Shown here: positions 1 to 64,000 of the stretch, piece after piece | How the letters are laid out: the number at the start of each line of letters is the position of its first letter | Position numbering within the stretch: position 1 is the first letter of the stretch | Origin: Psychrobacter sp. P11F6 | Lineage (GTDB): Bacteria; Pseudomonadota; Gammaproteobacteria; Pseudomonadales; Moraxellaceae | Length of the DNA stretch: 64,000 bases | Direction: 5' to 3' | Assembly: GCF_001435295.1 (NCBI RefSeq) | Contig: NZ_CM003594.1 | Location: 3,306,574-3,370,573, forward strand | Made by a program: the position numbers and the translations under genes | Notes under the pieces: generated by a model | What the model was told of the DNA's origin: nothing | The model's input: only the letters and a program-made list of their open reading frames with translations | Database searches by the model: none

Positions 1-1538
1 TTGAAAACTATGCCGAGTTAAAAGAAGAATTGATTGCTAAAGGTTACGTATTTACGTCGCAGACCGATACCGAAGTCGTCGCCCATCTAATCAATGATAT
101 CTACAAAACAACGCCTGATTTACTAGAAGCGGTTCGTGCCGTTATTCCGTTATTACATGGCGCATTTGCCCTTGGTATTTTGCATATCGACTGCCCAGAA
201 GAGCTGATTACTGTTCGTTTGGGCTCTCCACTGGTGATTGGTGTGGGTATCGGTGAGAATTTTATTGCTTCTGATCAATTAGCCCTACTACCGGTCACCA
301 ATCGCTTTATGTACTTAGAAGAAGGTGATATCGCCAAATTGACGCGCAGTAGCATTCAGGTTTATGCCGATGGTGTCGAAGTAAAACGTCAGATACATGA
401 AATTGATGCGGCACAGCACAATGCGGATAAAGGTGAGTTTAAGCATTATATGCTCAAGGAAATCTATGAGCAGCCAGACGCGGTTGCCCGTACTGTTGAG
501 ATGGCTGTAGATAGCGATGAGCCGTCTAAACTGCGCGATGATTTTTTACAGCGTCATGAAGCGCAATTAAAAGGCATTAAGCATGTCCAAGTCATCGCTT
601 GTGGTACCAGTTACCACTCAGGCTTGGTCGCAAAATATTGGTTTGAGAGCTTGATTCGTGTGCCTTGTTCCGTTGAAGTCGCTAGTGAATTTCGCTATCG
701 CAATCCTGTTGTCATCGACAACACACTCGTCATTTGTATTTCTCAATCTGGCGAAACGGCAGACACGTTATCGGCGCTACGTGATATTCAAAAGCACACG
801 CCAGCAGGTCTAGTTAGCTTAGCATTATGCAACGTACCGACATCGTCTTTGGTACGTGAGACGGATATCTTTTTACCAACGCTTGCTGGTCCCGAGATTG
901 GTGTTGCTTCTACCAAAGCATTCACCACTCAGCTCGCCGCTTTAATGCTATTGGTCTTAAAAGTGGGTGTCGTTCAGGAGCGCATGACTGGCGAAAACCT
1001 GAGTACCTTGCTTGGTAAATTGCAAGAGCTACGTGGTCAACTACATGCCAGCTTAAACCTCGATGCGCCTATCAAAGCCATGAGTGAGCATTTTGAGTAT
1101 AAAAAGAGCTGCCTGTTCTTAGGTCGTGGTTTGCAGTTTCCAATAGCGCTAGAAGGCGCGTTAAAGCTGAAAGAAATCTCTTATATCCACGCTGAAGGTT
1201 ATGCGGCAGGCGAGCTGAAACACGGTCCATTGGCCTTGGTCGATAAAGACATGCCCATCGTCGTACTAGCGCCAAAAGACAGCATGTTTGATAAGCTGAA
1301 AGCCAATATGCAAGAGGTACACGCGCGTCATGGTGAGCTGTTCGTTTTTGCCAGCGAATCTAGTCAAATGGTCGCAGAAGACAGATTACATGTGGTCTAT
1401 GTGCCCGATGTTTGTGAAACGCTTGCCCCTATCGTCTATAGCGTACCCGTACAGCTGTTGTCATATCATGTCGCCGTAATGCGCGGTACAGACGTCGATC
1501 AGCCGCGTAACCTTGCTAAATCAGTGACTGTTGAGTAA
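1..1538 (+). CDS. glmS: Glucosamine-fructose-6-phosphate aminotransferase (isomerizing), 3' part
   Basis: GlmS makes glucosamine-6-phosphate from fructose-6-phosphate and glutamine, the first step of UDP-GlcNAc synthesis in the cytoplasm. The reading frame is already open at nucleotide 3, so about 100 N-terminal residues, including the catalytic Cys, lie outside the window; 511 residues are visible against about 610 for the family. Both SIS sugar-phosphate domains are present (ACGTSYHSG, SQSGETADT, and EGALKLKEISY followed by GELKHGP). The C-terminus DQPRNLAKSVTVE is the usual one. The end of this gene is the recognition site of TnsD, and a Tn7-type element sits just downstream. The call is very secure; only the 5' end is missing. 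Confidence 0.98.
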   Translation, partial: ENYAELKEELIAKGYVFTSQTDTEVVAHLINDIYKTTPDLLEAVRAVIPLLHGAFALGILHIDCPEELITVRLGSPLVIGVGIGENFIASDQLALLPVTNRFMYLEEGDIAKLTRSSIQVYADGVEVKRQIHEIDAAQHNADKGEFKHYMLKEIYEQPDAVARTVEMAVDSDEPSKLRDDFLQRHEAQLKGIKHVQVIACGTSYHSGLVAKYWFESLIRVPCSVEVASEFRYRNPVVIDNTLVICISQSGETADTLSALRDIQKHTPAGLVSLALCNVPTSSLVRETDIFLPTLAGPEIGVASTKAFTTQLAALMLLVLKVGVVQERMTGENLSTLLGKLQELRGQLHASLNLDAPIKAMSEHFEYKKSCLFLGRGLQFPIALEGALKLKEISYIHAEGYAAGELKHGPLALVDKDMPIVVLAPKDSMFDKLKANMQEVHARHGELFVFASESSQMVAEDRLHVVYVPDVCETLAPIVYSVPVQLLSYHVAVMRGTDVDQPRNLAKSVTVE

Positions 1539-1563
1539 TATAAGTATTTGATTTTATTATCAA
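1505..1563 (+). other. attTn7: attTn7 target: end of glmS and insertion point
   Basis: In Tn7, TnsD binds the last codons of glmS and directs insertion about 25 bp past the stop codon. Here the stop codon is 1536-1538 and the duplicated target ATCAA is 1559-1563, that is 21-25 nt downstream, in line with the known spacing. The exact TnsD footprint is inferred from the family. Confidence 0.85.
1559..1563. repeat. Target site duplication, glmS-proximal copy
   Basis: ATCAA directly precedes the transposon terminus TGTACGC and is repeated directly after the other terminus at 26826-26830. Five bases is the standard Tn7 duplication length. Confidence 0.9.
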
Positions 1564-1630
1564 TGTACGCGAGTAATAAAGTATCATACTAAGTAATAAA
1601 GATTCATACTGAGTAATAAAGTATCATACT
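1564..1630 (+). repeat. Transposon right end with three abutting 20-bp TnsB-type sites
   Basis: After the terminus TGTACGC come three head-to-tail 20-bp repeats at 1571-1590, 1591-1610 and 1611-1630. The first and third are identical (GAGTAATAAAGTATCATACT); the second is AAGTAATAAAGATTCATACT. The same sequence recurs inverted at the other end. Tn7 right ends normally carry tightly packed TnsB sites, which fits. The -35 element proposed for tnsA begins one base after the last repeat, so TnsB binding could repress its own operon (inference). Confidence 0.88.
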
Positions 1631-1631
1631 G

Positions 1632-1660
1632 TTGACTCCGCTATTACCCCCTGCTAAAGT
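1632..1660 (+). promoter_or_regulatory. Candidate tns operon promoter
   Basis: TTGACT at 1632-1637 and TAAAGT at 1655-1660 are separated by 17 bp (5/6 and 4/6 matches to the sigma-70 consensus). Initiation would fall near 1667, at the loop of the hairpin described next. The promoter is predicted by eye only. Confidence 0.45.
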
Positions 1661-1686
1661 TTATATAACTTTAGCAGGGGTTTTTT
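1648..1686 (+). terminator. Strong hairpin plus T-tract abutting tnsA start; contains its ribosome binding site
   Basis: A perfect 14-bp stem (1648-1661 with 1667-1680, 5-nt loop) is followed by six T residues and then at once by the ATG of tnsA. The right arm ends in AGGGG, the only Shine-Dalgarno-like sequence for tnsA. Read-through RNA from glmS would form the hairpin, terminate, and hide the ribosome site. RNA starting near 1667 would lack the left arm and leave it free. The regulatory reading is inference. Confidence 0.75.
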
Positions 1687-2502
1687 ATGCTTTCAAAAAA
1701 ACAAGAAAAGTGGCTTAAAGAAGGTAGAGGTCAGGGGGAGTTTGCCGAGTACAAACCTTGGATAAAAATATCTGATATATCGTCGTCAGGTCGCTCCCAT
1801 AGGGTTTTCGGTCACAAAACAAGACGTACTCACCATTTAATGTCTGATTTAGAGCTAGCAACATTTCTATTTCTTGAATGGAGTCAAGAAATAATAGATA
1901 TTCGAGAGCAATTTCCTCTTAAATTTGATGAAACCCTTCAGATTGCAGAGAATATGCAAGTAAAGCATCCTGCTATTAGAGGCAATACTCATGTTATGAC
2001 ATCAGACTTTTATGTTGTGAGCTCTGATAAAGAGCTTAGCCAATTTGTTTTGCAGGCAAAATATTCAAAAGATCTAATGAAGCCCAGAACTCTAGAGAAA
2101 CTAGAGATAGAGCGTCGATACTGGCACTCTAAAGGCATTTCGTGGCAGATAATCACTGAAAAAGACATACCTATAGCCGTTCAAAATAACATTAAATGGC
2201 TATATCCAGAAACTACTCTAAATAGGTCAGTTGATACTCAAGACAGTCTGAATTTTTACGCTAAGGAATTTACCAAATATCCTGAAAAAAGCATTATCGC
2301 TGTGTGCAAAGATATTGATACTGCATATTTCAGTGAGGTAGGCGGTTCGCTTAATGAGTTGAGAACGCTATTAGGGCTGAGGTTCTTCACATTCGACCTT
2401 CGCATAGACTTCAGAAAGCTAAAGTGTAGCGACATTCAAATAAGTAACTCTCATTATTGGGACTTGATGACTGAGGAGCTTGGATATGTTGCGAATCAAT
2501 GA
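1687..2502 (+). CDS. tnsA: Tn7 transposase subunit TnsA (5'-end nuclease)
   Basis: TnsA cuts the 5' strands at the transposon ends and, with TnsB, allows cut-and-paste transposition. The 271 residues align by eye along the whole of E. coli TnsA (273 aa), for example KEGRGQG, SSGRSHR and DIREQFPL. The restriction-enzyme-like catalytic residues are present: E56 (SDLEL), D107 (TSDF), K125 (LQAK), with E142 in LEIERRYW. The ATG follows a hairpin that holds the AGGGG ribosome site. The 3' end overlaps tnsB by 17 nt. The gene looks intact. Confidence 0.96.
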   Translation: MLSKKQEKWLKEGRGQGEFAEYKPWIKISDISSSGRSHRVFGHKTRRTHHLMSDLELATFLFLEWSQEIIDIREQFPLKFDETLQIAENMQVKHPAIRGNTHVMTSDFYVVSSDKELSQFVLQAKYSKDLMKPRTLEKLEIERRYWHSKGISWQIITEKDIPIAVQNNIKWLYPETTLNRSVDTQDSLNFYAKEFTKYPEKSIIAVCKDIDTAYFSEVGGSLNELRTLLGLRFFTFDLRIDFRKLKCSDIQISNSHYWDLMTEELGYVANQ

Positions 2503-4585
2503 TGTCTATAGTAATCAAGGTTCAACGTATAGAATACTAAGCCTTTTACCAGAGCAAGTTGTTTGGATTGAGATTGATCGTACATCCGCATTGCCTGAAC
2601 TTGTACTTATTAAGGATCTAGTAAGTCTGATTGAAGAGGGTGTGTGTTATATCACTGACGACCCTCATCAGAGTTTACTGTTACAAACTCCAAAAGATGG
2701 CAGTAAAGCTCAGTTAAAACGAGATGAGAGTTATGAGCTTATTAAGCCTATTGTAAGTCACCCTTTATATTACCTTCCAGAGGAACGTGCAAAGTTCATT
2801 AATGAGATTGTTGACTCTAAAAGAAGTACAAAGCAAACGCTATATCGGTTACTTCGTAGATATTGGCAAAAAGGCCAAGTACCTAATGCTCTACTTCCGA
2901 ACTATAAGAATTCTGGAGCGAAAGGAAAAAAGCGTATTGCTAAAGATAAAGAGCTAGGTAGGCCTAGGCTCTATAAGGAAGGGGTTACTGCCGTTATTAA
3001 TGAAGATGTAGAAAGGCTCTTCTCAATTACTATAAATAAGTACTTATTAAACGATAGCAAGCATACAGTCGTCTATGCTTACCGAAAATTTAAAACAATG
3101 TATCGCTCTTTAAATCCAGATGTTAAAGAAGAGGACTTTCCTAGTATCTGGCAATTTAAATACTTTTATGACAAGAACTTTACTTCCGTTCAAAAACTCA
3201 AAGCCAGATATAATAAAATCAGTTATAGCAAAGATGTGAGACAGTTAAGCTCGACTGTTAACACTCAAGTTCTTGGTCCTGGTTCACGCTATGAGATCGA
3301 CGCTACTATTGCAGATATTTATCTAGTATCTGATTCAGATAGGCAGAGTATTGTAGGTCGTCCAGTTATTTACTTCGTTACAGATGTGTTTAGCCGCATG
3401 GTAGCAGGTTTTTATATTGGATTTGAAGACCCTTCCTATGCCACGAGTATTCAAGCCTTAGAGATGGCAGTAGCGGATAAACAAAGTTACTGTAAAAATA
3501 ATGGTATTAATATCACAGCTGACGATTGGCCATGTATAGGCTTGCCAGATGCAATTCTCGCAGATCGTGGAGAATTACTAGGTCATCAAATTGAGACCTT
3601 GGAAAAAAGCTTTTCAGTTCGAGTAGAGAATACCCCTCCTTATCGTGGCGACTTAAAGCCTATTGTGGAGCGTTACTTTAAAACCATGCAGGCAAAGTTC
3701 AAACCATTTGCGCCAGGAGTAGTCACAGGGGTTAAAGAGAAGAAAAAAGGTGGCAACGACTACCGATTAGATGCTGCTTTGACAATTTCAGATTTAAAAA
3801 AAATTCTTATTAATTCAATTTTGATGCATAACAATGCTCATCAATTAAGTCACTATGATAGAGATAGTGATATGCCATCTGACTTACCTCTAGTTCCTAT
3901 TGAATTATGGAAGTGGGGGTTACAACATCGAACAGGTAGGCTTCGTGCTGTCTCAGCGGATGCTTTATACATAGCGCTATTACCTCAAAAAAAAGCCAGC
4001 ATTTCAGATTTAGGTATCAAGCTCTTTGGTAATTACTATATTTGTGCTGAAATAAGAGAAAAAGGCTGGCTTCATCGGAAAAACACAATCAATAGACCTA
4101 AATCGATTAAAGTTGCTTACGATCCTTTAGATGCAAATACAATTTTTATCTTTTATGAACAAGGTAGCCTCAATTATTGGAAAGCCCATTTATCCGATAG
4201 ATCAAGAGAGTTTAAGGGCTGTAGTTTTTGGGAGGTGTGGCAAATACAAGAAGAGCAGAAAAAAACAGCTGCCAATCAAGAGCTTAAAAGTAGTTTCGCA
4301 TTAGAAACCCTTGAACGAGAAAATGAAAAAATCATAAAAGAAGCTATGAAGGCTAAACCAACGGCATTTAAAAGCAAGTCAGCTCAGTTAGCTAATATCA
4401 ATGATAACAAAAGGTTAGCTAAAGATGAGGAGCGACAGGACAGGCAGAAAAGCAAGTTTAAAAAAGGTGAGTTAATTCAACTGCCTACGACCAAAAAAAG
4501 CACGAGAAGTCAAAGTGAACTGGATGATGAAGAGCTAGCGCTTAAGTTCCCAGTTTATCATGATATTTTATCTGAAGATGACTGA
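2486..4585 (+). CDS. tnsB: Tn7 transposase subunit TnsB (DDE recombinase)
   Basis: TnsB binds the repeats at both transposon ends, cuts the 3' strands and joins them to target DNA. The start chosen is ATG 2486, with GAGGAG 7 nt upstream, rather than TTG 2480. The product is 699 residues, close to E. coli TnsB (702). The rve/DDE core carries D272 (RYEIDATIADIYL), D360 (LADRGELL) and E395 (PIVERYFK). An N-terminal helix-turn-helix region (TLYRLLRRYWQKG) and a basic, charged C-terminal tail, which in Tn7 contacts TnsC, are visible. It is coupled to tnsA by overlap. Confidence 0.96.
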   Translation: MLRINDVYSNQGSTYRILSLLPEQVVWIEIDRTSALPELVLIKDLVSLIEEGVCYITDDPHQSLLLQTPKDGSKAQLKRDESYELIKPIVSHPLYYLPEERAKFINEIVDSKRSTKQTLYRLLRRYWQKGQVPNALLPNYKNSGAKGKKRIAKDKELGRPRLYKEGVTAVINEDVERLFSITINKYLLNDSKHTVVYAYRKFKTMYRSLNPDVKEEDFPSIWQFKYFYDKNFTSVQKLKARYNKISYSKDVRQLSSTVNTQVLGPGSRYEIDATIADIYLVSDSDRQSIVGRPVIYFVTDVFSRMVAGFYIGFEDPSYATSIQALEMAVADKQSYCKNNGINITADDWPCIGLPDAILADRGELLGHQIETLEKSFSVRVENTPPYRGDLKPIVERYFKTMQAKFKPFAPGVVTGVKEKKKGGNDYRLDAALTISDLKKILINSILMHNNAHQLSHYDRDSDMPSDLPLVPIELWKWGLQHRTGRLRAVSADALYIALLPQKKASISDLGIKLFGNYYICAEIREKGWLHRKNTINRPKSIKVAYDPLDANTIFIFYEQGSLNYWKAHLSDRSREFKGCSFWEVWQIQEEQKKTAANQELKSSFALETLERENEKIIKEAMKAKPTAFKSKSAQLANINDNKRLAKDEERQDRQKSKFKKGELIQLPTTKKSTRSQSELDDEELALKFPVYHDILSEDD

Positions 4586-4607
4586 TTACAGAATGTTGGA
4601 GACAGTA

Positions 4608-6281
4608 ATGATTAATGCAGTTTATAAAGAAAGCTTTGGTTCTTACAAAGGGAACCCCTTTATTGAGGCACTGCCTGACATTCTAGAACCAGAACAAGTG
4701 GTCAAAAAACTTAAAGGTAGTATAAAGCTCAATCATTCTGACTGTCAGGCTTCCTCTTCTATTAGAGCACATTTGATATCTCAAATGATGGGTTTGTTTT
4801 TTCAGCCTATCAACCGTCATATTGATCTTGAGAAGAAGTTATCAATAATGATTCGTGAAGGGTATGTTGGACGCAATCCTAAAGACGGCTCTTTAAATAC
4901 TCATCTTCAAAATGGCTATGAGCGTTTAATGTCTGGTGAGGACGATGTGATTAGGTTTCCTACAGCGACTTCTACAGCACGTAGCTTGGCATTTATAGGC
5001 TGCTCAGGTAGTGGTAAAACGACTACCCTTAATAAAATTCTATCGACCTACCCTCAAGTCATTTATCATTCAGACTTGAACTTTACTCAAATTGTCTACC
5101 TAAGAGTAGATTGTCCACATGATGGTTCACTTAAAAGCCTATGTCTTCATTTTTTTAGAGCAATCGACCAAGCTTTAGACTCTAATTATGAAAAAAAGTA
5201 TGCGCTAAAACGACATAGTATTGAAACTTTATTGAATTTGATGCGTCAGATATCTAATCATCATGCTATCGGACTGTTAGTAATAGACGAAATACAGCAT
5301 CTCAGTGTTAATAAATCTGGCGGTGCTGAGAAAATGTTAAATTTTTTTGTGACGCTAGTAAATACGGTAGGTCTTCCTGTCGTTATGGTTGGAACACCAA
5401 AAGCTAGATTTATATTTGAAGGAGACCTAAGATCAGCTCGACGTGGAGCAGGTTTTGGCTCAATTTTTTGGGAGCAGATGGCACAAGAACCAAATATAGT
5501 TTTAGCAGATGGTAAAATATACAAATCTGAATGGAACAGGTTTACGGATAATTTGTGGAAGTATCAATGGTTGAAAAAAGCAGATATTATCTTGTCTGAT
5601 GATGTAAGAAATCGTTGGTATGATCTATCACAAGGCATTTTAGATATCGTAGTTAAGCTTTTTGTACTAGCTCAACTCAGAGCCATAGATTCAGGGATAG
5701 AGCGTATTACGGTTAAACTACTGCAGACCACTTATGATGAAGATCTAAGACCCATCCATCCTATGATAGAAGCCTTACAATCTGGTAGATCAGATAAAAT
5801 TGCCGAGTTTTCAGATCTAGTAGTACCCGACATTGATAAAAAGCTATTGCAGCTTCAAAGTAAGCTACATCAAAAGAAGTCTGAGTTCGATGAGGTATCA
5901 GAATATCAGGGGTGCGAACTAAGCATTAGATTACATCGTATGTTAGTCGATATGGGGAAAGACTCCCCTGTACTAGTTCCTACAGTTAAAAAGGCAGTTT
6001 CTGAGCTACCTGAAGCCTCTATGCCCGAGTTGATGTCTATTATTTTAGAATGGTCGAAAGAGGTTAAAGTTGGAAACAGCAATTTAAAAGATGACTCTCA
6101 AACGATTAATCGTACAAAGAAATCGAATTATATCAAACCAAAGGATTGGCATACGCTTGATTCTGAAGATTTACGTTATCAGTTCACTCAAAAGGAAAAA
6201 GATAATTCATTTTATGAGCACTTAAAAGATTCTACATCGCTAATATTTGATATTAACGACTGGCTACCTAAGGTGAGTTAG
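4608..6281 (+). CDS. tnsC: Tn7 transposition regulator TnsC (AAA+ ATPase)
   Basis: TnsC polymerises on target DNA with ATP and links the target selectors TnsD or TnsE to TnsAB. The start chosen is ATG 4608 (GGAG 6 nt upstream, and MINAVYKESFG aligns with the E. coli N-terminus); in-frame ATGs at 4560 and 4578 would overlap tnsB. This gives 557 aa against 555 in E. coli. Walker A GCSGSGKT is at 131-138 and Walker B LLVIDE at 223-228, followed by GTPKAR and the Arg-rich DLRSARRGAGFG. Only one base separates it from tnsD. Confidence 0.95.
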   Translation: MINAVYKESFGSYKGNPFIEALPDILEPEQVVKKLKGSIKLNHSDCQASSSIRAHLISQMMGLFFQPINRHIDLEKKLSIMIREGYVGRNPKDGSLNTHLQNGYERLMSGEDDVIRFPTATSTARSLAFIGCSGSGKTTTLNKILSTYPQVIYHSDLNFTQIVYLRVDCPHDGSLKSLCLHFFRAIDQALDSNYEKKYALKRHSIETLLNLMRQISNHHAIGLLVIDEIQHLSVNKSGGAEKMLNFFVTLVNTVGLPVVMVGTPKARFIFEGDLRSARRGAGFGSIFWEQMAQEPNIVLADGKIYKSEWNRFTDNLWKYQWLKKADIILSDDVRNRWYDLSQGILDIVVKLFVLAQLRAIDSGIERITVKLLQTTYDEDLRPIHPMIEALQSGRSDKIAEFSDLVVPDIDKKLLQLQSKLHQKKSEFDEVSEYQGCELSIRLHRMLVDMGKDSPVLVPTVKKAVSELPEASMPELMSIILEWSKEVKVGNSNLKDDSQTINRTKKSNYIKPKDWHTLDSEDLRYQFTQKEKDNSFYEHLKDSTSLIFDINDWLPKVS

Positions 6282-6282
6282 T

Positions 6283-7830
6283 ATGATTAATCTTCCTATG
6301 CCATACCCTCAAGAATTGATCTATAGCACAGTTGCTAGGTATAAGATTCGAGCTGGATTGATTAGTCCAAAGCAGTTATTAAATGATGTTTTTGAAGATA
6401 GAGGAGTAGTTGCAACTGTTGATTTGCCATGCCATTTATCTAAAATAGCGAATCACTATCCTCATAACCGTTTTAATCTGAATTATATTGCATACCAGCA
6501 TACGCTTTTTCCTTTGTATGCTCCTTTTATCCCTGAGTCTAGGCGACAAGAATGTTTGAGATGGATGGCTAATTATTCGCAAGGCGCTATTCACTTAGCA
6601 ATAGGGAGTAATGCATCAAGACTGCCCTCAGTAAAATATATCCGTTACTGCCCACAATGTTTTAATGAGCAGTTTAAAGATTATGGTGAATGGTATTGGT
6701 CACGTATGTGGCAAATTCCAGGCATAACTTGTTGTAGCAAGCATGGATCATTAGCGGATTCTTCAGTTGAATATCGTCCTAACTCCCGTCATGATTTTAT
6801 TGCCCCTACTCCACATAACTGTAATATAAATCCACAAGGAAGTATCAATGAAGATAATAGGTTCCTCATTTCTAAAATATCTGAGCTTTTATCCTTAGCT
6901 GAACAATCTTCTCCGACTTTTGAGCAGTGGACTGCTTTTTATCACGGTTTAGCTCGATCTAGTAACTGTATAAGAGGGTCTAAACATATCGATCATCTTC
7001 GTATACTAGAAAAGGTGGAAAACAGATGGTCATTAGAGTTTTTGGAAACGAACAATCTTCATAGACTTAACAGTGAAACAGGTTGGCTTCGCGGTATTTT
7101 TCGTAAACATCGTAAATCGTTCAGTTATCTTGAACATATTATCGCTATTAGTTCATTATTGAAGCAAGAATGGACTTTTGAAGAAATAATAATGCAGGTG
7201 AAAAGCCAGAAAACTACCCTATCTGGTAAAATTACAAAAGCGAAAAATACCATAAAGCCTGATAGTGAATTGGTAAAGTCAAATCGAAACCTATGGTTAG
7301 ACTTGATTAAAGAAAACCAGTCTATCAAAGGTGCTAGAAAAGTTAATAAAGCTCTTTATGCATGGCTATATCGTAACGATAAGACATGGTTTATGAATAC
7401 AAACAAAAACTACCATCAACGTCACATACCTAAAGGATTCACTGTAGATTGGCAAAAGCGAGATAGCGAGTTTGTGAGGTCTTTGATCAAAATAAACGAT
7501 CACACATGTTTCGACTTAACATTACCTCGTAAATCAAAAAAGTGGTGGATGAATCAAACTGATTCAGTCTCAATGATTGAGAAGAATCAAGATAAGCTAC
7601 CTTTAGTCTCAGCATTTTTGGACAGATATAGTGAAGACGTTAGTAACTATCAAATAAGACGGTTAAGCCAGGTATTAATTGATAGTATATCGAACAATCA
7701 AACTTTACAGCGCTGGGAGATATTACGACTGGCTAAATTGAGTGATGAGCGAATTACTCCTGAGTCTAGTAGGTTTCTAGAGCATGCATACAGTATTACA
7801 AATATGCGAATAAACAAGGTGAGTATATGA
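6283..7830 (+). CDS. tnsD: Tn7 target-site selector TnsD (TniQ family)
   Basis: TnsD binds the end of glmS and recruits TnsC for insertion at attTn7. The 515 residues match E. coli TnsD (508) from MINLPMPYPQELIYST to the C-terminus, so this is a full-length TnsD and not the short TniQ of CRISPR-associated transposons. The CCCH zinc site is intact: C123 and C126 (RYCPQC), C151 and H154 (CSKHG). The stop codon overlaps the tnsE start (ATGA). Its presence agrees with the observed insertion 25 nt past glmS. Confidence 0.95.
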   Translation: MINLPMPYPQELIYSTVARYKIRAGLISPKQLLNDVFEDRGVVATVDLPCHLSKIANHYPHNRFNLNYIAYQHTLFPLYAPFIPESRRQECLRWMANYSQGAIHLAIGSNASRLPSVKYIRYCPQCFNEQFKDYGEWYWSRMWQIPGITCCSKHGSLADSSVEYRPNSRHDFIAPTPHNCNINPQGSINEDNRFLISKISELLSLAEQSSPTFEQWTAFYHGLARSSNCIRGSKHIDHLRILEKVENRWSLEFLETNNLHRLNSETGWLRGIFRKHRKSFSYLEHIIAISSLLKQEWTFEEIIMQVKSQKTTLSGKITKAKNTIKPDSELVKSNRNLWLDLIKENQSIKGARKVNKALYAWLYRNDKTWFMNTNKNYHQRHIPKGFTVDWQKRDSEFVRSLIKINDHTCFDLTLPRKSKKWWMNQTDSVSMIEKNQDKLPLVSAFLDRYSEDVSNYQIRRLSQVLIDSISNNQTLQRWEILRLAKLSDERITPESSRFLEHAYSITNMRINKVSI

Positions 7831-9395
7831 TCGCTAAAGGTTTCCCTGAAGACTCGAAAATAATGTACGTTGCTAATATTTTCAAGTTTAAACACTTGAA
7901 GACATGGAATCTTGAGCTATACGTAACAAGCACTAGCCAAAATCAAATATTACATACTAGACTATCAAATCTACCAGCTCTCGCGAAAAGAAGAGTCATA
8001 AACCCTTCAGATGGGCAGTCTCGTAAAGGTGGCTACCCATTTGTTTTGAGTAATGTCTCTACTGCTAATTGGCAAGTAGGCATTGATTCAGAAAGCGGCG
8101 GTAATACCTTTGTGTTTGACTATATCAGACCAGATGAGTCAACAGTAACGGTCCATATACCTCAGATTGAGTTTGCACGAGTGTTATTTTTTCATAATGC
8201 CTATCTTGCTCGAAACTGTATTGATCACGGATTACTCAGTAGAGAGTTTTGGATTCAAGACATGCCAGATGATTCAGTATTGGTAAATGTTTTGCCTATA
8301 AGCTCTCTACCTTTAAAAACTTTTGATCACGAAGGACAGAGACGCTTACTGGCTTGGATACTAATAGATGAAAATGCGCGTTCTTCCTATGAAAGTATTG
8401 CCAAAAATTTTATTGAAGAAGTTCAGGAAACTGAAGACAAGAAAACATGGTGCTTTAAATTTAGTCCGCCACGGCTTGATAATCTCTCACTAGACACTAG
8501 AGGTTGGATGCACAAGGATACTGGCAATTACTATGTTCATGAAATTATAGGGATCAGTAATATTCTCTCCTCTTTGCCCAAAAAAGTGCCATTTTATAGT
8601 GAGAAATTCAAAGCTGGTACGAGAGGCGGCGGTACAAGTAACGTAGCTAAGCCAAATGGTTCAGTAAGTAGTGATACTATTGATGATCAGCAAGAAGCAG
8701 ATATTGACACTAAACCGAAAACGATAGAGGTGCCAACAACTTCCTTTAGCTTTGCAACTCCAATAGAAACTCGAAAAGTTGTCAAAAAAAGAGTTCCAGG
8801 CGCACAAGGAGCAGAGACTGAAGATTATGAAGAGTTAGTAGAACTAGATCTTGCTACAGATGAGGCCACGATTGACGGCACAGCATGCCAAGCGGACTTC
8901 TCTGGGCTTGATGATGACAGCGATGTTTTAGAACTGTATATGCAACGATTTGAAGCCTTTAAGCTACTAATCAAGAGGCTATCAGAACGACCTAAGACTG
9001 ACTGTACTGAAAAACTACATTTTTTACCTGCTGTTGGGCGCTCTAGGCTACATAGAACGATGGACGGCAATAGACGGTCTTTACTTGAAGTAAGAGTCAA
9101 AACTGACACTTCTCAGTTCGTCATTTTAGAGATAGATACTACTGACAACTCTAAGCCAATATCGACCTTAATAATAAAAATCAATGATTTAGATTACTGG
9201 GACGATCATATGGATGAGTTTCTGAGCTTAGTTGTTAAGAGATCACTGCGTTGGCCTAAGGCCAGTTATTTAAAAAAATTTGACGATGTGTACACCTTGA
9301 ACCATCCTAAAAGTATGCTCGAACTTACTGAAAGTAGTGACGATTTTATACGATGGCAAAAGCGATTGGATACAGTTCTAGGTTTGGCTGAATGA
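7827..9395 (+). CDS. tnsE: Tn7 target selector TnsE (conjugative plasmid / replication targeting)
   Basis: TnsE directs Tn7 to discontinuously replicating DNA, especially conjugating plasmids, through the sliding clamp. The 522 residues align with E. coli TnsE (538) at several points: HIPQIEFARVLFF, SSYESI, WCFKFSPP, LPAVGRSRLH and the C-terminal NHPKSMLEL. The middle, about 265-340, is acidic and low in complexity, as in the E. coli protein. ATG 7827 overlaps the tnsD stop. It is the last tns gene, convergent with the first cargo gene. Confidence 0.93.
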   Translation: MIAKGFPEDSKIMYVANIFKFKHLKTWNLELYVTSTSQNQILHTRLSNLPALAKRRVINPSDGQSRKGGYPFVLSNVSTANWQVGIDSESGGNTFVFDYIRPDESTVTVHIPQIEFARVLFFHNAYLARNCIDHGLLSREFWIQDMPDDSVLVNVLPISSLPLKTFDHEGQRRLLAWILIDENARSSYESIAKNFIEEVQETEDKKTWCFKFSPPRLDNLSLDTRGWMHKDTGNYYVHEIIGISNILSSLPKKVPFYSEKFKAGTRGGGTSNVAKPNGSVSSDTIDDQQEADIDTKPKTIEVPTTSFSFATPIETRKVVKKRVPGAQGAETEDYEELVELDLATDEATIDGTACQADFSGLDDDSDVLELYMQRFEAFKLLIKRLSERPKTDCTEKLHFLPAVGRSRLHRTMDGNRRSLLEVRVKTDTSQFVILEIDTTDNSKPISTLIIKINDLDYWDDHMDEFLSLVVKRSLRWPKASYLKKFDDVYTLNHPKSMLELTESSDDFIRWQKRLDTVLGLAE

Positions 9396-9438
9396 TTGCG
9401 GATGCTTAATATAAAAAACGAGCATAATTATATAATTT

Positions 9439-10074
9439 TCATTGAATGAGTATTTTTGTCACTCTTAAAAAAATCTCATCAGTTTCATCACTTGCTATAG
9501 AAGCAACAGCCGTCATACCCCAAAATAATTCACCAAATAGCTCAATAGCTATCAGTAGGTGTTCAGCTGATAAATTAATGCTTATGAATTTAGAAGGTAT
9601 ATGCAAGCCCTCATTATTTCGACTAAAATATAAAGCTTTTTCTCTAAGAGATGAGTATGTCCCTATTTCATAATTCGTGATTATTTCTTCAACTCTCTCT
9701 TTACCAATACTATGATGTAAACGCTCAGAAGAAAGAAATAAAGGGTCTATAGAGATCCTATGCTTTTTGCTATGATTAAATAAAGGATCCTTTGACCTTT
9801 TCACTATCTGTTTCGTTTCCAGCTCTCCTCTTGAGCGCATGTGACCAGAATGAACTTTAGCGATTTCTTCGAATACGGTAATAGATAAAAATAGCGAAGG
9901 TGCTGCACTGTCAGTCATTAATAAGGTATATGAAACTTTTATCAAATCAAAAATATGCATAATAGCAGCGTTATACTCATCTCTACCATGCAGTCCTGTA
10001 TAACCGTCAGAAACTGATAAAGATGCTTCGTATCCTATATGGTGACCCGTACTTTTCACTATGTGAATCTCCAT
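9439..10074 (-). CDS. AbiV-like HEPN abortive infection protein (probable)
   Basis: A 211-residue mostly helical protein. The stretch SLFLSITVFEEIAKVHSG (about 60-77), followed by RSKDPLFNHSKKH (93-105), resembles the HEPN-type core of the AbiV family, where an 'EE.AK' helix is followed by an H-K-rich segment. AbiV proteins stop phage growth, in Lactococcus by blocking translation. Family membership is judged by eye only. The gene is convergent with tnsE (43 nt apart) and stands alone, at the tns-proximal edge of the cargo. No clear ribosome site is seen. It could also be another HEPN-like toxin. Confidence 0.6.
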   Translation of the reverse strand: MEIHIVKSTGHHIGYEASLSVSDGYTGLHGRDEYNAAIMHIFDLIKVSYTLLMTDSAAPSLFLSITVFEEIAKVHSGHMRSRGELETKQIVKRSKDPLFNHSKKHRISIDPLFLSSERLHHSIGKERVEEIITNYEIGTYSSLREKALYFSRNNEGLHIPSKFISINLSAEHLLIAIELFGELFWGMTAVASIASDETDEIFLRVTKILIQ

Positions 10075-10154
10075 GACTTAGTATCAATTACAACTGCGAA
10101 GACCTTCAATAGCTTTCAGTATTTCGCTATATCAGACTAATAATAAGACCCTTC

Positions 10155-11207
10155 TCATTTTTCACTTTGAATATAGTCAAGATATTGCTTTCGCTTAAGA
10201 TATTCCAGGTTCATCATATACTGCCCCATATACTCAAAATCTGGGCGATGATCTTCTTTAACAGGTAACATGACTTTATCTCTTGAAATGCGCTTGTCGT
10301 TGATCTCTCTGTTAAAATTGTATTTATCAGACAACCTGTTAGTTAAAGTCGCTATAAAAAGGTAAATAAAGCGGTCAAACTGATCATTCTGCAAATGGGT
10401 CACATGATCACTTGCAACAAATTTGTATGGTTGATAAAAGCTTGCACCAACGCTTCCACTGTTTGCGACTGTTAAACAATTTGAGAATATACGAATGCCA
10501 TCTTCATTCCCAATGAAATCGTTAACACCGTTATTCAAGGAGGTTGAAGAGACATAAGGATGATGCCCTTCTATCTGATTGGCTTTAGTGAGACGCTTAC
10601 CACGCTGAACAATTTTAAAAATATCTTTTAAGAAAAACTCGTGCCATTCTTTATTTTCAAGCTTTACAATATTTTGGGGTTTTAGCTTTGCCAATTCTTT
10701 TCGGCAAAACTCAACATACTTAGCTTTTTTCCTATCAAGTAAGGTTTTTGTATAGTTTTCCATGAACTGCCAGTTTAACTCGCCTTGATTCAGCGATGGC
10801 AGCATAACCTTTTGACGGCTTAAGCGTTTTTCATTGAACTTGTAACCATATTGATATTTTCCCTTTTGCATTAAGATTGCACTTTTTAACGACAAGTAAT
10901 GGTATTTATTACCATCTACTTGCTTTAGCGACAATCGCTTAACATCATCAGAGAAAATGGCTGTATATGGATGGTAAAAGTTCTCAACAACACTGCCGTT
11001 GTAATTAACTCCCAAAACATTTGCGTCTTCAGAACGGTTTGTATCTGACACAAAATTTGTAATCCCATTATTTGAGTCAGTTGCCCCAATAAATGGTTTA
11101 AAACCTGATGACATATCTGCCTTGGTTAACCTGACACCAGATTTTATTACAGCAAAGTCCTCGATAAAAAACTCGTGCCATTCAACATCTTTAAGGCTTA
11201 ATGACAT
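10155..11207 (-). CDS. BcgI-like restriction-modification specificity subunit (S)
   Basis: A 350-residue specificity subunit made of two similar halves. Each begins with EWHEFF (residues 9-14 and about 187-192) followed by a G-x-R-L-T-K-A segment, the mark of two target-recognition domains. It would choose the bipartite DNA sequence for the partner nuclease-methylase. The length is close to BcgI subunit B (341 aa). It starts one base after the stop of the A subunit, with AAGGAGG about 6 nt upstream, so the two are one minus-strand operon. The recognition sequence cannot be read from the protein. Confidence 0.85.
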   Translation of the reverse strand: MSLSLKDVEWHEFFIEDFAVIKSGVRLTKADMSSGFKPFIGATDSNNGITNFVSDTNRSEDANVLGVNYNGSVVENFYHPYTAIFSDDVKRLSLKQVDGNKYHYLSLKSAILMQKGKYQYGYKFNEKRLSRQKVMLPSLNQGELNWQFMENYTKTLLDRKKAKYVEFCRKELAKLKPQNIVKLENKEWHEFFLKDIFKIVQRGKRLTKANQIEGHHPYVSSTSLNNGVNDFIGNEDGIRIFSNCLTVANSGSVGASFYQPYKFVASDHVTHLQNDQFDRFIYLFIATLTNRLSDKYNFNREINDKRISRDKVMLPVKEDHRPDFEYMGQYMMNLEYLKRKQYLDYIQSEK

Positions 11208-11208
11208 A

Positions 11209-13125
11209 TCAAGCCTCCTTCGAATCGTCAGATTTAAATAGATATTCTCGATTTTGCATAATCATAGAGAACTCAAATGTCAGATAATCGCCTATGGTTT
11301 TTTCAAAATCAGCATCAGTTGGGAGTTCATCATTGAAATAATAAAAGCTGTGAAGCCACTCATCGTCTGCTTCAATTGCTGTTTTTACACAGAATTTACT
11401 TTCCGCTTCTATTCGGTCAAACCAGACATCTAAAAGGTGTTGCTTCTTATCCTTAGCTTGCTCTGTTTCGATCAACCCAATATGAGGACTCACTTTAAAC
11501 CCGTCTTCTCTAAAATCAATAAACTTACACTCTTTGTCCTCTGGGTGCGGTTCACCAGCAGTAAAAATTGCGATACATGGAATAGTTCCCACACCATAGA
11601 ATGTATCCTTATTGAGTGAAATTACGCCCTCCAAAGTATGTTTCTTGAGAATATTCGCCTTTATTGAGTTTTCTTCTTTAGATTTTCCCGTTAAAGAAGA
11701 TTGTGGAATAATCACAATCGCACGACCGCCATCGACCAATGAGTTCAGTAAATGTTCTGTAAAAGCTATTTCATACAAATCTGGATTTTTCTTTGAGCCT
11801 TGTGAGTAAGGCGGATTCATCATTCCTACGGTAGCGCCCTTTAATTGTAGTTTATTAGGGTCTTCGTTTAGAAAGTTATGGTTAATTAAATTGCTTTTAC
11901 CATCACCTCTTAAGATCATATTGGTTGTAGCAATGGTGAACATGTAGGGTTGCAACTCAAAACCGTGCAATTGTTTTTGGCGGATATTTTTCTTAAGATT
12001 ATCGTTTTCTGTTTGTGCAAGCATGTAATGCATGGCAGCTATTAAAAATCCTGCCGTTCCTGCACAGGGATCGAGCACAGTATCATTCGGCTTAATATCA
12101 ACCAGATCACAGAATAGGTCGGTAATATGTTTGGGAGTTAACACGATTCCTAGCGTCTGCCCATCACCGCCAGAGTAAGACATAAACTCACCATAAAAGC
12201 GTCCTAAATAGTCTTCAGAAGAGCTTGTATATTTAATGCTTTTATAAATTTTTTCATGCAAAAATTCGGTGAAATGCTTAAGAGGGGTTTTATTAAGCGT
12301 ATTATTTATTTCATTTAGGATTTGTGTGTCTTTAATGATTGAGAACTGGCTAAGAATTTTATCTCTTTTAACATCAGGAGCAACCTTTGAACGCTTTAGG
12401 TTCTTTTCAATAGCACCGTATATTTTCTCGCCATCCGTGTCAATTTCATCTCCAGCTAAGAAAGTGACATCAAAACCGCCGAATTCCGCTTCTCTAAGAG
12501 CCAATAAAATACCTGAGACAATTAGCGGCTTGTCGATATCTTTTAGGTTTCCGTAATTTCTCAAATCTTCATGTAACTCTGAGGCATCACGTAATATCTC
12601 AGCTAGCTCCTTTTCTTGGTCAGTATCCTCTTGTAGCACTTCTCTTGTATAGTATTCAATAATATTTTTTTCATTGAATGAGATAAAAGATTCAACTTCT
12701 GGTAACTCACGGTAATATTCGGTTTCATCAATAAAATACGGACTGATTTTATGTTTCTTTTCATCTCCAGAGATACCAAAAGCGATGACCTTCTTGTAAG
12801 ACGTGTTTTGAGCTAAATGTTGACCGTAAAAGAGAGCTCCATTAACAGCAAAATCTTTAATATCCTTAACTGTCGTACTAATCAGACCTTTTGAGTCAAG
12901 CTTTACATGCTTAGAAACATCAGCCTTGTTCTCAAAAACAAGGATGAAATCTTTCACGACTCCAACAAACTCTGGAAAACCTACTTTCCCAGAACCACTT
13001 TTAGAGGCAGTTTTTAAGGCAAGATCGATTTCAAGAATAGTGCTACCTTGGGGTTCAAGTTCCATATCTGCTTCTTTCAATAAACTGTGAACCCATAAAT
13101 CTGTTTTTGCTTCTTTCTTTGCCAT
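11209..13125 (-). CDS. BcgI-like bifunctional nuclease-methyltransferase subunit (type IIB RM, A subunit)
   Basis: A 638-residue protein combining cleavage and N6-adenine methylation. The N-terminus has a PD-(D/E)xK-type site arranged P51-E52-x12-E65-N-K67. The methylase domain has SAM motif I DPCAGTAGF (352-360) and catalytic motif NPPY (437-440), as in HsdM. The size and the ExK motif fused to an HsdM-like domain match BcgI subunit A (637 aa) better than a plain type I HsdM, and no HsdR gene is present. Such enzymes cut on both sides of their site. The promoter must lie in the Res remnant to the right. Confidence 0.82.
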   Translation of the reverse strand: MAKKEAKTDLWVHSLLKEADMELEPQGSTILEIDLALKTASKSGSGKVGFPEFVGVVKDFILVFENKADVSKHVKLDSKGLISTTVKDIKDFAVNGALFYGQHLAQNTSYKKVIAFGISGDEKKHKISPYFIDETEYYRELPEVESFISFNEKNIIEYYTREVLQEDTDQEKELAEILRDASELHEDLRNYGNLKDIDKPLIVSGILLALREAEFGGFDVTFLAGDEIDTDGEKIYGAIEKNLKRSKVAPDVKRDKILSQFSIIKDTQILNEINNTLNKTPLKHFTEFLHEKIYKSIKYTSSSEDYLGRFYGEFMSYSGGDGQTLGIVLTPKHITDLFCDLVDIKPNDTVLDPCAGTAGFLIAAMHYMLAQTENDNLKKNIRQKQLHGFELQPYMFTIATTNMILRGDGKSNLINHNFLNEDPNKLQLKGATVGMMNPPYSQGSKKNPDLYEIAFTEHLLNSLVDGGRAIVIIPQSSLTGKSKEENSIKANILKKHTLEGVISLNKDTFYGVGTIPCIAIFTAGEPHPEDKECKFIDFREDGFKVSPHIGLIETEQAKDKKQHLLDVWFDRIEAESKFCVKTAIEADDEWLHSFYYFNDELPTDADFEKTIGDYLTFEFSMIMQNREYLFKSDDSKEA

Positions 13126-13151
13126 TTCTACGCACCAGTCCGTTTTAAGAA

Positions 13152-13521
13152 ATGAAGTATAGCATAAGCCTCAATACTGACTCTCGCTTAGAAATACAGA
13201 GTATCATGGAGCAAATTAAACACGTAACTGTATTAAGCAAAATCCCTAAAAACTCCATTAGAGTAGCAATATCAGATAGTGGCACGTATTCATCTGACTT
13301 TTCTTATGTCGTTGAAATTGATAAAAGCCAAACGCTCAATTTAATTATTGAAACCAAAGACACTGCATCGCCTGAGAGCAGAAAAAAACCGAAAAATTAA
13401 GCATGCTGAACGGTTCTTCAATCAGATGGAAGCAGACGGACTTAGCATGAGTTTTAGCACAAAGTTTCAAGATGACTTAATAAGGGATAATATTAAGCAA
13501 GCCTTGAATCAATTGACTTAA
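13152..13521 (+). pseudogene. Remnant of type III restriction endonuclease Res, C-terminal nuclease part
   Basis: The first 82 codons end in a nuclease-like segment: VLSKIPKNSIR, TYSSDFSYVVEI, LNLIIETKD (D...ExK). After about codon 75 the frame shifts: the next frame continues with KIKHAERFFNQMEADGL and ends at 13519-13521. This is the usual end of type III Res proteins, which are about 900-1000 residues long, so only about 120 codons survive, frameshifted. No Mod gene is nearby. It is probably a scar of an older cargo system, now serving as the upstream region of the BcgI-like operon. Confidence 0.72.
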
Positions 13522-13631
13522 CCGAGTATAAGTTTAAGTCAAATAGATAAAAATCTCGTTTTTTATCTTTATGAATATTTAAGTGTTATTCTATAAACTT
13601 GAGTCTACAGCATTTGATTAAAAGGATTTTT

Positions 13632-15044
13632 ATGACTGAATACGGAAATATCATTAAAGTAAGAGATGATTATAAACCAACTTATTTCAAAAAAAGTTCA
13701 GATGTTATAGAAGCTGAATCTACTATTAGCAAGAATAATCAAAAAGTTAAATTTATACCTGATCCACAGTCTGAAGCTCCTTGGCTCAACGGGTCTAAAG
13801 AATTCAATCATAAAGATTTGCGGTCTCGTATTGAACCTTGGCTTACTGCTTTATTTCAATCTGAACATCTTTCATTACTCGCTGGTGCAGGGATAACGCA
13901 TGCTATTCATTATATCGCTGTCAATGCCTCTGCTGCAGGTATGTCTAAACTAGACTTGGAAACTTATGGGGAAGAGATAGATGAGGCTGCTAAGAAATCT
14001 TCGGAAGCCTCAGGACGTGAAGAAGGTAATATTGAAGACCAGTTACGTGTGGCTAATGAGTTGCTTAGAGGTCTGGAGGTACTTAATGATGATAAGGCTT
14101 CAGCATTAAAGGAGGAACTTGAAAAAGGATTGCAGAAGTTTGCTGACTCTATACTTAAAAGTGAACAAGGTATCGCTACAGCTCAGGAGCATAATCGTGA
14201 GTTGGCATTTAATACTTTGGTTACTTTTCTAATGAGCTTTGCAAGTCGAACTGGAGTGCGAGATCGTTTAAATATATTCACTACAAATTATGACCGACTT
14301 CTTGAAACGGGTGCAGAAATTGCAGGTATCCATTTAATTGACCGATTTATAGGCAGTATTTCTCCTATATTTAGATCATCTAGATTAGATATAGATCTGC
14401 ATTATAATCCTCCTGGAATACGTGGTGAACCCAGATATCTAGAAGGAGTAGTGAGGTTTTCAAAACTACATGGTTCCATTGACTGGCTACAATATGGTAA
14501 TGATATTAGAAGATTAGGATTACCATTTGGAGCATCATCTGTAATGCCATATCTTGATGTAGCAGGATTTCCTGATATGACAGCTCATAAAATGATGATT
14601 TTTCCTAATGCAGCTAAAGATCAAGAAACAGCAAATTATCCATATGTTGAGTTATTCCGTGATTTAGCATCGGCTGTTTGTCGTCCAAATAGTACTTTGG
14701 TCACCTATGGTTATAGCTTTGGAGATGAACATATCAATCGTGTAATTAGAGATATGTTAACTATTCCGTCTACTCATCTTGTTATTATTTCCTTTGACGA
14801 TCCTTTGGGTCGAATCATGAAACTATATGATGAATGGGGTCGCCATTCACAAATTAGTTTGCTAATAGGTCCCGAACTGGCTGATATAAAAAATTTAACT
14901 CAGTATTATCTGCCAAAAGCAGCCATTGATAAAACTACTTCTCGCATGACAGAACTTCTTAAACAGCGGTTGCCAAATGTAAAAGAAGAAAAACCTTCAG
15001 ATGTTGAGTTAGATTCAATTGGTCCAGTTATGAGGAGTTCGTAA
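13632..15044 (+). CDS. SIR2-domain NADase of a SIR2-HerA defence pair
   Basis: A 470-residue protein with a SIR2 fold: GAGIT (85-89), TTNYD (217-221), LHGS with H280, and YGYSFGDEHI (359-368). In SIR2-HerA systems the SIR2 subunit forms a complex with the HerA ATPase and degrades NAD+ (and in some reports cuts DNA) on phage infection. A helical insert of about 80 residues (110-190) separates the first two motifs. ATG 13632 is preferred to TTG 13599 because AAAGGA lies 5 nt before it. The stop overlaps the herA start (TAATG), which indicates translational coupling. Confidence 0.85.
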   Translation: MTEYGNIIKVRDDYKPTYFKKSSDVIEAESTISKNNQKVKFIPDPQSEAPWLNGSKEFNHKDLRSRIEPWLTALFQSEHLSLLAGAGITHAIHYIAVNASAAGMSKLDLETYGEEIDEAAKKSSEASGREEGNIEDQLRVANELLRGLEVLNDDKASALKEELEKGLQKFADSILKSEQGIATAQEHNRELAFNTLVTFLMSFASRTGVRDRLNIFTTNYDRLLETGAEIAGIHLIDRFIGSISPIFRSSRLDIDLHYNPPGIRGEPRYLEGVVRFSKLHGSIDWLQYGNDIRRLGLPFGASSVMPYLDVAGFPDMTAHKMMIFPNAAKDQETANYPYVELFRDLASAVCRPNSTLVTYGYSFGDEHINRVIRDMLTIPSTHLVIISFDDPLGRIMKLYDEWGRHSQISLLIGPELADIKNLTQYYLPKAAIDKTTSRMTELLKQRLPNVKEEKPSDVELDSIGPVMRSS

Positions 15045-17170
15045 TGTCAATATCTCCAGTTGCTTACGCAGAGTCATTGAGAGTTGGTACTGTTGATTTT
15101 GTATCTCCAGATCAAATCAAGGTACTTATTGATATTGAAGCTCCCGATGGAACAGCTTTGAATACTGGTACGCCTCGCCCATTTCCAAGAGTTAACGGGT
15201 ATATGCTTATTCCAAGTGATTCAGGCTATCTTGTGGGTCAAGTAGAATGGATAACAATTGAACGATCACAATACCCGAAGAGACGAGGATTGCAGGATTT
15301 TGGTCTTATAGACTTACCTTATCCTTTAAGAAAAATGAGTTTAAACCCTTTAGGATGTTTGATTTTTGACGAAACAGATAGTTGTGGTAATGAACATTAT
15401 AAATTCGTACGTGGTGTAAAAGGTTATCCAAGTGTTGGTGTGCCTGTACTGCTGCCTACCAAAAGCCAGCTCAGAGACATCATTGAATCAGGAGCAAATA
15501 GACGAGTTTTGATAGGTACAAGCCCTTTAGCTAATGATGCGAAAGTAATGATTGATCCTGACAGATTGTTTGGTAGACATTTAGCGGTGTTAGGTAATAC
15601 AGGCAGTGGTAAGTCTTGTTCTGTAGCTGGTTTAATTCGTTGGTCACTTGATGCTGCTAAAAAGGCTAGAACTGACGATAATGAACCTAATGCAAGATTT
15701 ATTGTGTTAGATCCTAATGGTGAGTATGCAAAAACCTTTGAGGACTTAACCACAGCTAAGATTTTTAAAGTTGATGCTTCTACATCAGACTATACTGAAA
15801 GCAGCATAGAAGAAAGTGCGTCAGAGGCTTTAAAAGTACCATTGTGGTTCTGGAATAGTGCCGAATGGTGTGCATTTACTCAAGCAAGTGCAAAGACACA
15901 GCGTCCAACATTAATACAATCATTAAGAAACGTTCGAGAGGGCGTTTTCCAAGAAGGTTTAACCGCTAGTCAGGAGATGCGTAGGTATCTTCGCAACTTA
16001 ATGTCAATAATTAATATTGATAAAAATAAAGGTGCTCCTTATAGTGGTGGCGGTCCCGCAAAAGGCTTTAAGGATAAACTGATTCGTCTGGCTGAAACTA
16101 TAAGAGTTGATGAATCATTTAGTGGACAGGAGAAAATTGCCCAACAAAGACTTAAAAGTCATATTGATCAGCTAGTTTGTAGTCATCCAGGTGAGTGGCC
16201 GTCCATATTTACAATTGATGAGTTAGATTCTTTATTACGTATTCTAGCTGATACTCATAGTGTATTTGGGGGTCAATCTACTGACGTTTTACCAATCGAT
16301 GCAGACATTCCTAGAAAATTTGAAGGTGATCAGCTTCTTAGGAGTATTGAGGCAAATGCTGAACTTTTGAAAGTAACAGATCATGTTGAGACTCTACTGA
16401 TGAGAGTACGTTCAATTCTTTCAGATACTAGAATGAAGTCTATTTCAAGTGATACAAGTATAGAGTTACGTGAATGGCTAGCAAAGTATATCGGAGATAA
16501 CCAAGCCTCAAATGGTTCGGTGACAGTTATAGACTTATCTTTAGTACCCGCTGATATTATTCATGTTTTAACTGCTGTTATTGCTCGGATAACGTTAGAG
16601 TCTTTACAAAGATATCGTAAACTAAATAATGGAAAAACACTTCCCACGGTGTTAGTCATGGAAGAGGCTCATACATTTGTAAAACGTTATAAAGATGATA
16701 GTGAGTATCATGGCTCTGCTGAAATATGTTGCAAAGTATTTGAAAAGATAGCTCGTGAGGGACGAAAATTTGGTCTTGGCATGGTTTTGTCCTCACAACG
16801 TCCAAGTGAGTTATCTCCAACTGTATTATCTCAATGTAATAGTTTTCTCTTACACCGAATCAGTAATGAAAGAGATCAAGAGTTGGTACACAAGCTTGTT
16901 CCTGACAACTTAAGAGGTTTGTTGCGAGATTTACCAGGGTTGCCTTCAAGAAATGCGTTTTTACTAGGATGGGCTTCTGAGCTACCAGTTTTAGTTGAAA
17001 TGAATCATTTACCAGAAGGCCATCGCCCAAAATCAAATGATCCAGATTATTGGGACGTATGGACAGGTAAAAATTCTAAAGGTGAAGAGATACAAAGAGA
17101 TGTTGATTGGAAGCAAATTACCGATGATTGGCAGCAGTTAGTAAACAATGTTGAAAATGACGATAACTAG
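15044..17170 (+). CDS. herA: HerA-type ATPase/translocase of a SIR2-HerA defence pair
   Basis: A 708-residue HerA/FtsK-superfamily hexameric ATPase. The N-terminal beta-barrel (HAS) region covers about 1-140. Walker A GNTGSGKS is at 184-191, Walker B VLVMEE at 536-541, followed by the sensor region GMVLSSQRPSELSP. It is coupled to the SIR2 gene by a TAATG overlap. In the known pair, HerA assembles with SIR2 and controls its NADase activity. Housekeeping HerA of archaea pairs with NurA, which is absent here. The gene is followed by a convergent regulator 15 nt away. Confidence 0.87.
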   Translation: MSISPVAYAESLRVGTVDFVSPDQIKVLIDIEAPDGTALNTGTPRPFPRVNGYMLIPSDSGYLVGQVEWITIERSQYPKRRGLQDFGLIDLPYPLRKMSLNPLGCLIFDETDSCGNEHYKFVRGVKGYPSVGVPVLLPTKSQLRDIIESGANRRVLIGTSPLANDAKVMIDPDRLFGRHLAVLGNTGSGKSCSVAGLIRWSLDAAKKARTDDNEPNARFIVLDPNGEYAKTFEDLTTAKIFKVDASTSDYTESSIEESASEALKVPLWFWNSAEWCAFTQASAKTQRPTLIQSLRNVREGVFQEGLTASQEMRRYLRNLMSIINIDKNKGAPYSGGGPAKGFKDKLIRLAETIRVDESFSGQEKIAQQRLKSHIDQLVCSHPGEWPSIFTIDELDSLLRILADTHSVFGGQSTDVLPIDADIPRKFEGDQLLRSIEANAELLKVTDHVETLLMRVRSILSDTRMKSISSDTSIELREWLAKYIGDNQASNGSVTVIDLSLVPADIIHVLTAVIARITLESLQRYRKLNNGKTLPTVLVMEEAHTFVKRYKDDSEYHGSAEICCKVFEKIAREGRKFGLGMVLSSQRPSELSPTVLSQCNSFLLHRISNERDQELVHKLVPDNLRGLLRDLPGLPSRNAFLLGWASELPVLVEMNHLPEGHRPKSNDPDYWDVWTGKNSKGEEIQRDVDWKQITDDWQQLVNNVENDDN

Positions 17171-17185
17171 GATGATCTCGGACTA

Positions 17186-17395
17186 TTAAACTAGATCATT
17201 TATGTCAACTCCTAAAGCCTCACAGATCTCATAGGCCTTTTTGAGCGTGATGTTCTTCTCACCACGCTCAATATTTCCCATATAGCTTCTATCGATTCCT
17301 GCTAATTCAGCCAGTTTTTCCTGAGATATTCCTTTATTTCTTCGTACTTCACGAACACGCTTTCCAAAAGCTATGATGCGCTCATCTGTCGTCAT
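17186..17395 (-). CDS. Xre-family transcriptional regulator
   Basis: A 69-residue single-domain helix-turn-helix protein: VREVRRNKGISQEKLAELAG followed by DRSYMGNIERG, the standard Xre/Cro fold, like the small controller proteins of restriction systems. ATG 17395 is used; TTG 17422 would add nine residues. It is divergent from the zinc-ribbon gene, and the space between them carries a 15-bp palindrome overlapping a -10 element, its likely operator. It probably represses the neighbour, itself, or both. Confidence 0.9.
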   Translation of the reverse strand: MTTDERIIAFGKRVREVRRNKGISQEKLAELAGIDRSYMGNIERGEKNITLKKAYEICEALGVDINDLV

Positions 17396-17439
17396 CTCAT
17401 TAACCACTGCTAAAAATAGCAATACTCACAGTAGTCAAC

Positions 17440-17458
17440 TATAATATCCACGGGATAT
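17440..17458 (+). promoter_or_regulatory. -10 element overlapping a palindromic operator
   Basis: TATAAT at 17440-17445 is a perfect -10 box for the rightward gene; no good -35 is seen, as is common for activated or controller-driven promoters. It overlaps the palindrome ATATCC-ACG-GGATAT at 17444-17458. A repressor on this site would block the promoter. The link to the adjacent Xre protein is inferred from position. Confidence 0.6.
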
Positions 17459-17479
17459 AGTCGGTATTATGAGGTGAGT

Positions 17480-18763
17480 ATGAAAACAAAACTAGAGTAT
17501 CAGCCAGGTATTACAGAGCTTAATAAGCTTGTCTGTGAGAAGTACTGGTTACGTGAGAGCGATAAACGAAGTGGCTATATATATACTTGTAAAGAGATAG
17601 GTCAGGAGTTTGGCCTTAAACATCAAGACATACCCAGTATTGTTAAAGCAAATGCTCATCTTGTTGTACTAGACTGCCAATGCATAGAATGTAGTAAAAC
17701 TAAGGTTTGCTATACTCGTTCACAGCTGACTCAATTAAAACCTGATAGTTGGCGTTGTGACAGTTGTTGGAAAGTGCTTCAAGAAAGAAGAGAACAAGAG
17801 TATCTAGAGTATCGGCTTGAACAAAAGCGTTTAGAAGAAGAACGAAAACAAGCGGCTCTCCAGTATATTAATGATTACAGAGGTACTCAATTAACTGAGG
17901 TCCCGCCAATAACTGAGCTTAATGAAGTAGATAAGCTTTTACTTGCTACAACGATAGAAAGCTTAGGCGCAGAAAATCTAAAAACTACGATCTCTCTGCG
18001 CGATAATATATCACTATTTTTATCACCGTTCTTTGGATTAGATGAAAAAATACTTCACCATCTTTTCAAGCTAAATCTGCTTTTATTGGCTCCTGAAGAG
18101 AGCTATGAATATATTAGTGTTAATAAAGAGCAAGAATTAGAGATTGATTATTATCAGGCAACTTTTGAGTTTGCTTATGACACTAATGACCTGACTAAGA
18201 TAATAGTAGATGCTAAATCCAAAAAGAATACTAGTGCTTTAGTCAGCAATACTCAGTTTGAGATGTGGTGTCAGCAAATACAGCTAGGAGAGTGCCTAAG
18301 CTACTTGATTACTAGGGCAAAACTAAACAACTTGGCACCGCCTATTGGTGAAAAGCTCATTAGCTTACTTAGAGCTTGTTTAGCTGAATGTTCTGTATCT
18401 GTTATGCACTATATAATCTATAAAGCGGTTGAAAGTGCTGCTGCCTTCGTGCAAAAACCGAATATTACTAGAAAGCATGCATCAAACTCTATTTCAGGTA
18501 ATATCGAACGGGTTTTCAGTAAGATATCTAGTGGTAGTTGGTATCCTAACAAGTCTTATCGTGACGCTAGTCACCCCCAGTCTGCTATGGCAAAAGTATT
18601 TTTTGATTACGTGTTTGGAATAGAGGATTGTGGTTTTCATTACACTCTCGATGAGCTGTTTAACCCTTACAAACCGCAGCAGGCTATTGGACAAGTGGGT
18701 TATGCCACTCTAGGAAGCGCTCAAAGTACTAACTACTCAATCACAATCAATGATTTGAATTAG
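17480..18763 (+). CDS. Unrecognised zinc-ribbon protein under Xre control
   Basis: I do not recognise this 427-residue protein. An N-terminal region of about 60 residues (YTCKEIGQEFGL) may be a small helix-turn-helix. It is followed by a zinc ribbon, C68-x2-C71 ... C93-x2-C96 with C66 and C77 nearby, then a charged coiled coil (100-125, QERREQEYLEYRLEQKRLEE). The rest is mixed helical with no known motif. ATG 17480 has GAGGTGAG just upstream. It sits between SIR2-HerA and the SMC-type operon, divergent from an Xre regulator, and ends at a strong terminator. A role in defence is guilt by association; a regulatory or toxin role is equally open. Confidence 0.7.
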   Translation: MKTKLEYQPGITELNKLVCEKYWLRESDKRSGYIYTCKEIGQEFGLKHQDIPSIVKANAHLVVLDCQCIECSKTKVCYTRSQLTQLKPDSWRCDSCWKVLQERREQEYLEYRLEQKRLEEERKQAALQYINDYRGTQLTEVPPITELNEVDKLLLATTIESLGAENLKTTISLRDNISLFLSPFFGLDEKILHHLFKLNLLLLAPEESYEYISVNKEQELEIDYYQATFEFAYDTNDLTKIIVDAKSKKNTSALVSNTQFEMWCQQIQLGECLSYLITRAKLNNLAPPIGEKLISLLRACLAECSVSVMHYIIYKAVESAAAFVQKPNITRKHASNSISGNIERVFSKISSGSWYPNKSYRDASHPQSAMAKVFFDYVFGIEDCGFHYTLDELFNPYKPQQAIGQVGYATLGSAQSTNYSITINDLN

Positions 18764-18809
18764 TGTAAAACACAAAGAACCAAATCTAGTATAAGTTCCT
18801 CATACTAAG

Positions 18810-18838
18810 GCCAAATACTAAGTGTATTTGGCTTTTTT
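18810..18838 (+). terminator. Rho-independent terminator after the zinc-ribbon gene
   Basis: A 9-bp perfect stem (GCCAAATAC with GTATTTGGC, 5-nt loop) is followed by six T residues. It separates the zinc-ribbon unit from the SMC operon, so the latter needs its own promoter in 18840-19030. Confidence 0.85.
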
Positions 18839-18869
18839 AATAACTCTAATAATAAATTAGAAAGTAATG

Positions 18870-18884
18870 CGACAACAGTTGTCG
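18870..18884. promoter_or_regulatory. 15-bp palindrome upstream of the SMC operon
   Basis: CGACAAC-A-GTTGTCG is a perfect inverted repeat about 160 bp before the first gene of the operon and just after the preceding terminator. It has the form of an operator for a dimeric regulator. No promoter can be fixed beside it with confidence, and the regulator is unknown. Confidence 0.45.
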
Positions 18885-19043
18885 TATATTGTTGAGTTAT
18901 TAATAAGAGCTGATGCCTAAAGCACTTAATAATACGATAATATTGATATGATTGTAGACACTCATAATAAAAGTGAAATGAAGTAGACTGAAATAACTCA
19001 AGAATTTAAAACTTGGTTTTATATATTATAGAAAGGATTAAAG

Positions 19044-22000
19044 ATGCTGAAAACGGATGAAGCCTTAAGCATAGCAAACGAAGACAATACGAAACCAGTT
19101 ATAAAAGATATCAATAAGCTTCTACGTGTCGCATTAATCAACAGTTACCCTAAAGGTCAAAGCCACCTTATTGAAGTTGGTGATAACACAATCATTACGG
19201 GGCGCAATAGCGCAGGCAAAACTACCCTGATGGGAGCAGTCATTCCTTTTTTTGGCACTAGATTGAGTGAGGTTTCTAAAAAGAATGAAGCGGTTAAAAG
19301 CTTTATTGACTTTTATCTTCCTTATGATGACAGTTACTTGGTTTATGAATACAGAAGACAGGGCGAAAAAAAATGTGTGATCCTGAGGCGGAGCAGTGAG
19401 GGGCAACAAATTTTCAACTTTATCAATGCTGGATACAATGAAACCTGGTTTGTCACAAAAGATGCTACCAATCAGCGAAGATTTAGGCAGTTTGAAGAAG
19501 TTAAAGGCATAATCGAATATCAAGGTTTTAACGTCTCAAATAATATCAAGCAGCTGGCTTACGAGGCTATCATATCTAATTGTCCTAATAGACGCTTAAA
19601 AGCCTCTATTCGTTCATCTAAAGCTCTACAAACTATCAATGCGCTTCGTCCTGATTACTCACTGGCTGTCGGTAGAGGTAGCTTCTACGGGTTTTCCTTA
19701 ATCGCTAGCAATATTCTAAAAAGTAAAATTGAGTTTGATCAAATATGTGAGTTTTTGGTTGAAGCAATGAAGACAGAAAATAAAGTTCAGAATAATGAGA
19801 TTTCTATAGATTCTCAAGGGGTTGATACCAATAAGTGGCTTTCAGATCGCAATTCATGGAATGAGGTTGAGCAACTTAGAAGTAAGTTTAACGAACTAGG
19901 CCAGTATGTTGAGCAAAATGCCTCTAATCAAAACGCCCTATCGATAATAGTTAAAACGCTCAGAGGCTTAGTCAAAGCCTTTGATACAAAGATTGCAGAA
20001 AATAAAACCATTGAAGATGATCTCAAATTAAAAGTTGAAGCCCTAGAGCAAGCAATTACCAAGATTAAAATTGCTTGGGATAAAGAAAAAGGCCAGTTGC
20101 AGAATGAAATTGATGATCTGAGCTCTAAGATATTGAAGCTTGAAAGAGCGAAACGAGATTTTGAAGAGGGTGTACCTGGACATCATCAACCATTGGCCAT
20201 ATTACAAAATATGATTAGAGAGGTCTCGTCACTTGAAGAACAAATAAAGCACGAGAATGAGCTACTCAAAGCTCTACGCAAAAACGAGGAAGATGCCACT
20301 AAAGTCATTGAAAACATTAAAGAGCAACTTGCTAAAGACTTGAAGCAAATAGAGTCTAAAAAAAATGGTTTAGTTTCTCAACAAGCGTTAATGCTACAGC
20401 AGATTAAAACAGGTTACTACGAGTCTCTTTCAAACCTAGGTGATGATAAGGCTGCTAAGCTTAACCTTATTAAAAAAGAGTACGAAATCAAGTCTAGTGC
20501 CATCAAGGAAAAACATACCCAGCTTATTATCGATAAGAATAACCTGGAATCAGAATTAAAAAATGTTAAATGTAGCCTCGAGCTTGCCAAGGAAATGGAG
20601 AGCTTAAAGATAAATTTAGACAATGCTAAAACTCAACTTAATCAGGACATAAAAAATCAAAGAACAGCTGAAAAATATCTAGATGAGGCCAGTAAGGAAT
20701 ATGAAAAACTACAAAGAGAGCATGAACGCTTATTAAACGATATCTCTGATAAGACCTCTGATATTGATGACCTCTATGATTTACTCAAAGATGACACATT
20801 ACTCAGTTTCCTATTGAGAAATGAAGCCGATGAAGTGCTTTCGCCTTTGATAAATCAGATACGAAAAAGTATCGACCCATCCCTATTCAACCGCTCTGAC
20901 CTATCACCACAGTGGCTTGCACCTAAAGAATTAGACATCGAGACTCTGTATGGGCTGTATCTTGATACATCAAAAATAGACACTACTAATAATCCTAAAA
21001 AACTACTTACCCTTGAAAGTATTACTGAGCAAAGACTTGTGTTAGAGGATGAGATATTAGAACGTAGAACTAATATCTCATCGCTCGAAAAAACAATTCA
21101 TCAAGCCAAGCTTACTAAGAAAAAAGCCAATGAAGATGTCTATAAGGCAAATACCAATGTGGTTAACACTGAAAAAGATATCGAAAATAAACAAGCGACG
21201 CAAAAACAGCTAGAAATAAGAGCTGAAAACGAAATTGAAGAAGCTAAGAGTAGGATTGAGAACCAATTAAACGAAATTAAAAATAAAATTAATGACCAAA
21301 TATCAGCTTCCGAAACTGTTGATACCAAAATAAACATCTCTGAGCAGAAGATAGTAAGCCGTCACAAATTGGCTATTGAACAACTGGAAGAAGATAAGAA
21401 AAAAAGAGAACAGGCGGTAAAGCAACAATATGTTGAAGAACTTGAAGGCTTGAAACTTGAAGCTGATCAGTCTCAAGAGCGTCATGATAGGGCTATTGAT
21501 GAAAATGGCTACGATGATAACGTTATAGCCCAAACTATAGCCAAAGTGCAGCAACTATCCACAAAGTTAGATGTTGCTGAAAAAGCCAAAATACGCGTTA
21601 AGCACTATTACGAGTTTATTGATGAAGAATATCGAGATTTACCTATACTGTTTGAAAAACGCAATGGTCTATCAATTAAGCTAGTGGATAAACAAGCGGC
21701 TTCTGATAAAGCTCTGATATCTAAGCAGGAGGATGCCAAATCCCTTGCCGAGAGAGCCAAGGATATTAATGGTCGAATTGATAGAGCACAAATCGATCTA
21801 ATAAGCATCAAAGAAAGTCTAGGTAATGCCGGTAACGCTTTTGATAAAGCTTTGGTTGTGGATCATACCTTGCAGCCTGAATATACGGAAAATTCTTTGC
21901 AAGACTTGCATAATGCAAGCTTAGCAGTCTTGAACGATGCCAAATCTTTGGTTCGCGACACTAAAAAGAATATGGAAAAAGGTATTTATGCACTAAAGGC

Positions 22001-22934
22001 CATAAGAAAGCCCTTTACCGCCAATGGGTCTATGTTTGAGAGCTTAATGTCTGACAGTATCTTACTCAGTATACCTGATCAGGAAAACTGGTACATACAA
22101 GCTAAAAAGTTTAGCGACTACTTGCACAATGAGCATGAAATTAAAAAAGATACACTCATTGGCCAGTATCGAGTCACCGCTCACCAAGTTAGAGAATTTA
22201 AATCAAAGCTAGATGATGCTCATAATAGCTTGAGTAATTTTTCGAAGCGTATTAATACCAAATGCAAAGAGGTTTGTGAAAAACTAGAAGCTTTAGCCAT
22301 TGAGGAGCTTCATATAGCTATAAGTTCGGGAATCAAAGAAAACAAATGGTATTCCACCTTGGCTGACTTCACTGATGCATATCAAAGATGGGCTAATGAG
22401 GACATCCATGACACAACGCGTATGCCTAATCAGGAACTGCTTTCCAAATTACAACTCGTGCAAGACTATATTGGTCAAAACCAGATGAATATCAAACTGT
22501 CAGAGCAATTTAGTTTCAGTCTAAGAATCAAACAGGTCGGCGGTGAAATCAAGGAAACCAAAAGAGCAAAGGTATTTAAAGATATGGGGTCAAACGGCAC
22601 CATGCGTATTGCTCAGCTAATCATTTATATCTCTTTGCTCTCAGTTATATCAACTACATCGAGCGATGAGGTCGAGCTGAAATTCTTTATTGATGAAATT
22701 GGCGTGTTAGATCCGCAAAATACTCGTGAGTTATTAAACTTGCTACAAAAACTTGGTATATCAGCAATGTGCGCCGCTCCTGAGAATCCAGATGACGAGG
22801 TTGTCCCATTATTCGCTAATAATATTGCCTGCCATCACAATAAAACCAGAAATATGTACTCAATCTCTCAAACGGATGATATGTATATGTTGACTCAGGA
22901 TTCAGAACTTGAGGAATTTGGAGTGTTTTCCTAA
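19044..22934 (+). CDS. jetC: SMC-like ATPase, JetC/MksB/MukB type (Wadjet-like)
   Basis: A 1296-residue SMC-family protein. Walker A GRNSAGKT is at 53-60, with NSYPKGQ and LIEVGDNT before it as in MukB/MksB-like heads. Long charged coiled coils fill about 300-1130. Near the C-terminus are a signature-like SNGTMRIAQL and Walker B FFIDEIGVLD (D1217-E1218). It would be the loop-extruding motor of a Wadjet/MksBEFG-like complex that destroys plasmids. It is long for the family. It has a good ribosome site (AAAGGA) and its own upstream region, and it overlaps the next gene by one base (TAATG). Confidence 0.85.
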   Translation: MLKTDEALSIANEDNTKPVIKDINKLLRVALINSYPKGQSHLIEVGDNTIITGRNSAGKTTLMGAVIPFFGTRLSEVSKKNEAVKSFIDFYLPYDDSYLVYEYRRQGEKKCVILRRSSEGQQIFNFINAGYNETWFVTKDATNQRRFRQFEEVKGIIEYQGFNVSNNIKQLAYEAIISNCPNRRLKASIRSSKALQTINALRPDYSLAVGRGSFYGFSLIASNILKSKIEFDQICEFLVEAMKTENKVQNNEISIDSQGVDTNKWLSDRNSWNEVEQLRSKFNELGQYVEQNASNQNALSIIVKTLRGLVKAFDTKIAENKTIEDDLKLKVEALEQAITKIKIAWDKEKGQLQNEIDDLSSKILKLERAKRDFEEGVPGHHQPLAILQNMIREVSSLEEQIKHENELLKALRKNEEDATKVIENIKEQLAKDLKQIESKKNGLVSQQALMLQQIKTGYYESLSNLGDDKAAKLNLIKKEYEIKSSAIKEKHTQLIIDKNNLESELKNVKCSLELAKEMESLKINLDNAKTQLNQDIKNQRTAEKYLDEASKEYEKLQREHERLLNDISDKTSDIDDLYDLLKDDTLLSFLLRNEADEVLSPLINQIRKSIDPSLFNRSDLSPQWLAPKELDIETLYGLYLDTSKIDTTNNPKKLLTLESITEQRLVLEDEILERRTNISSLEKTIHQAKLTKKKANEDVYKANTNVVNTEKDIENKQATQKQLEIRAENEIEEAKSRIENQLNEIKNKINDQISASETVDTKINISEQKIVSRHKLAIEQLEEDKKKREQAVKQQYVEELEGLKLEADQSQERHDRAIDENGYDDNVIAQTIAKVQQLSTKLDVAEKAKIRVKHYYEFIDEEYRDLPILFEKRNGLSIKLVDKQAASDKALISKQEDAKSLAERAKDINGRIDRAQIDLISIKESLGNAGNAFDKALVVDHTLQPEYTENSLQDLHNASLAVLNDAKSLVRDTKKNMEKGIYALKAIRKPFTANGSMFESLMSDSILLSIPDQENWYIQAKKFSDYLHNEHEIKKDTLIGQYRVTAHQVREFKSKLDDAHNSLSNFSKRINTKCKEVCEKLEALAIEELHIAISSGIKENKWYSTLADFTDAYQRWANEDIHDTTRMPNQELLSKLQLVQDYIGQNQMNIKLSEQFSFSLRIKQVGGEIKETKRAKVFKDMGSNGTMRIAQLIIYISLLSVISTTSSDEVELKFFIDEIGVLDPQNTRELLNLLQKLGISAMCAAPENPDDEVVPLFANNIACHHNKTRNMYSISQTDDMYMLTQDSELEEFGVFS

Positions 22935-23554
22935 TGAAAGAGTATGAAATACTAAGATTGTTAATGAACAATAAATTTATATGCTCTGTGAGTTATCCAG
23001 AGGCGTATAGGCATCTAAGAGATAACAAAGTAGCCTATGATCGTATGGTGTCTCAGCTACAACCATTTGGGGTCAGTCTAGTCACCCTCAGTGATGGGGA
23101 GGTTTATGCTGGTTTAAACAATATACCTAGTGACTCTGATAGAAGAGCAGTGGTTAAACAGTTTAATGAAATTTATCATGACATAGCACCTATAGTAGAA
23201 ATGATTGCTTGCCTATCAACAGCCGATGAAGGCAATGTATTGACTGTTGGTGAAAATCTATGCCAAACAGAGCTGGTTTTAGAAGCAAATAATAACAAGC
23301 ATTTTGCAAGTATGCTAAACGAGGTTTCTGAGATCACAGGCGCTTCTAAAAAACCCAATGACGAAAAGGTAGCTGCTCTTTTAGAAAGACTCCAGAAGCA
23401 CGAAATACTGAAGTTGGTTGAGCCCAATAAAAAGATTTATCGAGCAACAGGAAAAATCGGCTATATATATGATGTATTTGATTATATTGCTGAAAACATA
23501 TTAGATGAGCCCACTGAAGAGATCTTTGCTGAGCAGCAAGGGCTTAAGTTATGA
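22934..23554 (+). CDS. jetB: Kite-type subunit, JetB/MksE-like
   Basis: A 206-residue protein that by size, position and winged-helix-like pattern (ALLERLQKHEILKLV followed by IYRATGKIGYIYD) fits the MukE/MksE/JetB subunit, which binds the kleisin and DNA. The start overlaps the SMC stop (TAATG) and the stop overlaps the next start (ATGA), so the genes are translated together. Similarity to characterised JetB is not evident residue by residue; the assignment leans on operon context. Confidence 0.7.
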   Translation: MKEYEILRLLMNNKFICSVSYPEAYRHLRDNKVAYDRMVSQLQPFGVSLVTLSDGEVYAGLNNIPSDSDRRAVVKQFNEIYHDIAPIVEMIACLSTADEGNVLTVGENLCQTELVLEANNNKHFASMLNEVSEITGASKKPNDEKVAALLERLQKHEILKLVEPNKKIYRATGKIGYIYDVFDYIAENILDEPTEEIFAEQQGLKL

Positions 23555-24858
23555 GTAAAGTCAGCCTCAGGTTATCGGAAGAAACAATCAGAACACTTGG
23601 TAGAGCTGTAACTGATAAAGCTGATTTGATTTATCAAGCCTACTCTCCTAATGGCTGTTATGAGTTGGTCAACGATAAACATAAACAGTATCAGATATTA
23701 CAAGACAGTGGTGTTATCAGTATCAATCCTAATAACATTACCCTAGGCTCAAACTTTACAGCAATCTTAAAGAGTCTGGATAGAAAGTCTCGTAATGCAA
23801 ATATTGCTCCCGATATTGAACTGTCTAAACATCAGATAAGTAATGAGGTTGCCCTAGCGCAAATACAGTCAGATTCGTTTGAAGATGAAAGTGAAGAGAT
23901 GATGCATTTGGCTAATATACGAGATATCTGCATCTCCATCGCTGAATATCTTGGACGTGAGATGGCTGATATTGAGTATGTTATCAACTCTGATCTAAAC
24001 AACACATCAAACGTTAAGGTAAAAAGACAGATTCTTGAAGGTTTAAATAAAAAGATCAAACTCCAGCTCGAAAAAATAGAGATATTAAGTCGCGATGAAC
24101 TCCGTAAACTACACGGCGAGTATACGCCAGCGGCAGCTATACTGAATGAGTATTTGGCGGATTCTATTTCTAGATTTAATATTGAAATGGGAGTCCACTT
24201 ACAAAAAATACTGATATTAATTGATAAGTTAAAAAAAGAGCAAGATAAAAAAAGCAAGAGGCTTTGGCTATTACGCAAGGCTTTAAGAAACAATCAACTT
24301 GCTCCTGAAAAGATAGATATTGAATATAACGATATTGTAGATAAAGGCTTAGCTTTTGGTGGTATGGCTTTGGCTGGCACTTTGCACAATATTGAAACTG
24401 TAGATGACAGCGAATTTCTTTTCTCGGTGGTAAGTAAAATTAGCAACAAAAATCCTAAACGCAAGAGTGATAATTTATATAAAGGTGAGTATGAGGAGTT
24501 TGACCGAGAACATAAGAAACCACCACCCTCCCCTGAAAAATTGCTTGTTATGCAGTATATGGCAGATAATTGCGACATGCCTTTTACTAAGGCCTTATCT
24601 GTCAGGGAGTACTGGGATTTGTCAGGTTTGAAGCGCAAGATACGCTACAAAGCCTTTTTAGCCTTGTTCTTAAAAGTAGCAAAGAGTGATTTTATCAACG
24701 ACAGGATCATTAAATCTAAAGGTCAATTTAACTATAAAGTTTATTTAAAATCACTAAACCTTTCTGATACTTGCGACACACGCTATGTCATCGATGCTAA
24801 ATATATAAAGTTTAATAGAAACGAAGAGTCGCCATCAAAGGACCAGATATGGAAGTAG
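23551..24858 (+). CDS. jetA: Kleisin-like subunit, JetA/MksF-like
   Basis: A 435-residue, mainly helical protein between the kite-like and Toprim genes. Its size and place fit the kleisin MukF/MksF/JetA, which bridges the SMC heads. A central helical segment (about 160-250, rich in K/E/L) would be the SMC-neck-binding part. No catalytic motif is visible. Function is inferred from context: no other gene in the operon could be the kleisin. The last 10 bases overlap the Toprim gene. A distant or new kleisin family is possible. Confidence 0.62.
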   Translation: MSKVSLRLSEETIRTLGRAVTDKADLIYQAYSPNGCYELVNDKHKQYQILQDSGVISINPNNITLGSNFTAILKSLDRKSRNANIAPDIELSKHQISNEVALAQIQSDSFEDESEEMMHLANIRDICISIAEYLGREMADIEYVINSDLNNTSNVKVKRQILEGLNKKIKLQLEKIEILSRDELRKLHGEYTPAAAILNEYLADSISRFNIEMGVHLQKILILIDKLKKEQDKKSKRLWLLRKALRNNQLAPEKIDIEYNDIVDKGLAFGGMALAGTLHNIETVDDSEFLFSVVSKISNKNPKRKSDNLYKGEYEEFDREHKKPPPSPEKLLVMQYMADNCDMPFTKALSVREYWDLSGLKRKIRYKAFLALFLKVAKSDFINDRIIKSKGQFNYKVYLKSLNLSDTCDTRYVIDAKYIKFNRNEESPSKDQIWK

Positions 24859-25760
24859 ACCTAGAAAAATCCTTAAATACAGCGGGTAAACTTGATTACT
24901 TGAAGGAGAAGATGATACTGGGGGTGAAATTCGCTACCTATCGAAGCCCTGACAATATCCTTGTATTATTGGTGTCTTTTGACCCCAGTATTGGCTACAC
25001 AGAAAATGGAAAAGTGATCATTAATATGGGTGGCTGGGGCCGTATTAGAGAGATCGTAAAAGCTCAAACAGGGATAGACCTACTCAGACACAATTTAAAT
25101 GAGCTAAAAAGTAAAGACCGTGTAGATAACACAGCTATCACAACTAACGATAAATTATTAAGTAAAGCACCTACCAAAGGCTTTCTTGAGTGTCGTCTAC
25201 TAGGTAGTGAAGAACATATTATTAAGGTATCAAACAACTACACGCATAAGCAAACTCAAGAGAATGCCTATTTAGGTGTGGAAATTAACGACCTCATTGA
25301 TTGGAATATCGATAACATTATAATCATAGAGAATTTTAATGCATTTTGTAGATTTAATGAGCAGCATGCCAAGCTAGTAGAAGGGTTGACTGGCGCAGTA
25401 ACTGTGCTTGCCTATCGAGGTCATAACAATAAAAATATAACTTCTATATTGAAAGCTTTAGCTCAAAAAGACTGTAAACGCTATATCTTTGCTGACTATG
25501 ACTTGGCTGGTCTGAAAATAGCTGAATCGATGTCAAAAACCCTCAAAGCTCACGGATATATACTACCCAACAAACCTTGGATGCAGACTGAAAAATATAT
25601 TGAAATGACGATTAAAGAAAATCGTAAGAAGCAGTCATCTATTAAGATAAGCTTACCTAGCTTAACCCCCTACTTTGAACATATCCGTGACAAGTATTTA
25701 GCAGTACCACAAGAGACTCTTATAGCGAGAAGAACTCAACTGAAGGTCATTGATATTTGA
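24849..25760 (+). CDS. jetD: Toprim-domain nuclease, JetD/MksG-like (short form)
   Basis: A 303-residue protein with a Toprim core: IIIIENFNAF with E161, then IFADYDLAGLKI with D216 and D218, the metal-binding E...DxD of Toprim nucleases. In Wadjet, JetD is the nuclease that cuts the extruded plasmid; typical JetD proteins are nearer 380-400 residues with a longer N-terminal arm, so this one is short. It overlaps the kleisin gene by 10 nt and ends the operon. The nuclease role is inferred from the Toprim residues and neighbours. Confidence 0.75.
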   Translation: MEVDLEKSLNTAGKLDYLKEKMILGVKFATYRSPDNILVLLVSFDPSIGYTENGKVIINMGGWGRIREIVKAQTGIDLLRHNLNELKSKDRVDNTAITTNDKLLSKAPTKGFLECRLLGSEEHIIKVSNNYTHKQTQENAYLGVEINDLIDWNIDNIIIIENFNAFCRFNEQHAKLVEGLTGAVTVLAYRGHNNKNITSILKALAQKDCKRYIFADYDLAGLKIAESMSKTLKAHGYILPNKPWMQTEKYIEMTIKENRKKQSSIKISLPSLTPYFEHIRDKYLAVPQETLIARRTQLKVIDI

Positions 25761-25865
25761 GCTGATTCATATGAATATGTAGGGCTCATTGTGTCCACTG
25801 AGGTCTAAATTAGCCCTTGTATAATACTTAATTTTCGCATTCAACTAATAATATATAAGGTGGGT

Positions 25866-26567
25866 ATGATGCTAGAAGTTGATTTTTTTAAGCAAAGTGG
25901 TGTTTACTTCCGAATAATTGGTAACTACTTTCTACTAGGGGATGGGACGAATGGTCACATTAGAGATCTAAAAGAATCAGTAGAAGAGCTTTGCGAAGCA
26001 GTTTATTTTATAACTGAAATAGACTGGGCACCTATAGATAAATACTTAGAGGACAACAAAAAAAGTTACGGAAAGTTTGAAGAATGGAATAAAACAGCAT
26101 CCGAGCTACCTGAGGATGATTGGAGCGCTTTACATTGGGCATCACTATTAATTGAACAGCAAAAGGGGATGGTTGAGCTGTCTAAATCCTCAAGAACTGA
26201 AGTTCGTCAAATGGTAGCTCATGCTGGTTATTGCTTAAGTTATCTCGCTAATGATAAAGATGATAGCGTACGTAGAGAGGTAGCTGAACAAGGTTATAAT
26301 TTATCAGGCTTTATAAAAGATCGCTCTTATTATGTTAGAGAAGCTGTTGCTGAGCAGGGTTATGGTCTAGATGTATTATATAAAGACAAAATAACTGCTG
26401 TTAGAGTAGCTGTAGCAAGGCAAGGGTATAGGCTAGATGTAATGATCGAAGATAAGTCGCCTTATGTTAGAGCGGAAGTAGCTAAGCAGGGATATGGAAT
26501 TGATAAGTTATCGAATGATAATAGTAAAATTGTTCAACGAGCAATTAAAGAATATGAGATGAATTAA
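25866..26567 (+). CDS. Protein of five 22-residue HEAT/LRV-like repeats
   Basis: A 233-residue protein. From about residue 118 it carries five tandem repeats of exactly 22 residues, each starting A-x-x-G-Y-x-L and ending in D-x-x-x-x-V-R-x-x-V (AHAGY, AEQGY, AEQGY, ARQGY, AKQGY). This suits a small alpha-solenoid like variant leucine-rich or HEAT repeats, which bind proteins. The N-terminal 115 residues are acidic and unrecognised. ATG 25866 or 25869 may be the start (AAGGTGGG just upstream). It lies 105 nt after the SMC operon and 110 nt before the first TnsB-type site. Its function is unknown. Confidence 0.75.
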   Translation: MMLEVDFFKQSGVYFRIIGNYFLLGDGTNGHIRDLKESVEELCEAVYFITEIDWAPIDKYLEDNKKSYGKFEEWNKTASELPEDDWSALHWASLLIEQQKGMVELSKSSRTEVRQMVAHAGYCLSYLANDKDDSVRREVAEQGYNLSGFIKDRSYYVREAVAEQGYGLDVLYKDKITAVRVAVARQGYRLDVMIEDKSPYVRAEVAKQGYGIDKLSNDNSKIVQRAIKEYEMN

Positions 26568-26676
26568 GATAGAACCTGTATAGGCATAGGTGATATAAAA
26601 CCCCAGAAAGTGCTTAAAACATTAGTTATTCAGCTAAGATCAATGATTTGAATATAGTATAGATTAGTACTTTCTC

Positions 26677-26825
26677 AGTATGATACTTTATTACTCCAAA
26701 ATGCAACTTAAAGTTCTGATTACTATCATCCAGTATGATATTTTATTATTTTTAGTGTTAATTCATAAGTAGCAAAATCAATACTTTACGAGTATCTCAG
26801 TATGATACTTTATTACTCACTGACA
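26677..26825 (-). repeat. Transposon left end with three spaced TnsB-type sites
   Basis: Three inverted copies of the 20-bp end repeat lie at 26677-26696, 26732-26751 (diverged) and 26799-26818. The first and last are exact complements of the right-end repeat. The terminus CACTGACA closes the element at 26825. Spacings of 55 and 67 bp resemble the dispersed sites of the Tn7 left end. Confidence 0.88.
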
Positions 26826-26830
26826 ATCAA
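26826..26830. repeat. Target site duplication, distal copy
   Basis: ATCAA directly follows the left terminus and equals the copy at 1559-1563. Confidence 0.9.
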
Positions 26831-26851
26831 TTATTTACTTTTTGCACCGAG

Positions 26852-26894
26852 TCCTTCGCTATCTGGTAAGAATAAGATAGCGAAGGATTTTTTT
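26852..26894 (+). terminator. Likely native glmS terminator, displaced by the transposon
   Basis: A 13-bp stem (TCCTTCGCTATCT with its complement at 26875-26887) is followed by seven T residues. It lies 22 nt beyond the target duplication. Without the element it would stand about 47 nt after the glmS stop, where the glmS terminator is expected. Confidence 0.8.
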
Positions 26895-26966
26895 GTGAAT
26901 AACGAAATAGAAAAATATCAGTAATTTATATAATTCAATCACTTATATAATTACTGTATCTACAGT

Positions 26967-27752
26967 ATGGACAATGAGAACATGGATATCGAAAGCGGCA
27001 CCGCCAATCAAATCACTAACCAAATAGAAATAATCTATGAAGATGAATTCCTGGTGGCAATTAATAAAGAGGCTGGTCTATTGGTGCACCGCAGTTGGCT
27101 GGATAAAGGCGAGACACGCTTTGCCATGCAGCTCACCCGTGATGCGGTAGGTTGTCATGTATTTCCGGTGCATCGGTTAGACAAGCCTACATCGGGCGTA
27201 TTATTGTTTGCCAAGAGCTCAGCCGTGGCGCGCAGCCTTGGCGAGGCTTTTACTGAACACAAAGTTACCAAGCAGTATTTAGCCGTGGTGCGCGGCTATA
27301 TGTCAGAACAAGGCACCGTTGATTATGCGTTGAGCTTTCAACCCGATGCCATCGCCGATAAGTTTGCTGATTTGGACAAACCCGCTCAAGAGGCGGTGAC
27401 CCATTGGCAAAGTTTGGCACAAATCGAACTACCATTTGCCGTATCAAAAAAGCATGACACGAGCCGCTATAGTCTTGTGCGCTTGACACCCGAGACTGGG
27501 CGCAAGCATCAGCTGCGTCGGCACATGCGACATGTATTCCATCATATCGTGGGTGATACCAGCCACGGCGATATACGGCACACACGATTTTTTCGTACTC
27601 ACTATGATTGTACGCGCATGTTGCTGCATGCTCAGACTTTAGCGCTTAGCCACCCCGTCACTGGTGAGCCGTTATTGCTAAAAGCTAAATTAGACGACCA
27701 ATGGATGCGTATCTTAGAAGAGTTTTCTTGGGTGGACAGCACTAAAGATTAA
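26967..27752 (+). CDS. truC: tRNA pseudouridine(65) synthase TruC
   Basis: TruC converts U65 of certain tRNAs to pseudouridine. The 261 residues match E. coli TruC (260) closely: VAINKEAGLLVHRSWLD, the catalytic HRLDKPTSG with D72, and TGRKHQLRRHMRH. In RluA-family enzymes the Asp of HRLD attacks the uridine. It stands alone downstream of glmS, with its own short leader, and is convergent with the EamA gene. Confidence 0.92.
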   Translation: MDNENMDIESGTANQITNQIEIIYEDEFLVAINKEAGLLVHRSWLDKGETRFAMQLTRDAVGCHVFPVHRLDKPTSGVLLFAKSSAVARSLGEAFTEHKVTKQYLAVVRGYMSEQGTVDYALSFQPDAIADKFADLDKPAQEAVTHWQSLAQIELPFAVSKKHDTSRYSLVRLTPETGRKHQLRRHMRHVFHHIVGDTSHGDIRHTRFFRTHYDCTRMLLHAQTLALSHPVTGEPLLLKAKLDDQWMRILEEFSWVDSTKD

Positions 27753-27917
27753 ACAGCGTAGGTTTTATCTTAGATAGTCATATCAAAGAAGTCGACATAC
27801 TGATGCTAGATATGAAGGTTCGGCACCCTAGTAAGGACTTGAACCTTCGGCTATGAGCGTTTGGATTTTTATTTTTATTTACCGTAAGCGCTGTTATAGG
27901 AATAAGAACAGCTAATA

Positions 27918-28862
27918 TCATATTGGCTGGCGCTTTCTTCCCATTTTCATTTTTATATTCGCTAGCACCAACCCCGACAATATCAATATCATTGCCAGCA
28001 TCTTCCACCATGTCACGACCTCTCCTGTAAGCAGCACTGAGGTTGTCATACCGAATACTGGCACCAATAGAGCAAACGGCATAACCTTAGAAGCCGTATT
28101 TTGACTAAGCAGATGCGCCCACAGTCCAAAGCCTATCAGCGTTGAGACATACACGATAAACCCAAGTGATAACCAAGACTTAAGCGATGCCTCGTTAAAC
28201 GTCGCCAGCTGCCATGCCTCGGTCTCAAATATGAGAGAAGATAGCGTTAAAATCACGCAAGCGATCAGACCACCCCAAACCACGAGAGCGAGAGCAGACA
28301 ATGCGGATGCCTTATTCCTTCTAGTATTAGACGGAATAATAGCCCCGTCTGATCTTTGCTGCGTCGCTTGTGTTGACGCCTGTTTTGAAGCAATGTTACC
28401 AAAGCTCCAGCCTATGGCCGCAATCAAGATACAGATAAACCCAGCCAGAGGCATATCACCACCAAGGTTCAACGCGATGACGCTAAGCCCTAGCACACCG
28501 ACCAGCATACCGATGATTTGCATGCGACTCACTGCCTCACCCAGTATAAAATACGCCAACAATACGGTAATAAAAATTTGAATTTGTAGCAATAGTGCCG
28601 TCAATCCTGCTGATGCCCCTAAGTGCATGGCAGTGAAGACAAAAGCATACTGCATGACAAACGTACCGATAGCATAGATAAGTAATGTACGGTTAAATTT
28701 GGGCGGCTTCAGAAAGAAAACCAGTGGCACAGCGGTAAAGAAAAAACGCAGGGCGGTGAGCATTAGCGGTGGAAAGCTTTCAAGCCCCCATGCAATAAAA
28801 GTAAAGTTCACACCCCAAATAAAAGTAACCAGTACAGCCAATGCAGTGTATATAGGAGTCAT
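27918..28862 (-). CDS. EamA-type DMT-superfamily transporter
   Basis: A 314-residue inner-membrane protein with about ten hydrophobic segments in two EamA halves. The first has FIWGVNFTFIAWGLESFPP and FILGEAVSRMQIIG; the second is split by a polar loop (about 168-190, Ser/Thr/Gln-rich). The order of motifs resembles E. coli EamA, which exports cysteine and O-acetylserine, but the substrate cannot be set from sequence. It is a single gene. Confidence 0.85.
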   Translation of the reverse strand: MTPIYTALAVLVTFIWGVNFTFIAWGLESFPPLMLTALRFFFTAVPLVFFLKPPKFNRTLLIYAIGTFVMQYAFVFTAMHLGASAGLTALLLQIQIFITVLLAYFILGEAVSRMQIIGMLVGVLGLSVIALNLGGDMPLAGFICILIAAIGWSFGNIASKQASTQATQQRSDGAIIPSNTRRNKASALSALALVVWGGLIACVILTLSSLIFETEAWQLATFNEASLKSWLSLGFIVYVSTLIGFGLWAHLLSQNTASKVMPFALLVPVFGMTTSVLLTGEVVTWWKMLAMILILSGLVLANIKMKMGRKRQPI

Positions 28863-29020
28863 GTAGTTGGCCTAGAAAGTTATGGCTGATTATTATATTT
28901 AAAAAAAGTTTATGACAATCTCGTATTAACCATAGGATGCTTTTAGAGAGTGAGCACTACACTTACACACAATAGAACGGCAATGAGCATTAATGTTGCA
29001 CCGCCTATTTTTGTAATTAA

Positions 29021-29365
29021 CTATAGGTTATCTTGAGCTTTCCATAGATATCGACTGGCTAAAGCAAATGCTTCTGCATAGCAAAAATGGATCAGTAAGA
29101 CCAGTAGGCAAAAAGCTGAAGCTAAAATTAGAAATTGAGAAAGATAGGCTTGCTCAGTATCGATAAATTGCGGAAATACAGCCATAAAAAATAAGAGAGG
29201 TTTTGGGTTAGAAAGGGAGATTAGCAAACCTTCTTTGAATAACCTATCAGTGCTTGTACCGCTAACCTCTAAGTTGCTATCAGACTCTAGGACAAATGAT
29301 TTTCTCTTTCCAAAGATCATTCTGAAAAACAAAAAAGTATGCCCCAACAGAACCAGACATTTCAC
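29021..29365 (-). pseudogene. Truncated LysE/RhtB-family amino acid exporter
   Basis: A 114-codon frame contains the family's central motif KEGLLISLSNPKPLLFFMAVFPQFI. LysE/RhtB exporters are about 205 residues with six membrane segments. Here the first half is missing (no leader or PGP motif in 29366-29475), and the C-terminal segment after RYLWKAQDNL is short. It appears to be a decayed remnant. Confidence 0.7.
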
Positions 29366-29475
29366 CCTTTAAATCCATTAATAGACCACTTAAAACAGAC
29401 TGATATAACAGAACCACTCAAAATAGACTTTTGAACGATCTAAACGTTGCAGTGTAAACGCGCCAATATAAAGAC

Positions 29476-30309
29476 TTAAACCAGCCCCTTATAAAGGAAA
29501 TAGCATCCCACAACCGTTAATAACAACGCAAAGCATTTTTTCAATAATTGCGGTGATAGTATATGAGCAACTTTCGCGCCTAGCTTGGCGGTAAAAAAGC
29601 TCATGATGCTGATCCCTAAAAAGGCATAAATGTGTACAAAGCCAATGGTGTTAGGCACATCAATTCGTTGCTGCATCCCAAAAAACATAAAACCTAATGC
29701 ACCAGCAATAGCAATCGGCAGACCACAAGCTGCTGAGGTGCCAACGGCTTTTTGCATCACAACACCATACCGCGTGAGATAAGGCACGGTTAAGCTACCG
29801 CCACCAATACCGAAAATGGCAGAAGCGATACCGATAACCCCACCTGCTGCGAGCTGCTTAGGTTTCGAAGGCAGTTGTGTATTAGCATCGTCGGTACTAC
29901 TAGAATTGGTAGCATGATTAGCAACCTGTTTTTTGCCACCGAAAAACATCTTGTAGGCGACCCAAAGCAAAAACACCCCAACGATGAGCTGAAGATACAG
30001 CCCAGATATCTGCCCTGCAATCCCTGCCCCTAAAAAGCAACCAATCGCTAAGCCTGGTGCCAGATTTTTAAAGACAGGCCACATGACTGCGCCTTTTTTA
30101 TTGTGTGCCATGAGCGAGCTGATCGAGGTGACAATGATGGTCGCCAATGACGTCCCCAATGCCAAATGCATGATATTGTCAGGGCTGTAACCCATTTGCG
30201 TAAAGACAATGAATAATAATGGCACGATAATTGTGCCACCGCCCACACCAAATAGCCCTGCAGCAAATCCTGCTAGCGCGCCTATGATTAAAAAAACGAT
30301 TAATTCCAC
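29476..30309 (-). CDS. TauE/SafE-family permease
   Basis: A 277-residue membrane protein with two repeated halves, each with the glycine-rich GFAAGLFGVGGGTIIVP / GIASAIFGIGGGSLTVP motif typical of TauE/SafE (sulfite/sulfoacetate exporter-like) permeases. A polar loop at about 130-150 joins the halves. The substrate is unknown; sulfur compounds or other anions are usual guesses. It is monocistronic. Confidence 0.88.
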   Translation of the reverse strand: MELIVFLIIGALAGFAAGLFGVGGGTIIVPLLFIVFTQMGYSPDNIMHLALGTSLATIIVTSISSLMAHNKKGAVMWPVFKNLAPGLAIGCFLGAGIAGQISGLYLQLIVGVFLLWVAYKMFFGGKKQVANHATNSSSTDDANTQLPSKPKQLAAGGVIGIASAIFGIGGGSLTVPYLTRYGVVMQKAVGTSAACGLPIAIAGALGFMFFGMQQRIDVPNTIGFVHIYAFLGISIMSFFTAKLGAKVAHILSPQLLKKCFALLLTVVGCYFLYKGLV

Positions 30310-30386
30310 GGGATATTTACTTCTTATGTAGAGTTAGTACGATGGTTATTTTAGTTCAGTGACAATCAATCAGTTAAAAAGCCAAC

Positions 30387-30887
30387 TTAAGCGATTTCTG
30401 CTTGATCCACTTGACCAACCCGAGAATAGGCACGATTAAAATACACCAAACTCTCCTCTTGCTCACTTTGTCTAATGGCGACCACTCGGCACATGAAAAC
30501 ACTGTGCGTGCCCACTTGCTGAATGTCCTCAATCTCACAATCAAAACTGACCAACGCATCTTCTAAAACGGGAGCGCCTGTTTTGAGCGGTGACCAAGAG
30601 CCATATTCAAATCGCTCTTGTGAACTCAATTTGGAGGCAAAAGCGTTAGATATTGATTCGTGCTGTGCGCCTAAAACATTGACACTTAACGTTTTATTTT
30701 CAATAAAATGGGCATGTGAGCGAGACGTCTGGTTCATGCAAACCAGCAAGGTTGGCGGTGTATCGGTAACGCTACACACCGCAGATGCGGTAAATCCATG
30801 AGTACCAGCGCTGCCTTCTGTGGTAATAACATTGACCGCTGTTGTTAACAAAGACATACCATCTCTAAAATCGGTGGCTTCAATCAT
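30387..30887 (-). CDS. Flavin reductase family protein
   Basis: A 166-residue FMN-binding split-barrel protein (THGFTASAVCSVTDTPPTLLVCMN, then LSVNVLG and ERF), like RutF or HpaC reductases that use NAD(P)H to supply reduced flavin to partner oxygenases. It lies 136 nt downstream of mesD on the same strand, so it may belong to the mesX-mesD unit and feed an oxygen-dependent step there (inference). Confidence 0.87.
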   Translation of the reverse strand: MIEATDFRDGMSLLTTAVNVITTEGSAGTHGFTASAVCSVTDTPPTLLVCMNQTSRSHAHFIENKTLSVNVLGAQHESISNAFASKLSSQERFEYGSWSPLKTGAPVLEDALVSFDCEIEDIQQVGTHSVFMCRVVAIRQSEQEESLVYFNRAYSRVGQVDQAEIA

Positions 30888-31023
30888 GACTTAACTCCTA
30901 AATTTTAAATCTTTAAGTTCATTGATAACTGAGGTCAATCATGAGTTTAAACAAGCTAGTGTAGGCGGGGTTAAAAACCCAACCTATAAAAGCTAAATTT
31001 TGCATCAGTTTATTTAATAAATC

Positions 31024-32121
31024 CTAAACGGTCAGTTCTTGACGCACAATTGCCGCGCCAGCACTTAATGCTTGCAGCTTACCTCGTGCCACTTGGCGCG
31101 ATAGTGGTGCCATGCCGCAGTTGGTCGAAGGATACAACTTATCCGCTTCGACGAATTGCAAGGCTTTACGTAGTGTATTGGCCACTTCTTCAGGGGTTTC
31201 AATGGTATTGGTTGCCACATCAATGGCACCAATCATCACTTTTTTACCGCGGATCAATTCAATCAAATCCATGGGAACATGTGAGTTTTGACATTCTAAA
31301 GAGACAATATCAATATTCGACTGTTGCAATTTAGGGAATGCTTGCTCGTATTGACGCCACTCTGAACCCAATGTCTTTTTCCAATCGGTATTGGCTTTGA
31401 TGCCGTAGCCGTAGCAGATATGCACCGCCGTTTCACACTTTAGACCTTCAATGGCACGCTCTAACGTGGCAATACCCCAGTCGTTGACGTCATCAAAGAA
31501 CACATTAAATGCCGGTTCATCGAATTGGATAATATCCACCCCAGCCGCTTCTAATTCTCTGGCTTCTTGATTTAAGATTTTAGCAAATTCCCACGCCAAT
31601 TTTTCACGGCTTTTATAATGACCATCATATAAGGTATCAATCATGGTCATCGGACCAGGCAGTGCCCATTTGATCGGCTGATCGGTTTGCGCACGTAAAA
31701 ACTTAGCATCATCAACAAATACAGGCTTTTGACGGCTTACCGCGCCCACAACTGACGGCACACTGGCATCATAACGATTACGAATGCGCACGGTCTCGCG
31801 CTTCTCAAAATCGACGCCATCCAGATGTTCAATAAAGGTGGTCACAAAATGCTGACGAGTTTGCTCGCCATCACTGACAATATCGATGCCTGCATGCACT
31901 TGTTCTTGCAATGTCAAACGCAGTGCGTCTTGTTTGGCTTCAAGCAGTTGCTCACCTTCTAATGCCCAAGGTGACCAGATTTTTTCAGGTTCTGCTAACC
32001 AAGAAGGTTTCGGTAAACTGCCAGCCGTTGACGTCGGTAATAACTTTTGTGTCGGTAATAATATTGTCATACGATTCATCTTCTTATTTATTGGTATTCT
32101 CATTTCAGCCAGATTGAGCAT
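31024..32121 (-). CDS. mesD: Core-MetE-type methionine synthase MesD
   Basis: A 365-residue protein covering only the C-terminal, zinc-bearing half of cobalamin-independent MetE. The zinc ligands are seen as HICYGYG (H and C), LECQNS (E) and STNCGMAP (C). It methylates homocysteine. With a DUF1852 partner just upstream it matches the MesD/MesX folate-independent methionine synthases described in Acinetobacter-like bacteria, which need MesX and oxygen. The start is uncertain: ATG 32121, 32079 or 32070; the conserved part begins near LLPTSTAGSLPKPSW. It is 2 nt from mesX. Confidence 0.85.
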   Translation of the reverse strand: MLNLAEMRIPINKKMNRMTILLPTQKLLPTSTAGSLPKPSWLAEPEKIWSPWALEGEQLLEAKQDALRLTLQEQVHAGIDIVSDGEQTRQHFVTTFIEHLDGVDFEKRETVRIRNRYDASVPSVVGAVSRQKPVFVDDAKFLRAQTDQPIKWALPGPMTMIDTLYDGHYKSREKLAWEFAKILNQEARELEAAGVDIIQFDEPAFNVFFDDVNDWGIATLERAIEGLKCETAVHICYGYGIKANTDWKKTLGSEWRQYEQAFPKLQQSNIDIVSLECQNSHVPMDLIELIRGKKVMIGAIDVATNTIETPEEVANTLRKALQFVEADKLYPSTNCGMAPLSRQVARGKLQALSAGAAIVRQELTV

Positions 32122-32123
32122 GT

Positions 32124-33161
32124 TTAGGCAGCGTATTCTTTATTCGCACATGCTTCTGCCGCATGCTCATTTACATCATAGCTTGCTGCCCACTCATTAA
32201 GAATGGTTTGGTATGGCTTGATGAACTGCTCTTCGGTGAACTTACCTTGTGTCACGGCCATCTGACTACGCTCTGCGCGATCATAGACGATTTGCGTTAG
32301 GGAATAATCTTGGTACTTCAAACTCGGTTGATACACTTGACCGGCTGCCGAATTGGCATTATAAATTTCAGGTCGGTAGATTTTTTGAAACGTCTCCATG
32401 GTACTAATCGCACTGACCAGCTCAAGATCGGTGTAATCGCTCAGCAAGTCACCCGCAAAATAAAACGCTAATGGCGCGGCGCTACCCGTAGGCATAAAGT
32501 AGCGAACGGTTAAGCCCATTTTGGAAAAGTACTCATCGGTTAGTGACCCTTTGTTCAAAGAGCAGCCATCTTGTTTGTATTCAACGCCCAATACAGGGTG
32601 CTGATTAGTCGTACGTTGATAGGTTTTACTGGTGGAAACACTCAAGCAAATCACAGGATTTTTAGTGAAATTAGCTTGGTAAGCGTCTGAATTCAATAAA
32701 TACTGAAACAGCTTGCCGTGTAAGTCACCGAAATCTACTGGCGGCGCAGATAATGGATGTTTGTCGAAATGGTCTAATAAGACGACGCTAAAGTCATAAT
32801 CGCGCACATAAGATGAGAAACTATTACCAATCATACCGTCAATACGGGTGTTCTCTTTATGATCCACAATCGTTGTTTGCAGCATCTCAATGATAGGGAA
32901 AGTATCGCCATTTCCTGCAACATCCATGTCGACAGAAATAATATCAACCTCAACAGAATAACGATCTGCGGTGGGATTATCCCAATGTGCCAAAGCATTA
33001 AAACGATTATTTATCATTCTTAACGTTTTGCTTAAGTTCTCTTGACGATGCTCGCCACGCGCCAGATTCGCAAAGTTTGTCGTCAGACGCGTGCTATTTG
33101 CAGGATGATAGTTTTCATCAAAACGAATGCGCTTAATTGCACAGCTAAATTCTTTACTCAT
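32124..33161 (-). CDS. mesX: MesX, DUF1852 partner of methionine synthase MesD
   Basis: A 345-residue soluble protein beginning MSKEFSCAIKRIRFDENYHPA, typical of DUF1852. The family is nearly always next to a short MetE and was shown genetically to be required for MesD-type methionine synthesis; its chemistry is not settled. It is the first gene of the unit, with a MetR-type box 116 bp upstream. No catalytic motif can be pointed to. Confidence 0.85.
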   Translation of the reverse strand: MSKEFSCAIKRIRFDENYHPANSTRLTTNFANLARGEHRQENLSKTLRMINNRFNALAHWDNPTADRYSVEVDIISVDMDVAGNGDTFPIIEMLQTTIVDHKENTRIDGMIGNSFSSYVRDYDFSVVLLDHFDKHPLSAPPVDFGDLHGKLFQYLLNSDAYQANFTKNPVICLSVSTSKTYQRTTNQHPVLGVEYKQDGCSLNKGSLTDEYFSKMGLTVRYFMPTGSAAPLAFYFAGDLLSDYTDLELVSAISTMETFQKIYRPEIYNANSAAGQVYQPSLKYQDYSLTQIVYDRAERSQMAVTQGKFTEEQFIKPYQTILNEWAASYDVNEHAAEACANKEYAA

Positions 33162-33454
33162 GATAATCCGCTACCCTAATCTACTCTCATTATTTGAGAT
33201 AAAACCAAATTTGTGTATGAGGTGAATCATACCTAAACTATTACATGAATAAAAACGATACTATTTAAATATAAGATGAATATAATTCATGTTAATGGAG
33301 TTATGGTATGCCATGAGATTGGATAGCGGAGACTTTACGACTTACTCGATAGGATCATTCAGCAAAAAATAAGCCTGTAGAAAAATGAGCTACGCTAAAG
33401 AAAGCATAAAGAAAATTTCGATAAACTAACTAACGAATCTAAGGGTTCTCTCAT
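33162..33454 (-). promoter_or_regulatory. mesX upstream region with MetR-type box
   Basis: TGAA-TATAA-TTCA at 33277-33289 is an exact match to the TGAAN5TTCA consensus of the methionine regulator MetR, within a 15-bp palindrome ATGAA...TTCAT. It lies 116 bp before the mesX start. A MetR-type activator responding to homocysteine would fit. No metR gene is in the window, and no promoter was fixed by eye. Nothing else is seen in this stretch. Confidence 0.6.
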
Positions 33455-33497
33455 TAAAAAAGCCGAAACTTATTTTCTAAGTCTCAGCCCTTTTTTT
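33455..33497 (-). terminator. Terminator downstream of the YceI gene
   Basis: An 11-bp stem with two G-T pairs (33462-33472 with 33478-33488) is flanked by A-rich and T-rich runs, so it could work in both directions. It mainly serves the leftward yceI-like gene. Confidence 0.7.
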
Positions 33498-33581
33498 GAT
33501 AATATAAATAGAGAATTGCTTTCTATTGATTTTATTAGCGATAAACATTCTTGAGACTTCCTCAACTTCAACGCGGTCAAA

Positions 33582-34196
33582 CTACTGCCTTGCCGCTTCA
33601 ATCTGAATGTTTAGCTGAACTTTTTTAGTAATACCCAATAACGTATATTTGCTGATGCCCCATTTCGTTCGATCAATGGTCGTTGTGAAATCCCCACCGC
33701 AAACTGGTTTTTTTAATATTGGATTTAGGTAGCAATTGAACTTGGTAGCCGTTAGCGTAATGGGATTAGTCTTGCCATGTAGTGTCAACATACCATCAAC
33801 TTTGCTGACATTTGAGCCACTACCATCAGTCGTAAAATACCATTTGGTAGACTCAAATTGCGCCAGTGGAAACTGCTCAATATCGAAAAAATCTGCGCTT
33901 TTTAACGCAATATCAAATGCTGTATTGCCTGTATTTAGGCTATTCAGAGGAATTACTAACGAGATATTACCGGTCTTAGCCGCTGGGTCATAATCTAGCT
34001 GCCCAGTGATATTATAAAAGCCACCTGTGTTGGTAGAGGTATTAAAATGGTCAATAGCAAAGCGTACATTGGTATGAGTGGGGTCGATATCGTAAGTCAT
34101 CGCCTGACTGCTGGCGATACCTAACATGCTTAGGCATAAGGCTAGTAGCGGCTTTCGAGAGGACAGTATGACTGTCGAGAGGGACATTTGATTCAT
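33582..34196 (-). CDS. YceI-family periplasmic protein
   Basis: About 204 residues from ATG 34196 (AAAGGA upstream). A signal peptide (LLALCLSMLGIASSQA) is followed by the YceI lipocalin-like barrel: MTYDIDPTHTNVRFAIDHF, LTLHGKTNPITL and a final KWGISKYTLLGI. YceI barrels bind isoprenoid-like lipids in the periplasm; the exact role is unknown. A Cys pair (NCYLNPILKKPVCGG) may form a disulfide. Confidence 0.88.
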   Translation of the reverse strand: MNQMSLSTVILSSRKPLLALCLSMLGIASSQAMTYDIDPTHTNVRFAIDHFNTSTNTGGFYNITGQLDYDPAAKTGNISLVIPLNSLNTGNTAFDIALKSADFFDIEQFPLAQFESTKWYFTTDGSGSNVSKVDGMLTLHGKTNPITLTATKFNCYLNPILKKPVCGGDFTTTIDRTKWGISKYTLLGITKKVQLNIQIEAARQ

Positions 34197-34397
34197 AGTA
34201 ACATTCCTTTGCTGTATAAATAATAGAGCCATCACATCCTTTGTGACTGTGCTCTTGTGATTGTGCTCTTATAATTACTCTCTTATATAATGACAACAAG
34301 CCCATACTTAATCAATAAATATAGGCTCGTCTATTTTATACATAGCATTCTCACTGCTAACGCTATGTCATAGGTATGATCAAATAAATCCGTTAAA

Positions 34398-37300
34398 TCA
34401 TAGTTTACTATCTGTTGTTGTCTGCTCTTTGCCACTAGGTACGAGCCATTTAGCAAACCATCCTGACAAATCATCCATCAAAGTATAAACCACTGGAATC
34501 ACCACAAGGCTTAATAACGTCGAAGTCACCAGACCACCCAATACCGCAGCGGCCATCGGACGACGGAAGGTTGGATCGGCATCACCCCAACCGAAGACTA
34601 AGGGCAACATCCCCGCGCCCATCGCAATGGTGGTCATAATAATAGGACGCGCCCGCTTGCGGCAAGCATCGATAATAGCCTCAAAACGCGCCAAACCTCG
34701 GCGCTGGGCAATCAATGCATAATCGACCAGCAGGATTGAGTTTTTGGTCGCAATACCCATGAGCATAATGAAGCCAATCATCGAAGGCATCGACAAGCTG
34801 CTATTGGTAATAACCAATCCGACAAAGGCACCACCAATAGATAATGGCAATGCCATCAGAATGGTAAAAGGCTGCAACAAACGACCAAAAAGTAGAATCA
34901 GCACGCCTAAAATACAAACCACACCGACAGACATCGCAATGATAAAGCCACTAAAAAGCTCTGCCATATTTTCAGCTTGGCCCTGATCAATGATAGTAAT
35001 CGAAGGCGGCAGTTGCTGCATAGTCGGAACTGCTTTGACCGCTTGTACCAAATCGCCAAGCTCGCCACTCGCAGGTTGTACCGTGATACTAATAGCACGC
35101 TCTCGATCCAGTCTACTAATCTGCGCAGGCCCAGTGCCAAAGTCCAATGACGCGACTTCACCCACACGTACACCCTGTCCTGCGGGTAACGAGCTCGGTA
35201 CATATAGACCTTCTAATTGACTGACATTTTGTTTGGCAACATCTGGTAGACGAATGACGATAGGAATCTGCCGCGTATCCAAATTGAGCTTGGATAAACG
35301 CTGCTCATAGTCACCCACCGTCGCCACTCGTAACGTCGTAGCGATGTCTTGCGTGGTCACCCCTTTATCCGCCATCGCCAGTCTGTCTGGCGTCACCGTT
35401 AACTCTTGACGCGGCAAACTGCGGTCACTGGTCACGGAGCTAGCACTGGGCAGCCCTCGAATCTCTGACATAATTTGCTGAGCGGTTTGTTCAAGCAATT
35501 GCGGATTGGTACTGGTCATAGAGAAGTTATAACCACTCTCTCCACCACTCGACAAACCGACGGTAAAGCGCGCGCCTGGGACTTCTGCCAACAAACTACT
35601 TATTTGACGTTCAATCTCTTGCTTAGAGCCGCGCTCTGCACGCGGTGCTAGCACGATATCTAGACCTGCTATATTTTCGGCCTTGCCACCACTAGAGTTT
35701 GAGTCCATGCTAGCCTGAGCCTCACCGACTGAGGTAAAAATATTGGTGACTTCAGGCATTGCTAAAATACGCTCACTTGCCAGCGCAGCAACGCGCTCTG
35801 TGTCTTCCAGCGCAACGTCAGGTGTCAACTCAATCGCCACACGAGTTTGGTCAATGTCATTATCAGGAATAAACGATGTTGGTAGTAGTTTGACAAGCAT
35901 CAGTGACGCCACGAATAACACTAAAGTTGCACCCATCGTCAGCCAGCGATGATGCAGTGTCCATGCCACTATTTTGAGATACCAACCCATCAGCGCGCTT
36001 TGCTTCTCAACGTGTTTTTTCTCTGGTCGCAATATATACGCTGCCATCATCGGCGTGATAAGACGCGCGACCATCAAAGACGCAAAAATCGATAATGCAG
36101 CCGTCCAGCCAAACTGACGGAAAAACTGTCCAACGATACCGCCCATAAAAGCGGTGGGTAAAAACACGGCAATCAAAGTAAAGGTGGTCGCGACTACCGC
36201 CAAGCCAATCTCGTCAGCCGCTTCCATCGCCGCTTCATACGGTGTCTTGCCCATACGTAAATGCCGTATGATATTTTCGACCTCGACGATCGCATCGTCG
36301 ACCAATACACCGATCACTAACGACAACGCCAACAAAGATATAATATTGAGGCTAAAGCCAAATAAGTACATACCTAAAAAGGTGGGAATCACTGATAGCG
36401 GCAAGGCGACAGCAGCAACTATAGTCGCCCGAATATTGCGCAAAAATAAGAATACGACGACGACTGCTAACAGACCACCTTCGATCAGCATCCGTAAAGA
36501 AGCTTGATAATCTTCAGCGATGGGCGTTGCCCGATCATAGACCTTTTCAATAGTGATATTACCTACATCGGATGACAGCTTGGCAAGCTCTGCATCAACC
36601 AGCTCCATGACCTCGACTTCACTGGCACCACGCGAGCGGGTGATGTTAAATGCCACCACCGTTTGCCCGTCAAGCTTAGCAATAGAGCTTGGGTCAGCCG
36701 CGCCATCTGTGATTTGTGCCATACGTCCAAGCGCTTGCGTGCCGCCTGCTGGGATTGCCACTTGTAAATCATTGAGCTCACTTGCCCGCTCCACCGCACC
36801 AAGGACACGAATCGTCTGGGTGGTTTTGCCCACTTCTGCTTCACCACCAGAGCTGTCCTGCTGAATACCCGTGATTTGATTGGATAGTTGTGTGATAGAA
36901 AGCTTAAGACCACTCAAGGTAATCGGGTCAGCTGCGACGGTAATCTCACGCTGCAAACCACCAATACGGCTAACCGTACTGACACCCGGTATGTCAGAAA
37001 GACGCTTGGTGACCGTATCATCGACGAACCAAGACAAGTCTTCCACATTCATGTTTTCAGCAGCCACAGAATAAGTGACAACGGGGAATCCTGCGGTTGA
37101 AACTTTAGTAATAATAGGGTCATTGGCAGCGGCAGGCAAATCGCCGCGTACCTCGCCTACGGCCGAGCGCACATCATCGACCGCTTCTTGAATATCCTTT
37201 TCTAACACAAACTCTGTGACCATGGTGGCAGCACCCGTTTGTAACGTGGTGCGGATATGCTTGATACCCTCAATACTCGTAAGCTTGTTTTCTATCTTTT

Positions 37301-37499
37301 TTGCGATGTCGTTTTCGAGCTGTGATGGCGCGGCGCCTGGTAAAGTCACCGTGACCACAACTGCAGGTAAATCAATATCAGGAAACTGCTGCACCTTCAT
37401 TTTCATAAAGCCATAAATACCGCCTAACGTCAGTAATATAAACAGCAAAATGGCAACTAAAGGATTTTTTATCGAGTAAGCAGAAACATTTAAACTCAT
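34398..37499 (-). CDS. RND-family (HAE1) multidrug efflux permease
   Basis: A 1033-residue inner-membrane proton antiporter of the AcrB type: 12 membrane segments, two large periplasmic loops, and the proton-relay pair D401-D402 in LVIGVLVDDAIVEVENI. It starts within the end of the adaptor gene (4-nt overlap). It would pump drugs or other hydrophobic compounds out with the adaptor and a TolC-type channel encoded elsewhere. The substrate range cannot be predicted. Confidence 0.93.
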   Translation of the reverse strand: MSLNVSAYSIKNPLVAILLFILLTLGGIYGFMKMKVQQFPDIDLPAVVVTVTLPGAAPSQLENDIAKKIENKLTSIEGIKHIRTTLQTGAATMVTEFVLEKDIQEAVDDVRSAVGEVRGDLPAAANDPIITKVSTAGFPVVTYSVAAENMNVEDLSWFVDDTVTKRLSDIPGVSTVSRIGGLQREITVAADPITLSGLKLSITQLSNQITGIQQDSSGGEAEVGKTTQTIRVLGAVERASELNDLQVAIPAGGTQALGRMAQITDGAADPSSIAKLDGQTVVAFNITRSRGASEVEVMELVDAELAKLSSDVGNITIEKVYDRATPIAEDYQASLRMLIEGGLLAVVVVFLFLRNIRATIVAAVALPLSVIPTFLGMYLFGFSLNIISLLALSLVIGVLVDDAIVEVENIIRHLRMGKTPYEAAMEAADEIGLAVVATTFTLIAVFLPTAFMGGIVGQFFRQFGWTAALSIFASLMVARLITPMMAAYILRPEKKHVEKQSALMGWYLKIVAWTLHHRWLTMGATLVLFVASLMLVKLLPTSFIPDNDIDQTRVAIELTPDVALEDTERVAALASERILAMPEVTNIFTSVGEAQASMDSNSSGGKAENIAGLDIVLAPRAERGSKQEIERQISSLLAEVPGARFTVGLSSGGESGYNFSMTSTNPQLLEQTAQQIMSEIRGLPSASSVTSDRSLPRQELTVTPDRLAMADKGVTTQDIATTLRVATVGDYEQRLSKLNLDTRQIPIVIRLPDVAKQNVSQLEGLYVPSSLPAGQGVRVGEVASLDFGTGPAQISRLDRERAISITVQPASGELGDLVQAVKAVPTMQQLPPSITIIDQGQAENMAELFSGFIIAMSVGVVCILGVLILLFGRLLQPFTILMALPLSIGGAFVGLVITNSSLSMPSMIGFIMLMGIATKNSILLVDYALIAQRRGLARFEAIIDACRKRARPIIMTTIAMGAGMLPLVFGWGDADPTFRRPMAAAVLGGLVTSTLLSLVVIPVVYTLMDDLSGWFAKWLVPSGKEQTTTDSKL

Positions 37500-38824
37500 G
37501 GTTTTGCCTGCGCTGCTGTACTCGTTTGGCTAACACCATCAACGATACGCACCAAATCTCCATCATTTAAAAAGCTGCCGCCTTGTTTGACAATTTGACT
37601 GTCACTAGGCAATGGCTCTAGCACTGCCACATTTTCGCCAAGTCGCTCGCCCAATGTCACTCGTTGTTGCTTGATACGACCCATGGTCTGACCATCTTGA
37701 GTGGTCACATTGGTTACTAGCATCACATAATCATAGCCATCGTTGCTGACGATAGCGCTATTGGGCACCGTTTGCGTACTGGCACTGCCTAATAGGAACT
37801 CACCCGTTTGATACATACCTGCCCGTACTTTTGCATTGGCTGCCAAGCTCGCATAGATAGTAATCTGCCGGTTGTTGTCCGCCGTTGGTGCTATACGGCT
37901 CACTTTCCCCATTACCGTATCACCATCTGGTAAGCTCACCCGTACTGGCGTCCCGACACTGACTTCACCGACAAGCTTGGGATCAATATCTGCACGCCAT
38001 TCCAAAATACCACCTTTGATGATAGTAAATAATGGCTCGCCACCAGCAACCATACCGACCTCCGCCATTTTCTCGCTGATGACACCACTGACTGGTGCGA
38101 CCACTGTTGCATTATCTACACTCAAGCGCTGAGTGCTCAGACGCGCTTTGGAGGCTTGTAGCGCAGCCTGTGCTTGAAGTTTTGCAGTGCGATAGCGATC
38201 GGCTTCTTGTTTGCTAATGGCATCAATATCAAGCAGTGGCAATACACGAGCAGCATCAGCGCTGGCATTGGCAAGCGTCGCTTCTGCTTCGGCAACATCT
38301 GCCTCTGCTTGCAAGACTTGCTGCTCCATAGCATCGGTGTCAAATATCGCCAATACTTGACCCGCTTTGACGCGATCACCTTCTTCGACCAATATACGCT
38401 CGATAGCCACGCCATTGACTTTAGCACTGACATTCGCCGTATCTTTGGCATCAATGGTGCCATCAGCACTGAGTGTGTTACCAATATCATCTTGGCTTGG
38501 GCTGACCGTCTCTACTGATAATACCGCCTGCTCAGTACTCTTAGCGCTTGCAGTGGCACCATCACTTGAAGTACGACTAGAAACTGGCGATTCATCGGTC
38601 GCGGCTTTATCACTCCCGCCCCAATACTTTCCAAGTAGCACACCAATGATAAGCACGGCTGCCAATACGGGTAACAACCATAACGGTAATTTTGAAGAAG
38701 TTTTTTTAGACAAAGTATCAGACTGGCGATACGGTGGTAGCTCAGATGGTTGAGGTGGCTCAATGTTGGTTTCTTGCTCGCTAGTCAATGCTTGCTTATT
38801 ATTAGGGTGTTCAAAATCACTCAT
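37496..38824 (-). CDS. RND efflux periplasmic adaptor (membrane fusion protein)
   Basis: A 442-residue adaptor. A cytoplasmic Pro/Ser-rich tail is followed by one membrane anchor (LPLWLLPVLAAVLIIGVLL, about 47-65), then biotinyl/lipoyl-like halves (GTIDAKDTANVSAKVNGVAIERI, TVVAPVSGVI) around a coiled-coil hairpin of A/E/Q-rich residues (about 165-230), then barrel domains. It is the first gene of the two-gene pump operon. Confidence 0.92.
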   Translation of the reverse strand: MSDFEHPNNKQALTSEQETNIEPPQPSELPPYRQSDTLSKKTSSKLPLWLLPVLAAVLIIGVLLGKYWGGSDKAATDESPVSSRTSSDGATASAKSTEQAVLSVETVSPSQDDIGNTLSADGTIDAKDTANVSAKVNGVAIERILVEEGDRVKAGQVLAIFDTDAMEQQVLQAEADVAEAEATLANASADAARVLPLLDIDAISKQEADRYRTAKLQAQAALQASKARLSTQRLSVDNATVVAPVSGVISEKMAEVGMVAGGEPLFTIIKGGILEWRADIDPKLVGEVSVGTPVRVSLPDGDTVMGKVSRIAPTADNNRQITIYASLAANAKVRAGMYQTGEFLLGSASTQTVPNSAIVSNDGYDYVMLVTNVTTQDGQTMGRIKQQRVTLGERLGENVAVLEPLPSDSQIVKQGGSFLNDGDLVRIVDGVSQTSTAAQAKP

Positions 38825-39311
38825 AGTCGGTCTCTATAAATAAGCACGGTACTAACGCCGTAAAAAGTATAAGGGAAACAAAATGATGCAGGCAGAGCTT
38901 ATCAAAATAGTCTTTTATCATTGTAGACTATCTCGTCATTGGTTCAATTATGTTAAGTATCTACATAGTCAATTGTTGATAGTAATCAAGACATAAAAAT
39001 AAAGACATAGTAAGATATTGAACTTAATAAAGATTATTAGTAGCAAAGATTATAAAGTGAACGATAAGTAAAGACAAAAGACAGCGTATTCCCAGTTCAT
39101 TGCATAAGTCTTCTTCGCACAAAATCCCTTGCTTAAAACTTATTCAGCCAATGAAAAAATATATTGTCATATTGAATAGATTAAGATGCGACCATTATAT
39201 TTGGAACAATCACTCGTAAAAACTAATGATACATACGCCCTACAGTTTAGACTTGTATTTATGGGGTAATTTGTCATTATTAAGATAACTCTACTAATAA
39301 AGGAATCCATC
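38825..39311. other. Intergenic stretch, nothing recognised
   Basis: This 487-bp AT-rich gap holds the promoters of the leftward pump operon and the rightward mini-gene. I see no repeat, RNA gene or regulator box that can be named. Confidence 0.5.
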
Positions 39312-39440
39312 ATGGCTAATAAATCAGACGTAAAGAAGCTTAAGCAAGAAATTAAAGATACCAAAGCAAAAATTAAGCAGAAAAAGAAAGACCTCAAAGA
39401 TCTTAAGAAGTCATTGAAAAAGTCGAAAAAAGCTAAATAG
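39312..39440 (+). CDS. Lysine-rich 42-residue mini-protein
   Basis: A short frame starting MANKSDVKKLKQEIKDTKAK and ending KKAK. Nineteen of 42 residues are Lys and five are acidic, with a heptad-like spacing of Leu/Ile suggesting one basic helix. AAAGGA lies 8 nt before the ATG, and a good terminator follows 40 nt after the stop, so this is a real small transcription unit. It might bind nucleic acid or be histone-like; its function is unknown. Confidence 0.7.
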   Translation: MANKSDVKKLKQEIKDTKAKIKQKKKDLKDLKKSLKKSKKAK

Positions 39441-39478
39441 CTTTGTTTCCAGATGATGGCTTTACGTCAAAGAATAGA

Positions 39479-39507
39479 AGAGGATAGCATTGGCTGTCCT
39501 CTTTTTT
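39479..39507 (+). terminator. Terminator after the mini-protein gene
   Basis: A 10-bp stem (one G-T pair) with loop ATTG is followed by a T-run. It lies between the mini-gene and the end of leftward recG. Confidence 0.85.
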
Positions 39508-39568
39508 GCTATTAATTTAGCCATTTTTAGCCCATTTAGAGGATAACCGATTGAATTGACTATACGCC

Positions 39569-41935
39569 TTAGGCATTAGTATAACGACTCGCCTCAGGCA
39601 TCCAGCGGTGAATCAGTTGGCTGACATCTGCCTTGCGCATAGGATCTGCAATTAAATGTTTGGCTAAACGCTGAGCAATGGCAAACAGCTGCTCGTCACG
39701 TATCAGATCAGCCAAATAATAACCGACGTTACCCGTTTGACGTTTGCCTAATAACTCACCGGGACCACGCAACTCCAAATCTTTTTGGGCAATGACAAAA
39801 CCATCAGTGCTATCACGCAGGACATTTAAGCGCTCTGTACCTGTCTCTGATAATGGCTTTTGGTATAACAGTACGCAATAGCTTTTGGTTGAGCCACGCC
39901 CGACTCGCCCGCGCAGCTGATGTAATTGCGATAGACCTAATCGTTCGGCATTTTCAATGACCATTAACGATGCATTAGGTACGTCGACACCGACTTCAAT
40001 GACAGTCGTTGCAATCAACAAATCCAAATTGCCAGCTTTAAATTCTTGCATGATGGCTTGTTTGTCAACGGATTTCATCTTGCCATGGACAAGACCAATG
40101 CGAATATTCAAGCGCTCATTTAAATCCTCATAAGTAGCTTCAGCGGCTTGCGCATCTAGCACACTAGACGCTTCGACCAACGAGCAAACCCAGTACGCTT
40201 GCCTACCCGCTTCACAATTAACCGCAATCCGCTCAATGACTTCATCGCGTCGATTACGGTCAATGGTCACCGTAGTAATTGGCGTACGCCCCGGTGGCAA
40301 TTCATCAATGATAGAGGTATCCATATCACCGTACACGCTCATCGCAAGCGTGCGCGGAATCGGGGTGGCAGTCATAATCAGTTGATGTGGCGTGCTATTC
40401 GCCACCCCTTTATTGGTCAGTGCCATACGCTGCTCAACACCAAAGCGATGTTGTTCATCGATAATAACTAAGCCCAATTTGGCAAACTGCACCTGCTCTT
40501 GAAACAGTGCATGAGTACCGACCACGATTTGCACCGTATTTTCTGCGACTGCTTCCAATGCTTCGCGGCGCTGCTTCGCCGTTTGTTTACCAGCAAGCCA
40601 GCCAACACCGATACCTAACGGCTCAAACCATTGTTTGAAATTGACCAAATGCTGCTCTGCTAAAATTTCTGTGGGTGCCATAACAGCCACTTGCCAGCCA
40701 CTATCTAACGCATAACCGGCTGCACCCGCTGCGACCAGAGTCTTGCCCGCGCCCACATCACCTTGCACCAACCGCAGCATTGGGATGAACGTTGCCATAT
40801 CAGCCGTAATATCTTTCATGACTCGTTGCTGGGCACCCGTTAAATCAAACGGCAATGCGGCAAATAGCTTATCAGCCAATGGACTTTGCGTGGCACATTT
40901 GGGTGCTTTATGCTGATGCAGTTGCTGACGACGATATAACAAGCTGAGCTGATGGGCGGTTAATTCTTCAATAATCAAACGTTGGCATGCTGCATGAGTA
41001 CGGGCACTTAACTGGGTGAGTAGCTGATATTGTCGTCCGGCGTCGGTATAAGTCGGCGGTGTATGCAGTAATACTAAGGCTTCAAATATCGTCAGGTTAT
41101 AGACGTTGTTATTAACTGTTCTATTAGCGACTGTATGGATATCACTGTTTGTATTATTATTGGCATCATAGACATTGGCTTTATTGACACTACTAACGCT
41201 ATGACCAGTCGTATTATCTGGCACACTACGCGCCAGTGTCGAGAATATATCTTCTGGATACTCCGCCTCTGTTACTACTGTCTTCGTCGGTTCAAAAGGT
41301 GCTAATGGCAAGTCAGCCACGACTGCAAAGTCTGTAGGAGTAAACAGCGTCATTGGTAAGCCTTCACTGCGAACCGTCTGTAATGCCAGCTTAATTAAGG
41401 TACGCAGCTTATTTTGATGCAAACCTTTAACACTTGGATAAATGGGCTGCAAACCGGTATTTACTACCGTCTCATTACTACTGAGAATTTGATATTCAGG
41501 ATGGTGGATTTGCTTACCATAACGGCTAACTTTGACTTCGCCAAATAATTGCAGCTGCGTCCCTAAGCTCATGGTTTGTGCAAGACCACGATAAACCTTA
41601 AAAAACCGTAGCGATATGGTGCCCGTATCATCATCTACCACGACTGTCATACCGCTGCGCTTGGTATCGACGTGCACCACACGCCCAGTAATCAACGCAG
41701 ACTGCCCGTGCCCCACCTCTGCTATAGACAGCAGTCGGCTACGATCTTCATAATCACGTGGCAGATGCAGCAATAAATCAAATATTCGTTTAATATTCAA
41801 TTGCGCCAACTGTTCTGCGACTTTTAATCCCACACCCGCCAGTGCCGTCACTGGCATATCTAGCGCTGAGAGTGGCAGCTCAGACCTAAAATGGTCTGTT
41901 GGGCTGGATAAAGAAGCGTTCACCAATACTGACAT
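39569..41935 (-). CDS. recG: ATP-dependent DNA helicase RecG
   Basis: RecG remodels stalled forks and branched DNA. The wedge domain is at the N-terminus, Walker A GDVGAGKTLVA, the DEQH box VIIDEQHRFGVEQR, TATPIPRTLAMSVYGD, and the C-terminal RGRVGRG...LYQKPL are all present. ATG 41935 is used (788 aa), which is longer than the usual 690 or so. The extra residues include an Asn/Thr/Val-rich insert at about 235-285 between the wedge and helicase domains. The gene is intact and monocistronic. Confidence 0.95.
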   Translation of the reverse strand: MSVLVNASLSSPTDHFRSELPLSALDMPVTALAGVGLKVAEQLAQLNIKRIFDLLLHLPRDYEDRSRLLSIAEVGHGQSALITGRVVHVDTKRSGMTVVVDDDTGTISLRFFKVYRGLAQTMSLGTQLQLFGEVKVSRYGKQIHHPEYQILSSNETVVNTGLQPIYPSVKGLHQNKLRTLIKLALQTVRSEGLPMTLFTPTDFAVVADLPLAPFEPTKTVVTEAEYPEDIFSTLARSVPDNTTGHSVSSVNKANVYDANNNTNSDIHTVANRTVNNNVYNLTIFEALVLLHTPPTYTDAGRQYQLLTQLSARTHAACQRLIIEELTAHQLSLLYRRQQLHQHKAPKCATQSPLADKLFAALPFDLTGAQQRVMKDITADMATFIPMLRLVQGDVGAGKTLVAAGAAGYALDSGWQVAVMAPTEILAEQHLVNFKQWFEPLGIGVGWLAGKQTAKQRREALEAVAENTVQIVVGTHALFQEQVQFAKLGLVIIDEQHRFGVEQRMALTNKGVANSTPHQLIMTATPIPRTLAMSVYGDMDTSIIDELPPGRTPITTVTIDRNRRDEVIERIAVNCEAGRQAYWVCSLVEASSVLDAQAAEATYEDLNERLNIRIGLVHGKMKSVDKQAIMQEFKAGNLDLLIATTVIEVGVDVPNASLMVIENAERLGLSQLHQLRGRVGRGSTKSYCVLLYQKPLSETGTERLNVLRDSTDGFVIAQKDLELRGPGELLGKRQTGNVGYYLADLIRDEQLFAIAQRLAKHLIADPMRKADVSQLIHRWMPEASRYTNA

Positions 41936-42207
41936 CAAAGATCCTAACGATATTATTTTTAGTTTTCATATACTCATTCAAGTATTTTCAATATACCGTA
42001 GATGATGACAGTTTTTATAAAGCAGCTGTCATCAACAGGACACATCAAAACACCGACTCATTTCATTATAGCTGACAATACAATTGCTTATGCTCAGCTA
42101 TTTAGTAATACTGCGTCAAAAAGCCTGAAAGTCAAACGGCTCATTTGTATCATATCAATAACTGATGTCTTATTTTCCGTATTATGGTCATTTTATAAGG
42201 TGTTTTT

Positions 42208-43224
42208 ATGTTCCCTCCTGCCCAGTATCGACAACCTCTCCATAGTTTAAAAGTGCGACATAGTATGAGAATGCTATGCACCAGCTTAATTGCCGTACTC
42301 GGATTATCTATCAGCGCTTGTAGCGCTCTAACGCCAGCGCAGCCGTTACCTGAAGCACCTGAAATAGCGCCACTTAATGTGGCGTTAGTATTGGGCGGCG
42401 GCGGTGCCAAAGGCTTCGCCCATGTTGGGGTGATTAAAGCACTAGAAGCAAATGGTATCAAACCAACGCTCATCGTTGGCACTAGCGTCGGCAGCTTGGT
42501 TGGTGGCCTATATGCCAGCGGCTACACACCAGTACAACTTGAGCAACTGGCACTGACCACTACAGATAGCGAATTGACAGATTTTGTGTTATCCAATCAA
42601 GGTGTCATCGAGGGTATCAAACTCAAGAACTTTATCAACGATAAAGTCGATGGACGAGCAATAGAGGATTTCCCCATCCGCTTTGCAGCAGTCGCGGCGG
42701 AGAAGCATACTTTGAAAAAAGCCATTTTTACCACTGGTGATGCGGGGCTTGCCGTTCAGGCATCCTGTAGCGTACCAAATATTTTTATTGCGCCACGTAT
42801 TCCCGAAAAGGTCGGTAAAAAATATATCGATGGTGGCGTGGTCAGCCTAGTACCTGTCGATAGCGCCCGTGATTTGGGCGCTGATATTGTTATTGCCGTT
42901 GATGTGACAGATACTGGTATTAACAATATTAGCGGTGTGTCTACACTTGATAAAAAATTAAACCTCAACGGATTAAGCAATTTTTGGGGATTTTTAGAGA
43001 GTAATGTCGTAGCCCCACCAAGCGCCAATCGTGCCTCATCGATGCAGCGTGAACGAGATCGTGCTGATGTGCTGATTACGCCTGCGGTCAGTCATATCAG
43101 CTCACTAGATACCAGCCAGCGCCGTGCTCTCATCGCTGCAGGCTCGCAAGCCACTACCGCACAGATGGCTGCCATCAAGCAATTAATCAAAGAAAAATCT
43201 AGTCGAAAATACGCAACGCTTTAA
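42208..43224 (+). CDS. Patatin-like phospholipase lipoprotein
   Basis: A patatin-family serine lipase: oxyanion motif GGGGAKG, nucleophile GTSVG, and catalytic DGG. It has a lipoprotein signal (MRMLCTSLIAVLGLSISAC), so the true start may be ATG 42265 rather than 42208, which would add 19 residues before the signal. It would sit in the envelope as a lipid-cleaving enzyme, like RssA-type proteins with an anchor. The substrate is unknown. Confidence 0.87.
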   Translation: MFPPAQYRQPLHSLKVRHSMRMLCTSLIAVLGLSISACSALTPAQPLPEAPEIAPLNVALVLGGGGAKGFAHVGVIKALEANGIKPTLIVGTSVGSLVGGLYASGYTPVQLEQLALTTTDSELTDFVLSNQGVIEGIKLKNFINDKVDGRAIEDFPIRFAAVAAEKHTLKKAIFTTGDAGLAVQASCSVPNIFIAPRIPEKVGKKYIDGGVVSLVPVDSARDLGADIVIAVDVTDTGINNISGVSTLDKKLNLNGLSNFWGFLESNVVAPPSANRASSMQRERDRADVLITPAVSHISSLDTSQRRALIAAGSQATTAQMAAIKQLIKEKSSRKYATL

Positions 43225-43267
43225 GCGCCTTGCAACGGCGTACCAAAATTTCTTATTAACAACCCAC

Positions 43268-43303
43268 AAAAAAGCACCACAGCAACGAGCCGTGATGCTT
43301 TTT
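43268..43303. terminator. Bidirectional terminator
   Basis: An 8-bp stem (AGCACCAC with GTGATGCT, one G-T pair) has an A-run before and a T-run after, and lies between two convergent genes, so it can serve both. Confidence 0.75.
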
Positions 43304-43374
43304 ATGATTAAACGAATATTAAGCCAGTATTAAATAAATCACCCTGATAAAATACTTAATATTAAATGACTGGC

Positions 43375-43971
43375 TTATTTCACACGTGCACGGTATTTAA
43401 CCACTACGGTGTCATTAAGACCCACACCCTCTAAATCCCAGCGTACCGCTTTATAATACTTTAATGGAATTTCTTGCAGTTGGTTATCCACTTTTCCACG
43501 TAATGGCATACGGGCAAAAGTATTGCCGTCCGCACTGCCGTATGGAAATTCAGGTGATACTGTACGCAATAACTCTACCTGCTCAGGGATACTCATCGTC
43601 ACAGTCATTTTACGGACGCGATCTGCATTGGTATTGGTGAAATAACCTTGGTACTCCAAGACATTACCTGATTGCAGGCGCGTACTAGCATTCACCGGAG
43701 CCAAAACCTCTTGACCGTTTGCATCAACGCTAATCAATGACGCGGTAATTTTACTATTGACGGCTTGTGCACTCGAGTTGCTGCTTTTAGTAGCATTGGT
43801 CTGTACAGTTGCCGAACTATCAACGGCTTGTTCTGGCGTCGGTAGCATTGCCGAGGCTTGCGTCACTACCATCGCACCGATGAGCGTACCAGCCACAACG
43901 TGGAATAAGCGATGTCCGCTCCAAGCACTAAATGGGCTAGCAAATTGGTTACTTTTTTTCATGGTTTTCAT
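43375..43971 (-). CDS. Secreted conserved protein with a DUF11-like beta domain
   Basis: A 198-residue protein with a signal peptide (HVVAGTLIGAMVVTQASA), a Ser/Asn-rich linker, then a single beta-rich domain (about 80-198) containing LEYQGYFTNTNADRVRKMTVTM and ending DTVVVKYRARVK, reminiscent of the DUF11 repeat fold found in surface proteins. It is probably periplasmic or exported. No enzymatic motif is seen. Confidence 0.72.
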   Translation of the reverse strand: MKTMKKSNQFASPFSAWSGHRLFHVVAGTLIGAMVVTQASAMLPTPEQAVDSSATVQTNATKSSNSSAQAVNSKITASLISVDANGQEVLAPVNASTRLQSGNVLEYQGYFTNTNADRVRKMTVTMSIPEQVELLRTVSPEFPYGSADGNTFARMPLRGKVDNQLQEIPLKYYKAVRWDLEGVGLNDTVVVKYRARVK

Positions 43972-44478
43972 TATCCCTGGTTAATATGTCGGTAAAACGC
44001 AGCTGGTAAAAATTGAATGACTTTTGGTGTATATTGAATCGTTTACAGGCAGCACAATTTAGACGGAACACACCCACTTATAAGAAACATGCTATAAGAA
44101 ACATAACTAATTATAAATGATTGACTGTTATAGTATTGGCAGACCTAGTATCGCGGCTGATTGTAGTGACAGCTAATGGCAAGCGCTGCTGGCGTCTATA
44201 TTGTCATAGCTGGTAAGCTTATCGTATAAAATTCTTATTTTTATTGATTATCTTCGTTCATCGCCTGTAAAGCAATAGCGCTTAGCATAGCAAAAAGTGT
44301 TTGTACGTACACTAACCCCGTGTTGAGGTTGTGTATATCCTCCATCCGTGATAAAAATTGATTGATACTACTGAAATAAAAGATAGCTCATAACGGCGTT
44401 TTTTGCTATGGTAATTCTTTAGCGATAGGCATTTTTTGCTACGCCCCTTTTCTTATTCTCACTACTATTGCCCTTATT
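43972..44478. other. Intergenic stretch before argA, nothing recognised
   Basis: A 507-bp gap between divergent genes. It must hold the argA promoter, but I see no clear ARG box, repeat or RNA gene. Confidence 0.4.
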
Positions 44479-45801
44479 ATGACTACTAGCGCCATGCCCC
44501 AAATTAACCCTGAATATGTCCATTGGTTCCGTAACTCTGCCCCCTACATCAATACCCATCGCGGCAAAACGTTCGTGATTATGTTTGGTGGTGAGGCGGT
44601 CAATCATCCAAATTTCAGCACCCTTATTCATGATTTTGCGCTACTGCATAGCTTAGGTATCAAGCTGGTATTGGTACATGGAGCGCGACCGCAAATCGAA
44701 AAGAACTTAAAAGATGCTGACATTACCTCCCCACTGCATCAAGACATTCGAATTACACCGCGCGTGGCGATGCCTGCTATTTTACAAGCGGTAGGCGCTA
44801 TTCGCCTGCAACTCGAAGCACAGCTGTCGATGGGACTGGCCAATTCACCTATGTATGGTTCACGCATCGATGCCATTTCAGGCAATTTTGTGACCGCACG
44901 TCCTTACGGTATCCGTGATGGTATCGATTACCAAATGACTGGCGAAGTGCGCTCTATCGATGTTGAGGCCATCAAAAACAACCTGCTACACGACCATATT
45001 GTGATTTTAGGCTCAATGGGTTATTCAGCAACTGGTGAAGTCTTTAATTTGCTAGCTGAAGATGTGGCGCTCAGTGCAGCCGTGGCACTGGGTGCTGATA
45101 AGCTTATCTTCTTAGGTGAAGAAGCAGGCATCAATGACGATGATCGCTTATTAAGGGAGATGATTCCTAATGAAGTCGATCGCTTCTTACGTGATCGTGA
45201 TTTAAATTGCGAGATCAATTATTTCTTAAATTGCGCCAGTTTGGCTTGCCGCCAAGGCGTCCATCGCACCCATATTATCTCGTATGCCAAAGACGGTGCC
45301 TTATTAGAAGAGTTATTCACTCGCGATGGCTCTGGCACTCTTATCAGCCATGACCCTTACGAAGAGATTCGTCGTGCCAATATTGACGATGTGGTCGGAC
45401 TGATTGAGCTGTTATCACCGCTAGAAGAGCAAGGCATATTAGTCAGCCGCTCACGCGAACGCTTAGAGCAAGAGATTGATAATTATAGTGTCATCGAGCG
45501 TGATGGTATGATTTTGGGCTGCGCAGCGCTATATCCATTGGATACAGAATCAGCAGAAGTTGCCTGTGTCGCCGTACATCCCGATTATCGTAGCGGTAGT
45601 CGCGGTGCAGACTTACTGGCATTTTTAGAGCAACAAGCGCGCAGTCATGGTCTGCACAAGTTGTTTGTGTTGACAACACGGACGGCACATTGGTTCGTTG
45701 AGCAAGGCTTTGCCGAAGTCGAGGCCAGCGCGCTACCTGCATCGCGTCAAGAAAAATACCATAATGGTCGTAATTCTAAAGTCTTTCAAAAAACTCTTTA
45801 G
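44479..45801 (+). CDS. argA: Amino-acid N-acetyltransferase (N-acetylglutamate synthase) ArgA
   Basis: ArgA acetylates glutamate from acetyl-CoA, the first step of arginine synthesis. The 440 residues match the classic bacterial form: an amino-acid-kinase-like N-terminal domain (VIMFGGEAVNHPNF, LVLVHGARPQIE) that binds arginine for feedback inhibition, and a C-terminal GNAT domain (ACVAVHPDYRSGSRGADLL, LTTRTAHWFVEQGF). It is a single gene with its own terminator. Confidence 0.95.
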   Translation: MTTSAMPQINPEYVHWFRNSAPYINTHRGKTFVIMFGGEAVNHPNFSTLIHDFALLHSLGIKLVLVHGARPQIEKNLKDADITSPLHQDIRITPRVAMPAILQAVGAIRLQLEAQLSMGLANSPMYGSRIDAISGNFVTARPYGIRDGIDYQMTGEVRSIDVEAIKNNLLHDHIVILGSMGYSATGEVFNLLAEDVALSAAVALGADKLIFLGEEAGINDDDRLLREMIPNEVDRFLRDRDLNCEINYFLNCASLACRQGVHRTHIISYAKDGALLEELFTRDGSGTLISHDPYEEIRRANIDDVVGLIELLSPLEEQGILVSRSRERLEQEIDNYSVIERDGMILGCAALYPLDTESAEVACVAVHPDYRSGSRGADLLAFLEQQARSHGLHKLFVLTTRTAHWFVEQGFAEVEASALPASRQEKYHNGRNSKVFQKTL

Positions 45802-45820
45802 ATACTTAAATTCTAATCAT

Positions 45821-45854
45821 AAAAAAGCCCTCATAATATTATGAGGGCTTTTTT
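45821..45854. terminator. argA terminator, bidirectional
   Basis: A perfect 11-bp stem (GCCCTCATAAT with its complement) with A6 before and T6 after lies between convergent argA and the FKBP gene. Confidence 0.9.
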
Positions 45855-45899
45855 ATGATTTTATTTTTTAACACTGTTCACTAGGGTGTGTACTAAGTA

Positions 45900-46631
45900 T
45901 TATTTTACTTTTAATAGCTCAACCGTAAAGATAAGCGTGCTGTTAGGCTCGATACCTGCGTTACCCGCTTCACCATAAGCAATATCTGATGGGATATAAA
46001 ACTCGTATTTGCCGCCTTCTTTCATCAGTTGTAGACCTTCTGTCCAGCCAGCGATGACTTGGTTCAACGGGAACTCAATTGGCTCACCGCGCTCATAAGA
46101 GCTATCAAATACTGTGCCATCGATTAACTTACCTTCGTAGTTCACTTCAACCACGTCAGTCGCTTTTGGTGATTTACCCGTACCTGCGGTGATAACTTTG
46201 TACTGTAAGCCAGAAGCCGTTTCTTTGACGCCTTCTTTTTTAGCGTTTTCTGCTAAGAATGCAGCGCCTTTGGTTTTGTTTTCTCCAGCTTTTGTTTCCA
46301 TGTCTTTAACGAACTTTTCTTCTTGCTCTTTTTGATAAGTCGTCAACACTTCCTGCATTTGTTCTTGGGTCAATGCTGATTCATTGCCTTCATAACCATC
46401 ACGGAAGCCTTTTTCAAAGGTATCAAGATTCAGGTCACCGACCGCTTCTTTGTTACCTTCAGCCATCATGAAGCCTAAGCTATAACCTACTTTTTCATTT
46501 GCTGAGCTTTGCTCGGTGATTGAAACACTTTTTGCAGCTGTCTCTTGGTTACCGTTATTTGTGCTACAGCCTGTTACCAACAACATAGCACTAGCAAGTG
46601 CACCAACGCTTAAAGTAGTGATTTTTTTCAT
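45900..46631 (-). CDS. FKBP-type peptidyl-prolyl isomerase lipoprotein
   Basis: A 243-residue envelope foldase. The lipobox LVTGC puts the lipid on C22. An FKBP_N dimerisation domain (SYSLGFMMAEG..., about 48-125) precedes the FKBP domain (about 145-243; VEVNYEGKLIDGTVFDSS, VIAGWTEGLQLMKEGGKY, IPSDIAYG). It resembles FkpA and Mip, here anchored to a membrane. It is monocistronic, convergent with argA. Confidence 0.92.
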   Translation of the reverse strand: MKKITTLSVGALASAMLLVTGCSTNNGNQETAAKSVSITEQSSANEKVGYSLGFMMAEGNKEAVGDLNLDTFEKGFRDGYEGNESALTQEQMQEVLTTYQKEQEEKFVKDMETKAGENKTKGAAFLAENAKKEGVKETASGLQYKVITAGTGKSPKATDVVEVNYEGKLIDGTVFDSSYERGEPIEFPLNQVIAGWTEGLQLMKEGGKYEFYIPSDIAYGEAGNAGIEPNSTLIFTVELLKVK

Positions 46632-47092
46632 AAAGTACTCTCAAATTGTAAGGATAGTGGCGAGATGTCACATGTTCCTATAATAACAAATCTTAGTTTT
46701 AGGAACCATGTTTGCCGTCAAATTATCGGGCGAATGTACAGTCTATGTTAATATTTCTCATCATAATAACAAGTTATCACACAAATACAGTAACACGTTA
46801 AGCTTTCTATCTTTAAATCCACTAATACATCAGCTAAGCTAAATGAGTTAAGGTGATAAGTAACCGAGTGTACGTCTTTATCATGGATGATTAACATTGG
46901 CAGTAGAGCAATTAACACGAGGGAAACCAACGTTTTTTGATAAGGTTACCTACTCAAAAATTATAATATCACCGCATAACTTACTTTAAAAATACTATTA
47001 ATTATAACCATCTATGTATTGGTTTCGCTCAACAATAGCTGTACTGATGATATTGTTGAGTGGCTTTCGTATGATGATTAAAGGAGGATAAG
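46632..47092. other. Intergenic stretch with a strong ribosome site for the channel gene
   Basis: A 461-bp AT-rich gap between divergent genes. AAAGGAGG at 47080-47087 fixes the start at ATG 47093. Nothing else is recognised. Confidence 0.5.
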
Positions 47093-48805
47093 ATGAATCC
47101 AATGTACACATCTTTCAACGGTTATCTTGGTGGGCCGATCGGCTCTATTATTGGTGCTATTTTAATATTTATTATTGGTTGGCTGGTGGCACTGGGTATC
47201 GCAGCACTGGTTCGTAATGTATTATCTAGAGTCAATCTGAACCAACGCATGAACTCTTCAACGGGTAAGACCTACGATTTAGAAGGTATTATCTCTAAGA
47301 TTGTATTTTGGTTCATCTTTATCATCGCGATTTCTGGGGCGCTGAATCAATTGAATTTGAACTCAATCTCGACACCGTTTGCAAATATGGTCAATCAAGT
47401 CCTAGCATTTATCCCTAACCTTATCGGCGCTATCGCTGTGGGTATTATTGGTTGGGTCTTGGCTACCGTTGCCCGCACAGCTATCAATGCGGCATTGGCG
47501 AAAACGTCGATGGATGAGCGTTTAAGTGCTCAGGCAGGTGTAAAACCGATGAGTAGCACAATTGCCGATATGGTTTATTGGTTCATCTTGTTGGTTGTTT
47601 TGACGATGGTATTAGGTAAATTAGAGCTTGATGGTTTATTTGCTCCATTGACGAATATGGTTGATAAAATCTTTAGCTTTATCCCTAATATCCTCATTGC
47701 TGGTGTCGTCTTTGTCGTCGGTTATATCATTGCCAAAGTGGTGCGCGGCATTGTGACCAACCTTGTGTCTACTTTTAATGTTCAAGAATTGGCTACAAAA
47801 GCAGGCTTAAGCGAAAAAAACAGCTTGCCTAATATCGCTGGTTCACTGGCATTTTTAGTAGTGATCATTCCAACTATTATTGCTGCATTAAATGCATTAA
47901 AAATTGAAGTGATTGCTCGTCCTGCGACAAACATGCTGAACAAAATCATGGAAGCATTGCCAAACATCTTTATGGCAGTTGCAATTTTAGTCGTGACCTT
48001 CTATGTGGTACGTATGGTTGCCAATATCATCAAAGGTTTGATCGAAAACACTGAGATTAATCAATTGCCTGCGAAAGTTGGTTTACAAGAAACGATGGGC
48101 GATAAGAGAGTCTCTGACCTTGTTGGTTATGCGATTATCTTCTTTGCGATGTTATTTGCCTCAATTGCCGCCGCTGACTTGCTAGGTTTTGAGCCTATCT
48201 CAGCCATTATCGCCATGTTTATTGCGTTTGGTGCCAACATTATCTTGGGCGCAGTTATCCTATTTATTGGTTTTTGGCTTGCCAATATCATTGCAGGTGT
48301 CGTTGAGCGTTCTGAGCAAGGCTCACAATTCTTAGCAAACATCGTCCGTGTACTAATCATGGGTTTAGTACTTGCCATGGGTTTAAAAGCGATGGGTATT
48401 GCTGACTCTATCGTTAACCTAGCATTTGGTCTAACACTAGGTGCCGTAGCGGTAGCCTTTGCCCTTTCATTTGGTCTTGGTGGTCAAGAAGCCGCTGCAC
48501 GTTTCCTACGTAAAATGCAGGATAAAATGGACAAAGAACGTGAAGAAGCTAAAGCGAAATCTGCTCTTCATGCTAGCTCAAGTACACAAGAAAAAGTTGC
48601 TGACTCAGTTCGAGAGAACACTCCTGCTGCTTCAGGTACAATGACTAGTGACTTACCTACTAGCACTGGCGATACCAACAATCTTAGTACGGGTCATGTA
48701 GATATTACTCACGTTGAAACAAGTGATGACGATATCGACACCGGTTCAGATCTAGCGCCAAGTAATAAAGGCTTTACTGATATTGATAATAATGACTTAA
48801 AATAA
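47093..48805 (+). CDS. CmpX-like mechanosensitive ion channel family protein
   Basis: A 570-residue inner-membrane protein with repeated pairs of membrane segments; each repeat has the pattern F-x-P-N-x-x-x-A-x-x-x-x-x-x-G (FIPNLIGAIAVGIIGWVLA, FIPNILIAGVVFVVGYIIA, ALPNIFMAVAILVVTFYVV). This is the 'conserved TM helix' array of CmpX-type proteins. The last segment GLTLGAVAVAFALSFGLGGQEAA resembles the MscS pore helix. An acidic cytoplasmic tail (480-570) follows. It may act in osmotic stress. Confidence 0.83.
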   Translation: MNPMYTSFNGYLGGPIGSIIGAILIFIIGWLVALGIAALVRNVLSRVNLNQRMNSSTGKTYDLEGIISKIVFWFIFIIAISGALNQLNLNSISTPFANMVNQVLAFIPNLIGAIAVGIIGWVLATVARTAINAALAKTSMDERLSAQAGVKPMSSTIADMVYWFILLVVLTMVLGKLELDGLFAPLTNMVDKIFSFIPNILIAGVVFVVGYIIAKVVRGIVTNLVSTFNVQELATKAGLSEKNSLPNIAGSLAFLVVIIPTIIAALNALKIEVIARPATNMLNKIMEALPNIFMAVAILVVTFYVVRMVANIIKGLIENTEINQLPAKVGLQETMGDKRVSDLVGYAIIFFAMLFASIAAADLLGFEPISAIIAMFIAFGANIILGAVILFIGFWLANIIAGVVERSEQGSQFLANIVRVLIMGLVLAMGLKAMGIADSIVNLAFGLTLGAVAVAFALSFGLGGQEAAARFLRKMQDKMDKEREEAKAKSALHASSSTQEKVADSVRENTPAASGTMTSDLPTSTGDTNNLSTGHVDITHVETSDDDIDTGSDLAPSNKGFTDIDNNDLK

Positions 48806-48837
48806 GTCATCATTAACGATATATTTTGAATAAAAAA

Positions 48838-48860
48838 GACAGCTTAGGCTGTCTTTTTTT
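48838..48860 (+). terminator. Terminator after the channel gene
   Basis: The stem GACAGC-TTAG-GCTGTC is extended by A/T runs on both sides and ends in a T-run. Confidence 0.85.
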
Positions 48861-48919
48861 ATGGCGTCAACTTAGTTTCTACAAAAATCTCACTACAAAA
48901 CATCGCTACAAAATCATAC

Positions 48920-50335
48920 TCAGTACTTGGTATTTCGTGCAGGTATATTCAAATTTAATTGCATTCGCATTGACTCATTTTTACTTGCTGATAAGTTATT
49001 TGTATTTTGCTTTTTATGCTGTTGGTTTAAGCGCTGTAATTGCTTGGTCAGCTGCCGTTCACGCTGGGTCATCGGATCAAAGGGTTGAATCCATAAATCG
49101 ATATCAATAAAGGTGTCATTAGACTCGTCAATAAAATCAATGCCCAATACAATCACATGATGCAGCTCGGCTATTGGCAGGCGGCTCGCAACATCCTTTG
49201 CAATCTTTGCTAAGTTTGGCTGAATAGCCTGTTTACTGTGCTGGCTCTCAACATCTTGTCCATAAAATATTAATACATAATGCCGTCCCAAGCTCTCATA
49301 AGAGTGCTGATGGACGACATAACCTTCTTTTTGCAGACCATGTCCTTGTTTAGGATGTCTGTATAGAGTTCGAACCAGCTCATGGCGCGAAAATAAAGAC
49401 TCGTCCAATAGCTGCTGTTGCCAATAACAGCGTTTTATTCCTAGTGTCTCTTTATCAGCATTGTCTAGTACTTCTGCATCGAGCATCTCTATCATTTGGG
49501 TGCTTAACTGCGACCACAGAGCTGCCGCTTGCGCCATATGCTGATGATACATCTGCGCAGTCGTGCTTTTATTTTTGTAGGCAAGTGTCATAGCGACTAA
49601 TGCAGGATTGGGCTCATCCCGCACCTCGTATTTGATGAGTGCATTATCTACTGCGATAGCGTCCGTAAACAAAGTTGGGCTATGTAAAAACTGAGTGACT
49701 AGATCTGCTTCTGATTCAAAGCTAATGACATGATTACTGGCTGAAGACTGTAATTGCCCTAAACGATAATGCAAAAATCGCCATAACTCGCATGGTGCTT
49801 GTAGGCTTGCTAATATCGCCTGCCAGTCATGCCAGCTAAAAACTTGTAGCTGCTGCATACTGTCGCTCATATCCACCACCAAATCTTCCATAAAATAGCG
49901 GACACCAAAGCCATGAATGAGCCGTTTTAGGGATTGTCGTTGCTGGTTATTTATCTTAATTTTATTGATTTCTTCAGCTTTATCGGTGCGCTGAATATCA
50001 AAAACTAAAACATTATGGCTCATGTTGGCGTTATTTTTATGCTGAGCAAGATATGTCTTGTGCCATATGAGCGCGGCCTTTACTACCGCCATACGCGCAG
50101 CTTTAATATCGACCAGACTACTTTTAGCAGGCAAATACAATATGAGCTCAAGTAATGATAGGTTACCCAGTGGCAATTGATAGTGATATTGCTGAGCACG
50201 GTAACACGCGTCATATTTATGCTCAAGATTCTGCATATTGGTCAAAGCAATATCTACAGCATCTTTCTGCAAATAGCAGGTCAACTCATTAACAAGACAG
50301 TCATTATCAGATAGGGTAATAGATGAGTCAGACAC
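48920..50335 (-). CDS. Conserved hypothetical protein, unrecognised
   Basis: A 471-residue soluble protein rich in Gln, His and Leu, with no signal peptide, membrane segment or motif I can name. Composition resembles the neighbouring host genes, so it is probably a genus-level gene rather than a recent arrival. The C-terminal 50 residues (RQLTKQLQRLNQQHKKQ) are likely a helix with a disordered tail. It is monocistronic. Confidence 0.7.
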   Translation of the reverse strand: MSDSSITLSDNDCLVNELTCYLQKDAVDIALTNMQNLEHKYDACYRAQQYHYQLPLGNLSLLELILYLPAKSSLVDIKAARMAVVKAALIWHKTYLAQHKNNANMSHNVLVFDIQRTDKAEEINKIKINNQQRQSLKRLIHGFGVRYFMEDLVVDMSDSMQQLQVFSWHDWQAILASLQAPCELWRFLHYRLGQLQSSASNHVISFESEADLVTQFLHSPTLFTDAIAVDNALIKYEVRDEPNPALVAMTLAYKNKSTTAQMYHQHMAQAAALWSQLSTQMIEMLDAEVLDNADKETLGIKRCYWQQQLLDESLFSRHELVRTLYRHPKQGHGLQKEGYVVHQHSYESLGRHYVLIFYGQDVESQHSKQAIQPNLAKIAKDVASRLPIAELHHVIVLGIDFIDESNDTFIDIDLWIQPFDPMTQRERQLTKQLQRLNQQHKKQNTNNLSASKNESMRMQLNLNIPARNTKY

Positions 50336-50639
50336 AGTGTTAACCTTTTATTATCGAATGGACACGTTATATGGTAAGTTGCTATTGATGAGCATAACAC
50401 TAGAGCATGTTGAATATTCGCAAATTCTTTTGCTATAACGACAGGCTACCAACGAAAAACTTAAAAAATAAGCCTTATTAAATGCAGTCGCTTTCAGGGC
50501 AATGAGTTGTTATGATAATAGCAAAGTAGCATGATTTGCAGTCAAACTTATCGCTTATGGGCTGCCTTTGATTACATTTTTTAGAGACATTTATTAAAAT
50601 TATTTAATGACCATCATATAATAAAAAGGATTGAACGTT
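50336..50639. other. Intergenic stretch, nothing recognised
   Basis: A 304-bp gap between divergent genes. AAAAGGA at 50624-50630 is the ribosome site of the SDR gene. No other signal was found. Confidence 0.4.
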
Positions 50640-51308
50640 ATGAAGCGCTTTAAAGAAAAAACTGTCATTATAACAGGTGCAGATTCTGATATTGGTCGTG
50701 CAACGGCGCTTAGATTTGCACAAGAAGGGGCGAATTGTATAATCGTTGGTATTAATAACGATATTTTAGAATACATCTACGAGGATCTGCCACAGGATCA
50801 TACATGGATCAATACAGGTAACCACCTTACCGTAACCAGTGATATTAATGATCTGACCCAAACGGCAAGATTAATAAAGCATGTACGCGATAAATATAAA
50901 CATATTGATGTGATGGTAAACATAGATACTGCGGTCGGCATTCATCAGTCAGTTATTCCAGAACTGATAAAAACACAAGGCAATATCGTTAATGTATCAA
51001 CGCTAACGGAGATATCAGCAGACTGGAATATGGAGACCTATAAAGCTAGGCAAAGGAATTTAACTGATATTACAAAGAAACTGGCATTAGAAAATATACC
51101 AAATAATGTACGTATTAATGCCGTATCCGCTGGATTGGTGGCAACGGATATCAGCCCAAATCCATTTATTACCCACTCTCCACTAGGAAAGACAGCGACA
51201 CCGTTTGATGTAACCGCCGCTGTGATGTTTTTAGCCAGTGATGACGCTGCCATCATTACTGGTATGAATTTACCTGTCGATGGCGGGGTGAGTACGTTCA
51301 ATAGCTAA
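50640..51308 (+). CDS. SDR-family oxidoreductase with altered active site
   Basis: A 222-residue Rossmann-fold protein from ATG 50640. The cofactor loop TGADSDIGRA and the C-terminal AVMFLASDDAAIITGMNLPVDGG are typical of classical short-chain dehydrogenases. The usual NNAG is replaced by NIDTA, and the YxxxK pair reads Y-K-A-R-Q (METYKARQ), so the catalytic Lys is Gln. It may be inactive or act on an unusual substrate. It stands alone. Confidence 0.82.
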   Translation: MKRFKEKTVIITGADSDIGRATALRFAQEGANCIIVGINNDILEYIYEDLPQDHTWINTGNHLTVTSDINDLTQTARLIKHVRDKYKHIDVMVNIDTAVGIHQSVIPELIKTQGNIVNVSTLTEISADWNMETYKARQRNLTDITKKLALENIPNNVRINAVSAGLVATDISPNPFITHSPLGKTATPFDVTAAVMFLASDDAAIITGMNLPVDGGVSTFNS

Positions 51309-51356
51309 CTCAGTGCTTAGTTTTTAGCCATTCTTAAGATTCATCCTCACAAATAA

Positions 51357-51390
51357 AAGACCCCTTGACATTAGTCAGTCAAGGGGTCTT
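51357..51390. terminator. Terminator between convergent genes
   Basis: A 13-bp stem (AAGACCCCTTGAC with its complement), 8-nt loop, with a T-rich tail on the minus strand, so it mainly ends the acyltransferase transcript. Confidence 0.8.
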
Positions 51391-51426
51391 AATATAATAC
51401 AGATACTCATAACTCATTTAAAAACT

Positions 51427-52161
51427 TTATCCAGCTGAATTATTGATATCTTGTAATGGTTGAGATAAGCGCTCGGGATGTCTTGGTATCACCCCTTTAT
51501 ACTGAGCATAAATTTTTGGTAAATCCGCTTCGATATCACCACTAGGATAAACCAACGACATAAAGCGTATTTCTTTAGTTTTGTAATCCATCGCTACTGG
51601 CAAAATAGGTACACCAGCGCCCACTGCTAAATAATAGAAGCCTGATTTCCAAGTTTCAGTATATTGACGAGTACCTTCTGGTGCTAAACCCAAAAATAGT
51701 GGCTTGCCTGTTTTGAACTTATCAACACTGGCCTGTAATACTGAGCCTTTATCACTACGATCAATGGGAATAACCCCTATCCAGCTTAATAGCTGAGCAA
51801 ATACGGGCACTTTAAATAACGTATGCTTACCCATAATACTGATTTTCAAATCTAGGGCAAATAAACTGGGTATTGCATAAACCCCATCAATATTCGAAGT
51901 ATGCGGCAGCGCTAAAACTACGGCTTGTGAAATATTTGGAATCTCTCCAACTGTACGCCAACCCGCAGCTTTTAGCATAGCTGAAGCAATCACTGGCGCA
52001 ATTTTATTACCGCGTTTCGGGACTAAACTACCCAGCTGCTTTTTACTAAGCTTGGGCAATATTTTAGAGTTTACAGACTGAGAAGCAGCAGCTTTTGAGC
52101 GATTAAACAACTTTGATGTCATGACGGCACCACATAATAAAAGATACCTACATAATAACAT
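51427..52161 (-). CDS. PlsC-like 1-acyl-glycerol-3-phosphate acyltransferase family protein
   Basis: An acyltransferase with the HxxxxD motif in PHTSNIDG, a substrate loop IPIDRSDKGS and APEGTR, all typical of the PlsC family. The usual role is acyl transfer to lysophosphatidic acid at the inner membrane, but short relatives of this type act on other lipids. ATG 52122 (MTSKLFNRS) is a possible start 13 codons inside. Confidence 0.85.
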   Translation of the reverse strand: MLLCRYLLLCGAVMTSKLFNRSKAAASQSVNSKILPKLSKKQLGSLVPKRGNKIAPVIASAMLKAAGWRTVGEIPNISQAVVLALPHTSNIDGVYAIPSLFALDLKISIMGKHTLFKVPVFAQLLSWIGVIPIDRSDKGSVLQASVDKFKTGKPLFLGLAPEGTRQYTETWKSGFYYLAVGAGVPILPVAMDYKTKEIRFMSLVYPSGDIEADLPKIYAQYKGVIPRHPERLSQPLQDINNSAG

Positions 52162-52249
52162 TAAGCTTATACAACTAAATTGAATTTTATAGGCTTTTAT
52201 TGCTTGCCAGCTTACCGGTTTATAAACTTATATAAATATATAGAGCCCA

Positions 52250-54136
52250 TTAGGATATGTCAGCCAAATTGCCTTTATTCTCAAGCCAAACCTTGCGATC
52301 AGCAGCCCGTTTTTTAGCCAACAGCATATCCATCACGCTATTAGTCAACACCATGTCATCCATATCTAGCTGAACTAAACGCCGAGTATCACGGTTCATG
52401 GTCGTCTCACGTAACTGCTCTGCACTCATTTCACCCAAGCCTTTAAAACGGGTAATCTGCGCTTTTTTATTGCCCGGCACATTGGCCAAAATATGCTGAA
52501 GCTCAGGCTCATCTAACGCATAATGCACCTCTTTGCCCACGTCTACTCGATATAACGGCGGCATGGCGACAAATAAATGACCCGCATCCACCAAGACAGG
52601 AAAATGCTTAACAAACAAAGCGCAGATCAACGTGGCGATATGCAGACCATCAGAATCCGCATCCGCTAAGATACACACTTTGTCATACCGCAGCTCAGAC
52701 AAATCATCAGATGCCGGATCGACACCGATAGCAATGGCGATATCATGAATCTCTTGGCTTGAAAGCACCGTATCTGATGAGACCTCCCACGTATTCAAAA
52801 TCTTACCACGCAGCGGTAATATCGCTTGATAATGACGGTCGCGAGCTTGCTTAGCACTACCACCGGCAGAATCACCTTCTACCAAGAATAGCTCTGCCCC
52901 ATCGCGTAAGTCACCACGGCAATCGGCTAACTTACCCGGTAAAGCAGGACCTTGGGTAATTTTTTTACGTGCGACTTTTTTCGCAGATTTAAGACGACGT
53001 CCTGCCTTATTAATGGCGAGCTCTGCAATCTGCGCGCCCATATCCGCATGCTGATTTAACCATAAACTAAAGGCATCTTTTGCCAATGTTTGTACCGCTG
53101 CCGCCGCCTCACGACTGGATAAACGCTCTTTGGTCTGTCCAGAAAATTGCGGCTCAGAAAATTTAAGCGATAGGATATAGTTCACCCCATCCCAGACATC
53201 TTCTGCCGTTAGCTTGACACTACGTGGTAGCAAATTATGAATATCGCAAAACTCACGCAATGCCTCTAAGATACCCGTTCGCAGACCATTGACGTGCGTA
53301 CCGCCCTGAGCCGTAGGGATAAGGTTCACATAACTTTCTTGAATCGGCGTGCCACCATCAGGCAACCAAGACAAGGCAAAGGTAATAGCAGCACGTTCGC
53401 CCGCTTTCGCATCGTAATTATAATAAAACGGTGCTTCAGGTAAGGTTTCTAAACCATCCAACTGTTCGCTTAGATATTCGACCACTCCGTCAGTAAACTG
53501 CCAAACCACCTTTTCATTATTAATATCATCGACAAATTCAATCGTCAATCCAGCGGCCAATACCGCTTTGGCTTTTAGATTGTGCTTGAGCTGCTTGACA
53601 TTAAATTTAGGCGTATCAAAAAAGCGACCATCTGCCCAAAAATGTACTCTGGTACCACGTTTGCGTTTGTTTGAGCTGATTGCTTCAGTTAACGGCGTAA
53701 CTGGTGCGCCATTTTCAAACGCCATATCAAACTGTGTACTATCACGCCATACCGTCACTTCGACGCGTGTGGATAAAGCATTGACGACAGAGATACCCAC
53801 ACCATGCAGACCGCCTGACACCTCATAATTAGAAGTCGAAAACTTCCCACCAGCATGCAAACGAGTTAAAATCAGCTCAATCCCTGACTGATTAAACTCA
53901 GGATGAATATCAGTCGGCATACCACGCCCATCATCTTCGACAGACAACGAGCCATCACTATGCAGTTGCACCTTGAGGGTTTTCGCATAACCCGCCAACG
54001 CTTCATCGACGGAGTTATCAATGACCTCTTGCGCCAGATGGTTCGGGCGCGTGGTATCGGTATACATACCTGGGCGACGACGTACTGGCTCAAGCCCTTC
54101 TAAAACTTCTAACGATTGCGCATTATATTGACTCAC
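52250..54136 (-). CDS. parE: DNA topoisomerase IV subunit B
   Basis: ParE is the ATPase subunit of topoisomerase IV, which unlinks daughter chromosomes. The 628 residues (E. coli 630) carry the GHKL ATPase motifs (EVIDNSVDEALAG, DDGRGMPTD, GGLHGVGISVVNALS) and the Toprim core (FLVEGDSAGGSA, LADADSDGLHI). It lies downstream of the yqiA-like gene on the same strand, an arrangement also seen in E. coli. Confidence 0.96.
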   Translation of the reverse strand: MSQYNAQSLEVLEGLEPVRRRPGMYTDTTRPNHLAQEVIDNSVDEALAGYAKTLKVQLHSDGSLSVEDDGRGMPTDIHPEFNQSGIELILTRLHAGGKFSTSNYEVSGGLHGVGISVVNALSTRVEVTVWRDSTQFDMAFENGAPVTPLTEAISSNKRKRGTRVHFWADGRFFDTPKFNVKQLKHNLKAKAVLAAGLTIEFVDDINNEKVVWQFTDGVVEYLSEQLDGLETLPEAPFYYNYDAKAGERAAITFALSWLPDGGTPIQESYVNLIPTAQGGTHVNGLRTGILEALREFCDIHNLLPRSVKLTAEDVWDGVNYILSLKFSEPQFSGQTKERLSSREAAAAVQTLAKDAFSLWLNQHADMGAQIAELAINKAGRRLKSAKKVARKKITQGPALPGKLADCRGDLRDGAELFLVEGDSAGGSAKQARDRHYQAILPLRGKILNTWEVSSDTVLSSQEIHDIAIAIGVDPASDDLSELRYDKVCILADADSDGLHIATLICALFVKHFPVLVDAGHLFVAMPPLYRVDVGKEVHYALDEPELQHILANVPGNKKAQITRFKGLGEMSAEQLRETTMNRDTRRLVQLDMDDMVLTNSVMDMLLAKKRAADRKVWLENKGNLADIS

Positions 54137-54246
54137 AAATGCATCCTTAACGATTCATGTCTGATTAATTCTATTCAACCATTATAACCAAAAATAGCGA
54201 CGTTAAGGTTAATAGTCCATCGCTCACGTCATATAATGTCGCCTGT

Positions 54247-54879
54247 TTAGACTCGTACTAAATCTTGTAGCATATTTATCACCATCGGCAACTGCTCACC
54301 AAAGTCACTAAACCGATGATCGCCACCCGCTTGTAAAATAACCGTACTCCCTTGCTGTTGATAAAAGGCTTTAGACAATTCAGGATTTAATAACTCATCG
54401 CCTTCTTTAATAAATACAGCAATTTTTTTAGGATAATGAACTTCTGATAACTGATGATCTGCAAACCATTGCAAATCTGAGTGAGTAATATTCCAACCGC
54501 CCGCTGTGGTATGCAGAATTTCATTGTTTAACACCTCACCTTCCCCATCAGTATTTGCCAACAACTCATTAGCAAAACGCTGCAGCGTAATATGTGGCTG
54601 CGTACTAGGATTTAATAGTAAAGCCGCACAGCCTGTATGATTGCTCACCAAGGTAGAAAAATAGCCACCCAATGAGCTACCAACGAATACAACTTTTGAG
54701 TCGCTGCCCCATTCCTCAACTAGACTTATCAGTTTATCGAACACGTCTTGTGGCGATTTATTCAAATCGGGACGCAGTACATTAATATCAGGGTGATGAT
54801 GCTGGCAGTATTTTTCTAATAGCATTCCCTTGGTAGAGTTCGCATCACTGTCCAGTCCATGGATATAAATCAAGTTCAC
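54247..54879 (-). CDS. yqiA: YqiA-like alpha/beta-hydrolase (esterase)
   Basis: A 210-residue alpha/beta hydrolase: YIHGLDSDANSTKG, nucleophile elbow G67-S-S69-L-G71, and catalytic His in GGDHRFSDF. This matches the YqiA/UPF0227 esterases. It is 110 nt upstream of parE on the same strand, as in E. coli. Confidence 0.88.
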   Translation of the reverse strand: MNLIYIHGLDSDANSTKGMLLEKYCQHHHPDINVLRPDLNKSPQDVFDKLISLVEEWGSDSKVVFVGSSLGGYFSTLVSNHTGCAALLLNPSTQPHITLQRFANELLANTDGEGEVLNNEILHTTAGGWNITHSDLQWFADHQLSEVHYPKKIAVFIKEGDELLNPELSKAFYQQQGSTVILQAGGDHRFSDFGEQLPMVINMLQDLVRV

Positions 54880-55067
54880 GTATCATCTCACTTATTAATT
54901 TTGTTATGATTATCTTATATAGACTAGTGACGCTAAGCATAGCACCCGCCAAACAAAAATAATAACAATAAAACGGCACACCATTAGTCAGTATTTGCGA
55001 CATAATAATGTTGCCATAATAGTTTTATGCAAGTCAAAGGAATGACGATAATAGCCATGGAGTCGCC

Positions 55068-55328
55068 ATGAACCAACAGTTTGAGCTGTTTGAGATTGCC
55101 AATCCATGCATTGGTCTTTGCCAAAGCAATAAAAAAGGCTATTGCTTTGGTTGCCTGCGCAGTCGAACGGAGCGCCGGCGATGGCATGATATGACGACAG
55201 AGCAGCAACGCGAGGTGCTAAGGCTTATCGCAGGACGTAAGCTGCGTATAGAGCAAATGAGACAGCGTAAGGGCGAGCAGTTGGGGTTTGATTTTGAAGA
55301 AGTGGTTGAGACTGGTGAGTTGTTTTAA
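55068..55328 (+). CDS. DUF1289 domain protein
   Basis: An 86-residue protein with the DUF1289 cysteine cluster: NPCIGLCQSNKKGYCFGCLRS followed by RRRW. The four Cys probably bind a metal. The family is common in proteobacteria and its function is unknown. Confidence 0.88.
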   Translation: MNQQFELFEIANPCIGLCQSNKKGYCFGCLRSRTERRRWHDMTTEQQREVLRLIAGRKLRIEQMRQRKGEQLGFDFEEVVETGELF

Positions 55329-55338
55329 ATAATAAATG

Positions 55339-57126
55339 TTAACTCTGTTTCACAAAAAATTCAGATTTATTTTTGATAGAAGAACTTAACTTAACTCCAA
55401 TCTCACCATTGCTAATCTCGTCAATATTTTGATCATTAATTTTAAGTGATAAAATATTAACCTTACTATAATCACCATTTTTCTCGACGTATAAGTTCAT
55501 TCCTACTTTTAAACTTATACCATTCAACTCTATTATCGCTATGGTTCCAGAAGAGAAATACTCTTGCGGAACGCCTAATGATATTAAATTTTTAGGTTTT
55601 AGTTCTACGAGACCATATTCGAACAAGCCATCACGAACCTCAGATTTTGAAAGCACTTCATCTTCAATTAGAAAGTATGCCTTGTATAGATCATATGTAG
55701 TAAGTAATCCGCGTTTATCTAAAACGGCATCTTTTATCTGATTTTCACTAAATGGAGGGTTTTTTCTTGAATTTGGCGACATATACCTTTGATGGTTTAC
55801 AATATAAAGACCATAAACATCGAATTTGTTTCTTTGTTCTGCTCGACGATATCTTATCTTGCTTACTTGAGAACAATCTTTATCCGTTGAAGTTCCACCA
55901 ATGCCCTTAATTTCGATTACTAAAAACTTATCCGCACAATCTACTTGAATATCTTCCTCTAGTACGTCAGGATTCGTCTCATCAAGATTAACAACGTTAG
56001 AAAACTCTAACCAATTAAGATAATATTCTATAGCTAAAACAAGCTTATCCCCTGATTCTGATATCAAGTCTCTAAGAAAAGAATATCGAATTTTAATGTT
56101 TTCTATTGCTTTTACATTAGCCTCAACATCTTTGATATATTTTTTTTCAATATCTTTTCTCTTATCAAATAATTTGACCTCACCAGGTAAGGGATAATCA
56201 CCGTTATCAAGCCAACCAAATTGCCCATGAAATGGGAATAAATTTGGAAATAATTCTGATAAATGATTATTAAATAGTTCAAGTAAAAATAACTCTTTAT
56301 TATTAATGCACGGAAAAACAAGTACCGTCCCTTCTGTATGAACATGACAAAAAGAGATAATTTCATTATCATTATTTAAAAGTAGTGGTATGAAATTATC
56401 ATATTTCATCTGTCTACCTTCTTTACTATTCCAGTAAGTTGGATGACTAAAAGTTAACTCGTAACTTGAATTGTCCGCATACTTTAGAAGTAAAGGCGTA
56501 AGTATAGCTTCCTTATTTGGAGACTTCATTTTTTTACCAGTTTTGTTATAGCAATCAGGGAAATCGCTATAAAATGCTGTATTACTAAAATCTGTTTGCT
56601 TTACTATTCTATTTTGATGTGAGGTAATCTCTACTTGTTGGTAAGTAACTACCTCTTGTCCACTCGCAAATATAATAACAATTGATTCTTTATTTAGTAT
56701 GTTATTGACTTCTTTAGATAGAAACCAAGTCGCATACGCTCTAGGATTAAATATTTTTTCTGGAAATACGCTAAGTAATGCGTGTGTAGATTGGCCTGTT
56801 ACATCATCTAGACAAACCTGACTATCTTCAAAATTTTCCTTTTCGTGAAAGTCCATATTAAATACAAGAATATCATGTTCATGAGTATTAACTGGCTGCG
56901 AATAGTTTAATTTTAAAAAGTGTTCTGGTTTTATTCTATCATTCGGGACTCGAACCAGTTTACCCAAAGAACCTATACTACAGTTGTATGAATCCTCTTT
57001 AAAAGACTGTAAAACTGATTCATCTAAATCAAAAAGACAAATCAATGGTGTTTCATGAACAGACTTATATTCTTGTTCTACTTTGGTTTTGCCTTCGGAA
57101 CTACCCTGTTTTTTTCTAGCAAACAT
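55339..57126 (-). CDS. Unrecognised protein with a PD-(D/E)xK nuclease motif
   Basis: I do not recognise this 595-residue protein as a whole. At 390-410 it has EEDIQVDCADKFLVIEIKG, the D...ExK arrangement of restriction-like nucleases (D392 or D396, E405, K407) followed by Q420/K423. The N-terminal 320 residues match nothing I know; the last 130 look beta-rich. It is markedly AT-rich against its neighbours and stands alone between a DUF1289 gene and the rRNA terminator, with AAGGA before the ATG. It may be an acquired defence nuclease; that is inference. Confidence 0.7.
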   Translation of the reverse strand: MFARKKQGSSEGKTKVEQEYKSVHETPLICLFDLDESVLQSFKEDSYNCSIGSLGKLVRVPNDRIKPEHFLKLNYSQPVNTHEHDILVFNMDFHEKENFEDSQVCLDDVTGQSTHALLSVFPEKIFNPRAYATWFLSKEVNNILNKESIVIIFASGQEVVTYQQVEITSHQNRIVKQTDFSNTAFYSDFPDCYNKTGKKMKSPNKEAILTPLLLKYADNSSYELTFSHPTYWNSKEGRQMKYDNFIPLLLNNDNEIISFCHVHTEGTVLVFPCINNKELFLLELFNNHLSELFPNLFPFHGQFGWLDNGDYPLPGEVKLFDKRKDIEKKYIKDVEANVKAIENIKIRYSFLRDLISESGDKLVLAIEYYLNWLEFSNVVNLDETNPDVLEEDIQVDCADKFLVIEIKGIGGTSTDKDCSQVSKIRYRRAEQRNKFDVYGLYIVNHQRYMSPNSRKNPPFSENQIKDAVLDKRGLLTTYDLYKAYFLIEDEVLSKSEVRDGLFEYGLVELKPKNLISLGVPQEYFSSGTIAIIELNGISLKVGMNLYVEKNGDYSKVNILSLKINDQNIDEISNGEIGVKLSSSIKNKSEFFVKQS

Positions 57127-57234
57127 CTAAAATCCTTATTAAAAGTATAACTTCTTCTAGGAAGGTAAATAGCATCTTAAGTAGATAATGTATCAGTAAA
57201 ATAGATTTCATTCATTAAAAATCTACACGCAAAG

Positions 57235-57268
57235 AAAACCCCCTTCTGCATAAGCAGAAGGGGGTTTT
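57235..57268 (-). terminator. rRNA operon 1 terminator
   Basis: A perfect 15-bp stem (AAAACCCCCTTCTGC with its complement), loop of 4, 16 nt past the 5S gene. An identical copy is at 63372-63405. Confidence 0.92.
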
Positions 57269-57283
57269 ACTTTAGAATAGAGA

Positions 57284-57397
57284 GCTGACGATGACCTACT
57301 CTCACATGGACGAATCCACACTACCATTGGCGCAATGATGTTTCACTTCTGAGTTCGGGAAGGGATCAGGTGGTGCCATCATGCTATTGTCGTCAGC
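57284..57397 (-). rRNA. rrf: 5S ribosomal RNA, operon 1
   Basis: About 114 nt with closing-stem ends GCTGACGA / TCGTCAGC and the conserved 5S interior (GTTCGGGAAGGGATCAGGTGG on the complement of the RNA). It is the last gene of the operon. Confidence 0.95.
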
Positions 57398-57574
57398 AAA
57401 GGGGGTTAGATATGAGTCTGTTATTTTTATTGTTTGACTATAAGTGTTTAGTTTATGGTCGATCAACTTGTAACCTAACTGAATCAAGGTTAAAGGTGAT
57501 ATCGAAATATTCTTTCTTTTATTCTATAAGCTTTCGCTTATACAAGATAGATTAATTAGAGCTTTCATACAAAC

Positions 57575-60450
<2,876 letters not shown>

Positions 60451-60465
<15 letters not shown>

Positions 60466-60809
60466 GTCTAACTTATAAATAAGTGTTGACTTCAAAGTGT
60501 CATAAGATCTAATTATGATAACGATATCACCTATGTTTATACGCTTGATTCAGTTCTCTTTACTTTTTTAATCACTCACCCCTGGGATAACAACTGATGT
60601 CGTTAAGAGGTGAGTGATTAAGGTTAAGAGGTGCGCGTGAACACGCTCCTCCTAACCCAGACTCATATCTATGTTTTTAAATAGTCTCTATGCTCTCGTC
60701 GAGTCACAGATTTCCGTATAAAACAGAAAGAAGTAATCGTGTCTTTATTCAAAGATAAATCACTTGTTTCTATTTATACTATTAGCACTTAAAGCTTATT
60801 CGTCTATAG
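60451..60809 (-). other. 23S-tRNA-Ala spacer with a long-arm hairpin
   Basis: The 359-nt spacer contains a perfect 12-bp inverted repeat, TAATCACTCACC (60569-60580) and its complement (60609-60620), with a 28-nt loop. No further tRNA is seen. Confidence 0.6.
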
Positions 60810-60885
60810 TGGTGGAGCCAAACGGAGTCGAACCGTTGACCTCCTGCGTGCAAGGCAGGCGCTCTACCAACTGAGCTATGGCCCC
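60810..60885 (-). tRNA. tRNA-Ala (TGC)
   Basis: The 76-nt cloverleaf begins GGGGCCATAGCTCAGTTGG, has anticodon TGC in CCTTGCACG, and an encoded CCA end. Confidence 0.98.
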
Positions 60886-60894
60886 ATTATAAAA

Positions 60895-60971
60895 TGGTGG
60901 GTCTAAGTGGACTTGAACCACTGACCCCCGCGTTATCAACACGGTGCTCTAACCAGCTGAGCTACAGACCC
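60895..60971 (-). tRNA. tRNA-Ile (GAT)
   Basis: The 77-nt cloverleaf begins GGGTCTGTAGCTCAGCTGG, has anticodon GAT in GTTGATAAC, and an encoded CCA end. It lies 9 nt upstream of tRNA-Ala in the transcript. Confidence 0.98.
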
Positions 60972-60997
60972 AATTACGCTTGTTAAAACGTAAGCTT

Positions 60998-62803
<1,806 letters not shown>

Positions 62804-63371
62804 ATGCTTTTAAATAGTGCTCAATCACTGTCGTCCAGTAACTGATATATAGGGTAATTCTCTTGCTGTTTAGTCTCAAACCCTTTCAGGTCAAGCTATC
62901 TAGCGAGCCGACTATCTTATCATAATGATTTGATTTGTCAAGCTTTTTTATGTTTTGTCTTAGCTTGGTAATCTAAGTAATAAGTTGGTTAACTTACTGC
63001 TTAGCTTCCTTTGCTGTGGGGCGTATTATATAGAGTTTAAGGTGGGTGTCAACAGCTTTATCAGAGGTTTTTAGGTTTATTTGACAAGACTTTTAATAAT
63101 GCATAGTTTTCAATGGGTTAGGGGGAAATAGGGATTCGATGTATTTGGGTTTAAACGCTGGAAATACCTGTAGATCTTATATTGAGTTGGCATTAGATGG
63201 GTTAATTACTTATTTGAAGCTAACTGTTCATTTAATTATTCTAAAATAAGGCTTATTTAATCAGCTGATAGGGTAATGATCGTTAAAAAACAGGTTCAAA
63301 TCAATCCTAGTCTCTAAATTATTTATTAAGAAACTTGAAATCCAGCCTATTTTCTCAAACTACACGCAAAG

Positions 63372-63405
63372 AAAACCCCCTTCTGCATAAGCAGAAGGGG
63401 GTTTT
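63372..63405 (-). terminator. rRNA operon 2 terminator
   Basis: Identical to the 57235-57268 terminator, offset by 6137 bp. Confidence 0.92.
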
Positions 63406-63420
63406 ACTTTAGAATAGAGA

Positions 63421-63534
63421 GCTGACGATGACCTACTCTCACATGGACGAATCCACACTACCATTGGCGCAATGATGTTTCACTTCTGAGTTCGGGAAGG
63501 GATCAGGTGGTGCCATCATGCTATTGTCGTCAGC
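63421..63534 (-). rRNA. rrf: 5S ribosomal RNA, operon 2
   Basis: Identical by eye to the first 5S copy. It belongs to a second minus-strand rRNA operon that continues out of the window. Confidence 0.95.
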
Positions 63535-63727
63535 AAAGGGGGTTAGATATGAGTCTGTTATTTTTATTGTTTGACTATAAGTGTTTAGTTTATGGTCGAT
63601 CAACTTGTAACCTAACTGAATCAAGGTTAAAGGTGATATCGAAATATTCTTTCTTTTATTCTATAAGCTTTCGCTTATACAAGATAGATTAATTAGAGCT
63701 TTCATACAAACCACTTGGGTGTTGTAT

Positions 63728-64000
<273 letters not shown>

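Follow-up and report, generated by a model that had tools for sequence, protein, structure and literature searches.

The window, i.e. the whole stretch of 64,000 nucleotides that was analysed, contains an operon of four overlapping open reading frames on the plus strand (19044-25760), which encode proteins of 1296, 206, 435 and 303 aa in the order SMC, kite, kleisin, nuclease. The operon is carried by a Tn7-like element, and the relevant features are as follows:

1564..26825, no strand assigned: Tn7-like element carrying the operon; TnsA-E by Pfam, matching end repeats, target duplication ATCAA at 1559-1563 and 26826-26830
1687..9395, plus: tnsA, tnsB, tnsC, tnsD and tnsE, by Pfam
9439..13125, minus: AbiV-like HEPN protein (63.6 bits), DNA methylase and type I specificity-like protein, cargo of the Tn7-like element
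17474..18763, plus: 429-aa protein before the SMC gene; no Pfam match, relatives 77-94% identical upstream of the SMC in close-clade loci
19044..22934, plus: SMC ATPase (C position), 1296 aa; Pfam DUF3584 (PF12128), 323.7 bits over residues 31-1260, and family HMM
19200..19223, plus: Walker A, GRNSAGKT, SMC residues 53-60; alignment conservation
22692..22697, plus: Walker B, D1217-E1218; invariant in 20 SMCs
22934..23554, plus: kite (B position), 206 aa; Pfam MksE, profile match to the kite-position protein of locus L045
23534..23551, plus: QQGLKL at the kite C-terminus, resembling a sliding-clamp-binding motif; family signature
23551..24858, plus: kleisin-like protein (A position), 435 aa; predicted layout, best folds MukF and JetABC structures with weak statistics
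24849..25760, plus: Toprim nuclease (D position), 303 aa; Pfam DUF7281, best folds MksG, JetD, Topo VI-A and Spo11
25329..25331, plus: Toprim catalytic E161; invariant in 18 Toprims
25494..25502, plus: Toprim D216-x-D218; invariant in 18 Toprims
25860..26567: HEAT-like repeat protein just 3' of the Toprim gene; several close-clade loci have it at 87-92% identity

The reading of the ORFs agreed with the initial annotation in the coordinates, the lengths and the mutual overlap of the four genes. We regard the frames as real genes because they are conserved, both in their order (24 distinct loci) and in alignments of all four proteins, where the identity of family members to the window proteins falls to 11-17%. 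Pfam recognises DUF3584 in the SMC, MksE in the kite, and DUF7281 and DUF2399 in the nuclease, the 435-aa protein being without a match; NCBIfam gives no match above cut-off for any of the four. Close homologues of the Toprim protein, 96-97% identical, come from Psychrobacter, as do related contigs.

In an alignment of 20 diverse SMC proteins the residues G53, N55, G58, K59, D1217 and E1218 are invariant and T60 is nearly so, which bears out the ATPase residues initially called at 53-60 and 1217-1218; these are the Walker A and Walker B motifs. The SMC had also been described as unusually long. We reject this, as its 1296 aa lie within the range of its own family (about 1210-1380 aa) and below both JetC of Wadjet II (1392 aa) and MukB (1486 aa). 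Against solved structures the SMC family profile retrieved only coiled-coil rows (among them the arms of SMC3 and SMC6) and P-loop rows, and sequence searches with the window SMC alone and the window Toprim alone gave no SMC-complex or JetD relative. DUF3584 was counted at 1e-15 because at E values up to 0.001 4 of 14 control genomes match, all of them below the cut-off.

The 303-aa protein matches DUF7281 with 71.3 bits and DUF2399 with 24.4 bits (cut-off 23.4), and its catalytic residues E161, D216 and D218, also named at the outset, are invariant in an alignment of 18 diverse Toprims. The predicted fold is closest to MksG, JetD, Topo VI-A and Spo11; a sequence search of solved structures with the family profile found no JetD relative. 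The usual long N-terminal arm is indeed missing, as DUF3322 of JetD is absent by Pfam when the JetD of a Wadjet I operon (L110) is taken for comparison; the nuclease probably keeps only a short domain ahead of the Toprim domain, which we presume to be CAP-like. The Pfam profile PF23947 also finds Toprims in contexts other than this operon.

The initial annotation recognised the kite and the kleisin by size and place only, which has been overtaken. The kite now passes Pfam MksE at its curated cut-off (27.3 bits versus 27), as do its relatives in L041, L055 and L113, those of L040 and L046 falling below it. Profile comparison also links the kite family to the protein in the kite position of L045, with an hhalign probability of 88%, and the family profile found no SMC-complex relative among solved structures. 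The 435-aa protein is recognised as kleisin-like by its predicted layout, i.e. an N-terminal winged-helix-like part, a helical middle, a disordered linker and a C-terminal winged-helix-like part, and weakly by fold: the best matches of the predicted model are MukF and JetABC structures. The predicted fold is MukF-like, albeit with weak statistics. A sequence search of solved structures with its family profile found no SMC-complex relative, and the window kleisin has no match in the phage collection.

The Tn7-like element is complete, carries several defence systems and lies 25 bases after an ORF that we read as the end of glmS. Its other cargo comprises the AbiV-like HEPN protein, a restriction-modification pair, SIR2 and HerA. 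Ahead of its methylase domain the DNA methylase has some 300 residues that might be a fused nuclease, in a manner we would liken to BcgI. The 429-aa protein contains cysteine pairs like those of a zinc ribbon and is a possible accessory or regulator; it was found only in the close clade, with no relative in L008 or L051. The HEAT-like repeat protein was not found in L004.

The gene order of the window operon is common to 25 of the 42 input rows, i.e. 24 different loci, the window being one of them, once L056 is discounted as a repeat of L004, and a locus-specific rearrangement is therefore rejected. The family HMMs were built from six loci each, the seed loci being among the rows; of the remaining inputs two are partial (L049, L050), seven have no Toprim and eight represent other contexts. 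These eight (L042-L045, L052-L054 and L057) were not counted as family. The same order is found on nine of ten plasmid records, which were drawn from the 26 that the SMC matched and a further one that the kleisin retrieved: Marinobacter, Enterobacter, Acinetobacter, Rhodoferax, Vibrio (three) and two Rhodocyclales. These are plasmids of gamma- and betaproteobacteria. For seven of the nine the HMMs confirm the operon; genes are split in L112 and L116. In L112, the IncC plasmid of Enterobacter hormaechei, the SMC gene is interrupted by ISSod4 and the operon adjoins Tn7-like genes, whose TnsB, TnsC and TnsD relatives are 27-29% identical to those of the window. The tenth record (Persicobacter, Bacteroidota, pPP3, L125) has kleisin-, kite- and SMC-sized genes in A-B-C order, and behind them the same strand has no gene of nuclease size. 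The window Toprim itself had no match in the plasmid collection, and the divergent plasmid relatives were found instead via the SMC and the L041 kleisin.

In the genus of the window's genome DUF3584 occurs in 13 of 105 genomes and DUF7281 in 16, including all 13, and in each of the 13 they share a contig and are no more than about 3 kb apart. In the class DUF7281 was detected in 13 of 369 genomes (11 above cut-off, not all in the context of this operon), and in the phylum DUF3584 was detected in 22 of 398 genomes at 1e-15. The family genes in the fetched plasmid records are annotated as ATP-binding or hypothetical proteins, and PADLOC 2.0.0, to which this statement is confined, misses the family: the window as well as L040, L041, L055 and L113 are without a full match. 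No literature was found on DUF7281 or on a 'Wadjet type IV', and the titles of the five papers retrieved for DUF3584 were unrelated to SMC systems, in a search that covered few subscription papers.

One could argue that the operon belongs to Wadjet type III or to the published 'Wadjet group' and has merely diverged, with no difference in kind. PADLOC gives the DUF3584 label to JetC1, JetC2 and JetC3, its JetD3 profiles are 345-437 positions long, and PMC7617805 describes several Wadjet-group members without MksG; this 2025 survey may include the present clade in its supplementary data. That Wadjet types already differ in operon organisation is stated in PMC12647877. However, the bit scores of genuine type I and II operons run into the hundreds: the control Wadjet I (L110; 497, 287, 1148 and 426 aa, A-B-C-D) reaches 841, 343, 1505 and 527 bits in PADLOC, and the control Wadjet II (L122; 519, 438, 1392 and 447 aa, A-B-C-D) reaches 676, 471, 1486 and 448 bits, while the window proteins remain at or below 25.1 bits with any PADLOC Wadjet profile. 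No JetA, JetB, JetC2 or JetC3 profile matches them at E values up to 1, the SMC matches no JetC profile but JetC1, at 4e-4 and most strongly around the P-loop, and the Toprim matches JetD2 at 2e-6, JetD1 at 2.5e-5 and JetD3 at 0.007. With these values we consider a merely diverged Wadjet possible but somewhat doubtful.

The profile check against JetA-D of types I-III, with positive controls for types I and II, thus gave no full-length match to any PADLOC type. The reversal of the first three genes claimed by the initial annotation holds relative to Wadjet I and II (L110 and L122) and to MukFEB. Its suggestion of a new Wadjet type is fair as a label for a four-gene Wadjet-like system without a full PADLOC match, compared for gene order with types I and II, although proof of such a type is lacking. 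JetC2 was found in one of 259 genomes, the source of the type II control, while searches of 200, 200 and 299 genomes with JetC3, JetD2 and JetD3 found nothing, controls included, so that absence is not shown.

The operon shares with Wadjet I (JetABCD; MksBEFG, EptABCD) the combination in a single operon of SMC, kite, kleisin and Toprim nuclease, the Toprim fold and catalytic residues and, by analogy, perhaps the logic of plasmid restriction; it differs in gene order, in the absence of DUF3375, DUF4194 and DUF3322, and in its 303-aa nuclease as opposed to a JetD of 426 aa. Wadjet II resembles it in the four-gene content, the long SMC and in JetD2 being the best Wadjet match of the window Toprim (25.1 bits), but it has the order A-B-C-D, a kleisin and a kite that PADLOC labels DUF2397 and DUF2398, and full PADLOC matches. 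MukF structures offer the best fold for the kleisin-like protein and MukE comes second among the profile matches of the kite, though weakly (probability 5%), whereas MukBEF has the order F-E-B, a larger SMC and no counterpart of the Toprim gene at 24849-25760. Lamassu and other SMC-like defence systems also have a coiled-coil ABC ATPase, yet LmuB scores only 6.3 bits, and the window has kite and kleisin-like genes.

The closest of the 15 control proteins compared by profile belong to L045, a short-SMC system (413, 185, 936 and 277 aa; A-B-C-D, with A assigned by size) that is likewise without a full Wadjet match in PADLOC. The hhalign probabilities are 97% for the SMC head, 93% for the Toprim and 3% for the kleisin, the kite value being that given above. 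In L045 the first three genes stand in the opposite order and the SMC is shorter by about 300 aa or more, so order and SMC length differ between related systems. L042, L043, L045 and L052 are related loci with SMCs of 917-974 aa near DUF7281-type Toprims; the Toprim lies ahead of the SMC in L052, and a full PADLOC match is also absent for the SMC and Toprim of L043. A Wadjet I-like operon, judged by its layout, occurs in another genome of the same genus (G385, L109), where the JetD frame seems split.

Gene content, catalytic residues, folds, the defence setting and the patchy distribution speak for restriction in the manner of Wadjet, and we consider it likely that the window operon is a DNA-restriction machine of a family absent from the PADLOC 2.0.0 models. 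By analogy with the published mechanism of Wadjet I, the SMC-kite-kleisin core would dimerise and load on DNA, extrude it with ATP and recognise invading DNA, probably small circular plasmids, and the Toprim protein would then cut both strands.

A further feature of the family is the kite tail. The motif Q-x-x-[LMIF]-(x)-[LFIMV] ends 38 of 44 unique kites, whereas shuffling the tails (2000 rounds) yields 1.6 on average and never more than 7, a test that overstates the surprise because the kites are kin. The motif is kept in kites only about 20% identical; loci L058-L078 and L095, whose stretches end before the nuclease, were used for kite tails only and not for Toprim state. Among 436 ORFs 36 end in the motif, by eye 30 family kites and six other proteins, and E. 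coli MukE is without it. Based on resemblance in sequence, we hypothesise that the tail might bind the sliding clamp. In that case the tail could draw the system to replicating DNA and the target could be phages rather than plasmids, to which the defence-gene setting and the clamp-motif consensus in PMC13254535 lend some weight. This consensus, however, wants an aliphatic residue at position 2, where the kites usually have E, G or Q; the tail is also present in kites of nuclease-free relatives, and it may not be specific, since similar strings occur within the tail of the L118 MukE and the JetB of L109 ends in QSDLFGE. An anti-phage role through the clamp is unlikely in our opinion.

The nuclease is not a constant companion of the other three genes. 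In the phylum sample, the window included, a Toprim lies next to the kleisin in 11 of 18 DUF3584 operons and is absent within about 4 kb after the kleisin in 7 (18 of the 22 genomes were examined, leaving out G740, G742, G800 and G827). A broken Toprim hidden behind these operons is rejected, as tblastn and a permissive profile gave nothing convincing in about 4 kb. In a tree of 29 joined SMC-kite-kleisin rows, of which 22 have a Toprim and 7 have none, the Toprim state must change four times, and well-supported branches force at least three of these changes; long branches meet near the window, whose exact place is unsure. Because the root is only a midpoint we infer the direction rather than read it from the tree: Toprim-bearing rows are spread over it, and the related L045 has a Toprim too, which suggests losses rather than gains. 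Loss of the nuclease as such is not new, given the members without MksG in PMC7617805.

ScpA was present in 23 of 25 genomes checked; one of the others (G705) has MukB above cut-off and one (G616) showed neither. Two weak MukB matches proved to be other SMCs, that of L110 being Wadjet I by PADLOC and that of L109 resembling Wadjet I in its layout. One Toprim-less genome could be named via its kleisin, Salinimonas lutimaris; 451 relatives of this kleisin were found. Identities range over 59-100% among the 120 listed, of which those with names are mostly Alteromonadaceae, a family where such kleisins are common. The core seems able to serve without a nuclease, as in Alteromonadaceae. All seven hosts of the Toprim-less operons have ScpA and no MukB match, so the system would be an extra condensin there. 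It could be mainly a second, MksBEF-like chromosome condensin, with defence as a side role and a Toprim that trims or resolves DNA of the chromosome, but we find this quite improbable, given the patchy distribution in the genus with the Toprim alongside in all 13 genomes, and a window operon that is mobile and adjoins defence genes.

Returning to the restriction machine, its novelty lies in the family, its gene order and its forms with and without nuclease, and no new principle is involved. The family spans proteobacteria and plasmids although PADLOC 2.0.0 misses it, and the family-wide kite tail provides one sharp and cheap hypothesis on how such complexes choose DNA. It was suggested in PMC10586767 that chromosome-folding SMC complexes arose from plasmid-restriction systems, and members with and without nuclease in one family, together with the tree, make this origin testable. 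Further literature consulted comprises PMC10123090, PMC12287153, PMC8565338, PMC8649781 and PMC4255302. We may further speculate, although the odds are poor, that SMC-based DNA restriction has a fourth, uncatalogued branch, represented by this family with its inverted gene order. Its kite tail would attach the motor to the replication sliding clamp, so that actively replicating invaders are attacked, and the system would repeatedly have been disarmed by nuclease loss and kept as a chromosomal condensin. If true, the proposed transition from a defence system to a MukBEF-like condensin could be observed in organisms living today.

Finally, the kleisin-like proteins of Alteromonadaceae (L093, 4062-5279, and relatives such as P0040) are named phosphoenolpyruvate carboxylase in many public records, which is very likely a propagated annotation error.
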